Shown here: piece by piece, positions 1 to 46,266 of the stretch | Position numbering within the stretch: position 1 is the stretch's first letter | How the letters are laid out: each line of letters starts with the position of its first letter | NCBI GenBank assembly: GCA_021817785.1 | Contig: JAKAFY010000013.1 | Location: forward strand, 1 to 46,266 | DNA: 46,266 bases | Reading direction: 5' to 3' | DNA from: a bacterium | Lineage (GTDB): Bacteria; Patescibacteriota; Microgenomatia; UBA10105; UBA927 | Made by a program: the position numbers and the translations under genes | Notes under the pieces: generated by a model | The model's input: only the letters and a program-made list of their open reading frames with translations | Database searches by the model: none | Told to the model about the DNA's origin: nothing

Positions 1-408
1 AACAAGATAGAGGTGTTTCAAATTTCGGATACGAGGTTTTCACTCTCTGTGACTACCTATTCCAAGGTATTCTCCTATCGGAAACACTCCCATATTACTT
101 GCCCCACAACCCCCAGATAAATCTGGGTTTAGACTTTTCCGTGTTCGCTCGCCGCTACTGACGGAATCTCATTCGATTTCTTTTCCTCACCCTACTTAGA
201 TGTTTCAGTTCAGGTGGTGCCCCTCATGCCGCTACCGTAATCTTTCGACTACATTTACGGCACAATAACCTAAAAAGGTTGGATTGCTCCATTCGGAAAC
301 CGCCGGATCGCGGGATATTGGCTCCTCCCCGGCGAATATCGTTGCCAATTACGTCCTTCCTCGGCACAACAGCCCAAGGCATCCATTATCGGCTTGTAGC
401 GTTGCGGA
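1..408 (-). rRNA. rrl: 23S ribosomal RNA, 5' end only (partial)
   Basis: The reverse complement reads as the start of a bacterial 23S rRNA. It contains GGATGCCTTGGGC, GAAGGACGT, the GGAATTT-type block around TTTCCGAATGG, CTGAAACATCTAAGTA and GAAAAGAAATC, followed by CAGTAGCGGCGAGCGAA, all in the order found in domain I. The 5' end is placed near 408 by alignment of GCTACAAGCC with the E. coli GCGACTAAGC segment, so it is good to about 10 bases. The rest of the gene lies beyond the left edge. No 16S gene precedes it; the only RNA gene upstream on this strand is tRNA-Ala. Confidence 0.95.
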
Positions 409-807
409 GAACAAAAGATTCATCTCGTAGAGATGACTTTTGTTTCCATTAAAACGAAATAGCCACGATAAGAGGTGTGCGCTCCGCGCACAGAAGTTTA
501 GTATGTTTCGTAAAGTTTCGTAGGTTTCGAAAAAAACGAATCCTACTAATCCTACGAAGCTACTAAGCTGCTCTGTGCGAAGCACACTAATTCCCCCTTA
601 CGCGGCAACTACCATACTACAAATAAAATTCTGTATAACAGGAATTGCACCTGCACTATACAGAAGTCATTAATATATTAAAGAGCAATTCGCGCTCTTG
701 TCGCGAGAACAGCTATATATAATAGATAGCTATTCCCGATACAAGAACCGTTGTGGCTTGCCACGCGTAGTCCCGCTTAGCTGTCTTCAGCGTAGTGGGA
801 CGAAGTG
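409..807 (-). other. structured spacer between tRNA-Ala and 23S rRNA
   Basis: This stretch of about 400 bases has no convincing gene. On the minus strand it holds several hairpins. One lies at 409-458, directly before the 23S 5' end, with arms around CAAAAGTCATCTC and GAGATGAATCTTTTG. Another at 519-545 has GTAGG/CCTAC and TTCG/CGAA arms. One at 629-665 has perfect 9-base arms (TTCTGTATA/TATACAGAA) with a second inner stem, and one at 768-801 has 14-base arms with one small internal loop. They probably serve processing of the rRNA precursor; that role is inferred. Confidence 0.55.
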
Positions 808-880
808 TGGACCCGGGCGGAGTCGGACCGCCTACCTCTTCATTGCAAATGAAGCGTTCAACCAGGTAAACTTCGGGCCC
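808..880 (-). tRNA. tRNA-Ala (anticodon UGC)
   Basis: The 73-base sequence folds as a full cloverleaf. The acceptor stem is GGGCCCG with CGGGTCC (one G-T pair). The anticodon stem is CTTCA/TGAAG around the loop TTTGCAA, giving anticodon TGC. The T arm is GGCGG TCCGACT CCGCC. The discriminator base is A and the 3' CCA is not encoded, so it must be added by a CCA-adding enzyme. The gene sits upstream of 23S in the same direction, where the usual 16S-Ile-Ala-23S order would place it, but without 16S. Confidence 0.93.
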
Positions 881-1005
881 GATTTGTATCCGTATCCCCA
901 CAAATTGGTAAATGTGCAAATATCCCCCTTCGTCCCGCTTCGCGGAACTTCGGAGGGATTGTGATTCGTACGCTTTTTCTCTTAGAATCGAAAAATCTAC
1001 GACTC

Positions 1006-1032
1006 ACAAAAAATCCCGCCTTGATGCGGGAT
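1006..1032 (-). terminator. intrinsic terminator
   Basis: On the minus strand ATCCCGC and GCGGGAT form a perfect 7-base-pair stem with the 6-base loop ATCAAG, followed directly by a run of T. It separates transcripts coming from 1224 upward from the tRNA-Ala/23S unit. Confidence 0.8.
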
Positions 1033-1200
1033 GGAGACCTACCTCTTTATAAGAAGTGTTACGTCACACGCAAACGTCGCCAAACGGCAAATGTTTTGTA
1101 TGATGTGTTGATTCTCATGAAAAAAGAAAGTCTTTGCCTCCGCATTCCGAGTCACCATTGGTATAGGTGAACAAAGGCAGACGATATTGTAACGCAGATT
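1006..1200 (-). ncRNA. possible structured small RNA with its own terminator
   Basis: Between the last gene of the large cluster and tRNA-Ala there is no reading frame of note. On the minus strand a TAGAAT box (about 1196-1201) is followed by a segment with nested pairing (GTCT...AGAC, GCC...GGC, TCACC...GGTGA) at about 1122-1177. The stretch ends in a strong intrinsic terminator at 1006-1032. This would give an RNA of about 185 bases. It does not match the parts of tmRNA, RNase P or SRP RNA that I know. It could equally be just the 3' trailer of the operon ending at 1224. Confidence 0.3.
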
Positions 1201-1223
1201 ATTCTATCACGCAAGCGGGGAAA

Positions 1224-2426
1224 TTAAACAGCGGGAACATCCTTTCCCTTGATCCCCCCGATTCGCTGGACAAGCCACTTTCCGCCATCCCATGTTTTGT
1301 TCGTAAGCCAGTGTGACGGCGTGTAATTCGTTTTATTATCAACATCTCTCATGTAGCCAATAGCTGCACCGATGCCGGCATACGCGCCCTTGAGATTTCC
1401 TTTTGTATACTCATTATATGACTGGAAATTCGACCATCGTGTCCATACCTGCTCAAATAATGCGCCGAAAACAGGAACTTGATACGCGATCCGGAACAGG
1501 CTTTCAATCGTCGGCCCGTTTAGAAAGTCTTCGGCTACATCCTTAAATGCTGCCGTCAATAAATCATTGAGCTTATCCGACGCTTCACTGGTAAACCATC
1601 CCTTTTCACCGGTAAGGTGCCTCTGTATTGTGTTGCCAAAGGCTGTGACATTTTTGTCATTCATCACCTCGGTCATTCTCCAAAAAAGCTTCACGCCTCC
1701 GATTTGTCCGGTCAATGCGTTGATACTCTCCTGTAATTTTGGTGGTATCTGTATTTTCTCAATCAATTCCTCCACTTCTTTAGGGATCTTCTCATCCGCA
1801 ACTGTTTCCATTTTTTGGCTTGCAACTGCTTGAGCCAAAATTCCTTCTTTTTGGCTTTGTTTATCTACTTTAGCCGCATCCTGAGCTTTCGAGAGATCTT
1901 TTCTCAAATGATCGACGGTTGCTTTTTCAAGAAGATTGGGCGGGAGACTCGTCACGATATCTAGGGCTATATTCGGCACCATATTCCCAACCATGACCAC
2001 CGCACGCGTTGCGCGCGTTTTCATGTCCCCTATTTCCACACCACCACGGAAATCTTTATCAATCGCCATGACATGATCACCTGCGTGTTTTATAAACGCA
2101 ACTGGGTTGGTAAATTCTTCTTTTATGGCGACTTTCCATGCATCAAATTTTATCGGTCCACGTTTCACTTTATATGGAGATTTATCGCCGGTTTGATACA
2201 TTTCCCGGAAAAATTTTTGCCACTCGGTGGGCTCCGGTTCTGGAGGCTTCTTCAAAATTGCCACAGCTTCGTCAATCCGGTCCCAATTCAATCCGTCTGG
2301 CCGCTCGGCTTTCAACCGCTCAATAAACGCTTCGGGAAGCACGAAAGCGTTATCTGCCGGTCTGACCGGCTCAACGGGAGGCGCATAGGTAGGAGCTTCT
2401 ACATTCATATACAAAAGATCTGCCAA
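1224..2426 (-). CDS. cluster protein L1: uncharacterised Gly/Ala-rich protein
   Basis: I do not recognise this 400-aa protein. The N-terminus is proline-rich and acidic. Weakly hydrophobic stretches occur near residues 140-165 (VVMVGNMVPNIALDIV) and toward the C-terminus (LFRIAYQVPVFGALFEQV, then GAYAGIGAAIGYM), separated by a charged, probably helical, middle. No classical membrane helix is clear. The frame can start at TTG 2426, which sits 5 bases after a CATAAT box, or at ATG 2408; I kept the longer form. It is the last gene of the cluster before the terminator at 1006. The C-terminal R-x4-V-P pattern recurs in the 296-aa gene at 5324. Confidence 0.7.
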   Translation of the reverse strand: MADLLYMNVEAPTYAPPVEPVRPADNAFVLPEAFIERLKAERPDGLNWDRIDEAVAILKKPPEPEPTEWQKFFREMYQTGDKSPYKVKRGPIKFDAWKVAIKEEFTNPVAFIKHAGDHVMAIDKDFRGGVEIGDMKTRATRAVVMVGNMVPNIALDIVTSLPPNLLEKATVDHLRKDLSKAQDAAKVDKQSQKEGILAQAVASQKMETVADEKIPKEVEELIEKIQIPPKLQESINALTGQIGGVKLFWRMTEVMNDKNVTAFGNTIQRHLTGEKGWFTSEASDKLNDLLTAAFKDVAEDFLNGPTIESLFRIAYQVPVFGALFEQVWTRWSNFQSYNEYTKGNLKGAYAGIGAAIGYMRDVDNKTNYTPSHWLTNKTWDGGKWLVQRIGGIKGKDVPAV

Positions 2427-2476
2427 GGGGCATTATGTGAAGTATAACACAAAAATAGGCCTATAACAAGGGGGTG

Positions 2477-3361
2477 CTATGCCGTTTTTGAGGCTATTTC
2501 TGCAGTTGCTTGATCAGTCGCCTTTATTCTTGTGTTCATAACATGATACCCGAGTAGGAACTTATTGAATCCAACGTTGATAAATCCGGCGATAGCATTG
2601 TGCTCCAGGAGATGATCCATACCGTACTTTATCGGTCTTACAATGCTTCTAACAAGTGGTATGTCAGACATAATACGAAGCCCAGCTTCCGTATTGCCTG
2701 GATTGAGAAAATTGGCGCTTTTCTCTGCAAGCATCACACCCATAAATTTCTTAGGGGTACCATCTTCATTCAAAAATCCTATCCACTTGTCGTTAAAAAA
2801 CACCTGCATAATCGCATTAGCGTAGCCTGATATGTTCTCAGCAAATGCTTTCACATAGGTATGTTTATATTTATCCTCTGCATACTCATCTATCATAGAT
2901 TTCGGAGTATCTTCAAACACTTCTCCTTGATTAAATCCCATTACTATGTCTAGCGCTTTTTGTCCCACAATGGTGGCTACCCGATCGGAAAGCTCTTCTT
3001 CTGCAAAATCCAATCCGCTGCGTACTGCTTCTCGGGTGCGTATTGTATCGCGAATAATCTGAATCTGCATTTCATCGGCTATGCGCTGCATTTCTTTCTC
3101 CTGTGCTTTTGAGGCCGGCACAGAGGCTTTAATATGTTCGTTGCGTTCGTGAACTGCTTCTTTAAGCTTTTCTTCAAGTTGCTTCGATTTTCCGTTCAGC
3201 ATCCACCCGCTTACAGTTCGGTAAAGCTTACTTTCTAACAAATCCCAACCGGTATAAACAGCACCAATAATCGCATTGGTCAAAATGCGTTCTCCGGCAG
3301 AAGTACCCTCACCAGTTATTGTGGATTCCACACGATGTGATACCGAGCTTTCACTATTCAT
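2477..3361 (-). CDS. cluster protein L2: uncharacterised helical protein
   Basis: This is a protein of 294 aa from ATG 3361; a longer GTG start at 3382 is possible but its extension contains the TATACT box. It has no recognised family. An N-terminal segment (ILTNAIIGAVYTGWDLLESKLY) is moderately hydrophobic. A long charged region of coiled-coil character follows (about residues 45-110). The C-terminal third has R-x4-I-P (LRIMSDIPLVRSIV) and a glycine-containing hydrophobic end (IAGFINVGFNKFLLGYHVM). It lies between the small gene at 3410 and L1, on the same strand, with about 50 bases on either side. Confidence 0.7.
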   Translation of the reverse strand: MNSESSVSHRVESTITGEGTSAGERILTNAIIGAVYTGWDLLESKLYRTVSGWMLNGKSKQLEEKLKEAVHERNEHIKASVPASKAQEKEMQRIADEMQIQIIRDTIRTREAVRSGLDFAEEELSDRVATIVGQKALDIVMGFNQGEVFEDTPKSMIDEYAEDKYKHTYVKAFAENISGYANAIMQVFFNDKWIGFLNEDGTPKKFMGVMLAEKSANFLNPGNTEAGLRIMSDIPLVRSIVRPIKYGMDHLLEHNAIAGFINVGFNKFLLGYHVMNTRIKATDQATAEIASKTA

Positions 3362-3409
3362 AGTAAATCGGGAGTATAGCACAAAAAGTGTCCTATAGCA
3401 AGCAAAGAC

Positions 3410-3694
3410 TTATGGGGATAAAAATGCAAGTCCGAGCTTAATTTCTTCTATTGCATCTTGATTCAATACTTTTTCTTCTTCACTCATATCTTTTACTACG
3501 TGACCAAGTAGCGATTGTATTTGTGCACTGTGCTTGGCCACAGCCGTGGCGTAGGCGGCATCAAACGCATCTATTCCCTCCTCCAGCTTCTGCTTGTCTT
3601 CCGCGCTAGCCTCGTTTACTGCCACCAAAAGATCCACCTTTTGGGCGTCAGAAAACAGCTTGGTTGCCTGTATTTTTTTACATAAGTTTTGCAC
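3410..3694 (-). CDS. cluster small helical protein S1
   Basis: A 94-aa acidic, all-helical protein. It begins at GTG 3694, because a good Shine-Dalgarno (GAGGAGG) lies 7 bases before it, inside the end of the upstream gene; the two frames overlap by 17 bases. The N-terminus (IQATKLFSDAQKVDLL) fits the pattern shared by the other small cluster proteins: a helix, a small residue, then L/F-S-x3-K-x2-L. The overlap suggests coupled translation and a partner role for the 422-aa protein before it. Function unknown. Confidence 0.72.
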   Translation of the reverse strand: MQNLCKKIQATKLFSDAQKVDLLVAVNEASAEDKQKLEEGIDAFDAAYATAVAKHSAQIQSLLGHVVKDMSEEEKVLNQDAIEEIKLGLAFLSP

Positions 3695-4946
3695 GTTCTT
3701 CCTCCTCTTGCTGTTTACTTTGACTATTCCACTGGGATTTTCCGTAATACACTTTTTCCCTATTATAGGGTGGTTTATTCCCGTATTCCCGTCGTTCTCC
3801 CCGTGGCTGCCACTTATCTTTTTTCGGCATCTCCACTTTTTTACCTACCAGCCCACCTTTCTCTTTACGCACTTTCTGTACTTCTTTTATATTCTTAAAA
3901 AGCGTCGCCACTCCATCTATCATCATGCTTATTCCGAGATCAACGGGAGGATTAGAATATCTGAGCATTTTCTTTAATGTTGATTCTACTGGTTCTAAAT
4001 TAACTCCTAATTCGCTCCGATCATTATGTATTACTGTGGGTACGGGTGTTATTGTCGGCGAAAGAATACCATTCATTTCACTTTCAATAAGCTTAATTTG
4101 TGTAAGTAAAGACTTATATTCAGATGATGGCTCAACCATGTTGGTGGATTTCTTTATTTTTTCATCAAGATACGTTTTCTTACTAGTTAATTCGTTCCTT
4201 CGTTTGATTAGCGCCATCATATCGTTCGCATATTTTTCCCTCTCCTCCTTATTGAGGGCAACTTTGGTTGACGCTTCTTCAAATGCTTTTTGTGCCTCGT
4301 GTAGTTGTGCAGCTTGTCTATCTTCATGCGCTGCCTGTGTTCTGATTTGCGTATCCAGCCCCGGGGTCCCCCATGCGTTAGCAGCATCTATCCCAAGAGA
4401 TGCGAGCAAATGTTCCGATTGAACAGGTCGGAGGGCGCGGCTCGAAAAAAATGCGGCACTATTATATGCCATCGCGATCGCTAAATCCTTTACTCCGTTT
4501 GTAATAAAACTATACATCCTCGGATCACTCGTTCGAAGTTTTTTTAATTGTTCTGTAGATTCTTTGCTCAATTTCAGATTGAACATACGTGGTACAAGTG
4601 GTTCGTCTCCTTTTAACACCGAGTCGAACAGCTCATTAAGGCCTGCTTCCATTCCAACGCCGATAGCCGTCGTCATACCGCCTTCAAGGGTATATTCAAA
4701 CGCGCCTTTTCCCTCAAATTTCTCTTTGGCCATCCGGTCTGCCGTCACGATGTCGCTCACCAGGTCGCCAATCGACGTTTTCAGTTTTTCGAGGACGTTT
4801 GTTTTCTTTTCAGTTTCCGGCGTGATTGATTCTTTCACCTTTGCTACCCATTCGTCACTTTTATCCAGATCAAATGGTTTTTCTGGCACAGTACCTGCCG
4901 GCTTTGGCTCCGGTATACGTGGCTTTAGTGTTTCGTTGGGTTGCAT
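3678..4946 (-). CDS. cluster protein L3 with central coiled coil and basic tail
   Basis: A 422-aa protein of no recognised family. The N-terminus is proline-rich. Weakly hydrophobic Gly/Ala stretches lie near residues 90-105 (TTAIGVGMEAGLNELF) and 145-175 (ITNGVKDLAIAMAYNSAAFF). Residues about 210-290 are highly charged and heptad-like, consistent with a coiled coil. The last 50 residues are rich in Lys, Arg, Tyr and Asn. A TATAAT box ends 6 bases before ATG 4946, suggesting a leaderless transcript. The end overlaps the small gene S1. Confidence 0.72.
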   Translation of the reverse strand: MQPNETLKPRIPEPKPAGTVPEKPFDLDKSDEWVAKVKESITPETEKKTNVLEKLKTSIGDLVSDIVTADRMAKEKFEGKGAFEYTLEGGMTTAIGVGMEAGLNELFDSVLKGDEPLVPRMFNLKLSKESTEQLKKLRTSDPRMYSFITNGVKDLAIAMAYNSAAFFSSRALRPVQSEHLLASLGIDAANAWGTPGLDTQIRTQAAHEDRQAAQLHEAQKAFEEASTKVALNKEEREKYANDMMALIKRRNELTSKKTYLDEKIKKSTNMVEPSSEYKSLLTQIKLIESEMNGILSPTITPVPTVIHNDRSELGVNLEPVESTLKKMLRYSNPPVDLGISMMIDGVATLFKNIKEVQKVRKEKGGLVGKKVEMPKKDKWQPRGERREYGNKPPYNREKVYYGKSQWNSQSKQQEEEERAKLM

Positions 4947-4958
4947 ATGGTTATTATA
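4947..4958 (-). promoter_or_regulatory. -10 box of a probable leaderless promoter
   Basis: TATAAT (4953-4958, minus strand) is followed by six bases and then ATG 4946. Transcription would begin at or beside the start codon. No clear -35 box is seen. Confidence 0.5.
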
Positions 4959-5013
4959 CGCTAGTGTCTGCAGTAAAAGCTAAGCTTTATTGGACCTATT
5001 CTGCAAAAAAAGC

Positions 5014-5319
5014 TTAGCTTTTATCATTGTGTTTCGGAAAAAAGCCTTCGATCTGTTTTCTTGCTTTTTCTGCTAGCTCTTTTTTCTTTTCTGGGGCTAT
5101 TCCCGCCTCGTTCAGACTAGTGATAAATTGTGTGTACAATATTTCAAGTTTATCGCGTAAATACGCTTCGCGTGCTTTTGAGTTGTTATCAAATGATTCG
5201 AGCAAAGAGGCCATCTTTTTTTGATATGCTTCCGGCAATGGCGGATCGGCAAGCAGGAGCTCTTTTTGCTCTTTTGATAGCGCACGACTTTTCTTTACTA
5301 AACCTAAAAAATTATTCAT
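5014..5319 (-). CDS. cluster small helical protein S2
   Basis: A 101-aa charged helical protein of unknown function. The N-terminus (LVKKSRALSKEQKELLL) has the S-x2-LS-x3-K-x2-L pattern of the other small cluster genes. The C-terminal half (PEKKKELAEKARKQIEGFF) is another amphipathic helix. It starts 4 bases after the stop of the 296-aa gene, so the two are almost certainly cotranscribed. No obvious Shine-Dalgarno is seen, which fits translational coupling. Confidence 0.7.
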   Translation of the reverse strand: MNNFLGLVKKSRALSKEQKELLLADPPLPEAYQKKMASLLESFDNNSKAREAYLRDKLEILYTQFITSLNEAGIAPEKKKELAEKARKQIEGFFPKHNDKS

Positions 5320-5323
5320 AAAC

Positions 5324-6214
5324 TCAATTCGATATTTCCCGCGGAAACTCTATATGTTCTACCGATGGAACGGCTTTTTGCGTCGGTACTGCCATCTTGG
5401 CAAAGATCATGTTAAATGCCAAATCGGTCCCCATAGGGATGATCCCCTCCCCTTTCATAATCTGCGCATTGGCTTTTCCATAAAATTCTTTGACGAATCC
5501 ACCTCCGGGGACAGATCCGGCAAATCGGAAAAATCCTTCAATAACCCCTGGATTCCAGGCAGATTTTTTTACGATATTCCAGGGGTCCATACGATCAAAG
5601 TTTGGCGATACGTTCATGATGGTGTTGCCGATTTTTCCAAGCATGCGCGATAGCGGGGAAACAAATCCGATATCTTCTCGATTAGCAATTTTTTTTGCTG
5701 TCCAGTCCGCAGTCTTTTCTATTCCGAAGTCCGTTAGATATTCCCACCCTGCATCCAACATCCTCGTATTTCCTGTTTTTTCATCAAACCAGGGATGCTT
5801 ATTATTCCGATATAACGAGTTTGCAAGCATTTCCGTACCAAAGTTTGCGGCAAATGATCCTGCCATGTAGGTTGCTGAGGTAAGCAATTTCCCCAATCGC
5901 TCCTGATGTTCTGGATTGGTGTGTTCCTTTTCCCAATCAATCCACCGTTTTATGAGAGTTTGCTTATCCTTCGCTCCCTCTTGTACTTCTTTTGGAACAA
6001 GCTCATTCGCTGTTACTTCTGCAATACCGCCATAGGTCGCCACCGCGTCCTGCACCTCTTGTACTGCAACTGGCGACGCTACATCAAACACACGTTGCAT
6101 ATACTCGTTAAATAGCGTGTCTGCCTTCTTCTCAAGACGCTTCGGAGCCTCGGATTTCCCCACATACACCCAGTCGGCCTTCCCTTTGAAATCTTTGACG
6201 ATGCTTTCTGCCAT
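5324..6214 (-). CDS. cluster protein L4: uncharacterised Gly/Ala-rich protein
   Basis: A 296-aa protein with no recognised family. The middle holds a mild hydrophobic stretch (LTSATYMAGSFAANFGTEMLANSLY, written in part) and the C-terminal third has FFRFAGSVPGGGFVKEFYG and PMGTDLAFNMIFAKM. This matches the layout of L1 (R-x4-V-P, then a glycine-rich segment ending in a hydrophobic helix), so the two are probably distant paralogues. An uncoupled low-complexity repeat (6246-6302) lies between it and the preceding small gene. No Shine-Dalgarno is evident. Confidence 0.7.
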   Translation of the reverse strand: MAESIVKDFKGKADWVYVGKSEAPKRLEKKADTLFNEYMQRVFDVASPVAVQEVQDAVATYGGIAEVTANELVPKEVQEGAKDKQTLIKRWIDWEKEHTNPEHQERLGKLLTSATYMAGSFAANFGTEMLANSLYRNNKHPWFDEKTGNTRMLDAGWEYLTDFGIEKTADWTAKKIANREDIGFVSPLSRMLGKIGNTIMNVSPNFDRMDPWNIVKKSAWNPGVIEGFFRFAGSVPGGGFVKEFYGKANAQIMKGEGIIPMGTDLAFNMIFAKMAVPTQKAVPSVEHIEFPREISN

Positions 6215-6245
6215 ATATTTGACGTGCGGGAATTGAGCTGCGAGT

Positions 6246-6302
6246 CTCGGGTAGAGAACCTCATTCCTCGCTCCTCGATGCTCGTTTCTCGTTTCTCGTA
6301 TT
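6246..6302. repeat. low-complexity CTCG(A/T)TGCTCGTTTCTCG-type repeat
   Basis: Short direct repeats of CTCG, TTTCTCG and CTCGATGCTCG fill the gap between two cluster genes. A similar CTCGACGCTCGACGCTC run is found inside copA (24141-24160), so this seems to be a dispersed repeat type. Confidence 0.5.
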
Positions 6303-6585
6303 ACGACGCTTTCCCCGTCCCTACATACACCGCTGTCGCACTCGGCGCTTTAATAGGCTCCCCCACGATCTGGGTAAGCACGCTCTCTACTCCCTTTTGA
6401 ATATCCTCCGGAAATTCCTCACGAATCTTTTCTTCGGTGGCCAGAAACTTCCCCAGCGCCTCAATTTGCTCTTCGGTAAGTAATGGAAACGCATCGATGA
6501 TATCGAGTTTCTGGCTGTATGACAGAAGCATGCTCGACTCGATAAGTGTCATAAGTGCGTCTTGTTTTTGTTTTAATGTATTCAT
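6301..6585 (-). CDS. cluster small helical protein S3
   Basis: A 94-aa helical protein of unknown function. The N-terminus (LMTLIESSMLLSYSQKLDII) and the segment TEEQIEALGKFLATEE follow the common small-protein pattern of the cluster. The C-terminus is Pro/Ala-rich and non-helical. It follows the 429-aa gene by 21 bases. The last codons run into the low-complexity repeat at 6246-6302. Confidence 0.68.
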   Translation of the reverse strand: MNTLKQKQDALMTLIESSMLLSYSQKLDIIDAFPLLTEEQIEALGKFLATEEKIREEFPEDIQKGVESVLTQIVGEPIKAPSATAVYVGTGKAS

Positions 6586-6606
6586 ATATGACCCAAGAGA
6601 TCTATC

Positions 6607-7896
6607 TTATGCCGCTGCCGGTGCCACCTGAGGTACAAACGTATCCGCCGCCTGCTTCCGTTCTGCCATATTCCGCATCCCCCGTTGTAGCGTGTACCCT
6701 AGCACATCCATCGCCATGTCTTTATACATCATAACCCGCTTAAATGAGTTAACCTCTAGTTGTATCGCCGCGGGTATCATGTCGATTCCCTGCATACCCA
6801 CCATCTCAAGGAGTCCGGTGGTTGTTGTAAGCCATACCGGCACATCCGGGGTCAAGTTCAACCATCGGTCAAAAAATAGTTTAAGTTTGGTATTCTTTGA
6901 TGCTGCCGCAGTTGTTTCGATTATACCTGGTGCCTTTTTCATGAATTGTGACTCAAGCCCTGCCCGAACGATGTTATGCCCCGCTGTCTTTTCTGCAATA
7001 ACCTTTGCAATCTCTGCGTCCCGGGTCGCTTTTACTACCTTTGCCGCTTCCGTTCCCGCATGAATCGCCTCCCTGTGTTGCAAGCGGCCAAACAAGTTAT
7101 ACCACGCGAGATCATGCTTTAAACCCGCCTCAGTAAGAGGCTTCATATAGGCGGTGGCTGATTCGGCAGCCTTACTTTTTTGTAAAGCTGCAATTGCATC
7201 TACCCCAGCTTTTTTAGTGAGATTTTCTGTCAACACCCTCGTCCCCTCTTTCATTGCGTTTTGCCCCTCACGAATTATCTTCAATTCAGCCGCTGTTTTT
7301 CCTGCCAGATATGCCGGTAGTGGTTGTAATGCATCGTGAACATGTGCTGTGGCATTTTTCAGAATTCCGACTTTCTTTCCGGCTGTTTCGGCACCAATCC
7401 GTGCAATTTCCACGGCACTTTTAGATCGGGAAATATTATATCCTAATCTTGCTTTCTTCCACGCGCGCTTTCCTCGTTCAATCGGTTCAACATGAAGTGT
7501 TTTTAGATTCACCATCCCATTCACTACGGCTGGATTCTCTTTTGTACCAATGCCAAATAGACCTGTCCCTAACCCTTTCCCCTCTCCAAGCACAGGAATT
7601 AGGCTTATGGCGAGCGACGCTCCCGCCTTCAAGTCATTAATCGCAAGATCCTTACTCTTTTGCTGATATGGTTTCACGGTCTCTTTGAGTCCCTCCCAAA
7701 ACCCCATTTCATCTATATTCCTCGTCACGACCGCTTTGGGATCCATCGCCTCCGCCATCATGCGCTCACGGAGCGCCAGAAGCTTCTCCTGCTGTTCTGG
7801 CGCAAGCTTTTGGAACTCCGGCATATCTTCCAGACGTTGGTGCGAAACTTCCTGTTCTGGCTCTGGCCCCTGAGGCATTTCACCGATCTCACTCAT
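6607..7896 (-). CDS. cluster protein L5: Ala-rich helical protein
   Basis: A 429-aa protein of unknown function. The N-terminus is acidic and proline-rich, followed by a hydrophobic glycine stretch near residues 90-115 (ASLAISLIPVLGEGKGLG). The long middle is alanine/lysine-rich helix; the C-terminal part (VPVWLTTTTGLLEMVGMQG) is moderately hydrophobic, ending in an Ala/Pro tail. The IPVLGEGK segment recalls pretoxin linkers of exported toxins, but there is no toxin domain after it. A TATACT box stands 6 bases before ATG 7896. It follows the ABC-domain gene by 18 bases. Confidence 0.72.
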   Translation of the reverse strand: MSEIGEMPQGPEPEQEVSHQRLEDMPEFQKLAPEQQEKLLALRERMMAEAMDPKAVVTRNIDEMGFWEGLKETVKPYQQKSKDLAINDLKAGASLAISLIPVLGEGKGLGTGLFGIGTKENPAVVNGMVNLKTLHVEPIERGKRAWKKARLGYNISRSKSAVEIARIGAETAGKKVGILKNATAHVHDALQPLPAYLAGKTAAELKIIREGQNAMKEGTRVLTENLTKKAGVDAIAALQKSKAAESATAYMKPLTEAGLKHDLAWYNLFGRLQHREAIHAGTEAAKVVKATRDAEIAKVIAEKTAGHNIVRAGLESQFMKKAPGIIETTAAASKNTKLKLFFDRWLNLTPDVPVWLTTTTGLLEMVGMQGIDMIPAAIQLEVNSFKRVMMYKDMAMDVLGYTLQRGMRNMAERKQAADTFVPQVAPAAA

Positions 7897-7908
7897 ATAT
7901 CCAGTATA
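7897..7908 (-). promoter_or_regulatory. -10 box of a probable leaderless promoter
   Basis: TATACT (7903-7908, minus strand) followed by six bases and ATG 7896. Confidence 0.5.
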
Positions 7909-7913
7909 GCAAA

Positions 7914-10166
7914 TTATGGCTTCGCTATTGCCTCGAGCACTTGGTGATCATTCAACTCCGGTGTACGTTCCGGCTTTTTATTAAGCTCGGCTAAGTTTAT
8001 TGTCCGATCCGTGTGCTTGGCGAAATCCTCATCATGGGTCACGGTTACAATCGTTGTCTCGGGATGGGTCTTTCGCATCGCCTGTAATGTAGCTACCAGC
8101 CTGTCTATCGAATCCAAGTCCAGATTTGCGGTCGGCTCATCCAAAAAGAGAATTTGCGGATTGGTAAGAAGTGAGCGTACCATTGACAATAATCGTTTTT
8201 CCCCACCCGAGAAATGATTCCCGGTTTCGTTTAATCGCGGAATAAGCTTCTCCAGTCCCAAATCCTTCATGGTCGTAACCACTTTTTCTTCCGGGATGTC
8301 TTTATTCCATAGGAGAAGGTTCTCTTTCAGCGTCATCGTATCGATAAGCCCCGCGCTCTGTGGCGAGTATCCAAACTTGGCATGGAGTGCTTCTCGTCCA
8401 AATTTTTTGATCCCATCCACATCGACTCCGCCATACGTCACTCGGCCGGCTTCAGGTTGATTGAGTCCAAGCATCGCGCGAAGTAACGTCGTTTTTCCTT
8501 CACCTTTTTGCGCACGTATTGCCACAAATTCCCCCTGTTTGATGTCAAAGGATACATCACGCAAAATACCTTTGACGCTCAGATTTTGTATGGAAATATC
8601 CAAATTTGGCAAACTGGAAACAGGGACGCGCTGCTTTTCCCGTGGCCCGTCCGGACGATCCAGCATATCCCACGGGCCTAATAACTGCTCCATTTGCGCA
8701 ATATCCTGCAAATCGGGAATTAAATTGTTTGCATAGATCGACGTCAGTCTACTTGCCTCCCCTGCGGTACCGTACTGAAGGGAATTAAATTGCTGTGCTT
8801 TCACAGCGGACAAAAAAAGTGACCGAATCTCTGCATCAGCAAGCTGACGCGATATTGGCTGTTGACTCATCCCCAACTGAAGCACCTGACCCGGATTACT
8901 GTAATCCATATCTTGAAGCTCAATATCACGAACAATCGCCCCAGCAATAATAGGTGAAATATATTTATTACGGGCTTGCAGATATTCCGTTGCGGTCACC
9001 ACGACCGGAGCTGCGCGATTATAGACAAAATGCACGATCTTTTCCCATCCTTCGCGCGATGTTTTTTTCATGCGGTCCTGGCTATAGAGCGCTTCCCGTT
9101 CCCGCATCGCCTCCTGTAGCTGAGTAGCCACATCAGCGGATTTACCAGAGGCCTGCGCAATCTCGAGATTCGATAGCAGGCTAGAAATTCGTGCGTCAAT
9201 TGCATCTGCTTCGGTATACATATGACCACGAGCAGACAGCAATTCTTTCACTTGTTTTTCCGCACCTTTATACAACCACCACAATCTCGTGCCGCCAAAC
9301 GCCGTCGCAAGCTTGTTTATCTGCCACGCCGGAATCAGGTTCGATACCATGCGTGCCATCCCAGGGTACGCATCGGCACGTATAGAAGCTATAAGATCTA
9401 TGGAGGCCAACTTCCCCCGCTCTATAATATTAAGCACCTCTGACGGCGGTATATCCTGTATAAAGGCATATTTCTGAAGCAACAGCGATTCCGTGGTGCG
9501 CTGATTAATTTTGTTCCCCACATCTTCCAACGCATTATTCAGACTTTTATTGGCCTGCAGCGTCACTTGATCTGCTACCAGGTTCATCGCGGTTGGGGCC
9601 CACAATCCGGCGGTTTTACCCAATACTTTTCCGACAAATGATTTTGAATCAAAATTGGACGTAGATTTCCGCTGCTGCCATTGATGCAAGAGGTCTGCAT
9701 AAACATTTAGTTCATCCTTATCCCCAATCACCCGGTCAAAAAACTCCTGCATCGCATACTGTCCAAATCCCGAAACCAACTCGAGTCCCACCATGAGACT
9801 ACCGGCGGTTTTTATCTTTCTCCGTGTCTCCGGCGTGGTATACAGCCGTTCCACGTACGAGAGCGTATTGGTTATATCAGCAAAAGTCGGAAGTGCATCA
9901 ACAGGAGGTGTTGTCTCTGGTTTTACAGCTAACCGTTCGGCCACTGTGCCAATGCGATCCTCGCGTATTTCCTCGCCGTTCTTCTCAAGGTCTCTGGCCA
10001 ACGTTCTGGCATATGTTTCTATCCTTTTCGCATCCGGTCGCTCACCGCTTGCCGCATCGTGAGCAAGCTCCAAAGAGGCTTTTGCAGTCTCCAAAGACAA
10101 TTCCAACGGCTTCCCTACTTCTTTCTCAGGGATCTTTAGTCGTACATCGGGCTTCTCCGTGCTCAT
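7914..10166 (-). CDS. ABC-exporter-like protein with eroded membrane region and intact ATPase domain
   Basis: A 750-aa protein. The C-terminal ATPase domain (about 522-735) has a Walker A-type loop ARAQ-like start at 551-560 (RAQKGEGKTT), in which the first glycine of GxxGxGKT is alanine (A552). It also has a Q-loop (SPQ, 601-603), a signature SGGE (653-656), a Walker B with catalytic glutamate (D676-E677) and the H-loop histidine 711. The N-terminal 500 residues follow the spacing of an ABC exporter, including a QDIPPSEVLNIIERGK segment like the usual FFD-x3-GEL-x2-R element. Its would-be membrane helices are short, polar and interrupted by a charged insert (about 300-375). The protein may therefore be membrane-peripheral. 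Its place in the middle of the cluster suggests it powers or remodels the complex. Confidence 0.75.
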   Translation of the reverse strand: MSTEKPDVRLKIPEKEVGKPLELSLETAKASLELAHDAASGERPDAKRIETYARTLARDLEKNGEEIREDRIGTVAERLAVKPETTPPVDALPTFADITNTLSYVERLYTTPETRRKIKTAGSLMVGLELVSGFGQYAMQEFFDRVIGDKDELNVYADLLHQWQQRKSTSNFDSKSFVGKVLGKTAGLWAPTAMNLVADQVTLQANKSLNNALEDVGNKINQRTTESLLLQKYAFIQDIPPSEVLNIIERGKLASIDLIASIRADAYPGMARMVSNLIPAWQINKLATAFGGTRLWWLYKGAEKQVKELLSARGHMYTEADAIDARISSLLSNLEIAQASGKSADVATQLQEAMREREALYSQDRMKKTSREGWEKIVHFVYNRAAPVVVTATEYLQARNKYISPIIAGAIVRDIELQDMDYSNPGQVLQLGMSQQPISRQLADAEIRSLFLSAVKAQQFNSLQYGTAGEASRLTSIYANNLIPDLQDIAQMEQLLGPWDMLDRPDGPREKQRVPVSSLPNLDISIQNLSVKGILRDVSFDIKQGEFVAIRAQKGEGKTTLLRAMLGLNQPEAGRVTYGGVDVDGIKKFGREALHAKFGYSPQSAGLIDTMTLKENLLLWNKDIPEEKVVTTMKDLGLEKLIPRLNETGNHFSGGEKRLLSMVRSLLTNPQILFLDEPTANLDLDSIDRLVATLQAMRKTHPETTIVTVTHDEDFAKHTDRTINLAELNKKPERTPELNDHQVLEAIAKP

Positions 10167-10206
10167 ACTCTATATTGTAGCGTATTATTATATACTTATA
10201 AAAAGC
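10167..10206. promoter_or_regulatory. divergent promoter region
   Basis: Only 40 bases separate the ABC-like gene (minus) from the plus-strand gene at 10207. On the minus strand TACAAT (10174-10179) lies 7 bases before ATG 10166. A second TATAAT is found at 10187-10192 on the same strand. On the plus strand TATACT and TATAAA boxes precede ATG 10207. The region is AT-rich and both starts lack a Shine-Dalgarno. Confidence 0.5.
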
Positions 10207-10935
10207 ATGTCAGAAACTTCTCCCACCGCCGTCTTCTATGGCTCGTCCGGCGCTGAGCCCATGAAACCGCCGAAACAGGAGCAATCCAAAGCGGTGAGCG
10301 GCGTCCGTCGCGCCGTCAACGCATGGCTCGACCGAATTGGTCCGGGAAGTGTTGAAAAACATTTCGTAAAAGCACATGAGAATATCCTAAAGACGTTCAA
10401 CAACGAAGAGAGAGCAAAAGCATATGAACAAACCGGGTTAACATGGAAAAAATGGGGCAAAGCGCTTGGTATTACCGCAATGGTCATCGACAGCGGATTA
10501 GCAGGATTAGGAATCGCTATCACCCAAGATTGGGTTAACAATCCCCGTGTTGGCAGACAAGCCGTCAGGATTCTTGGGGAACGCACGGATAGACGAACGG
10601 GATTTTGGGATAAAGAACCGACAAACCCCGGCGTATTACGCACATTATATCTTCGATTATCACCGAATATTTTTATCAGCGGCGTAGTGCCCAACGACCT
10701 ACTAAAAGGCAACTTTGAACAGAATCGGAGTAATCCAACAATTCTTCATGAACGAGAATATGCAAGCAGGATAGGGACAATCACCTCAATTATTCCCGGT
10801 CTTGCTACTTTATTGCCGCTCACGGGTATCGGCCCCATGCATATGGTTATGCATCTTATCGCAACAGGTGCTGAAACCGTCGGGAAAATGAAGGCAAGAT
10901 CAAAAATCACAAAAACACGAATAGATAAGAAGTAA
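10207..10935 (+). CDS. cluster protein L6, the only plus-strand member
   Basis: A 242-aa protein from ATG 10207; 16 more codons upstream are open but carry the promoter. It is unknown in function. The N-terminus (TAVFYGSSGAEP) loosely resembles the Gly-rich motif of other members. Two hydrophobic glycine stretches follow: about residues 85-105 (GITAMVIDSGLAGLGIAIT) and 195-220 (ITSIIPGLATLLPLTGIG). Its composition and layout match the minus-strand large proteins, so it belongs to the cluster in spite of its orientation. It ends convergently with the 11942 gene. Confidence 0.72.
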   Translation: MSETSPTAVFYGSSGAEPMKPPKQEQSKAVSGVRRAVNAWLDRIGPGSVEKHFVKAHENILKTFNNEERAKAYEQTGLTWKKWGKALGITAMVIDSGLAGLGIAITQDWVNNPRVGRQAVRILGERTDRRTGFWDKEPTNPGVLRTLYLRLSPNIFISGVVPNDLLKGNFEQNRSNPTILHEREYASRIGTITSIIPGLATLLPLTGIGPMHMVMHLIATGAETVGKMKARSKITKTRIDKK

Positions 10936-10988
10936 ATAGCCCCACGTTGTGGGTACGGACTACAAGAAACGCATAGTCGTGTACATCG

Positions 10989-11942
10989 TTAAGATGAGTC
11001 TTTTGCCAAACCCCGTTCTACCGCTTCCTGTGCAGCCTTTTGAGCAGCCGCTTGCCGATCTTTCATCGCAACATAATCCGCCTTGGATGGCATAGGATTC
11101 CCGGAATTTTCGTAATACGCCTTATCCGGGTGATGTGTCACCCAATCCTGATATTCCCGATCAAGCTTGGTATTTGCGGCTTTCTGTTTGGCATCTGCTA
11201 TTTTCTGTTCCGTCATTCTCGTCTCATTTTTCATACGGTTTTGCGCTTCCATGGTATGCCGACGCTCCGCTTCAAAAGATGTACGAGACTGCTCTCCCTG
11301 CACACGATAAAATTCCTGCTGCCATACAGCCGCCTCCCGTCGTACGCTCGCTAAAGTATCCTGCAATCGCGCGTTCATCTCTTGCAACTGACTAAGCTTG
11401 TACTCTGCATATTTATACTTAAGCCCAAGCTCTACTTTCGCGTCCTGTACGGTTGCAAGCATCGCCTCTTTTACGTTGTTCCCAACTGGACGCTTCTGTT
11501 CCAGTGTATGGAGGACTGACACATCCTTGCCGTCCACGACTTCCGTGACGACCTGGGATGGAATGTTCGTTTCTTTGTGGAATGCGTGTTTTATTTCCTG
11601 GAAAAAATTAAGCTTCTTCCACATGCCCGACTTTCGGTCAAATTCCACGTTCTTTTCTTTCAGTTTCCCCCACATATCCAGCTCTTTCGTGTAGGTTTTG
11701 CGCGTCGCAAATTGCACCTTGCTCATGTCGCTTTTTTCGGGGAATGAATAGTCGCTAAAGACGCCGTCTCCTTCCGCCACACGATACACCTCTCGATTTT
11801 CCTGCCAGTCACCGGAAACGCGATAATGGTATTGGTTATCTGGCTTGGGGATGAGGTCGGCAAGCTCTTTAACGGTATCCACCGGTAAGGCTACTTCTTT
11901 GAGCTTCGGTCGCTCACCCATCATTTTTGGTATTTCGGTCAT
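10989..11942 (-). CDS. cluster coiled-coil protein
   Basis: A 317-aa protein from ATG 11942, chosen because a TATAAT box and a short AGGAT-like stretch lie just before it and the upstream codons overlap that box. The first 130 residues look globular. Residues about 155-290 are a long Gln/Glu/Arg-rich helix likely to form a coiled coil, and the tail is Ala/Lys-rich. There is no hydrophobic helix. The N-terminus M-G-E-R-P is close to the G-x-G-R-P motif of three neighbours. A structural or tethering role is possible but inferred. Confidence 0.7.
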   Translation of the reverse strand: MTEIPKMMGERPKLKEVALPVDTVKELADLIPKPDNQYHYRVSGDWQENREVYRVAEGDGVFSDYSFPEKSDMSKVQFATRKTYTKELDMWGKLKEKNVEFDRKSGMWKKLNFFQEIKHAFHKETNIPSQVVTEVVDGKDVSVLHTLEQKRPVGNNVKEAMLATVQDAKVELGLKYKYAEYKLSQLQEMNARLQDTLASVRREAAVWQQEFYRVQGEQSRTSFEAERRHTMEAQNRMKNETRMTEQKIADAKQKAANTKLDREYQDWVTHHPDKAYYENSGNPMPSKADYVAMKDRQAAAQKAAQEAVERGLAKDSS

Positions 11943-12013
11943 ATAATCCTCATTATATATCAAAGCATCCGTTGACAATAACACCTTTTATTACTCATAT
12001 TCTACACGCGGTA

Positions 12014-12340
12014 TCAACGATCTATTGGTATTAAGAAATGTTGTATCAATTTTACTCCACCAAACGCAATCGCAGATGAAACAACGGCTAATGCCCCATA
12101 ATTCCCCACAACCCGCAATTTAGTGGAATTTTTGATGGATTTATCCAACTTTTCCATCGCTTTTACGCGGTCATCTTCGGAAAGCGAAGCGTTTATCTTG
12201 GTCATCTCCTCAATTTCTTTCGTATGGGTTTTCCGCCACGCCTCTTCCGCGCCGCCAAACGTAAATGTTTTCTTTGCCCAATCTTTAAGCGTTGGCTTTG
12301 TTTCAGACCTCCCTATACCGGTCAACACAACTTCGGACAT
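12014..12340 (-). CDS. small cluster membrane protein with GxGRSE motif
   Basis: A 108-aa protein. The N-terminus reads VVLTGIGRSETK, containing the G-x-G-R-[PS]-E motif seen in two larger neighbours. A charged helical middle leads to one clear C-terminal hydrophobic segment (YGALAVVSSAIAFGGVKLIQHF), so the protein is probably anchored at its C-terminus. TATAAT (12347-12352) precedes ATG by exactly six bases, suggesting a leaderless message. Function unknown. Confidence 0.7.
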   Translation of the reverse strand: MSEVVLTGIGRSETKPTLKDWAKKTFTFGGAEEAWRKTHTKEIEEMTKINASLSEDDRVKAMEKLDKSIKNSTKLRVVGNYGALAVVSSAIAFGGVKLIQHFLIPIDR

Positions 12341-12352
12341 ATCAGTATTATA
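12341..12352 (-). promoter_or_regulatory. -10 box of a probable leaderless promoter
   Basis: TATAAT at 12347-12352 (minus strand), six bases before ATG 12340. No -35 box of good quality was seen. Confidence 0.55.
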
Positions 12353-12488
12353 TACTCCCCGCCTTCACCGCGGCATCTTTCGGTAGTAATGGAATTGTTT
12401 CAAGTGATACCGTTGCCATTATTATATCGTATTCTTCTTGAAATTCCCTAAGTACTCTAAGTGACGCAAGAGACCTCAGTACATCATA
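12353..12488 (-). other. intergenic region with a 23-codon frame
   Basis: The only thing of note is a short open frame at 12348-12419 (MATVSLETIPLL...), preceded by a TATAAT at about 12420-12426. It is too short to call a gene. Confidence 0.3.
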
Positions 12489-12682
12489 TTACTGAAGGAT
12501 TATGTCGACGCCGGAGCGGATAGTGGAAGAGGCATTCTGAAGGTGCTTTTTATCCCAAGGCTTTGTTTTTGCTACTATAGCATCAAGCATGCCGTAGATT
12601 GATTTTTTATACTCGCACCGATCTTGCTAAGATCAGCAGAGCCTATAAATTGAGGACCTTTCGATATTTCAGACCTATGCAA
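12489..12682 (-). pseudogene. small helical gene broken by one frameshift
   Basis: Two minus-strand frames join into one plausible protein of about 64 residues if one base is added to a run of six A (12603-12608 on the plus strand as T). The first part reads ...GPQFIGSADLSKIGASIK and the second ...SIYGMLDAIVAKTKPWDKK down to a TAA at 12489. A TTG start at 12682 would lie right after the stop of the 204-aa gene. Either the gene is decaying, or the run was miscounted in the assembly. Confidence 0.4.
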
Positions 12683-12688
12683 AAAATA

Positions 12689-13303
12689 TTATTGAACTTG
12701 AGTCGGGCCTGCTTCTGCTGCAGGTTCTTTATGCAGTATTTTATTCGTCCACTTGGCGACACGTTCACCCATATTCCCACCTTTTTCAGCTAACCACATA
12801 CCAGTGCGACGCACGGGAGACAAATACATTATTCCCGAACCAATTGCAAAGCCGGCACCACCAACTCCTAAGGCTCCTATTACTTGTCCGGCACTATATT
12901 TTTTACCACCGGTCATTTCTGATGACAACGCACCGAATCCGGCCATATAAAACGGAAAGGCAATCACCGTAGGCACTGCTGATATGATTATATCCGCAGC
13001 AGCCGCACTCAAACGTGCTGCTTTAGCCCCCAATACTGCCGCTGGCCGGACTATCTGCGCTACCCGCTTCAATTGACCCTCATCTAACGCGTTCACGATC
13101 TTATCAAACTGATTAAGTTGAGTTTGTTCATACTCTTTTCCCAACCTTTTGAATTCAGATTTTTTTACCTGTTTCTCATGTATATCCCGGAGATTCTTTT
13201 CGGTGTTTGTTTTCCAATCTGATTTAATTTTATCTACAATATTTTTAGCCTGTACTTCAGGTCTGCCTACTCCTTCATATACTGATTGTGTGGTTTCTGA
13301 CAT
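12689..13303 (-). CDS. cluster membrane protein L7 with GxGRPE motif
   Basis: A 204-aa protein. The N-terminus holds V8 and G11-x-G-R-P-E16. A charged helical region (about 20-85) is followed by two hydrophobic Ala/Gly segments (about 98-125, AAADIIISAVPTVIAFPFYMAG in part, and 140-160, GQVIGALGVGGAGFAIGSGI). An amphipathic tail ends the protein. It has a good AAGGAGG Shine-Dalgarno and follows the small gene S4 by 8 bases. The hydrophobic pair could insert into a membrane as a hairpin. No family recognised. Confidence 0.75.
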   Translation of the reverse strand: MSETTQSVYEGVGRPEVQAKNIVDKIKSDWKTNTEKNLRDIHEKQVKKSEFKRLGKEYEQTQLNQFDKIVNALDEGQLKRVAQIVRPAAVLGAKAARLSAAAADIIISAVPTVIAFPFYMAGFGALSSEMTGGKKYSAGQVIGALGVGGAGFAIGSGIMYLSPVRRTGMWLAEKGGNMGERVAKWTNKILHKEPAAEAGPTQVQ

Positions 13304-13311
13304 ATGCCTCC

Positions 13312-13635
13312 TTATGGTATTTTTTGTTTTGTTAACACTGCTTCCATTGTGTCTAACACGGCAAGAATTTTCTGCTGCGTTTCCCGAAGCACAGCCCCAT
13401 CCCCGACGGATGCTTCAAGTAATCCCACAAGCGCATCCGGCGTATTTTTGGCGGGATCATTGACCATCTCATCAAGTTTTTCCTGTGGCATGGCAGTAAT
13501 AAGCGTGGCCATCACCACGTCCTTTATCCCCTGCTGCATCGTAGCATAAAGCTCTGCCTTCACGTCATTACTAAGCGCCGACTGCTGCACACGAAGTACA
13601 ATATGTTTCACTTTGTCTTCTAATATATCTGTCAT
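13312..13635 (-). CDS. cluster small helical protein S4
   Basis: A 107-aa acidic helical protein. It has the family pattern IVLRVQQSALSNDVKAELYATM and a later EKLDEMV segment, clearly paralogous to the genes at 14135 and 14930. The start overlaps the stop of the 166-aa gene by 4 bases (ATGA), so translation is probably coupled. The pattern resembles the DUF5663-type small proteins of CPR bacteria, although I could not test that. Confidence 0.78.
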   Translation of the reverse strand: MTDILEDKVKHIVLRVQQSALSNDVKAELYATMQQGIKDVVMATLITAMPQEKLDEMVNDPAKNTPDALVGLLEASVGDGAVLRETQQKILAVLDTMEAVLTKQKIP

Positions 13636-14132
13636 ACGCGTTGAAATCTTGGATCAAATATCCGATCAGTGATATTCAATACCTTTCCGCCGGGTATCAG
13701 TTCTTTAAACGCTTTCTGTGTATCAATATATTGTTTCATCTTTTCCGATTGCGCTTCAGCTGCCCCTCGAATTTTTGCCTTTCTCATATTCTCAAATTGA
13801 CCTGTCGGCACCTCTACACCACGAAGTTTTCCGACGGCGCGGTATCCCAATGATACGGTGTCCTGCACGGCATCAATCATCCTCGCGGATACGTCGTCAA
13901 TCCTCCCAACCACTTTATTCCAAAAATCTGCTATTTTTACATTCCATGAACCGCGCTGATCTTCTGGGATTTGAGAAACGATCTTCTGGAACGCTTCTCT
14001 ATGAGTGTCGTATACGCTTTTTTCCGGCATTGCGGCATCAAACGCCTCTTTTGCCTGTTCGATGATGGGGTGGGAAATTTCTGATTCGGGACGGCCTTCT
14101 CCAAATCGGACTTCAGTTTGAGTTGCATCCAT
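13632..14132 (-). CDS. cluster protein L8 with GxGRPE motif
   Basis: A 166-aa soluble-looking protein. V8 and G11-x-G-R-P-E16 occur at the same positions as in the 204-aa neighbour, while the rest differs. The remaining sequence is helical and amphipathic without a membrane segment. A GAGGGAG Shine-Dalgarno precedes ATG 14132. The start is 2 bases after the stop of the S5 gene and the end overlaps S4, so it is locked between two small genes. Confidence 0.75.
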   Translation of the reverse strand: MDATQTEVRFGEGRPESEISHPIIEQAKEAFDAAMPEKSVYDTHREAFQKIVSQIPEDQRGSWNVKIADFWNKVVGRIDDVSARMIDAVQDTVSLGYRAVGKLRGVEVPTGQFENMRKAKIRGAAEAQSEKMKQYIDTQKAFKELIPGGKVLNITDRIFDPRFQRV

Positions 14133-14134
14133 GC

Positions 14135-14446
14135 CTACACTCCCTCTTCTTTAAGAGCGCTATCTACTTCCGCAAGCACATTATTCATAAGGCCATCGAT
14201 CTCTTTAAGCGCTACACCGTCTTTTATGGTGTCTTCGATAAGCTTGGCGTAGCTTTCGACCGTCACTCGGCCCTTGGGGTCGGCGGACAGATATTCAAGT
14301 TGCTCTTTTGGCATGTACTTTAAAAGCACCGGCCATACGGTTGCCTGTAATCCTTCGGAAATGGTAGCGTATAGCTCCGCTTTGTCATCATTAGACATTT
14401 TACTCTGTTCTATACGCGTAACAATCGCTTTCAATTTTTCTTCCAT
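14135..14446 (-). CDS. cluster small helical protein S5
   Basis: A 103-aa acidic helical protein. Aligned without gaps, 56 of 103 residues are identical to the gene at 14930, by hand count, so the two arose by duplication. Conserved parts are MEEKLKAI, RIEQS, LYATIS-x-GLQA, PKE and AKLIE. An AAGGAGG Shine-Dalgarno lies before the start. It precedes the 166-aa gene by 2 bases. Function unknown; a chaperone or adaptor for the adjacent large protein is a reasonable guess. Confidence 0.8.
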   Translation of the reverse strand: MEEKLKAIVTRIEQSKMSNDDKAELYATISEGLQATVWPVLLKYMPKEQLEYLSADPKGRVTVESYAKLIEDTIKDGVALKEIDGLMNNVLAEVDSALKEEGV

Positions 14447-14483
14447 ACAGCCTCCTTAAAGTTCTCGTTTAATATTAACTACA

Positions 14484-14933
14484 CTATTTCAATATTGCTG
14501 GATGTGTAATCCAACTCCAAATATTTTTAATTCTATCCCCAATGAATGGTGAAGAAATAGCACCTTTAAATGTCGCTGCTTCTGCAGCAAACCATCCTGA
14601 AAGATTGCCTGCCATAACGGCACTGTATGCTGCAGGTCCAAATGCTACAGCGGCTCCGGCGACAGCCAAACCAGCACCGGTGGCCACCCAATTACGAACA
14701 ACCTTCCATGTCGCACTCTTCTGAGCAACCTTCTCATAATACTGGAGCATCTCTGCACGTTGATCGCCGGTAAACCGGTCGTACGTATCGGCGTATTTCT
14801 GTAATTCCTTCGCGGTTGCTCCTTTTATCGTATACGTTTCCGACAAAAACTTTCCGACCCGTTCTGCCACCCTACCTACGACATTTTTCTTCAGTTCGAC
14901 TGGTGCCGCTGTTTCTCCAGTAGCCTCACTCAT
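14484..14933 (-). CDS. cluster membrane protein L9
   Basis: A 149-aa protein with a basic, helical first half and one strong Ala/Gly hydrophobic segment at about 82-112 (VATGAGLAVAGAAVAFGPAAY in part). It continues to an amphipathic Trp-containing tail. ATG 14933 overlaps the stop of the small gene S6 (ATGA) and has an AAAGGAGG Shine-Dalgarno. It lacks the G-x-G-R-P motif. Likely membrane-inserted; function unknown. Confidence 0.75.
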   Translation of the reverse strand: MSEATGETAAPVELKKNVVGRVAERVGKFLSETYTIKGATAKELQKYADTYDRFTGDQRAEMLQYYEKVAQKSATWKVVRNWVATGAGLAVAGAAVAFGPAAYSAVMAGNLSGWFAAEAATFKGAISSPFIGDRIKNIWSWITHPAILK

Positions 14934-15241
14934 ATGCGCTCCTCCTTTAGGGCAGCATCAACTTCATCTAGTAATTTATTCGTAACATCGTCGATTTCCG
15001 CGAGTGCCATACCGTCCTGTATGGATGCTTCGATCAGCTTAGCAAATTCAAGCGCGGAAAGTTTATCTTTTGGAAGAGCAGCGATCACATCCATTTTCTC
15101 CTTCGGGACATGCTGCATGATCGTGGGCCAGATAGATGCCTGGAGCCCCGAAGAAATCGTCGCGTAAAGCTGAGACTTCTCTTCCACTGAAAGAGAGGAC
15201 TGTTCTATGCGTTTGATGATAGCCTTAAGTTTCTCCTCCAT
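14930..15241 (-). CDS. cluster small helical protein S6
   Basis: A 103-aa acidic helical protein, the closest paralogue of the gene at 14135 (54 percent identity by hand alignment). It begins 6 bases after the stop of the 193-aa gene and ends in an ATGA overlap with the 149-aa membrane protein gene. Such placement supports a fixed pairing of small and large genes. Function unknown. Confidence 0.8.
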   Translation of the reverse strand: MEEKLKAIIKRIEQSSLSVEEKSQLYATISSGLQASIWPTIMQHVPKEKMDVIAALPKDKLSALEFAKLIEASIQDGMALAEIDDVTNKLLDEVDAALKEERI

Positions 15242-15247
15242 ACAGAA

Positions 15248-15829
15248 TTAACGAGAGCTTCCCGTCATGATTGGCTGAGGAGGTGCTTCTATCGGCTTTC
15301 CCCCACCAAGAATTAAATTGGCTATCGGTGCGGCTACTTCAGCTCCAATAAAACCAGCGCCTGCGCCTATTCCTTGGGCTACTAGTTCAACTGGACGAAA
15401 TATGACAGTTGTGCCCAATCCAACAATACCAATTGCTGTCTGCCTCAACGGTCCGCCATCAGGAGCAATTGCTTCAATTAATGGAGATTTTGTAGCGAAT
15501 AATGAGCCTAGCACTAATTCCCCTGCTCCTGCAGCATATCGCCACACGCGAGCGACATCATATGCAAATGGACGTAATCCATCCATTGCTCTTTTAGCCA
15601 TATTATCATTTAGTCGATCATAAGTTTTTTCATACCCAGTCACCGCTGCAACTTCGACCGCTTTCCAACGACCTTTTGGTATAGGAATAGCTGAACTTAT
15701 ATGCCCCTCTAATTTTGTAATCTTATCTCCCTTGCCAAATCGTGTCTTATCACGATAATCTATATAACGTATTGCTCTCACCGCAGCGCTTTCGGCTTGA
15801 TTCTCCATGTTCATTGGTTGTTCACTCAT
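15248..15829 (-). CDS. cluster membrane protein L10
   Basis: A 193-aa protein. The first 90 residues are charged and helical. The second half holds Gly/Ala-rich hydrophobic stretches (YAAGAGELVLGSLFAT; QTAIGIVGLGTTVIF; GIGAGAGFIGAEVAAPIANLILGG in part), enough for two or three membrane-associated segments. The tail is Pro-rich. ATG 15829 overlaps the stop of the small gene S7 (ATGA), with AAGGAG upstream. Unknown function. Confidence 0.75.
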   Translation of the reverse strand: MSEQPMNMENQAESAAVRAIRYIDYRDKTRFGKGDKITKLEGHISSAIPIPKGRWKAVEVAAVTGYEKTYDRLNDNMAKRAMDGLRPFAYDVARVWRYAAGAGELVLGSLFATKSPLIEAIAPDGGPLRQTAIGIVGLGTTVIFRPVELVAQGIGAGAGFIGAEVAAPIANLILGGGKPIEAPPQPIMTGSSR

Positions 15830-16164
15830 ACAATCTTCTCCTTTTTTAGGGCAGTTTCGACGTCAGTAAGTACCTCATTTGCCACCGCATTCAGTTCTTT
15901 ATACATTTCTATATTTTTAAATGCGGGAGTCATTAAATTCACATACGTATCAACTGTTACCTTCGAGGGATTCATTTCTAGACCTTTCAACTCCTCCCGA
16001 TTCACGTATTTTAATAAAATAGGCAAAACAACACTATTCAAACTTTTACTCATTTGTGCATATAACAGCTCTTTATCAGCATCGGGAATTTTAGAATTCT
16101 CTACCTGAATAACTATAGCGATAAGTCGCTCTTTGATGTCGCGTTCTTCAGTTTTTGTATCCAT
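15826..16164 (-). CDS. cluster small helical protein S7, first gene of the array
   Basis: A 112-aa acidic helical protein with the pattern IVIQVENSKIPDADKELLYAQM and LLKYVNREELKGL, more divergent than the other three upstream copies. It starts 33 bases after the stop of glutamate dehydrogenase and has no Shine-Dalgarno; a TACAGT box lies 8 bases before ATG. It is translationally coupled to the 193-aa membrane protein gene. Function unknown. Confidence 0.76.
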   Translation of the reverse strand: MDTKTEERDIKERLIAIVIQVENSKIPDADKELLYAQMSKSLNSVVLPILLKYVNREELKGLEMNPSKVTVDTYVNLMTPAFKNIEMYKELNAVANEVLTDVETALKKEKIV

Positions 16165-16197
16165 ATATTTGTACTGTATCGTGCCTACGTCCTCCTG

Positions 16198-17583
16198 TCA
16201 ACTCATCGCTTTTAAAATGCGCTCCAACGCCACCACAAATGCCGCGGTCCGGAGATCCGTTTTGTACGTCATTGAGGCGTCCCACACGCTGCCAGCCTGT
16301 TTTTCCATTTTCGCTTTTAGTTTTTCGTTCACCTTCGTCTTGCTCCAGTGTTCGTTTTTGAGGTTCTGTTCCCACTCAAAGGCAGACACCGACACCCCGC
16401 CGCTATTACTTAAAATATCCGGAATCACCGGTATTCTCCTCTTATATAATATGATGTCTGCTTCCGGGGTTGTCGGACCGTTTGCCATCTCGAGCACGAC
16501 TTTTGCTTTGATCTTCGACGCGTTTTCTTTCGTAATCGCATTTTCCAATGCGGACGGCACCAATATATCGACGGGAAGTTCCAAAAGTTCTGCGTTACTG
16601 ATCTGTTTCCCTTTCTTGAGATCGCATACGGAGCCGGAACAATAGCAGCCGGCCAGATATCCGTTCTTTTTCTTACACTCGAGCGTAAGCTCGGGGTTTA
16701 TCCCGTCCGGCACGTAGATGCCACCCTTACTATCAGACACGGCAACCACTCGGAAACCGCTCTCATACAAAAATTTCGCGATATTATACCCGACATTTCC
16801 GAATCCCTGTATTGCCACGGTGAATTGTTTATTTTGAACTTGGGATTTTGAACTTGATTTGACCTTTGAACTTTGAAGTTCAAGCTTGTCTAATATCGTT
16901 TGCAATACATAAAGGCCACCCAAACCGGTAGCCTCTTCCCTCCCCTCGCTGCCGCCGTCTTCAATCCGTTTCCCGGTAAATGTCGCGCGCAATTGCGACG
17001 AGTTAAAAGTTTGTAACGTTTTAACGTTTGTAACGTTTTTTACTTTATGAACAGTATGAACTTTCGACTTTATAAACTCTTCAAGCATCCACCCCATGAT
17101 GACGCCGTTTGTATTCACATCCGGCGCCGGGACATCTTTATCCGGCCCCACGACATCGGCTATCGCTTTTCCGTACGCTCGAGTTAGACGCTCCAATTCT
17201 TTTTCAGAAAGGCTTTTGGGATCTACAATGACGCCGCCTTTACCTCCGCCCATTGGCAAATCGGCAACTGCGCATTTCATCGCCATCCAAAAGGAAAGTG
17301 CCTTTACTTCATCAAGCGATACATTTGGGTGATACCGTATCCCGCCTTTATACGGACCTCTGGCATTATTAAATTGCACGCGGTATCCCTGAAATATTTG
17401 CTGCGTCCCGTCATCCATGACGACGGGCAATGTGACGTTGATAATTCGTTTTGGCTGTCGTAATTGTTCTATTTTTTGTTTCAGGCGTTCTCGTATCTCG
17501 GTGCTCGTTACCCGCTGCTCAAGTATTGTCGTAGCTTTCGTAAGCTGTGCCATCGCCGACGTAAATGGATTGTTTCCTGTCAT
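16198..17583 (-). CDS. gdhA: glutamate dehydrogenase (NAD(P)-dependent)
   Basis: A cytosolic enzyme interconverting glutamate and 2-oxoglutarate plus ammonia. From ATG 17583 (Shine-Dalgarno GGGAGG) it is 461 aa. Visible are [11 protein letters not shown] (K79), the PMGGGKGG substrate loop (K105), PAPDVNT with the catalytic aspartate (D145), and the nucleotide-binding GFGNVG near 270. The usual length is about 420 aa. The excess comes from two in-frame repeat-derived insertions, at about residues 162-187 and 243-262, both outside the catalytic motifs. The enzyme may well still be active. Two palindromes lie in its promoter region. Confidence 0.95.
16832..16884. repeat. in-gene TTTGAACTT repeat (gdhA insertion 2)
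   Basis: Four imperfect copies of TTTGAACTT or its variants lie within the gdhA coding sequence, in frame. They encode the Ser/Lys/Gln-rich segment just before the Rossmann fold. Confidence 0.7.
17001..17072. repeat. in-gene AACGTTT repeat (gdhA insertion 1)
   Basis: Repeats of TAACGTTT and variants (TATGAAC, TTTCGAC) fill an in-frame insertion encoding a Lys/Val/Thr-rich stretch. Confidence 0.65.
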
Positions 17584-17604
17584 ACTATTCCTCCCTTTTT
17601 CTAT

Positions 17605-17665
17605 CAATACATCGATGTATGAGTAGTAATACTACTACACACAAAATGTATTCAAAAATACCGTA
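17605..17665 (-). promoter_or_regulatory. gdhA promoter with two palindromes
   Basis: On the minus strand TTGAAT is followed, 18 bases on, by TATTAC, a plausible promoter. A perfect 14-base palindrome ATACATCGATGTAT (17607-17620) and a second, GTAGTAATACTAC (about 17623-17635), overlap the -10 and the start of the leader. They may be repressor sites; inferred. Confidence 0.4.
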
Positions 17666-17670
17666 TGTAT

Positions 17671-18378
17671 TTAGAAAAATAGCTCTGATTTGATCTGTTC
17701 GTTCGGTACATTCTGTTCCAATAATTTCATCCGCACGTCTTCAATCATTGCTTTATTGCCGCACAGGTAAAATTCAGAATTCATTAGGTCTTTTTCATTC
17801 GAAAGTACATGTTCGGTAACGTGCCCCACCTCTCCCTGCCACGTAGGCGTCGGCTTCGAGAGTATCAGGTGCCAGCTGAAATGTGACTGAGTTTTTGCAA
17901 GCGTGTCAAACTCCGCTTTCCAATAGATATCTTCTTCATGACGCAGACCCCAATACAAAACGATATTTGCGTATCGAGCATCGAAAAGTATGGAACGAAA
18001 CGGTGCGATTCCCGTGCCGGTAGCGATCAGCACTTTTTTCTTTTCTGTAGGAAGCAGGGAAAGGACGCCTCCGGTTGGCGCCACGACGGTTGCCGTATCT
18101 CCTACCTTCAATCCAATCGTCCACTTAGAACCCGGACCCATAGGGCTTACGTCATGAACCATAACAAGGTCGGATTTCATGCTCGGGGGAGAAGCGATAG
18201 ACATCGTGCGATTGACCCCCGGCGCCCCGCCTGCCGGCGAGGCAGGAATCATGAGCATCATATTCTGACCTGCTTTAAAATCGAGGGTTGGCGGATCAAC
18301 CAGTTGGAAATGTACTTCGTAGATATTTGGCGTCAGTTGTATTTTTTGAGAGACGGTAAGGGTAAGTTTCTGAGCCAT
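17671..18378 (-). CDS. FAD/NAD(P)-binding oxidoreductase of the ferredoxin-NADP reductase family
   Basis: A 235-aa flavoprotein reductase. The FAD-binding barrel carries R-T-M-S (58-61), a variant of the usual R-x-Y-S with Met for Tyr, and the NAD(P) domain has GTGIAPFRSI and CGNKAMIEDV. It probably transfers electrons between NAD(P)H and a small carrier or flavin; which one cannot be read from the sequence. It is upstream of gdhA on the same strand, with a TACATT box 5 bases before ATG 18378. The loop before R-T-M-S contains an insertion (SPAGGAPG) derived from a CCTGCC palindrome. Confidence 0.88.
   Translation of the reverse strand: MAQKLTLTVSQKIQLTPNIYEVHFQLVDPPTLDFKAGQNMMLMIPASPAGGAPGVNRTMSIASPPSMKSDLVMVHDVSPMGPGSKWTIGLKVGDTATVVAPTGGVLSLLPTEKKKVLIATGTGIAPFRSILFDARYANIVLYWGLRHEEDIYWKAEFDTLAKTQSHFSWHLILSKPTPTWQGEVGHVTEHVLSNEKDLMNSEFYLCGNKAMIEDVRMKLLEQNVPNEQIKSELFF
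18229..18246. repeat. palindromic CCTGCCGGCGAGGCAGG element inside a gene
   Basis: This GC-rich near-palindrome, found again in perfect form at 20839-20858, lies in frame in the reductase gene and encodes Ala-Ser-Pro-Ala-Gly-Gly. Confidence 0.65.
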
Positions 18379-18441
18379 ATACCAATGTAAAAAAGCGAAA
18401 TGAAAAACGTAAATGTGTTACGTGATGTTACATTTTCCATT

Positions 18442-19389
18442 TTACTTTTCAGATTCTAAGTATTTCTGGGCGTCTATGGCAGCCATCGCGCCCTGACCGG
18501 CTGCGACAATCGCCTGGCGGTATCGGGGGTCTACGCAGTCCCCCGCGGCAAACAACCCAGGAATAGCCGTTTCCGTTTGCGCATCAAGCGGCGTACCTGC
18601 TTTTTTTACGACAACATATCCCTTTTGATCCAGGTCTACCAATCCCTTGAGAAATTCCGTATTGGGTTTGTGACCTATCGCCAAAAATACGCCCTGCGTA
18701 GGATACACCATCGTTTCACCGGTTACCGCGTCTTTGAGTCTCACACCGGTTACCACGCCGTCTCCTACGATTTCTTCAATGATTTTATTGGTCAAAAAGG
18801 TAATTTTCGGATCCTTCTTTGCACGATCGAGCATGATGGCGCTGGCCCGGAATGTATCCCTGCGGTGGATGACGGTTACTTTTATGGCAAATTTGGAAAG
18901 AAACGTCGCTTCTTCCATCGCTGTATCCCCTCCTCCTACGACGACCACTACTTTACCCCGGAAGAAAAATCCGTCACAGGTCGCACACGCCGATACGCCT
19001 TTTCCGGCAAACGTCTGTTCGCTGGGAAGCCCCAGATACATGGCGGATGCTCCGGTCGCCACAATGACGGTTTTCGCTTCGTATTCGGCTTCCTGTGTTT
19101 TTACACAAAAACCCGATGCACGCTTCTCGATACTCGATACCAGATCCTGCTTTATCTCAGTGCCAAACCGTTTCACCTGTTCAGCCATATCGACCATAAG
19201 CTGCGGACCTAATATGCCTTTGGGAAATCCTGGGAAATTATCGATTTCCGTGGTGGTCGTCAGTTGGCCCCCCGGTTGTATACCGGCGATGATCGCCGTC
19301 TTTAAAAACGCACGGGATGTATAGAGGGCTGCGGTATACCCCGCCGGCCCCGAACCGATGACGATAACGTCGTACATGGGATGTGTCAT
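18442..19389 (-). CDS. trxB: thioredoxin-disulfide reductase
   Basis: A cytosolic flavoenzyme that reduces thioredoxin with NADPH. From ATG 19389 it is 315 aa, the normal length. It has the FAD loop GSGPAG (12-17), the redox pair CATC (C135, C138), the NADPH loop GGGDTAMEEA and the C-terminal FAD motif AAGDCVD. The longer start at 19410 would lie in a TGATAC/TCATG repeat, so the shorter one is preferred. trxA follows upstream on the same strand, giving a trxA-trxB unit. Confidence 0.96.
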   Translation of the reverse strand: MTHPMYDVIVIGSGPAGYTAALYTSRAFLKTAIIAGIQPGGQLTTTTEIDNFPGFPKGILGPQLMVDMAEQVKRFGTEIKQDLVSSIEKRASGFCVKTQEAEYEAKTVIVATGASAMYLGLPSEQTFAGKGVSACATCDGFFFRGKVVVVVGGGDTAMEEATFLSKFAIKVTVIHRRDTFRASAIMLDRAKKDPKITFLTNKIIEEIVGDGVVTGVRLKDAVTGETMVYPTQGVFLAIGHKPNTEFLKGLVDLDQKGYVVVKKAGTPLDAQTETAIPGLFAAGDCVDPRYRQAIVAAGQGAMAAIDAQKYLESEK

Positions 19390-19395
19390 GATATA

Positions 19396-19445
19396 CGTGT
19401 CATGTATCATGTCCGAATGTTCATGACACCTGACACTTGATACCT
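19396..19445. repeat. TGACACCTGACACTTGATAC-type repeat between trxA and trxB
   Basis: Short direct repeats (TGACAC, TGATAC, GTCATG). A close variant lies inside the coding sequence of the NAD(P)HX dehydratase at 43231-43259. Confidence 0.55.
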
Positions 19446-19761
19446 ATTTTATCAACTTATGCAGTTCTGCGACTAATGTTTCCTTGCTCTGTACCCCGAC
19501 AAATTGCTTGACTGCTACTCCGCCTTTAAAGATCATCAATGTTGGAATACTCATGATCCCGTATTGCTGCGGATACCGGGGATTTTCGTCGACATTAAGT
19601 TTTACGACTTTTGCTTTGTCGCCTACTGCCGCTGCCACTTCTTCGACGATCGGCCCCTGAATCTGACATGGGCCGCACCATACCGCCCAAAAATCCACAA
19701 GCACTGGTTTATCGGACTTCAACACTTCGGTTTCGAAATTTTGATCGGTTATATCTGCCAT
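19444..19761 (-). CDS. trxA: thioredoxin
   Basis: A small cytosolic disulfide reductant with the WCGPC active site and the cis-proline loop IPTLMIF, 105 aa from ATG 19761. ATG 19785 is also in frame, but MADITDQNFE matches the usual N-terminus. The strong Shine-Dalgarno AAAGGAGGT (19811-19819) lies 25 bases before even the upstream ATG, too far for either. The start is placed in a conserved CTACCTGGTATG context also seen before the SafE-like gene and csoR. Confidence 0.96.
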   Translation of the reverse strand: MADITDQNFETEVLKSDKPVLVDFWAVWCGPCQIQGPIVEEVAAAVGDKAKVVKLNVDENPRYPQQYGIMSIPTLMIFKGGVAVKQFVGVQSKETLVAELHKLIK

Positions 19762-19762
19762 A

Positions 19763-19899
19763 CCAGGTAGTGAAATTTCGACCATTGCCTTATACGCTGG
19801 CGAAATCTCAACCTCCTTTCACTATAAATAGTATTAATACGTTCAGGTAGTTCTGTATACGGGCAATGAACGAAAGCGTATCGAAATTCTACTACCTGG
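19763..19899. repeat. 19-base inverted repeat around the trxA start and leader
   Basis: The arms 19763-19781 and 19881-19899 match at 17 of 19 positions (CCAGGTAGT and ACTACCTGG ends, TTTCGA/TCGAAA inner ends). Inside them CATTGCC (19783-19789) pairs with GGGCAATG (19861-19868). A further AGGTAGT copy is at 19845-19851. Transcribed from upstream it would fold over the trxA ribosome-binding region. Confidence 0.6.
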
Positions 19900-19964
19900 C
19901 CTTTTTATTTTAGGATTCTCAGTATAACACCGGAGGAAGTTCTGTAAACCCCACTATTTTTAGC

Positions 19965-20171
19965 TTATTCTGACAAGCTATATCCGGCACTCTCTACGGC
20001 TTTTCGTACTTTTTCATCGATATCCGCCTCAAGCAGTCCGGTCACTTCTACCGTCTGTTTGGCATAGCTGCAGGTGCCATTAATGCCGGCATCTTCAAGT
20101 TCTCCTTCGATAAGCATCGCGCAGCTTGGGCAATGCATGCCCTTTATTTTATACGCTCGTTTCGTTTTCAT
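19965..20171 (-). CDS. copZ: copper chaperone, heavy-metal-associated domain protein
   Basis: A 68-aa single HMA domain with GMHCPSCA, the Cu(I)-binding Cys pair. It would carry copper in the cytosol to CopA, or hand it to the SafE-cupredoxin protein. It lies 44 bases behind that gene on the same strand; in many bacteria these domains are fused in one polypeptide, which supports a joint task. The start ATG 20171 lacks a clear Shine-Dalgarno. Confidence 0.93.
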   Translation of the reverse strand: MKTKRAYKIKGMHCPSCAMLIEGELEDAGINGTCSYAKQTVEVTGLLEADIDEKVRKAVESAGYSLSE

Positions 20172-20215
20172 ATCGTTATTCTTACTGTGAACTCTCTTGC
20201 TATCTTGCTCTCATA

Positions 20216-21244
20216 CTATTGTACGATAAACTTTCCGCCATACATTCCCATACTACAACTAAACGCCAGTTCTCCGCTCTGTTCCGGAGCCGTAAACGTC
20301 AGCGTTTTGGTCGCACCCACCGGCACCACCTGCTGGAGGCCCAGCGCGGGTATGGTAAATGCCTGGATACACCCGCCGCCGCCCGTGTTTGTCAGCGTGA
20401 GGGTAATCGACACTCCTTTCGGGATCACCGGATTTCGTATCTCATACCCGGATTGGGTGAATGTGATTACCGGTGACGTTGTGACAGCACCAGTCGCCAC
20501 GCGGTCACACACGCTAAAGGTACAATACACGTCACGCGCCCAGCTGATTAACGTTACCGGAGATCCGTACAGCGTGAGCGCGGCATTTATGTTAACAAGC
20601 GCCAACACCATCACGAGTGTTGCCGCCACGATCCCGAATTTTTCTTTGAGCGTTGCCTTTATAACGTCGATCGAAATTCCCAGAAGGAAAAACAGCGGGG
20701 ACGTTCCCAAGACAAATGCCGATAACACCGCCATCCCCCACCAGGGATTACCGGTAGCTGCTGCCAGCGCCATCATGGCCTGCGTTGTCCCGCAGGGAAT
20801 AAATATCGAAAACAATCCGATGACCGCCGGGGCAAATACCTGCCTGCCGGCAGGCAGGCGCTGCCAATCTTTTTTTGCCTGTCCGCGGATCATGCGGGTC
20901 AGAAACCGGGGAGGCTGGATGACAAAATATCGGAATATGGGGTGGACGTCGAGGAATGACAATGCCGTCCCGATCATAAATATTGAAATCAGTCCCATCC
21001 CTATTGCCTGCTCGCGGGGAGTTAATAGGATAAATGATCCCAACCATCCCAAAAGAAAGCCGAGGAACGCATGAGAAATAAGCTTCGCTATGAGAAAGAC
21101 AAAAACGCCCAATGCCCGGGAGTCTTTGGGGTGCGTTTCTTCTTCGCGCGTCAGGGCGGTAGCCAAAATCCCTCCCTGCACGGCCATGCAGGAGAGTCCG
21201 CCGGCGATAAGTCCTGTCGTAAAAATAATCCAAAGATTCGGCAT
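20216..21244 (-). CDS. SafE/TauE-like membrane protein fused to a cupredoxin domain
   Basis: A 342-aa protein. The first 225 residues hold about six membrane helices of the sulfite-exporter SafE/DsbD-like type, including IPCGTTQAMMALA. The last 115 residues form a cupredoxin domain facing the outside, with a cysteine (GGGGCIQAF) and FSCSMGM at the copper site. The histidine usual in the loop is glutamine (LGLQQ), so copper binding may be altered. Copper export or copper delivery is likely from context with copZ. Codons for RLPAGRQ come from an inserted 20-base palindrome. ATG 21244 follows the CTACCTGGT motif. Confidence 0.85.
   Translation of the reverse strand: MPNLWIIFTTGLIAGGLSCMAVQGGILATALTREEETHPKDSRALGVFVFLIAKLISHAFLGFLLGWLGSFILLTPREQAIGMGLISIFMIGTALSFLDVHPIFRYFVIQPPRFLTRMIRGQAKKDWQRLPAGRQVFAPAVIGLFSIFIPCGTTQAMMALAAATGNPWWGMAVLSAFVLGTSPLFFLLGISIDVIKATLKEKFGIVAATLVMVLALVNINAALTLYGSPVTLISWARDVYCTFSVCDRVATGAVTTSPVITFTQSGYEIRNPVIPKGVSITLTLTNTGGGGCIQAFTIPALGLQQVVPVGATKTLTFTAPEQSGELAFSCSMGMYGGKFIVQ
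20839..20858. repeat. perfect 20-base palindrome inside the SafE-like gene
   Basis: CCTGCCTGCCGGCAGGCAGG is its own reverse complement and lies in frame, in the loop between two membrane regions. The same element in imperfect form is in the reductase gene at 18229. Confidence 0.8.
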
Positions 21245-21414
21245 ACCAGGTAGCAGATCTGCACAACATCTTTTTCAAGATGCGAAAACAAATCAGGCGA
21301 TGTGTATAACTGTTATTATCTCAAATTACTATCAATAGTATGTAATATCGTGCATGGTTCGCATCTTCGTGCAAATTCACTCACCTGGCATATCGACGAA
21401 CACTACCTTGTGAT
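21245..21414. promoter_or_regulatory. divergent upstream region with a 10-base inverted repeat
   Basis: AAGATGCGAA (21277-21286) and TTCGCATCTT (21358-21367) are perfect inverted repeats 71 bases apart. Between them the DNA is AT-rich. No open frame is present. This is the upstream region of the SafE-like gene. Confidence 0.4.
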
Positions 21415-21471
21415 TTGACAACGCGAGTAAACGTGATACGATAGCAATGATTATATCCCCCACCAGGGGAT
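21415..21471 (+). promoter_or_regulatory. copper operon promoter with CsoR-type operator
   Basis: TTGACA (21415-21420), 16 bases, then TACGAT (21437-21442) form a good sigma-70-type promoter. Directly after it ATCCCC (21455-21460) and GGGGAT (21466-21471) form a perfect inverted repeat with a 5-base centre, the C-run/G-run layout of known CsoR operators. CsoR is the first gene of the operon, so autoregulation by copper is likely. Confidence 0.72.
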
Positions 21472-21500
21472 TAAGTAAAGAAGGATACTGGTCGGGTTGT

Positions 21501-21614
21501 GAACTTCGGAATACATATGCAAAACACAGCTATTACAACTAGTACCATGAGGGGAATTTCCCAAGCGTAGACGAATGGCATACGGCCATTCTCACTGCGT
21601 TTTGTCCGAAGTTC
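21501..21614 (+). promoter_or_regulatory. csoR leader with inverted repeat
   Basis: GAACTTCGGA (21501-21510) and TCCGAAGTTC (21605-21614) are perfect inverted repeats; an inner AATGGC/GCCATT hairpin sits between them. The second arm ends 9 bases before the csoR start. The leader also holds a 17-codon frame from ATG 21517. Confidence 0.45.
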
Positions 21615-21623
21615 TACTACCTG

Positions 21624-21902
21624 ATGCCAAAAGGAATACCCAGAAATCAATCCACCCAGCACTCGCTGCTCCACCGGCTCAAGATCGCGCGCGGACATCT
21701 GGATCGGGTCATACGGATGGTGGAAAGCGGTACATACTGTATTGATGTTATCCACCAGTCCCTTGCGGTTCAGGCGGCGCTGCGAAGTACCGACCAGGCA
21801 ATACTCAAAAATCACCTCCAAACCTGTGTTGCAGACTCTATTCTCAAAGGAAACAAAGACGAGGTCATAGAAGAAGTCATGAAAATCGTGGAGAAATCCT
21901 AA
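21624..21902 (+). CDS. csoR: copper-sensing repressor CsoR
   Basis: A 92-aa DUF156-family helical repressor. The Cu(I) ligands Cys39, His64 and Cys68 are in the standard places (TYCID, NHLQTC). It should release the operator at 21455 when it binds copper. The start lies in a CTACCTGATG context without a Shine-Dalgarno. The stop overlaps the next start by one base (TAATG). Confidence 0.94.
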   Translation: MPKGIPRNQSTQHSLLHRLKIARGHLDRVIRMVESGTYCIDVIHQSLAVQAALRSTDQAILKNHLQTCVADSILKGNKDEVIEEVMKIVEKS

Positions 21903-22255
21903 TGGATAAATTTATCGTTACCGTGCTGGGTTTGTGTTCTATCGGAGGCATCTATTGGTTCTTTTTTGGAGAGAAAGAACAAGTGGTAGAAGCACAAACG
22001 TCCTGGACTGTCACCGTTGCGGGCGGATACACGCCGAAAACCATTGCTATACCTCAAAACCAACCATCCACAATTACGTTTGTCCGTACGGATCCAAATG
22101 ATTGTTTGGAAACGGTGGTTATTCCGGAATTTGGTATTCACACATTCCTTCCCCTGAATACGCCGGTTCGCGTATCGGTCTCCCCCACCAAATCTGGCAC
22201 ATTCGGCATACAATGCGGCATGAATATGTTTCATGGAAACATAATTGTCAGCTAA
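21902..22255 (+). CDS. membrane-anchored cupredoxin-like protein
   Basis: A 117-aa protein with an N-terminal signal anchor (IVTVLGLCSIGGIYWFFFG) and one cupredoxin domain. It has a cysteine (DCLETVVIP), histidine (FGIHTF), cysteine and methionine (FGIQCGMNMFHG), so the copper site is complete, in contrast to the fused domain at 20216. It probably binds copper at the outer face of the membrane, next to CopA. Confidence 0.88.
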   Translation: MDKFIVTVLGLCSIGGIYWFFFGEKEQVVEAQTSWTVTVAGGYTPKTIAIPQNQPSTITFVRTDPNDCLETVVIPEFGIHTFLPLNTPVRVSVSPTKSGTFGIQCGMNMFHGNIIVS

Positions 22256-22279
22256 TCGTTACATATTTTTCTGTGAACT

Positions 22280-24535
22280 ATGAACTCAAAACTTTCTTTC
22301 CCTATCATCGGCATGCACTGCGCTTCCTGCGCGCGTCTTATTGAACGCGGACTCAAGAAATCTCCCGGGGTTATGGACGCATCGGTAAACTATGGCAGTG
22401 AAGAGGCTTCCGTAGAATTTGACCCGACCGTAAGCTCACCCGACGCCTTGGGAAATGTCGTCGCTTCATTAGGATACACAGCAGTCACCGGAAAAAAAGA
22501 CGGTCAATCCCAAGTCGATATCAAAGAGGCCGCAAAGAACATGGAACTTACCAATCTTCAGCGAAAGGTTATCGGGGCGAGTGTGTTGGGCGTTTTCATA
22601 TTTTTCGGTAGTTTCCCCGAATGGTTTTCATCCGTATTTTCATTCGCCCCGTCGTTCTATTCGTTGCTCGCTGCTCCCTACTCGCTGCTTTTCTTTGCCA
22701 CCATCGTGCAGTTTTGGGCCGGAAAGAATTTCTATCTGGCGGCTCTGTCCGGTCTCAAAAACCGAGCGGCGAGCATGGATACGCTTATCGCCCTGGGTAC
22801 GTCGGTTGCGTACGGGTACTCCGTCATCGTGGTACTGCTTGCTTCGCAGCTTGCCCGGCTGGGATTACCTGCCACCATGTATTTTGATACATCCTCTATT
22901 ATTATCGCGCTCATTCTTCTGGGCCGCCTCCTGGAATCCAAAGCAAAAGCACACACGTCGGATGCGATCAAAGCATTACTTCATCTCCAGGCCAAGACCG
23001 CGCGGGTGGTATACAAGGGAGAGGAGCGTGATATTCCGATCGAAGACGTACGACTGGGAGACGTGATCCGTGTGCGCCCGGGCGAAAAAATACCGGTCGA
23101 CGGAACAATCACGGAAGGTACCAGCGCCATTGATGAATCCATGATCACCGGAGAATCCCTGCCGGTAGACAAAAAAGTCGGCGATCTGGTTATTGGGGCA
23201 ACGATCAATAAAACAGGCACCTTTCTGTTTACTGCCCAAAAAATCGGTTTGGAGACCATGCTCTCGCGCATTGTTACGATGGTGTCCGAGGCTCAAAGTA
23301 CCAGGGCTCCTATTCAGCGACTTGCCGATGTTGTATCCGGGTATTTTGTCCCGATTGTGCTAATGGTTGCAGTGTTCACGTTTATCGTGTGGTTTGATCT
23401 GGGGTTTCCCGTCCAGGCATTGGTAAACACGATCGCCGTTCTCATTATCGCCTGTCCCTGCGCGTTGGGACTGGCTACACCGACTGCCATTATGGTGGCA
23501 ACCGGATTGGGGGCAGAACACGGTATTCTTATCAAAGATGCTGAGGCCCTGGAAACCGCACACAAGGTAACGGTCGCCGTCTTTGACAAAACCGGCACGC
23601 TTACTACCGGCCAACCGGAAGTTACCGACGTTATTCCACCTACGATTCTCCCCTACGCCGCATCGCTGGAAAAAGGCAGCGAACATTCGCTTGCCGGAGC
23701 CATTCTTGCCCGCTATACCGGTAAAAAATTACTTCCCGTCTCCCATTTTCAGGCAATTGCCGGCCGTGGCATTTCCGGCGTCATAGGCGGCAAACCGTTC
23801 TTTTTTGGAAAACCAACCCAACCGTATCCCGAATTCGAAAGTCAGGGAAAGACAGTCATGGAGCTGTCGCAAGGCAAAAAAATACTCGGCATCATTGCCG
23901 TTTCTGACACGGTAAAAAAAGAGGCAAAGGAAATGATTACGGCATTACGACGCATGCATATCACTCCCTGGATGGTAACCGGAGATAATGAACGCACGGC
24001 ACACGCTATCGCCAACCAAATCGGCATCACGCATGTTCTCGCGGGCGTGCTGCCTCATGAAAAAGCGGAGAAAATACACGAGCTTCGAGTATCAGGCGCC
24101 GCAAAACATGTCTTGGCACCCGGCTCTCATACCCCAATGCTCGACGCTCGACGCTCCTCCCCTCCAGTTATTGCCTTTATCGGTGACGGCATAAACGACG
24201 CGCCGGCCCTCGCTGCATCCGATGTGGGCATAGCGATGGGGACTGGCACGGATGTCGCGATAGAATCGGCCGGCATCACGCTTTTGAACAAAGATGTAAG
24301 AAGTGTCGTGATGGCCATACAGCTTTCTAAAACGACACTTTCCATTATCAGACAAAACCTTTTTTGGGCATTCGGATACAACGTCATATTGATTCCTGTC
24401 GCAGCAGGCCTGCTGTATCCGTTCACCGGATGGTTTTTGAACCCGGCACTTGCCGCGTTTGCAATGGCCGCAAGCAGTATTTCCGTCGTTGTCAATTCGT
24501 TACGTTTGAAACACATACACCTATCATTGTTATAA
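22280..24535 (+). CDS. copA: Cu(I)-translocating P-type ATPase CopA
   Basis: A 751-aa P1B ATPase exporting Cu(I). It has an N-terminal HMA domain (GMHCASC, C14 and C17), TGES (290-293), the CPC ion-binding motif (392-394), the phosphorylated aspartate D436 in DKTGT, and GDGINDAP (635-642). About eight membrane helices are seen. Residues about 603-629 are an extra segment just before the GDGIND motif, encoded partly by a CTCGACG repeat, and not found in usual CopA. It is third in the csoR operon. Confidence 0.97.
24086..24166. repeat. in-frame repeat-bearing insertion in copA
   Basis: A stretch of 27 codons between the ATP-binding domain and GDGIND, with CTCGACGCTCGACGCTC at 24140-24156. The same kind of repeat lies at 6246-6302. 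Confidence 0.6.
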
Positions 24536-24545
24536 AGGAGGATAT

Positions 24546-25121
24546 ATGAACAAACATATCTGGCATCGTCGTGTCCTGATCATCGTATGTGCGTCTCTTG
24601 TCATCGGTTTGGGAGGCGCTCTTTCCCCTGTTTTTGCCCAAACGCCGACGCCGACAGAAGACGCCGATACTGTGCATGGTGCGCAACTTTATACACGGAT
24701 TGCCGAAAAAACGCTTCCCTGTGCGAATGTGACTGATGACCAATTTGATCAAATTGGTGACTACGTTATGCAGCAGATGATGGGCAACGCCCACGACACT
24801 ATGGACCAGATGATGACGGCGCGTTTTGGAGACACCGGAGAAAAAAACATGCATATTGCCATGGGTAAACGTGCAACCGGATGCGCTACTACCGACGAAA
24901 CCGCCAACGGACAGTTTGGCATGATGGGTGCCAGTATGATGGGAAACACGTGGACAGACACATCAAAGGGGTTGTTTTCCACCATGAATACTAAAGTGTC
25001 TCCGCGGCAATTTTTTCCTTCGATCTGGATAATTGCCTGTTTTGTTTTGTGGATAGCATTCTTGGTATTTCTTATCTTGGGATGTGTGTATTTCTGGAAA
25101 GAAATCCAACGGAAAAAATAA
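24546..25121 (+). CDS. Met/His-rich membrane-anchored protein of the copper operon
   Basis: A 191-aa protein. It has a signal peptide or N-terminal helix (VLIIVCASLVIGLGGALS) ending near FAQTPTPT, an extracytoplasmic domain rich in Met and His (MQQMMGNAHDTMDQMM; HIAMG; FGMMGASMMG), two cysteines, and a C-terminal membrane helix (about 158-183). Methionine-rich segments bind Cu(I) in other copper proteins, so a copper buffer is likely. Start ATG has a strong AAAGGAGG. Family not recognised by name. Confidence 0.85.
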   Translation: MNKHIWHRRVLIIVCASLVIGLGGALSPVFAQTPTPTEDADTVHGAQLYTRIAEKTLPCANVTDDQFDQIGDYVMQQMMGNAHDTMDQMMTARFGDTGEKNMHIAMGKRATGCATTDETANGQFGMMGASMMGNTWTDTSKGLFSTMNTKVSPRQFFPSIWIIACFVLWIAFLVFLILGCVYFWKEIQRKK

Positions 25122-25175
25122 CTATGAGTTGCATCTATAAACGTGCACTCAGTTTTTTATAGAAGGGAGTATGGT

Positions 25176-25673
25176 ATGGGTACGGATACAAAAATTATCA
25201 TCGGGGTCATTGTCACGACCGTATTGCTCCTTGTCGGTGCATCCATTGTGTTAAGCCATGACAATTCCCCAAAGCGGGAAGAACTCGGTACGGCCGGCAT
25301 GTCCATAGATAAAACGGTACAGGATCTGGGGAATATGAAGGTGAGCGACGAACGGACCGCTACATTTACGATCACCAACACCAGCCAATCGATATTACGG
25401 ATCTGGGGCGTTTCTACCTCCTGTAACTGTACATTCGCCTCCATAACGATCAACGGGAAAACTACCGGCGAATTCAATATGTCCATGCACATGGGTGACA
25501 CACTCAAAAACTGGATAGGAGAAGTGCCGGTGGGCCAGGCTGCGACCCTTGCCGTCACCTACCGCCCGAGCGTTATGCCGGTCACCGGTCCTGTTTCCCG
25601 GCAGGTTACATTTTCTACCAACGATCCGAAACACCCGGAGGGAGAGGTAAGCATTACAGCCACAGTCTTATGA
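25176..25673 (+). CDS. membrane-anchored DUF1573 protein
   Basis: A 165-aa protein from ATG 25176, chosen because AAGGGAG lies before it. An N-terminal anchor (IIIGVIVTTVLLLVGASIVL) is followed by a beta-sandwich of the DUF1573 type (TFTITNTSQSILRIWGVSTSCNCTF, in part; ends with TFSTNDPKHPEGEVSITATV). The paired cysteines in SCNCTF are typical. The stop overlaps the next gene by ATGA. Its role is unknown, though the family often sits beside CcdA/thioredoxin-like genes. Confidence 0.87.
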   Translation: MGTDTKIIIGVIVTTVLLLVGASIVLSHDNSPKREELGTAGMSIDKTVQDLGNMKVSDERTATFTITNTSQSILRIWGVSTSCNCTFASITINGKTTGEFNMSMHMGDTLKNWIGEVPVGQAATLAVTYRPSVMPVTGPVSRQVTFSTNDPKHPEGEVSITATVL

Positions 25674-26506
25674 ATATTCTCTCCGGCATATCGCTTATTA
25701 CGGCATTCTTCGGTGGCATGGTAGCCCTTTTTGCCCCCTGCTGTATTACGTTTTTACTGCCGAGCTATTTAGCGAATATTTTCAGAACCCGTGACCAAGT
25801 CATCTGGATGACGATCGTTTTCGGTCTGGGGCTTGCGACCGTTCTGGTTCCGACCGCCCTCGGCATACGCGCCATCGGACAGTTGTTTGATCACTACCAC
25901 ACACAGACGTATGTCGCAGGAGGTATATTCATGATGCTCCTGGGTAGTATGGAGCTGACCGGTAAAAAAATCACCCTCCCGATGATTCATCTGACAATCG
26001 ACATAACTCGCCGTCATGATCCGTGGTCTATTTATCTTATGGGCATTTTTTCCGGTATTACCACCTCCTGTTGTACGCCGGTACTAGCCGGCATTCTCAC
26101 GCTTAGTTTTCTCTCCCCCACCTTCGTATGGGCCGCATTGGCCGGAATTTCTTATGTGCTTGGGATGCTTGTTCCGCTGGTTATCCTATCCCTCCTCTTG
26201 GATCGCATACACTGGACGACATTTCCCGCCATACGGACCAAAACAATACTTCTTGGCGGGAAACACATACTTATTACTGATGCAGTTGCCGGCGTGGTAT
26301 ATATCATCGTCGGCGTCGTATTTAGCCTGTTCGCACTTACCGGCCGCATCACGATGGGAACGGAACATCCGATTGAGCAAACCCTTGGACCAGCGTTTTC
26401 CGTTATTTCCTGGTTGACCCATGTGCCATATGTGGAACCTGTGTTTGCAGTACTCTTGGGCATCGGTATTGTCTGGTATAGTAGGAAAGGAAGGAAACAC
26501 GTATGA
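25670..26506 (+). CDS. ccdA: CcdA/DsbD-type transmembrane electron carrier
   Basis: A 278-aa protein with about seven membrane helices. The two cysteine pairs of this family are visible: FAPCCITFLLP in the first helix and TTSCCTPVLAG in the fourth. It would carry reducing equivalents from cytosolic thioredoxin to thiol proteins outside the membrane. The neighbours trxA/trxB and the DUF1573 and rhodanese genes fit this role. ATGA overlaps at both ends mark tight coupling. Confidence 0.88.
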   Translation: MNILSGISLITAFFGGMVALFAPCCITFLLPSYLANIFRTRDQVIWMTIVFGLGLATVLVPTALGIRAIGQLFDHYHTQTYVAGGIFMMLLGSMELTGKKITLPMIHLTIDITRRHDPWSIYLMGIFSGITTSCCTPVLAGILTLSFLSPTFVWAALAGISYVLGMLVPLVILSLLLDRIHWTTFPAIRTKTILLGGKHILITDAVAGVVYIIVGVVFSLFALTGRITMGTEHPIEQTLGPAFSVISWLTHVPYVEPVFAVLLGIGIVWYSRKGRKHV

Positions 26507-27693
26507 AATCATACAAACACACTGGCATGTCTATTATCATCCGAACATCCATCCTCATCTTACTCGGTGTTGCTGCCATAGTCGTCGCAAAATACGCCGC
26601 TACCCGGCCACAAGGAACGACGATAACACAGGCTCAGCTTACAGAAGCACTCCGCACCAAGAATCAATCAAACGGAAGACAGGCTTTTGTGTTCATCAAT
26701 GTACACACGCCATATGAAGGAGAAATCGAACACACGGACCTTGTGATTCCCTACGACAACATCGTCAGTCAGAGCGCAGTGTTACCCAAAGACAAACATA
26801 CGCCGATTATCCTGTACTGCAAAACCGGGCATATGAGTACCATCGCTCTTGCTACACTGCGCAAGATGGGATACACCAATGTGCGCCAGCTCACCGGTGG
26901 CATGGACGCATGGACACGGTCCGGCGGCACGCTTCTTAACCTTTCGACACTACCATCCCAGGTACTTCCGCCGGAAGGCGTGGCACTACCAGTCTCCTGG
27001 GGAACACGTATAAAACAGCTGGTGGATGCGGGAGTGATATATCTTCCTGCATTGAGCAAAACGATGCAGCTTACTCCGGAACAGGAAGGGATTCTTACCC
27101 GCGGCTCGACCGAGTCTATCCGTATCGACCGGCAAAACAGCCAATTTGTCGTTGATGTGTTGTGGGCATTGGGACTTGCGCAAAAAAGCATTGTCTACGA
27201 CGAGGGACCTATGGGCACGCAGTATAAAAAAGATGCGGGGAACTTCGCCTCCACCGGCGGATGGAATCTCGCGCGCGGCGATGCTATGCAATATCTCAAT
27301 CGTTTCGATCTCATCCGGCTTTCTGCCGAAGAGCAGCAACACGTCGGTGAAATCGCCAAGCATATCTATCGCCCCTGCTGCGACAATCCGACATGGTTTC
27401 CGGATTGCAATCACGGTATGGCGGCACTAGCCATGATCGAACTTATGGTGAGCGCCCGCGTAGATGATGCCACTATCTATAAAAAGGTTTTGGGCTTTAA
27501 CAGTTTCTGGTTTCCGGATAGTTATCTTGCCATAGCTACCTATTTCGCCCGTCAGGGAATGTCATGGAATAGTCTGGATGCCAAAGAACTGTTAGGAGCG
27601 AAATACTCTACCGCAACCGGCGCATCGAAAATTTCTTCCATGGTAGGGCCGCTTCCGTATGCCAATCCGACGGGAGGAAGTTGCGGGACATAA
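26503..27693 (+). CDS. anchored rhodanese-like protein with a conserved Cys-rich C-terminal domain
   Basis: A 396-aa protein. It has an N-terminal membrane anchor (about 11-31) and a rhodanese-like domain (about 38-140) with the active-site Cys106 in YCKTGHMS and the GGMDAW end motif. The C-terminal domain (about 165-396) has an RPCCDNPTWFPDCNHGM segment (C292, C293, C302, H304). That suggests metal or redox binding; the same pattern appears in proteins of other bacteria as far as I recall. It is the last gene of the csoR operon. Confidence 0.82.
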   Translation: MKSYKHTGMSIIIRTSILILLGVAAIVVAKYAATRPQGTTITQAQLTEALRTKNQSNGRQAFVFINVHTPYEGEIEHTDLVIPYDNIVSQSAVLPKDKHTPIILYCKTGHMSTIALATLRKMGYTNVRQLTGGMDAWTRSGGTLLNLSTLPSQVLPPEGVALPVSWGTRIKQLVDAGVIYLPALSKTMQLTPEQEGILTRGSTESIRIDRQNSQFVVDVLWALGLAQKSIVYDEGPMGTQYKKDAGNFASTGGWNLARGDAMQYLNRFDLIRLSAEEQQHVGEIAKHIYRPCCDNPTWFPDCNHGMAALAMIELMVSARVDDATIYKKVLGFNSFWFPDSYLAIATYFARQGMSWNSLDAKELLGAKYSTATGASKISSMVGPLPYANPTGGSCGT

Positions 27694-27702
27694 AATCCGC
27701 AC

Positions 27703-27719
27703 AAATTACCTGGTAATTT
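27703..27719. terminator. palindrome between convergent genes
   Basis: AAATTACC and GGTAATTT form 8-base arms around one base, followed on the plus strand by a T-rich stretch. It may act as a weak terminator for the copper operon, and it overlaps the end of the Crp/Fnr gene. Confidence 0.35.
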
Positions 27720-28362
27720 CTTTCTGAAGCGCGGCAATATTTTGTATGATCATCTGTCTTCCTCGGAATGCGACAAGCCCTTTTTTCTTGAGCGTTTCTA
27801 TTTGCAGACTTGCCGTTTCCCGCGTGGTACCGATCCAGGATGCGATCTCTCGGTGTGCCAACGGCAGCTGAAGTGCTATTCCCTCCGGCGTTTCCTCCCC
27901 GAAATTGTCCGCATAATACAAAAGGAGTAACACCGTCTTGGTATACGCGTCATCCAGTACCAATTGCCCTACCCGGTTGACCAAACCCGTTAGCCCTGCA
28001 GCGAGCCGCTGCGTGGCATAAAAAAGCACATCCGGATTTGTCTTCAGGTAGGTGATAAATTCTTCTTTTGGCGCCCGGACGATATGCGTGGTGACCATGG
28101 CATCATAATGGAAAATGTTCGGCGTATCGTTTACCACCCACATAAGCGGGAAAAATGATCCGGGCTTGAAGATGTGGACCATAAACGTCTCGCCGGACGG
28201 AGAGATGATATATTGATGAACGTAACCGGTCTTGAGGAAATGCACGCCCAACGGGCAATCTTCGGCTCGAAGTATCGTTTCTCCCCGTTTGTAGATGATT
28301 GCGGGATACGATGCAAAAAAATCATTGATCTTTTGCACCGCCGTTTCGGACTGTCTCACCAT
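27706..28362 (-). CDS. Crp/Fnr-family transcription regulator
   Basis: A 218-aa protein from ATG 28362 (a TATAAT box lies 11 bases upstream). The N-terminal cyclic-nucleotide-type beta barrel includes LGVHFLKTGYVHQY and the C-terminal winged helix carries the recognition helix in REIASWIGTTRETASLQIETL. It has only one cysteine in the first 40 residues, so an Fnr-type iron-sulfur cluster is unlikely. Its ligand is unknown. A palindrome at 28387 may be its own operator. Confidence 0.92.
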   Translation of the reverse strand: MVRQSETAVQKINDFFASYPAIIYKRGETILRAEDCPLGVHFLKTGYVHQYIISPSGETFMVHIFKPGSFFPLMWVVNDTPNIFHYDAMVTTHIVRAPKEEFITYLKTNPDVLFYATQRLAAGLTGLVNRVGQLVLDDAYTKTVLLLLYYADNFGEETPEGIALQLPLAHREIASWIGTTRETASLQIETLKKKGLVAFRGRQMIIQNIAALQKEITR

Positions 28363-28386
28363 ACGCAAAGCACATTATATCAAAGA

Positions 28387-28412
28387 TGACACAATGTATG
28401 TGTATTGTATCA
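28387..28412. promoter_or_regulatory. Crp/Fnr-like operator
   Basis: Half sites TGACACAAT and ATTGTATCA form a near-perfect dyad with an 8-base centre. It lies 25 bases before the regulator start codon and upstream of the divergent gene at 28470, so it may control both. Confidence 0.6.
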
Positions 28413-28469
28413 TACATATTTTATGCTATATCTGCGCTAGGATAGACTTGTTTTCCCTTGATAAACGGT

Positions 28470-29117
28470 ATGAAACAGGTAAATGATATTCCGCAAACAA
28501 ATCCCGGACAGACAAATAGCAGTTCTGTGTTACCCTCAGAGCCTGTAGCGCCCTATTCAGATACGCCGACAGATTCCAGGCGTGTTTCTCCTGTGCTTAT
28601 TGCGATACTGATGGTTCTTATAGTGATCCTTATATGCGTCGTACTTTATTTTGACCGGATCATACGCGTCCCGTGGTTAGTATCGAATCTCACTCACAAA
28701 CCCACACCGACGACGCATATCGTCAAAACGACACCGACACCAAGTCCTACTCCTTCCTTCTTGCCGTCGGGAGAGCAGACATACACCATAAGCCGTAGTG
28801 CAGATGCCAAGGGTCCGCGTATCAATTCTCTAACCCTCAACCCACTTGATGCACAAAAAAATCAACTGCAGACTATTACAGTTTCCGTCGCAGGAACGGC
28901 TCTTTCTCATGTGTCCGTAAAAATATATGCAGATACATCATCCTATCCCATCGACTTAACGCTACGTGACGGTGTATGGCGTGCGCAATGGAGACTTCAG
29001 GACTCTGTCCTGCACCGATACGTCATTGTCATTACTGCAACGGATTCCACGGGGGCCTCAAAAGTCATAGTAGCCCCCAGGACGCCGGGGCCGATCAATA
29101 ACAGTGAATTTGACTAA
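28470..29117 (+). CDS. membrane-anchored surface-type protein with Pro/Thr linker
   Basis: A 215-aa protein from ATG 28470 (a start at 28458 is possible). A cytoplasmic Ser/Pro-rich tail of about 40 residues is followed by one membrane helix (VLIAILMVLIVILICVVLYF) and a Pro/Thr-rich linker (TPTPSPTPS). The rest is a beta-sandwich-like outer domain of about 110 residues. No specific family is recognised. The stop overlaps the open frame of the next gene. Confidence 0.82.
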   Translation: MKQVNDIPQTNPGQTNSSSVLPSEPVAPYSDTPTDSRRVSPVLIAILMVLIVILICVVLYFDRIIRVPWLVSNLTHKPTPTTHIVKTTPTPSPTPSFLPSGEQTYTISRSADAKGPRINSLTLNPLDAQKNQLQTITVSVAGTALSHVSVKIYADTSSYPIDLTLRDGVWRAQWRLQDSVLHRYVIVITATDSTGASKVIVAPRTPGPINNSEFD

Positions 29118-29127
29118 AGGAAATATC

Positions 29128-30096
29128 ATGCAACGCAGTAAGTATACCTATATCTTCCGGGCAAGCGCATTGTACATATTGGTTGCACTCTTTTTTGCAG
29201 TGTTTCCGGTACATGTGCGCGCCGCATGCAACATTCGTAACAATGACACAGCCGCGCTTTCCAATGTCACCTGTTCCATAGATGCAAGCACTATTGAAGG
29301 GGTTGATGCCGCAGCAGCAGAATCCAGTACGACAAATACCGCCCAGCTTTCCCTCATAAACACATCCATAACGATAAATGATAACGGGACCATGGTCGCG
29401 GGGTCAGTCGTCCTAACGGGGACTAGCACCATTAGTACGCTCGCCAGCGGGGCAAAAATAAAAACAGGAAGCGGTATATGGGTTGCAGACGCAGATGCAG
29501 ACGGGTGGGCATCCGATTTCACGCTCTATGATTCCTCCGCAAGCGGACGGCGCAGACTATCCCTTATGCGCTCCATGAGTACAGCAGACTGTAACGATGT
29601 CAACGATTACCGCATCAACAACTCTTGCTGCACAGTGCTGACGTTATACCGGGATGTTGATGGTGACGGCTATGGAAATCCGGCAGGGCCTACTGTGTCA
29701 GCATGCTCACAAGCTGGATATGCGGCCAACAACACAGACTGCTACGACGCAAATGCAAATGCGTTCCCGGGATCTTCCTACTGCGGCACAACGAACCGGG
29801 GTGATGGCAGCTATGATTACAACTGCAGCAGTACAAACACATATTGCGGAACGGCACGATACACTACGCAATGGATCTCGGGGCGAAACCGTGTCACGTA
29901 TAAATGCAGAAATGGCTCGTGTTCGATGGTCTGTGACGCTGATCCGGATTCCGCGTGTACGGGTATCGCGGCGCAGGTCGGCTGCGGCGTTTCCGGGTAT
30001 GCTGCAGGGGCCTCATCATCATGCTGTATTTCAAGCTGTTGCCCCGGAACCGGCTACACGCAAATCGGCGCGTATGGTGCCCAGGGGTGCCAATAA
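29128..30096 (+). CDS. secreted cysteine-rich protein with MopE-type metal-binding repeats
   Basis: A 322-aa protein from ATG 29128 (AAAGGA upstream). A signal peptide ends near VHVRAAC. The mature part holds DADADGWASD and DVDGDGYGN, calcium-loop-like repeats, and DCYDANANAFPG, as in MopE/thrombospondin-3-like proteins. It has 20 cysteines including CC pairs, so many disulfides are likely. The next gene is a VKOR disulfide-forming enzyme, which fits. Function at the cell surface is unknown. Confidence 0.84.
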   Translation: MQRSKYTYIFRASALYILVALFFAVFPVHVRAACNIRNNDTAALSNVTCSIDASTIEGVDAAAAESSTTNTAQLSLINTSITINDNGTMVAGSVVLTGTSTISTLASGAKIKTGSGIWVADADADGWASDFTLYDSSASGRRRLSLMRSMSTADCNDVNDYRINNSCCTVLTLYRDVDGDGYGNPAGPTVSACSQAGYAANNTDCYDANANAFPGSSYCGTTNRGDGSYDYNCSSTNTYCGTARYTTQWISGRNRVTYKCRNGSCSMVCDADPDSACTGIAAQVGCGVSGYAAGASSSCCISSCCPGTGYTQIGAYGAQGCQ

Positions 30097-30134
30097 TTGT
30101 GTGATACCGCACAGTGCTTTCCGGAAAAGTCCCC

Positions 30135-30147
30135 TATACTAACCAGT
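30135..30147 (+). promoter_or_regulatory. -10 box of a probable leaderless promoter
   Basis: TATACT (30135-30140), seven bases, then ATG 30148. Confidence 0.5.
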
Positions 30148-30603
30148 ATGAATATGCGGCAGTATACAGTGATACAAAACAGGATCATTTTCTTTCTTTC
30201 TCTCCTGGGAATATTCATGGCTATCTATGTTCTCCAGAGTTTCCTGCGGCACACCGGCATTGTGTGTGCCACCGGAGGATGCGAGGCAGTGCGGAAAAGC
30301 CCATACAGTTGGCCGCTGGGCGTTCCTGTCCCTGCCTTTGGACTTGTTGGGTATATTCTCCTCGCCGTGTGTGCGTTTCTTCGGACTACCAAACGCTCTC
30401 CCCTGTGGTCTGCGCTCATATCCAGAACGATGCTTGGCGTGGCGGTATGTGGCGTACTATTTGTTTCCTGGTTTACCTACACCGAATTATTTATTATCAA
30501 AGGAGTGTGTATGTGGTGTGCGATATCCTCTCTGGACATGTATACTATCTTTATACTCTTAATGATTCATCGCAAGGCGCCTAAGGAACACTCGTTGCCT
30601 TAG
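30148..30603 (+). CDS. vitamin K epoxide reductase (VKOR)-family disulfide-forming enzyme
   Basis: A 151-aa protein from ATG 30148, chosen because TATACT lies 7 bases before it. It has four membrane helices, the loop cysteines C40 and C45, the conserved SPYS and GVPVPAFGLVGY segments, and the quinone-site pair CMWC (C121, C124). It would oxidise thiol proteins outside the membrane, as DsbB does in other bacteria. No thioredoxin-like domain is fused to it. Confidence 0.92.
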   Translation: MNMRQYTVIQNRIIFFLSLLGIFMAIYVLQSFLRHTGIVCATGGCEAVRKSPYSWPLGVPVPAFGLVGYILLAVCAFLRTTKRSPLWSALISRTMLGVAVCGVLFVSWFTYTELFIIKGVCMWCAISSLDMYTIFILLMIHRKAPKEHSLP

Positions 30604-30627
30604 GAACCCAAGATAGAAAGGGATACT

Positions 30628-31383
30628 ATGTTTGATCTCACGGGGAAAGTGGCGTTTGTGACGGGAGCCAGTAGTGGCATGGGTCGGGCCACTGCGCTTG
30701 CGCTTGCTAACCAGGGTGCCAAGGTCGTGGTGACTGCACGTCGATACGATCGGTTGGTAGCACTCGTCGCAGAAATCAAATCCCGCGGCAAAGATGCACT
30801 CGCTGTAGAAATGGATGTCACGAAGAAATCGGACATTCAACATGCCGTCGATGAAGCGGTCAAGGCGTTCGGTACGATCGACATTCTCGTCAACGATGCG
30901 GGAGCGCTTGACTATTCCCCGTTTCTCGATATGCCGGAAGAAAAATGGGATGTGATTCTCGATACGAATTTAAAAGGATATTTCCTCGTCGCCCAAGCCG
31001 TGGGACAGATCATGAAAAAACACCATCACGGAAGTATCGTAAACATCGCATCCATCGCCAGCGGCGGAGTCGGCGTCGGTATTCCCATGCTGTCGCATTA
31101 CTGTGCCAGTAAAGGCGGCATAGTGGCCCTTACAGAAGCCATGGCTATGGAATTGGGTCAATATGACATCCGGGTCAACGCCATCGGCCCTGGAGGCATA
31201 GAAACGGAGATGACCAAGGGCACGACGCCCGAGCAGGTTGCCGGCATGACCGCGCGCTTGGCCATCAAACGTCTGGGGAAACCGGAAGAAATAGCCGCCG
31301 CAGTTATTTATCTTGTATCCGATGAAGCTTCATACACCACGGGCGCAACGTTGTACGTTGACGGAGGATGGCTGGCGAGCTAG
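30628..31383 (+). CDS. short-chain dehydrogenase/reductase (FabG-like)
   Basis: A 251-aa cytosolic NAD(P)-dependent oxidoreductase. It has TGASSGMG for the cofactor, NDAG, a catalytic Ser (NIASIASGG region) and YCASKGG (Tyr and Lys). The C-terminal TGATLYVDGG is typical of FabG-type enzymes. The substrate cannot be told; a lone 3-oxoacyl reductase or sugar dehydrogenase are options. AGAAAGGGA precedes the start. Confidence 0.94.
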   Translation: MFDLTGKVAFVTGASSGMGRATALALANQGAKVVVTARRYDRLVALVAEIKSRGKDALAVEMDVTKKSDIQHAVDEAVKAFGTIDILVNDAGALDYSPFLDMPEEKWDVILDTNLKGYFLVAQAVGQIMKKHHHGSIVNIASIASGGVGVGIPMLSHYCASKGGIVALTEAMAMELGQYDIRVNAIGPGGIETEMTKGTTPEQVAGMTARLAIKRLGKPEEIAAAVIYLVSDEASYTTGATLYVDGGWLAS

Positions 31384-31469
31384 TCCAAATAGAGCGAAAG
31401 AAAATTGACAGGCGTAATAGAGGAATCCCCGCTTCTGTAAACTGTAAACTTGTGTTTCTATAAACTTTT

Positions 31470-32147
31470 TTATAGATAGAGTGCCACCGTCATATTCCAG
31501 AAAACATGGACGAGGATGGGGGCCACCAAGGATCCTGTGTTATACAGAAGCAAACTGTTGGCAAATCCCAACACAAAATCGGTGATAAAAAACAGAAGTA
31601 GTGCCATTCCCTGCAGTTTCAACGACAACACAAGGATCGGCACATGAAGCAGCACAAACATCAGCGTTGATACGAGCGACGCATACGGCAATCCTTTCTT
31701 CGCCTGGATAAAGCGGGTGAACACAAATCCCCGACTCAATATTTCCTCAGTTACGGCAGTAGCCAAAGATAGCAGAAGCAGAGTTCCCATGCCATAGTGG
31801 GTAAACGCACTGATCGGCATGATGGTAAGTTTTCCGTACTTTATCGCGTTGGCAGCCAACCCTTCGAGTGCGAAAACAAATCCGAATCCCAAGCCGATGT
31901 AGATGCTGGTAAACAGGTCTTTGGTCGTAAGCCCCAAAGAGCTCAGTGCTGCCTTTTCTTTGACCCGCACATACCATAACACCGGTACCACGAATATCAG
32001 GGGTTTGAAGATAAATTCATCTGCCCATTCGGGCAACCGGAAAAAGTATCGGTACAGCGCCCACGCAATCGCGACCCATCCCCACAGATGATACGTCGTG
32101 TCCGCCGTTGCTGCTAATGCTTTTGTTTTTTGTATGGTTTTTTTCAT
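31470..32147 (-). CDS. CPBP-family intramembrane metalloprotease
   Basis: A 225-aa membrane protein with about six helices. The family's motifs are present: EEILSRGF (E134, E135), LLHVP (H168) and HVFWN (H214). Such Rce1-like proteins cleave or process membrane peptides; the substrate is unknown. It ends convergently with the SDR gene. Confidence 0.9.
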   Translation of the reverse strand: MKKTIQKTKALAATADTTYHLWGWVAIAWALYRYFFRLPEWADEFIFKPLIFVVPVLWYVRVKEKAALSSLGLTTKDLFTSIYIGLGFGFVFALEGLAANAIKYGKLTIMPISAFTHYGMGTLLLLSLATAVTEEILSRGFVFTRFIQAKKGLPYASLVSTLMFVLLHVPILVLSLKLQGMALLLFFITDFVLGFANSLLLYNTGSLVAPILVHVFWNMTVALYL

Positions 32148-32237
32148 AGTTTCTATCCCCCACTGGGACGCGTCCTATCTATTTCTACGATACCCACTTC
32201 CGAAAGAATTGACAATACCGTACCCGCAGTCATGGCG

Positions 32238-32723
32238 TCACCTGCGGTGTACCTGGGTAATGTCCACGGACTGTTCCATAACGGCAATGATGGTGGTAAT
32301 GGTGTGTTGTGCTTCGGCAAGTGTTAGCCTTCGTATATTGTGGGGAAAGTAATGGAATATAAGGTTTCTTCCTTCTTTCCATGTCGTCCATAAGGAGACA
32401 GCAAGCTCCGGACTATATTGCCGGGCTATCCATGCATACGCGCTTCTGGTCTTCAGCAGCCGTGCCAGATTCGGACTCAGTGTCTTTCCGATGCGGAAAT
32501 GGTCGCTCTGATACTCCCGTTCTGTAATCGCTCCGATATCCCGAAACAGTTGTTTCAAAAATCCCTCATACAGCTTCGCGAACGGAAACACGAGATAGGA
32601 ATAGTCACTCAGGTGTTCATTTGGGTGCACTGCGCAATCGGCTAAAAGCAATTGTCCATCCGTATCCAGTTGCCGTTGTTCTGGGGAAAGATACTGCCAC
32701 AATGGTGAATTCGGTTGTATCAT
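32238..32723 (-). CDS. RnlA-domain-like protein
   Basis: A 161-aa soluble protein from ATG 32723 (a longer start at 32774 would overlap the preceding gene). The segment DYSYLVFPFAKLYEGFLKQLF resembles the C-terminal domain of RnlA/LsoA RNase toxins, as far as I recall it. The later W-x-E-GRNLIFHYFP has HEPN-like character. The RnlA N-terminal domains are missing and no antitoxin is next to it. It might be a free-standing derivative, and toxicity is not implied. Confidence 0.55.
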   Translation of the reverse strand: MIQPNSPLWQYLSPEQRQLDTDGQLLLADCAVHPNEHLSDYSYLVFPFAKLYEGFLKQLFRDIGAITEREYQSDHFRIGKTLSPNLARLLKTRSAYAWIARQYSPELAVSLWTTWKEGRNLIFHYFPHNIRRLTLAEAQHTITTIIAVMEQSVDITQVHRR

Positions 32724-32731
32724 GAGGTATG

Positions 32732-33193
32732 TTAAAGGATAAAAAAGTAGCTTTCGAACAAAAACAGCACACAAAATATTCCGAAAACCGTGCGCTGAAC
32801 GGAAAGTGAGGCAGGCGCTACCATCATGCGATACCAGCTATTCAGACTTCCGGTTATACGCCACTCCCCTATTTGCCACAACAACATCTGCAGATACAAC
32901 GAAAGCACGAGTCCTGAAGCCAGGGTACTGCCCGATGAAGTCACGATAAAAAATGCGACACCGGCAAAGAGTGCGGAAAATAACACCGAGCGGAACGGAG
33001 AGGGATTAAGCTGAAAAAACAATTCAGCGCCATCCAAAAAATATATCCCAACCCCGCCGCCCACGAGAAACCATACTGCAGCAACCGTCGGATGAAGATG
33101 CCACTTAAATAATCCCACGCCCAATAGATACAGACAGGAAACAATGAGGAAAAATGTCGGTTTTTTACGTATGAAGTCTTTGATGCTGTCCAT
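32732..33193 (-). CDS. uncharacterised membrane protein
   Basis: A 153-aa protein from ATG 33193; upstream codons are open but not protein-like. Four or five hydrophobic helices (FFLIVSCLYLLGVGLF; AAVWFLVGGGVGIYFL; VLFSALFAGVAFFIV; LVLSLYLQMLLWQI; FGIFCVLFLFESYFFIL). No motif recognised. It lies directly upstream of the RnlA-like gene on the same strand. Confidence 0.75.
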   Translation of the reverse strand: MDSIKDFIRKKPTFFLIVSCLYLLGVGLFKWHLHPTVAAVWFLVGGGVGIYFLDGAELFFQLNPSPFRSVLFSALFAGVAFFIVTSSGSTLASGLVLSLYLQMLLWQIGEWRITGSLNSWYRMMVAPASLSVQRTVFGIFCVLFLFESYFFIL

Positions 33194-33270
33194 GTATATT
33201 TTTATTCTACCCAATACGCAAAGCGAAGGAAAGTCATATGGTGCGCCCGTAGCAGAGATATGACCGTCTA

Positions 33271-33537
33271 TCACGGTGCGGAAGACTCTTTGCGTAATTC
33301 CTTCATTTTCCACATAAATAATCTCCCTTTATTCCGGGCATTGCTGTCTTTGACAAACGACAGCGCTTTTTCCAAAATCGCCCGTGGGACGGTTTTGGCA
33401 AGCCGGATATAGAGTGCCTTGTGGGTGTAATCTCCGAGCGTTTCCGATAAAAATATCCCGTACGCCTGGAATTCCCGGGATATATATTTATCTTCCAGAG
33501 GATTAAATGTTTTGAGGATCGTGCCAACAGTTTGCAT
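33271..33537 (-). CDS. small uncharacterised protein
   Basis: An 88-aa basic protein from ATG 33537. The codons before it run into a palindromic repeat, so this start is preferred. It is soluble and helical at the C-terminus; no motif recognised. It lies between pth and the membrane protein gene on the same strand. Confidence 0.65.
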   Translation of the reverse strand: MQTVGTILKTFNPLEDKYISREFQAYGIFLSETLGDYTHKALYIRLAKTVPRAILEKALSFVKDSNARNKGRLFMWKMKELRKESSAP

Positions 33538-33540
33538 AGT

Positions 33541-33637
33541 ATTGTCATTCCCGCGTACGCGGGAATCCAGCGTATCATACACTGGATCCCCGACTCGCCT
33601 CGATTCGGCGAAGCGGGTCAGGTCGGGGATGATGACG
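33541..33637. repeat. REP-like palindromic element
   Basis: A perfect 20-base palindrome ATTCCCGCGTACGCGGGAAT (33547-33566) is followed by a longer hairpin with arms ATCCCCGAC (33586-33594) and GTCGGGGAT (33622-33630) and an inner GACTCGC/GCGGGTC pair. It stands between two genes and looks like a dispersed intergenic element. Confidence 0.75.
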
Positions 33638-33648
33638 GACGATCGTCG

Positions 33649-34239
33649 TCAATTAAACCGGTTCATCGCCTTGTCCAACCCGTCTATAAGTGCTGTGCGT
33701 ACGGCATCCGCGCCGTGTTTTACGATATGCTTCAATTCGCCCGCTTCATGCTGGGTAAATCGGGATAACACAAAGTCGATAACAAACCTGCGGCGCAGAT
33801 GCTGGTCGGCAGATTTTTCTTTTGCCTCTTTTCCTTTGCCTATTCCCAGCCGGAATCGGGTAAATGCGTCCGTTTTCAGCTCCCGAATAATGGAGTCCAC
33901 CCCGCGGTGCCCCGCTGAGGCCCCTCCCGTACGTATTCGTATTTTCCCGAGCGGCAAATCCAGATCATCATGAATGACCCACACATCCGCGGGCTTTAAC
34001 CGATAGTATGCGGCTAATCCGGCGACACTTATCCCGCTGTCGTTCATAAATGTCTGTGGTTTTACAAGAATCATTTCTCCGATTTTTGCCACCAGCGCAT
34101 GGTACTTTTCCATTTTCTTCCACGGAGTTTCCCCGCTTCCTAATTCATGCGCGAGCTTTTCTATAATGAGGAACCCGACGTTATGCCGGGTATCTTTATA
34201 TTTTTCACCAGGATTTCCAAGTCCGACAATAAGCTTCAT
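33649..34239 (-). CDS. pth: peptidyl-tRNA hydrolase
   Basis: A 196-aa enzyme that releases peptides from peptidyl-tRNA. It has MKLIVGLGNPG at the start (the true start is ATG 34239, two codons in), TRHNVGF with the catalytic histidine, KPQTFMNDSG, and HDDLDLPLGKIRIR...GASAGHRGVDS. The C-terminal tail is helical as usual. Family-normal length. Confidence 0.96.
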   Translation of the reverse strand: MKLIVGLGNPGEKYKDTRHNVGFLIIEKLAHELGSGETPWKKMEKYHALVAKIGEMILVKPQTFMNDSGISVAGLAAYYRLKPADVWVIHDDLDLPLGKIRIRTGGASAGHRGVDSIIRELKTDAFTRFRLGIGKGKEAKEKSADQHLRRRFVIDFVLSRFTQHEAGELKHIVKHGADAVRTALIDGLDKAMNRFN

Positions 34240-34368
34240 ATGCAATTCAGATCATGTATCGGGGCAGCATGTATTCTAATAACACCACGCGATGAATAAC
34301 ACGTGATTAGCACCATCTATACTCCTTGCCTTCGCAAGACATGGTGCCAACCATGTGATAGTCAGCCT

Positions 34369-34698
34369 TTACTTCATCTTCGCAAGCTGCTTCTCGGCCA
34401 AATCTCCGACATACGGAACTTTGTACATTTCTCCCTGGAACGCTTTCCACATACATACGATCCACAAGATGAATGTTGCAAAGCTTAACAATAATCCAAG
34501 AAGCCATCCTAAAATCGGAATAAATCCGAGTACGATGTTGACAACAAACACTCCTCCAAAGAGAAGCGTCGATTGCATTGCGTGAAAACGGACAAACTTG
34601 CTCTGCTTTTCCAAAAGCAACATGATAATACCTGTTATAAATCCCAACAGGTAGCTTACCGCTCCCATCATATTCTCATTTCCTTTTGCTTCTGCCAT
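34369..34698 (-). CDS. small DUF4870/Tic20-like membrane protein
   Basis: A 109-aa protein with three hydrophobic helices (AVSYLLGFITGIIMLLL; LFGGVFVVNIVLGFIPILG; LLLSFATFILWIVCMW) and the FVRFHAMQS element, which is typical of this family. AAAGGAGGTG lies ideally before ATG 34698. Its function is not known. A hairpin (GCACCAT/ATGGTGC, 34311-34348) follows the gene. Confidence 0.85.
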   Translation of the reverse strand: MAEAKGNENMMGAVSYLLGFITGIIMLLLEKQSKFVRFHAMQSTLLFGGVFVVNIVLGFIPILGWLLGLLLSFATFILWIVCMWKAFQGEMYKVPYVGDLAEKQLAKMK

Positions 34699-34764
34699 TC
34701 GTTTTCACCTCCTTTAGAAACACGTAGTGATCCGCTGATGAGCGAGGAGCTTAGTGTTTCTTGA

Positions 34765-34835
34765 GTCCGCCTGTCATCGCTCTTCGAGCCGCGTCCCGCA
34801 TGGCGGGGGTAGGCGAGAAGGACGATGTGGCGGAC
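34765..34835. repeat. inverted-repeat element
   Basis: Arms GTCCGCC-tgt-CATCG (34765-34779) and CGATG-tg-GCGGAC (34823-34835) enclose a GC-rich centre. It is intergenic, similar in kind to the element at 33541. The rest of 34699-34889 holds nothing else recognisable. Confidence 0.6.
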
Positions 34836-34889
34836 AGCTCTCTTTCCACAATATCATGCCATGTTTTGCTTCGTCAACGCGTTAATTTG

Positions 34890-36401
34890 TCATAATAAAG
34901 ACAATTGTTCCTTGTTGCTGTCACCAATCCCCTTCTCTCCCTTGCCCCATATCTTGACGACCCCAAACACGCCGTCGTAGCCGGGATCAATGTGGAGATT
35001 CCCTTTCCGCATCCTACTAACCCCGTCAGCCACCCGGGTCCCGGCAACCCTGGCAATGGTATCGAGCTCTTTCCGGAGCAACACATCAAATTCATTCCCC
35101 ACTTCACTGGTAAGCCGCATATATGGCATTTGCACCTTAGGACTGGTCACGGGGGAACCAATTGCTTCCGCAATAATTTCTTGTAGCGGCACGAGCATGA
35201 CAAATGGCGGACGTGTGGGAAACGCGGTGCTGCCGTACATGACCGCCTGAATAGACGGATCCTGAGGCCGCACTACGTGACATCCGACGGATTCCTCCGT
35301 GCGTGCCGCTAATGCTTCGACTCTGTGCATGACCCCGACGGTTAAAGGTTTTCCGCAGACGGGACACGCCGTTCCCTTTGCCCGCGTCTCTTCAGGGGTT
35401 TGACGGACGTGGCAGGCGCGATGTCCGGTGTAGTGATACTTCCCCTCCTCCGGATAAAATTCTATGGTATAGGCAATCCTTGACTGTTGCATCGAGTGGC
35501 GGGTATCGGGCGTACGATGTGTTGTGTCTCCTTGATTCATAATTCCTGATCTATGATTCAACGATGGCGCTTTTATCGCCTGATAAATCGATGCATAACT
35601 GAGTTCATCCAGATCAAAGACAGTTGCTTCACGACCTAATTTCGGCCCGCTGTGTGCGTCAGAAAACGATACGATGGCCCGGGTATCCAGCTCGCGTATC
35701 CGCCAGTTCATACTGGGATTACTTGATAAACCGGTTTCAACAGCATAAATTTGGTCGGCATACGGACCAAATGCTTCTTGTATGCTGTCAAACCCTCCCA
35801 GACTGCCGTACACGGCAAACCACGGCGTCCATGCATGGGCCGGGATAATAAGCGCCTTTGGTTCAATTGTAAACACGAGTTCGGCAATTTGGATGGACGT
35901 AAGCCCGACAATAGGTCTTCCGTCACTTAACAGATTACATCCCTGTTTTGTCATTTCCCGGCTGATTTTCCTGGCTGAATCGAGCGTTGGTACCCAGATA
36001 AGCGTGTGGACGCGTCGTACTTTTCCCCCTTGGGAATAAATACAGGAAACTTCGGTTGCGAGGAGAAATAATGGAGACCGCCGTTCGTGCGGGGAGACAA
36101 CAAAATTTTGGCCGGCTTCATTTTCTCTTTGGGTTGTGATCGTTGTATGGGAAGCACTCGAAACTGAAGACGGATCAAAATTTTCGTTGGCGACCTGAGC
36201 ACGAAGTTTAAGTAATCCGTTCCCCATCTCCTCCAAATCCCGTTCTATTTCCCGAAACCATATAGGATGCGTCCAATCGCCGGTGGCCACAACGTCTATC
36301 CCCTTTCGCCTGGCCCACGTGGCGATCGTGGAAATAGTCATCTGCGGCGATACCGCACGGGAAAACCGCGAATGCAACTGCAAATCAGCTATAACCTGCA
36401 T
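34890..36401 (-). CDS. DNA endonuclease Q (EndoQ-like, PHP domain)
   Basis: A 503-aa protein of the TIGR00375/EndoQ family that cuts DNA beside deaminated bases. The PHP metal residues are seen in ADLQLHSRFS, TGDWTHPIW, ATEVSCIY, RRVHTL, HAWTPWF and FSDAHSG. A zinc-binding segment (GHRACHV, then CPVCGK, with TVGVMHRV) follows. Two insertions are unusual: about residues 70-108 and about 279-302, the latter repeat-derived. EndoQ is mainly archaeal; here it stands two genes from an archaeal-type DNA ligase. Confidence 0.88.
   Translation of the reverse strand: MQVIADLQLHSRFSRAVSPQMTISTIATWARRKGIDVVATGDWTHPIWFREIERDLEEMGNGLLKLRAQVANENFDPSSVSSASHTTITTQRENEAGQNFVVSPHERRSPLFLLATEVSCIYSQGGKVRRVHTLIWVPTLDSARKISREMTKQGCNLLSDGRPIVGLTSIQIAELVFTIEPKALIIPAHAWTPWFAVYGSLGGFDSIQEAFGPYADQIYAVETGLSSNPSMNWRIRELDTRAIVSFSDAHSGPKLGREATVFDLDELSYASIYQAIKAPSLNHRSGIMNQGDTTHRTPDTRHSMQQSRIAYTIEFYPEEGKYHYTGHRACHVRQTPEETRAKGTACPVCGKPLTVGVMHRVEALAARTEESVGCHVVRPQDPSIQAVMYGSTAFPTRPPFVMLVPLQEIIAEAIGSPVTSPKVQMPYMRLTSEVGNEFDVLLRKELDTIARVAGTRVADGVSRMRKGNLHIDPGYDGVFGVVKIWGKGEKGIGDSNKEQLSLL
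35491..35566. repeat. repeat-derived insertion in the EndoQ gene
   Basis: In-frame stretch containing CGAGTGGCGGGTATCGGGCG and two ATGATTCA/TTGATTCAT copies, between the PHP and zinc-binding parts. Confidence 0.55.
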
Positions 36402-36403
36402 AG

Positions 36404-37564
36404 TTACCGCACGACGGATTGGTACAAGAGTTCCAACGTGTGTAGCACCTTCGGCTTGTGATGCGCCAAACTTAGCTTTCGGCTTTCAGTTCCCATCTTG
36501 GCGCGTATGGCGGCATGGGTAGACAAATACACCATTTTTTCGGCAAGGAGGTGCGCGTCATATGGCGGCAGTATATATCCATTTTTTCCGTCGCGGACGA
36601 GTTCCGGCAATGCCCCTGCGTCAGCGGCGATAAGCGGTAAACCGCAGGCTATGGCCTGAAGTGCGACGATGCTCTGCGTTTCCACGACAGACATGATGAT
36701 AAATCCGTCGGAAAGATGATACAGGTCAAGTATTTCTGCTATGGATACCTGTGCAATCCACACGATGCGGTCTGATACGGAACGTGATGCAGCCAACGCC
36801 TCCAACGGTTGTTTTTGTGTTCCGACGCCCGCGATAATAAGATGGATATCCTGAGGTGTCGACGCCAATGCCCGTACGATCGTTTCGATATTTTTGTCAG
36901 TATCCAGTCTTCCTAAATATAAATAATAGGTCTGGGTGGGGTGCAGCCCATACTTTTTCCGAAGGGCAGTATACGGACCGTTTTGCGGCACATAGAGCGT
37001 TGTATCTACGCCATTCGACACGGCATGGATGCGTTCCGGGTGCCCGATCAGCGCCGAAAGATCTTTTGTCACCGTTTTCGTCGGCATCATGATCGCCGTA
37101 TAGTGCGGGTATACCATGCGGACATAGAGCGTCATGAGCGGCATGCTCAAAGGCCGCATAAACACCGGAGTCATGCGAATGACCTGTTCCATGGAAAAAT
37201 GCATAGCTCCCACAATCGGCAGTCGATACAGTTTGGCGATAAGAAGCGTCATAATTCCCAACGATCCGGGCTCCTGGATATGGACAACGTCAATGTTTCG
37301 TGTTGCTATCGTCCGCCAGATTTCCCACAGCCCCAAAGGGATGACCGTCATTGGCTTATTCACGAGTATCGGATCCCGTAAACGCGGTGTATATATGATT
37401 TCCAGTCCCGGAAGCGGAGGTGCTTCATATGGCGCCATGGGACGGGGACAAATCAGATACACATGGTGCCCGCGGCTGGCCATAAACCGGACGATTGAGT
37501 CCGTAGAAGTAGCGACGCCGCTGACGGTGGGTAAATAAATTTCGGAGATGAAAAGTATGTTCAT
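36404..37564 (-). CDS. glycosyltransferase family 4
   Basis: A 386-aa GT-B transferase from ATG 37564 (TATACT 8 bases before it). It has the N-terminal GGVA-like loop (PTVSGVATS), AVSNGVDTTLY, YLGRLDTDKN and the E-x7-E region (ETQSIVALQAIACGLPLIAA, in part), where SVVETQ replaces the usual S.xEGFG. It probably adds a sugar to a lipid or surface glycan; donor and acceptor are unknown. It is followed 2 bases later by the EndoQ gene. Confidence 0.92.
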   Translation of the reverse strand: MNILFISEIYLPTVSGVATSTDSIVRFMASRGHHVYLICPRPMAPYEAPPLPGLEIIYTPRLRDPILVNKPMTVIPLGLWEIWRTIATRNIDVVHIQEPGSLGIMTLLIAKLYRLPIVGAMHFSMEQVIRMTPVFMRPLSMPLMTLYVRMVYPHYTAIMMPTKTVTKDLSALIGHPERIHAVSNGVDTTLYVPQNGPYTALRKKYGLHPTQTYYLYLGRLDTDKNIETIVRALASTPQDIHLIIAGVGTQKQPLEALAASRSVSDRIVWIAQVSIAEILDLYHLSDGFIIMSVVETQSIVALQAIACGLPLIAADAGALPELVRDGKNGYILPPYDAHLLAEKMVYLSTHAAIRAKMGTESRKLSLAHHKPKVLHTLELLYQSVVR

Positions 37565-37587
37565 CTGCCCGTAGTATACCATCCCGG

Positions 37588-38406
37588 TTATACAAACAAT
37601 TCCCGGAGAAGTGCTTTCAGCTTTTTCTCATATACACGAAGTACCGATCTGTTCAGTTTTTTCCTCTTGCTGTAGAGCTGGCCGCCCATTACGTATCCCG
37701 GCATGTGTTTAAACGATCGGTTAAAAAACACCGGTAACACCCCGAGTATGTATTGATTCAATACTTTGAGCGTCCCCTGACTCCGGAATCTCCGGAGTGA
37801 CCAAACATAAAGCGTTTCCGGGAGAATCTCCAGACGTATCCCCTTTTGAAATAGTCGCAGCCCGAAATCAACATCTTCATGAAATTTATGCGCCTCGTCG
37901 TATCCTCCCACAGCGTCAAATGCGGATTGATGAACGATGGTAAGCGGACCAGGAGCTAGCGGCCGTTTAAATATGGCCGTGGATTCGATATATACGTTTG
38001 CAAATAACGTAAATTGTGCGTCCTTGGGATTCTCGCTGTCCGGACTGGCCCATGGTGTAAATAATTTTGGCGTATGGGTCAATATATACTGTTCAATACG
38101 ATCTATAAAATACGGAAGCAGGACACTATCTGCATCCGCAAATACATACCATTCTCCGCGCGCTTTGCGCGCTCCCATATTCCGCTGCAACGGCAAACTG
38201 GACTTTTCGCTGACGAGTACGGTAAGACGCGGGAGCTTAGACGCATAGGTGCGTGCAACCATAACCGTTTTATCCTTGGAATGACCATCCACGACAATCA
38301 CTTCAAAATTCTTTTTGGTTTGCACGGAAAGCGATGCCAGAAGGTGTGGAAGAAACTTTTCCTCGTTCAACGCCGGAATGATGACAGAAAAATAAGGCCG
38401 CTTCAT
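37588..38406 (-). CDS. glycosyltransferase family 2
   Basis: A 272-aa GT-A transferase with SVIIPALNEEKFLPHLL, VVDGHSKD, the metal-binding DADS (DxD) and a GGYDEAHKFHEDVDFGLRL acceptor-side motif. The C-terminus has a basic amphipathic helix that may bind the membrane. TACGAT stands 6 bases before ATG 38406. Along with the GT4 gene it belongs to cell-surface glycan synthesis. Confidence 0.93.
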   Translation of the reverse strand: MKRPYFSVIIPALNEEKFLPHLLASLSVQTKKNFEVIVVDGHSKDKTVMVARTYASKLPRLTVLVSEKSSLPLQRNMGARKARGEWYVFADADSVLLPYFIDRIEQYILTHTPKLFTPWASPDSENPKDAQFTLFANVYIESTAIFKRPLAPGPLTIVHQSAFDAVGGYDEAHKFHEDVDFGLRLFQKGIRLEILPETLYVWSLRRFRSQGTLKVLNQYILGVLPVFFNRSFKHMPGYVMGGQLYSKRKKLNRSVLRVYEKKLKALLRELFV

Positions 38407-38418
38407 ACCGCTATCGTA
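38407..38418 (-). promoter_or_regulatory. -10 box of a probable leaderless promoter
   Basis: TACGAT (38413-38418, minus strand), six bases, then ATG 38406. A further TATAAT lies about 13 bases upstream. Confidence 0.45.
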
Positions 38419-38468
38419 GTACGTGTATTATACGGTCAAAGCGACTTTGGGGCAAATCCTCAGGCTAA

Positions 38469-40181
38469 TTACTGTTTTGAATGACTTTTTTGCCCTTGAA
38501 ACATCTGCTCTACTTCGACAGTCGTCGTCACCTGAGACGCATGTTTGTCGGTCCTAATACGGACAAGCCTCGGAAACCGCACTGCCACGCCCGCCCCGTG
38601 CGTTGAGGACCTGGTGAGGTCATCCCCCGCTATTTCTACAACAATTTTTGGCAGAACCCACACATCGGGGGTTAGCGCTTTCATCACCTCTTCATATTCC
38701 TTTGGTTTCTGCCGTGACTGTATATGGGCAAGTTGTTTCCGCAGTTCCTTCCACAATGCGTCACTCACACCGGTGCCGATTTTGGTAACGGTCACGAACC
38801 GGTCGTTGTTGCGGACACCCACCAAAAATGCGCCGATGCCAAATCCCGTCCGTTTTCCTTCTCCCATGTAGTAGCCCATCACCACGGCATCAATCGTGTC
38901 CGTCAGTTTTCCGGTCTTCCCCTCTTCTTCCTTAAATTTTACCCAGCTGTATCCCCTTCTGCCCGGCTCATACGGACTATTCCATTTTTTGATGACGACC
39001 CCCTCAAGCCCTTTTTTGATCTGCTCATCGTGATACTCGCGAAGTACATTTGCATCCGTCGTGATAATCTGCGGAGAAAGCGACAGAAGTTTTTTGGGTA
39101 TCACCGTTTCCTCCAGAATCTTCCGGCGAGCGGATAGCGGCACCGACAGCAAATCCTTACCATCCTTAAATAATATATCGAATACAAAAAATCGGAGCGG
39201 GACGCTTTGCTGCGCTTTTTCTATATCGTGTTTGCGCTTGCGCGTTGTCGTCTCCTGAAAGGAGACCAGTTTGCCCGTCTTGGTATCCACTCCCACCGCC
39301 TCGCAGTCCACTATCGCGTCTTTCGCGTGCAATTCCGCACCAATCGCATTCAATTCCGAAAACATGGCCGTCGTATTTTCCAAGTTTCTCGAAAACGTTT
39401 TCACTCCACCTGGCTGGAAATGTATCTGTACCCTGACCCCATCGTACTTTGGTTCCACCGCGACTTCACCCATCTTTTTAATCATGTCGTCCGCGTTCGG
39501 GAGACGCTGACAAAGCTCCGCCAACACGGGGGACCCGACATGCGCACGGACATGGGAAAGCCCTGCTATCCCGTCACGCCGCACTGTTTCGGCAATGTAT
39601 CCTATGTCCGGCCGTACGTTATATGCCGATTCCAGCGCTTCGCGCAGCGACTTATCTCCGGCAAGCATCCAGGACAATGCGTCCAACATGGTCATTTCCG
39701 AAAATCCCAGCCGCAGTTTATCCAGCGGAATACGCATGACAAACCGTGCGGATACTGCCGTAAGGTTGCGGAGTAAATCTGCAAGCATCGCGATCTTTTT
39801 TTCCTGTGATCCCTGTCCTCCTGAAACGGCGACCGCATAGAGCCGGTCATAGACTTCACCGACGGTAAGCTTTGTCGTTTTGCCGCTGTGTAACGACTCC
39901 GCGGCTAACCCAACGTCTCCCAGCTTCTTAAACGCTTTGGTCACCGTATCTATGTCGACGGCATTTGCCTGCGCGATCGCACGGATGATAAATTTATCGG
40001 CTACCCCGAATTCTATGGACTCGTACAGCGGCGCCACTCTGCCCTGCAACAGGTAACACATTTTTCCGATCTCGGTTGGCGTAGCTGCACGGAATGCTTC
40101 GGCGAGTATTTCCGTGATTTCGTTGCGCGACGCAGTCGCTTCAATCCGGGAAAGATATGTGGAAAATTCGGAAAATATCAT
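38469..40181 (-). CDS. lig: ATP-dependent DNA ligase, archaeal type
   Basis: A 570-aa ligase from ATG 40181. The N-terminal DNA-binding domain (to about 220) has the archaeal/eukaryotic type pattern (RFVMRIPLDKLRLGFSEMTMLDAL, in part). The adenylation site is EPKYDGVR with Lys245; SRNLENTT, DCEAV, FFVFDILF, EGVVIKKW and WVKFK follow as motifs III to V. The C-terminal OB-fold ends with VEVEQMFQGQ. It seals nicks using ATP; bacteria normally use the NAD-dependent LigA, whose gene is not in this window. Confidence 0.95.
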   Translation of the reverse strand: MIFSEFSTYLSRIEATASRNEITEILAEAFRAATPTEIGKMCYLLQGRVAPLYESIEFGVADKFIIRAIAQANAVDIDTVTKAFKKLGDVGLAAESLHSGKTTKLTVGEVYDRLYAVAVSGGQGSQEKKIAMLADLLRNLTAVSARFVMRIPLDKLRLGFSEMTMLDALSWMLAGDKSLREALESAYNVRPDIGYIAETVRRDGIAGLSHVRAHVGSPVLAELCQRLPNADDMIKKMGEVAVEPKYDGVRVQIHFQPGGVKTFSRNLENTTAMFSELNAIGAELHAKDAIVDCEAVGVDTKTGKLVSFQETTTRKRKHDIEKAQQSVPLRFFVFDILFKDGKDLLSVPLSARRKILEETVIPKKLLSLSPQIITTDANVLREYHDEQIKKGLEGVVIKKWNSPYEPGRRGYSWVKFKEEEGKTGKLTDTIDAVVMGYYMGEGKRTGFGIGAFLVGVRNNDRFVTVTKIGTGVSDALWKELRKQLAHIQSRQKPKEYEEVMKALTPDVWVLPKIVVEIAGDDLTRSSTHGAGVAVRFPRLVRIRTDKHASQVTTTVEVEQMFQGQKSHSKQ

Positions 40182-40185
40182 GTAC

Positions 40186-40371
40186 TCAGCGGATAAACAT
40201 CCAATAGGCAGCCCCGATAAGGACGAGAAGAAACACACCAAATCCCAGTGCCACTCCCCCGTCTTCCTGCCCGCGGGCCAATTTGCTCAGTCCCTGCCCC
40301 ACGACGGTCAGGGCAAAAAACGCCGGGATAACTAAAAAAACGTAGCTAATGGCGGGACTGTTGAAATTCAT
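40186..40371 (-). CDS. small membrane protein
   Basis: A 61-aa protein from ATG 40371 with two hydrophobic helices (ISYVFLVIPAFFALTVVGQG; VALGFGVFLLVLIGAAYWMF) joined by a polar loop (SKLARGQEDGG). It ends 4 bases before the ligase start and begins 9 bases after the fic stop, so it is likely in an operon. Function unknown. Confidence 0.68.
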   Translation of the reverse strand: MNFNSPAISYVFLVIPAFFALTVVGQGLSKLARGQEDGGVALGFGVFLLVLIGAAYWMFIR

Positions 40372-40380
40372 ACGCACAAG

Positions 40381-41424
40381 CTAGGTGCAAAGAACATATT
40401 TTGCACCTTTGGTTGATCCCTCTTTTTTCACTATACCCTTTTTCAAAAGGTCCTTCAATTCTCGAAGCACCGTATCCTCGGACACCATAGGGAATAATTC
40501 AAAAAAAGCTTTGTTCTGTAAAAACCCCTGTTCCTGCATAAACTCCACGATTTTGATTTGCCGTTCCGTCAGGGCGAGCTGCTGGCCGCCCAAGGACTTT
40601 TTTATTTTCAGGTCCGTAGAGAGCGCTTTTACTTTTTCTTTTATCCGGGTGAGCTCTATGGCCAACCCTTCGGTAAAGTATGCCAACCAGCTGGTGAGAT
40701 TTCCGTTTTCCTTCCCGACGCTTTGGAGCGCTTCATAGTAATGCAGAGGTTCCCGATCATAATATTCTTCCAGGGAAAAAAACCGTTTGATGTCGTATCC
40801 TTCGCTAAACAAAATAAGGGTCGCCACCGCCCGGGCCACTCTGCCATTGCCGTCCATGAACGGATGGATGCGGACTAATTCGTAATGGACGATCCCCGCC
40901 TTGATCGTGGGGTGGATATCCTCACTTCCCATAGCATTGACCCAATCCACGAAATCGGCCACAAGAAACGGCACTTCTACCGCAGGAGGCGGACGGAACG
41001 TGATTTCCCCGGTTTCGGCGTTTTTGACCACTACCTGGGTTTTGCGGAATTCCCCCACCTGATCGTCCGCAAGCACGCGGTGTGCGATTAATGCATGAAG
41101 GTGTTTGATTCCCTCTTCCGATATCGTTTTTCCCTGGAATTCCTCGATAAACTTCAATACATTTCGATAGTTCAGTACTTCCTGGATATCCCGTTCCCGT
41201 CCGACGATGGTGTGGCCGGCGAGCACCTGTTCGGCTTCGGTCTTCGACAAATCGTTTCCCTCTATGTGGGTACCGTGATGGACGGTGCGCACCAATGCGT
41301 CCTCTCGGAATTTAGCCTCCCACGCAGGCACCAGTGGACTGTTTTCTATAACCTCTTTTGAAGCTTCGATAATGCCTATATTTTTGAGGATTTTATTGGT
41401 TATGGTAAACTGGGGTTCGTACAT
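40381..41424 (-). CDS. Fic-family protein
   Basis: A 347-aa protein, probably an AMP-transferase acting on proteins. The Fic motif HPFMDGNGRVAR (187-198) is complete. An N-terminal GTHIEGN (E55) resembles the self-inhibiting helix of class II Fic proteins, but Gly stands where Ser/Thr is usual. The C-terminal 75 residues look like a winged helix (LTERQIKIVEFMQEQGFL...SEDTVLRELKDLLKKG). The target is unknown. Confidence 0.93.
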   Translation of the reverse strand: MYEPQFTITNKILKNIGIIEASKEVIENSPLVPAWEAKFREDALVRTVHHGTHIEGNDLSKTEAEQVLAGHTIVGRERDIQEVLNYRNVLKFIEEFQGKTISEEGIKHLHALIAHRVLADDQVGEFRKTQVVVKNAETGEITFRPPPAVEVPFLVADFVDWVNAMGSEDIHPTIKAGIVHYELVRIHPFMDGNGRVARAVATLILFSEGYDIKRFFSLEEYYDREPLHYYEALQSVGKENGNLTSWLAYFTEGLAIELTRIKEKVKALSTDLKIKKSLGGQQLALTERQIKIVEFMQEQGFLQNKAFFELFPMVSEDTVLRELKDLLKKGIVKKEGSTKGAKYVLCT

Positions 41425-41471
41425 ATGAGCATGGGAAGTCAGCCATTATCTGATTTCCCGCATTATTCCTG

Positions 41472-41483
41472 TATAATAACCGC
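41472..41483 (+). promoter_or_regulatory. -10 box of a probable leaderless promoter
   Basis: TATAAT (41472-41477), six bases, then ATG 41484. Confidence 0.55.
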
Positions 41484-41768
41484 ATGGCAACAAAAACACA
41501 ACCGCCAACCGGGGAAACATCCTCTAAAAAGAAGCTTCCGGTCATGATCGTCAGGCAGATGCTGACGCTTGCGACAAGCGGATTCGGTTTGGTGGCAGCG
41601 TTAGCATGGAATAACGTTATCCAGGAATTTGTCACAACGAGGATAAAGCCGTACTTACCCGCCGGAAGCGGACTCACCTCCCTTATTATTTATGCCGTTA
41701 TTGTCACCACCCTCGCCGTCACGGTCACCTATCAGCTTTCCAAGCTCATCGAGAAATTAGAATCGTAA
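41484..41768 (+). CDS. DUF5654-like small membrane protein
   Basis: A 94-aa protein with a polar N-terminal tail and two helices (LATSGFGLVAALAWNNVIQEF and SLIIYAVIVTTLAVTVTYQL). The ALAWNxxIQ segment is characteristic of DUF5654. The role of the family is unknown. It probably has a leaderless transcript. Confidence 0.85.
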   Translation: MATKTQPPTGETSSKKKLPVMIVRQMLTLATSGFGLVAALAWNNVIQEFVTTRIKPYLPAGSGLTSLIIYAVIVTTLAVTVTYQLSKLIEKLES

Positions 41769-41820
41769 TCGGTACGATTTCTTACTGTTTAAAACCATTG
41801 CCTTGCCATATCATGAATAT

Positions 41821-42853
41821 ATGGATCCGCAACCGGTATCGCCTCAGACTCCCTACCCCCAGACTTCCATAAAACCCGTATTCCCCTTATTTCCTTTCTT
41901 GCTTGCCTTGCTTTTTCTTACTAAGCACGCTGTATCTTGCCTACCAAAACTTACAATTACAAAAACGTGTCTCATCAATCCAAATCGCCAGTACGATGGC
42001 TCGTGCAACCCCGCCTACCCCATATCCCGAATCCCCGCCTGCCGATCCCACGTCGAATTGGAAAACGTATATAAATAGCGATTTTGGACTCACGCTTCGT
42101 TATCCAAATAATTGGACGGCGAAAGAAAATTGGGGTACTAGCGGATTAAAAGAGTTTCACTATCTCGTCCTTTTAACCGATCCATCCAATGTAGATGAAG
42201 TCGTAGGCGGCAATATAGGAATAATGGCGTGGGACAACCCAAGCTCACTTACTCTGAAAGAATTCCGTGACGCGTATTCATCCGGTGCGGGACCGGGAAT
42301 ATATAATGACTCCGCACAACAAATAATCGTAGCCGGACACACCGCATACTTGAGTCACAATCAAAATTGTGAACCGGTCAAATGCTCTATTTATACTATC
42401 CCGGTCGGAACAAAAATTTATGAAGTTTATATATTTAGTCCGGATAAGATTAAAGCGGATCGTCCTACGATTGACCAAATTTTTTCCACGTTCAAGTTTC
42501 TAGACACGACGACGGACAAATCAGCAAAAAAATTCGGATATATCAGAGCAATTACATCAAATGGTACTTTCTATACCCTCTCCATCGACCTTGCACATTA
42601 TATTTCTGATAATACTCGGCCAAGCGGATATAGGATTGACAATCCAGATACAAAGCTGACATCATACCCGCTTGCACAAAATCTGTCCATCATTACCCAA
42701 ACCTTTAGACACACGACGGACGGAAATTTTCAATTCAATCAATCCGTGCCGTTTAATGAATTCCTCTCCAGATATCAATCTGACTCATCTCTCAAAAATA
42801 TTCCGTATTGGTTTGATATGGATGGAGGAACGATCACAAAGATTACGGAGTAA
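41821..42853 (+). pseudogene. anchored PsbP-like protein, interrupted by one frameshift
   Basis: The frame from ATG 41821 reads MDPQPVSPQTPYPQ...FPFLLALLF and then fails; the frame one base on continues LLSTLYLAYQNLQLQ... for 310 residues to the stop at 42853. Removing one T from TTTTT at 41912-41916 joins them into a normal membrane anchor. The outer part (NSDFGLTLRYPNNWTAKE; ...IDQIFSTFKFL) is PsbP-like, as in many small Gram-positive and CPR surface proteins. The protein may be made by slippage, or the base may be a sequencing error, or the gene is truly broken. Confidence 0.7.
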
Positions 42854-43715
42854 TATGTGCCATAATGAATAGCTTTTTCATGGTCTTCGGAATTTGACCC
42901 GCTAAGTCTGAAGCGTTAAAAAACGGTCCAACGGTCTTATAGAGCTCCTCCCCAGCCTGTTTATTGATATAACTACCGGCGATAGTTGAAAGCATCGGAT
43001 CATTTTTAGTGGCAAGAGCGGCAATAAGTCCTGCCAATACGTCCCCCGTCCCCCCTTTGGTCATTCCTTCGTTTCCCCCCTCAATTTGAAAACACTCACC
43101 GGGTGTACAGACGTTCTCGTCACAGGCCCCACCAGAACATGCAACATCTACGTGACCTTTGAGAAGCACGATGCAATGATGCTCTTTCGCAAATAATTTT
43201 ACTTTATCCTGATCTACCAGTACTTCATCTTGATACGTGATACCTGATACTTGATACTTCGCCCATAATTGGGCGAACTCTCCATGATGGGGCGTCAGAA
43301 TTGCATTCTGTGGGATCAATGATAAATCCATCATCTGAAGTGCTCCCGCATCAATCACCCATTGTTTGTTGGGGTACTGTTGTAATACCCGGTCGGTCAA
43401 CATTTTTGTATCCGTATCGCGGGTCATCCCGGGGCCAATAAGGATGACATCGTCTTCTTCAATATAGGCGTCTACATCATCCCGTGCCACAACGATGCCG
43501 TCCAGAAACTCCTGCTTTACCAAAGCGTTATTTTCCGGGACCGACGAATAATGGACAAGGTCGACAATGCGCGAAGCCACTTCCAATGCCCAGATGCTGG
43601 CCGCATGAAACAAATGGCTTCCGCCGATTATCAGCAACCGTCCGTTTTGCCCTTTATGGGAGCCCGTCTGCGCAAATTTGAGCCCGGAAAGATCTGATAG
43701 GGAGACAGACTTCAT
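42843..43715 (-). CDS. nnrD: ADP/ATP-dependent NAD(P)H-hydrate dehydratase
   Basis: A 290-aa protein of the YjeF C-terminal family, which repairs hydrated NAD(P)H. It has LLIIGGSHLFHAAS, GPGM, DAGAL, TPHHGEFAQL, LLKGHVD and the catalytic GGTGDVLAGLIAAL. It lacks the N-terminal epimerase domain. A loop after GEFAQLW contains KYQVSGITYQ, encoded by a TGATAC repeat. It ends convergently with the PsbP-like gene, overlapping it by 11 bases. Confidence 0.92.
   Translation of the reverse strand: MKSVSLSDLSGLKFAQTGSHKGQNGRLLIIGGSHLFHAASIWALEVASRIVDLVHYSSVPENNALVKQEFLDGIVVARDDVDAYIEEDDVILIGPGMTRDTDTKMLTDRVLQQYPNKQWVIDAGALQMMDLSLIPQNAILTPHHGEFAQLWAKYQVSGITYQDEVLVDQDKVKLFAKEHHCIVLLKGHVDVACSGGACDENVCTPGECFQIEGGNEGMTKGGTGDVLAGLIAALATKNDPMLSTIAGSYINKQAGEELYKTVGPFFNASDLAGQIPKTMKKLFIMAHITP
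43231..43259. repeat. TGATACCTGATACTTGATAC repeat inside nnrD
   Basis: Four copies of TGATAC with short spacers, in frame. Variants are found between trxA and trxB (19396-19445). Confidence 0.7.
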
Positions 43716-44767
43716 AGGCGTATTATCTCATGTGACACCGGTTTTAGCTCACGGAGTGTTTCCGGATCTGCTGACGTCATGATGGTTTGCTGTTTTGTCA
43801 TAATACCCAATACCATGCTCCGGTGCTTGGGGTCCAACTCAGAAAATACATCATCCAATAGAAGTAGCGGCCGTGAACCGGTACGTTGTTCTATATACGA
43901 AAGCTCGGCAAATTTGAGCCACAGGACGCCTAACCGCTGTTCGCCGCGCGAACCAAACCGTGACAAATCCATATCCTCATCCCCGTGTATTTCGTATACG
44001 ATGAAATCATCGCGATGCGGACCCACCAACGTCATATGCGCGGCTACTTCTTCCGTTTTATATTGTTCTAATCGTGTTTCTGATATCACGCTTTTCTCAT
44101 AGGTCACTCGGTATCGCAGGCCTTCGATCGGCATTGAATTTATGGCAGTTAAAAACTGCTGCCGGGCCTGCGTTATATACGCGCCGGTTTTGATCAGCAA
44201 CTGATTCCAGAACACCAACTGATTCCGCCCGGCTTTTCCTTCCCCTATCGCATACAACAACCGGTTTCTCTGACGTATTCCGCGCTCATATGACTGGAGA
44301 TTCCGCCGATATTCCCGGTCAACTTGGGTAAGCACACCATCAAGATACGCCCGCCGTATGCTCGGGCTATCGACGACCAACTCCAAATCTTCCGGCCAGA
44401 ACAACACACTTCGTATATTCCCGATAAAGTCGAGTTGCCGGCGCGCTACCCCGTTGACCAGATATTTTTTTATCTGCGCTTTTACACCCGCGACAATCCC
44501 ATGTGTGAGAATCACCTCAAGTTTCTGTGTATCAGCAGCCTCGCGAATGACCCCTTTTACCCGTGCGATCTCCTTATGCCAGGCGAGCATTTCGCTCTCG
44601 CGTTTCGCCCGGAAACTTTTCCCGGTAGAAAGTAGGACAATCGCTTCCAATATGTTGGTTTTTCCTGCAGTATTCGGACCAAAAATAAGCGTCACCCCAT
44701 CGGAAAATGAAAAGGTATTTTTTGTGTGGCTACGGAAGTTTTGGAGCGCTATATCAGTGAGCACCAT
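43712..44767 (-). CDS. recF: DNA replication and repair protein RecF
   Basis: A 351-aa SMC-like ATPase that loads RecA at gaps. It has Walker A GPNTAGKTN (30-38), the ABC-type signature RFGSRGEQRL and the Walker B LLLLDDVFSELD. The length is standard. TAAAAT stands 6 bases before ATG 44767, so its message may be leaderless. It overlaps nnrD by 4 bases. Confidence 0.95.
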   Translation of the reverse strand: MVLTDIALQNFRSHTKNTFSFSDGVTLIFGPNTAGKTNILEAIVLLSTGKSFRAKRESEMLAWHKEIARVKGVIREAADTQKLEVILTHGIVAGVKAQIKKYLVNGVARRQLDFIGNIRSVLFWPEDLELVVDSPSIRRAYLDGVLTQVDREYRRNLQSYERGIRQRNRLLYAIGEGKAGRNQLVFWNQLLIKTGAYITQARQQFLTAINSMPIEGLRYRVTYEKSVISETRLEQYKTEEVAAHMTLVGPHRDDFIVYEIHGDEDMDLSRFGSRGEQRLGVLWLKFAELSYIEQRTGSRPLLLLDDVFSELDPKHRSMVLGIMTKQQTIMTSADPETLRELKPVSHEIIRL

Positions 44768-44779
44768 GGGGTCATTTTA
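44768..44779 (-). promoter_or_regulatory. -10 box of a probable leaderless promoter
   Basis: TAAAAT (44774-44779, minus strand), six bases, then ATG 44767. It overlaps the last codons of the UMP kinase gene. Confidence 0.45.
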
Positions 44780-45473
44780 TCATAGTACCCACGAACGGCT
44801 TCCCGTCGAGGGCAAGCGCGAGATTATCGAGGTTTTTCCCGTTTAGTATTTTGACGTTTACCCCTACTTCCTGCGCGAGTTTGCTCGCAATCGGATCAAA
44901 CGGCGCGTTCATGCCCGGTTTCCATACTTCTCCTACCATTTCCCGATATTTGGACCACGAAATATCCTTCAATGGTTTGGCATCAGGAAATTTATTCGGG
45001 TCTTTATCATAGACCTGGTCAACGTTAGTAAGGTTCACCACCTGGGTAAGCCCGTAATCCTGACACACTGTTACGGCGCAATAATCCGTACTCCACCCAG
45101 GTTTCCATCCGGCGGCTATGGCGACGGGTGACTGGATTTTGAGGATGATTTCATAGTGTTTGATGACCCGGGGATCCGCAAGATCCTGAAAGATCGCACG
45201 TATAAGCTGTGCGTTGAGGCGGGTTGCATGCACTCCCAGCCAATCCGCATCGGTATCGCTTAAATCCTGTTTGCGCACTTCCCGCGCGGCTTTCTGATAA
45301 TGCCGGGTGATGGACCCCCCGCCGACTGTTATAAAAAATCTCCGTTTTTTGGAGATGACCTGATCGCGGATAAACTCGTGGAATTTGATAAGAAAGGCAA
45401 CGTCTATACCGCTCTCAGGGATAATAAGAGATCCGCCCAAAGACAAAACGAAAACATTTGCATCCTGTGTCAT
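44772..45473 (-). CDS. pyrH: UMP kinase, archaeal type
   Basis: A 233-aa amino-acid-kinase-fold enzyme that makes UDP from UMP. It has VLSLGGSLI, VGGGSITRHYQ, GVHATRLNAQL, GWKPGWSTDYCAV and NLTNVDQVYDKDP. The GWKPGxSTD segment marks the archaeal rather than the usual bacterial PyrH. GGGAG precedes ATG 45473. It is likely the only UMP kinase, but that cannot be checked here. Confidence 0.9.
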   Translation of the reverse strand: MTQDANVFVLSLGGSLIIPESGIDVAFLIKFHEFIRDQVISKKRRFFITVGGGSITRHYQKAAREVRKQDLSDTDADWLGVHATRLNAQLIRAIFQDLADPRVIKHYEIILKIQSPVAIAAGWKPGWSTDYCAVTVCQDYGLTQVVNLTNVDQVYDKDPNKFPDAKPLKDISWSKYREMVGEVWKPGMNAPFDPIASKLAQEVGVNVKILNGKNLDNLALALDGKPFVGTMIK

Positions 45474-45547
45474 CGTGTGAACTCCCTGTATAAACGCGCT
45501 ATATGGATGTTATTAATCCTAACACAACGGGCCGCATTATCAAAGTG

Positions 45548-46266
45548 TTATCTTACCGGACTGTGACGATCGACAACTGCGTGCATGTGCCGCATAAATT
45601 GTTTTTTAGAGAATTTTTCCGCCTGCTTACGGCAATCTTCCGATGAAAATTTCTGACGTTCAAACATGCGAAACGCAGCGATCACTCCGTCGACCGTCGG
45701 TGTTTCAACGAATATCCCGGTTTTCCCCTCTACCACGGACTCGGTATACCCTCCCCCGCGAAATGCGATGACGGGAGTGCCCGCAGCCATCGCTTCCACC
45801 GGCGTCATGCCGAAATCCTCATCAGAAGCCAGCGCCAGAAACGCGCGCGCTCCCGCATATAAGCGCGCCAATGCTTCATCAGATACAAACCCCAAAAACT
45901 CTATTTTGCTTCCGGATTTCGCGACTAACCGCTGGTATTCGGTCGCATAGCCGGCCGGAGCACCGGCAATTTTTAACCGAATGCCCAGTTTGGTAGCTGC
46001 TTCAACGGCAAGCGCCAGACCTTTGCCGCCCACGATACGGGAAATGATCAAATAATATGCTTCTTTTTTCACGTGTGGCGCTGGTAAAAGCTCTACGGGA
46101 GGATAAATGACGACAGATTCTCTCCGATAGAATTTTTCTATGCGCCGGGCGGTATTTTGTGAGTTTGCCACAAAGTAATTTACCCGCTGGGCAGCGGCAT
46201 AGTCATAGTGCCGCATGAAAAATCCCACAACGGACGCGTAGGCGCGGACAATCGCATAGCGCTGCC
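45548..46266 (-). CDS. glycosyltransferase family 4, N-terminus cut by window edge
   Basis: The C-terminal 239 residues of a GT-B transferase. The frame is open to 46266 (reading ...QRYAIVRAYASVVGFFMRHYDYAA, in part), so GTG 46228 is not the real start. It has VANSQNTARRI, VIYPPV, YLIISRIVGGKGL and the donor-binding EDFGMTPVEAMAAGTPVIAF. Substrate unknown. Confidence 0.93.
   Translation of the reverse strand, partial: QRYAIVRAYASVVGFFMRHYDYAAAQRVNYFVANSQNTARRIEKFYRRESVVIYPPVELLPAPHVKKEAYYLIISRIVGGKGLALAVEAATKLGIRLKIAGAPAGYATEYQRLVAKSGSKIEFLGFVSDEALARLYAGARAFLALASDEDFGMTPVEAMAAGTPVIAFRGGGYTESVVEGKTGIFVETPTVDGVIAAFRMFERQKFSSEDCRKQAEKFSKKQFMRHMHAVVDRHSPVR

Follow-up and report, generated by a model that had tools for sequence, protein, structure and literature searches.

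To our knowledge, bacteria have only a small number of targeting tags, most of which serve known shells or secretion machines; a large part of the proteome in the Candidate Phyla Radiation is uncharacterised. The closest described systems are the cargo-loading peptides of encapsulins, which are short and terminal, usually C-terminal and sometimes N-terminal, and are carried by different proteins encoded beside their receptor (PMC7355545), and the encapsulation peptides of bacterial microcompartments, which are also terminal, are joined to their cargo by a disordered linker and drive co-assembly (PMC12339742). The gene cluster described here lies in a patescibacterial contig of 46,266 nucleotides (the window, meaning the whole stretch analysed) and resembles the encapsulin loci in that a short terminal peptide recurs on several neighbouring proteins, but the carriers include an ABC ATPase and small helical proteins rather than redox or ferritin cargo. 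It also differs from the microcompartment peptides, which are amphipathic helices of ~18 residues, whereas the tag here is a glycine/aromatic motif of 8-9 residues. Membership of either system is ruled out, as neither shell family is present in the seven genomes examined: the HK97-type encapsulin shell (PF04454) was found in 0 of 7, with the control positive in T. maritima and two others, and the microcompartment shell (PF00936) in 0 of 7, with the control positive in E. coli and S. elongatus. By analogy, the tag most likely works like the targeting peptides of encapsulins or microcompartments without belonging to either.

The cluster comprises about 20 genes in ~15 kb (1224-16164), flanked by glutamate dehydrogenase (16198) on one side and a tRNA-Ala region (807) on the other. 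Almost all of its genes are on the minus strand, and several overlap by 4 bases as small/large pairs. It is present with conserved synteny in all seven genomes of one Patescibacteria genus (Ca. Gottesmanbacteria/Woesebacteria), several of which apparently come from groundwater, to judge from isolate names. Searches of 19 further genera of the same order and of a wider class sample (219 genera) did not find the cluster, and scanning 84,980 species genomes by pattern returned the six congeners only. Searches of the cluster proteins against Pfam, NCBIfam, PHROGs and PADLOC gave nothing except the ABC domain, the PADLOC anti-phage test yielding only generic ABC/SMC ATPase matches and marginal ones (E >= 0.002), and a literature search found nothing on the cluster. 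The tag is notable in being genus-wide and usable at either terminus, in a cluster without annotated family except one ABC ATPase. Two features of the local gene order may be recorded. About 350 bases of the window (12341-12688) hold no convincing gene within this tightly packed cluster, possibly marking a decayed small-protein gene, and the genes at 10207-10935 and 10989-11984, on opposite strands, correspond to one fused gene in a congener (L009:13522-14610), where it lies on the strand opposite to its own cluster.

The first-pass annotation had pointed to a motif, G-x-G-R-[PS]-E, near the N-termini of three proteins, and the positions that it gave are exact: V8 with G11-V-G13-R14-P15-E16 in the product of 12689-13303, V8 with G11-E-G13-R14-P15-E16 in that of 13632-14132, and G8-I-G10-R11-S12-E13 in that of 12014-12340, all on the minus strand (genes and their families are named below by their left coordinate). 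The motif is non-random, since shuffling residues 2-25 of 20 cluster proteins gave a mean of 0.002 matches and never three in 20,000 trials. A genome-wide check was made with DNA patterns and frame inspection. The 18-base pattern GGNNNNGGNMGNYCNGAR, which encodes the motif with Arg as MGN and Ser as TCN only, has six matches in the whole genome (1,275,721 bases, ~1.28 Mb); genes 12689, 13632 and 12014 hold the sole in-frame ones, and the other three are out of frame in glycyl-tRNA synthetase, DnaK and a large conjugation-type ATPase-like gene. The arginine codons of the three copies are unlike (AGA, CGT and AGG, with proline as CCT or CCC), so the similarity is one of protein sequence and not of recently copied DNA. 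The expectation that orthologues would keep the motif held for 12689, whose orthologue in the congener G003 has VYEGVGRPE unchanged (9/9) at an overall identity of 48%, and failed for the other two: relatives of 12014 in four other genomes lack the tag, and so do those of 13632, for which no tagged orthologue was found.

Judged by sequence, G-x-G-R-[PS]-E is one form of a wider tag at protein ends, [VI]-[YF]-x-[GA]-x-[GSA]-[KR]-[PAS], of which VRFGEGRPE (13632) and VLTGIGRSE (12014) are lineage-specific relatives. With the termini read in seven genomes, the tag lies at the N-terminus of some cluster proteins and at the extreme C-terminus of others, and the first-pass annotation had overlooked the copies at the C-termini of 6301, 3678 and the ABC protein. 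Its two weaker look-alikes part company: FYGSSGAEP at 10207 is a genuine instance of the tag, backed by a congener (VFYASAKPE), whereas MGERP at 10989 is without support. The tags and tag-like sequences in the window are as follows.

13256-13282, minus strand: N-terminal tag VYEGVGRPE, residues 8-16 of the 12689-13303 protein, identical in the G003 orthologue
14085-14111, minus strand: N-terminal tag VRFGEGRPE, residues 8-16 of the 13632-14132 protein, lineage-specific
12302-12328, minus strand: tag-like N-terminal VLTGIGRSE, residues 5-13 of the 12014-12340 protein, relatives without tag
10231-10260, plus strand: N-terminal tag VFYGSSGAEP, residues 9-18 of the 10207-10935 protein, VFYASAKPEAP in the G003 homologue
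6143-6169, minus strand: N-terminal tag VYVGKSEAP, residues 16-24 of the 5324-6214 protein, with congener versions
6304-6330, minus strand: C-terminal tag VYVGTGKAS, residues 86-94 and thus the end of the small 6301-6585 protein, in 7/7 genomes
3735-3752, minus strand: C-terminal tail tag VYYGKS, residues 399-404 of the 3678-4946 protein, VY invariant in 7/7 genomes
7917-7940, minus strand: C-terminal variant VLEAIAKP, end of the ABC protein, a loose match
6607-7896, minus strand: cluster protein with a conserved C-terminal F.P[QR], a possible weak tag variant

The wider tag is clearly kept in relatives for 6301, 5324, 3678 and the unlinked families. The 6301 protein ends in VYVGTGKAS, IYVGVGKPS, VYIGSGKAQ, VFVGTGKP (twice), VYIGTGKSS or VYVGTGKPS in the seven genomes, and the 5324 tag reads VYVGKAEAP, VYVGKGSAE, VYLGEGKAD (in two) and VYLGEGKAE in five congeners and is shifted in the sixth. 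The matches at the C-termini of the ABC protein and 6607 are loose only, and an ABC paralogue in congeners ends in QVFYASSASPSK or similar, a looser form of the tag. Several cluster families (1224, 2477, 5014, 3410, 14484 and 15248) are untagged, and the tag is therefore not required for every member.

The pattern [VI][YF].[GA].[GSA] occurs in the first or last 30 residues of 23 of 104 cluster proteins, a count that leaves out the 6301 family, and in 2 of 152 proteins encoded beside the cluster (Fisher 2.7e-8). In 500 trials with shuffled termini, tag matches averaged 1.1 and never exceeded 5, against the 23 observed, and the rate per 10,000 residues is 36.9 in terminal and 1.4 in internal sequence, or ~27-fold lower inside. 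The expression was refined on the same data, and orthologues from seven related genomes do not count as independent; we therefore added three tests less open to bias. The form V..G.G[KR], derived from the genes of the first-pass annotation and held out by applying it to proteins not used for deriving it, has 8 matches among 106 unused cluster proteins and none among 152 controls. When otherwise unrelated families were aligned profile to profile, unguided, the tag was the best local match for 5324-6301, 12689-6301 and 3678-6301; these matches are individually weak (E 0.005-0.1), yet all fall on the same few columns, and the tag was again the best local match when the unlinked protein was compared with the 6301 profile. 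The tag is also more conserved than its flanks in every family, with identities of 0.65 versus 0.17 in the 6301 family, 0.71 versus 0.41 in the 3678 family, and 1.0 versus 0.50, 0.88 versus 0.59 and 0.65 versus 0.40 in the others.

The unlinked carrier came from a search of the seven genomes with a strict DNA pattern for V[YF].G.G[KR] followed by frame inspection. Of its 50 matches, 15 fall close to the end of a plausible gene: the cluster accounts for 11, a single unlinked protein for three and a GIY-YIG-like protein for one. The unlinked protein (~198 aa) has the C-terminus VFVG[QR]GKA in G001, G004 and G005 and IFVGQGKA in the window's own genome (C25:21243-21821), making four genomes in total. 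It is homologous to 12689 (profile comparison 82%, E 1e-5; hmmsearch against the 12689 orthologue, E 1e-4), in which the tag is N-terminal; the tag has thus changed ends within one family, as expected for a portable docking motif.

The suggestion of a short conserved tag on different cargoes is well supported by its enrichment, confinement to termini, conservation above flanks, positions at both ends and presence on an unlinked homologue. These features, and its change of ends within a family, are shown by the sequences themselves; the receptor, the assembly and what it does are inferred. We propose, with a probability of roughly 60%, that it is a portable terminal short linear motif on several cluster proteins and at least one unlinked relative, and that it docks its carriers onto a shared partner. 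As in other short linear motifs, it is terminal, conserved above its flanks and portable between unrelated carriers, and for one carrier low pLDDT points to disorder: residues 1-30 of the 5324 AlphaFold model have pLDDT <35 and no helix at the tag, in a low-confidence model (mean pLDDT 49) that is too weak for a fold search. The tag, sitting in a flexible tail, would dock its carrier into a common groove of the shared partner, bringing the ABC-type ATPase together with the large and small helical proteins in one cytoplasmic or membrane-surface complex. A common component recognising the tag, as had been supposed, would be the natural counterpart of such sequences; of the roles offered for it, nothing favours cleavage over docking.

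Our best guess for the receptor is a 103-aa protein, which has no tag, is encoded in all the genomes and far exceeds the other cluster genes in conservation. It and its paralogues are:

14135-14446, minus strand: 103-aa helical protein, untagged, candidate hub or receptor, 67-81% identity across the genus, in 7/7 genomes
13312-13635, minus strand: paralogue of the 103-aa small family
14930-15241, minus strand: paralogue of the 103-aa small family
15826-16164, minus strand: paralogue of the 103-aa small family

Two copies of this family are fused head to tail in G003 as one 212-aa ORF (L009:12252-12890). A fifth paralogue is found in an unlinked two-gene unit (L123:5743-6798, in G000:C25; G002:C29:2656-3707; G005:C1:100995-102039) together with a larger protein related to 13632 (83%, E 8e-6), adjoining a gene that resembles ribosomal protein S1. 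A phylum-wide search with the 103-aa family gave only marginal matches in 13 genomes outside the genus, and the eight neighbourhoods examined there are unrelated.

More tentatively, and with the odds somewhat against it, the whole may be a genus-specific Patescibacteria machine or organelle, built from soluble ABC-exporter-like ATPases and helical families and served by a targeting peptide, usable at either end, that would also recruit proteins encoded elsewhere. If true, this would be a multiprotein system not described before, equipped with a targeting peptide of its own. The tag gives a direct handle, in the form of a bait peptide and a list of tagged proteins, on a wholly uncharacterised system in the Candidate Phyla Radiation.

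The ABC protein bears both on this proposal and on an alternative one, in which the tag is an export signal, cleaved or uncleaved, read by an ABC protein that exports the tagged proteins.

7914-10166, minus strand: 750-aa ABC protein with type IV exporter-like architecture and an ATPase domain, without hydrophobic membrane helices

An exporter-type protein is indeed encoded in the cluster, and the tags are terminal. Its ATPase domain has exporter-type matches with Walker B and the signature SGGE, the first glycine of Walker A being degenerate in the window's copy (AQKGEGKT), and Foldseek aligns the 7914 protein end to end with Atm1/TM287-type exporters over ~590 columns, using a model that is of low confidence outside the ATPase domain. 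It is thus like the type IV ABC exporters (Atm1, TM287/288, MsbA class) in alignment and ATPase matches, but its helical region has no hydrophobic membrane segment: a search for six hydrophobic transmembrane helices found no 19-residue segment with hydropathy above 1.6, and among the ABC proteins including those of congeners the maximum is 1.07-1.79 and mostly below 1.6. Such a loss of membrane hydrophobicity is an unusual fate for a transporter fold. Four congeners have 2 or 3 copies of exporter-type ABC proteins without membrane hydrophobicity. Export is made unlikely by this near or complete lack of hydrophobic segments, by the tag-like ends of the ABC proteins themselves and by the occurrence of the tag at both protein ends. 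In the docking model, the ABC protein would drive assembly or remodelling and not act as a classical exporter, given the lost hydrophobicity of its membrane helices.

A processing or degradation signal common to the cluster, either a protease cleavage site or a degron, would suit the position of the tag, which lies within 25 residues of a terminus in most carriers and at the very C-terminal end of 6301 and the unlinked protein. Library scans found no protease family encoded in the cluster, however, and only 1-2 residues follow the motif in 6301 and the unlinked protein and 4-15 precede the N-terminal copies, so few that cleavage would do little; we consider such a signal quite improbable.

Relationships among the cluster proteins raise the alternative that the carriers are diverged paralogues sharing nothing but ancestry, the motif being a remnant of an ancestral N-terminus. 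Profile comparison does reveal distant homologues, placing 5324, 2477 and 1224 in one group (97%, 93%, 86%) and 6301, 5014 and 3410 in another (92%, 65%, 51%), and linking 12014 to 14484 (93.1%, E 3e-7) and 12689 to 15248 (92.7%, E 4e-7). The claim that the proteins are dissimilar outside the motif therefore stands in part, with these last two links as exceptions. The untagged homologues are:

15248-15829, minus strand: homologue of 12689, 4-base overlap with its small partner
14484-14933, minus strand: homologue of 12014, 4-base overlap with its small partner
2477-3361, minus strand: homologue of 5324 (97.4%, E 1e-11)
1224-2408, minus strand: homologue of 5324 (92.8%, E 4e-7)
5014-5319, minus strand: small helical protein, homologue of 6301
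3410-3694, minus strand: small helical protein, homologue of 6301 and 5014

Most homologues of tagged proteins thus lack the tag, which does not follow ancestry; the tagged families are, by profile comparison, mutually unrelated outside the tag; and its switch of ends between 12689 and the unlinked relative is a further argument against a remnant. Common ancestry alone has, in our estimate, about as little chance as processing.

With a plain position matrix the enrichment is weak (8 of 104 versus 2 of 152 at the strictest threshold, P=0.012) and Rossmann GxGxxG starts reach the scores of some tags; a BLOSUM-smoothed matrix derived from 6301 is confounded by such starts. This confounding indicates the importance of the aromatic residue at the second position. 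A DNA pattern for a looser aromatic form shows no overall excess in the window's own genome (67 matches versus 80 in the reversed control), so a match tells something only if it lies close to the end of a real gene. We rejected a Walker A or a Rossmann reading because the spacing is wrong or no matching domain surrounds the motif. Chance combined with resemblance to glycine-rich loops (Rossmann GxGxxG or Walker A-like GxGK) finds some support in those high-scoring N-termini, but is very improbable given the aromatic second position, confinement to tails including C-terminal ones, conservation above flanks, the absence of Rossmann or P-loop matches around the tag, and the few termini with the aromatic form among neighbouring genes (2 of 152).

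Two other sets of tag-like sequences were seen. The GIY-YIG nuclease-like protein (L168:8910-9221, in G001:C23) ends in RVVYFGTGKAVNTHL, which is tag-like, occurs in one genome only and is possibly due to chance. A second tandem array (L124:7002-12398; G000:C20 about 29001-34397) encodes five proteins with a homologous N-terminal region, two of which had no match when scanned against family libraries. Their N-termini contain V[LF]xG (VFVGVGN, VLYGIGR, VLIGSWN, MFIGVAR and VLIGMWD), which could be related to the tag or simply mark where an ordinary helix begins.
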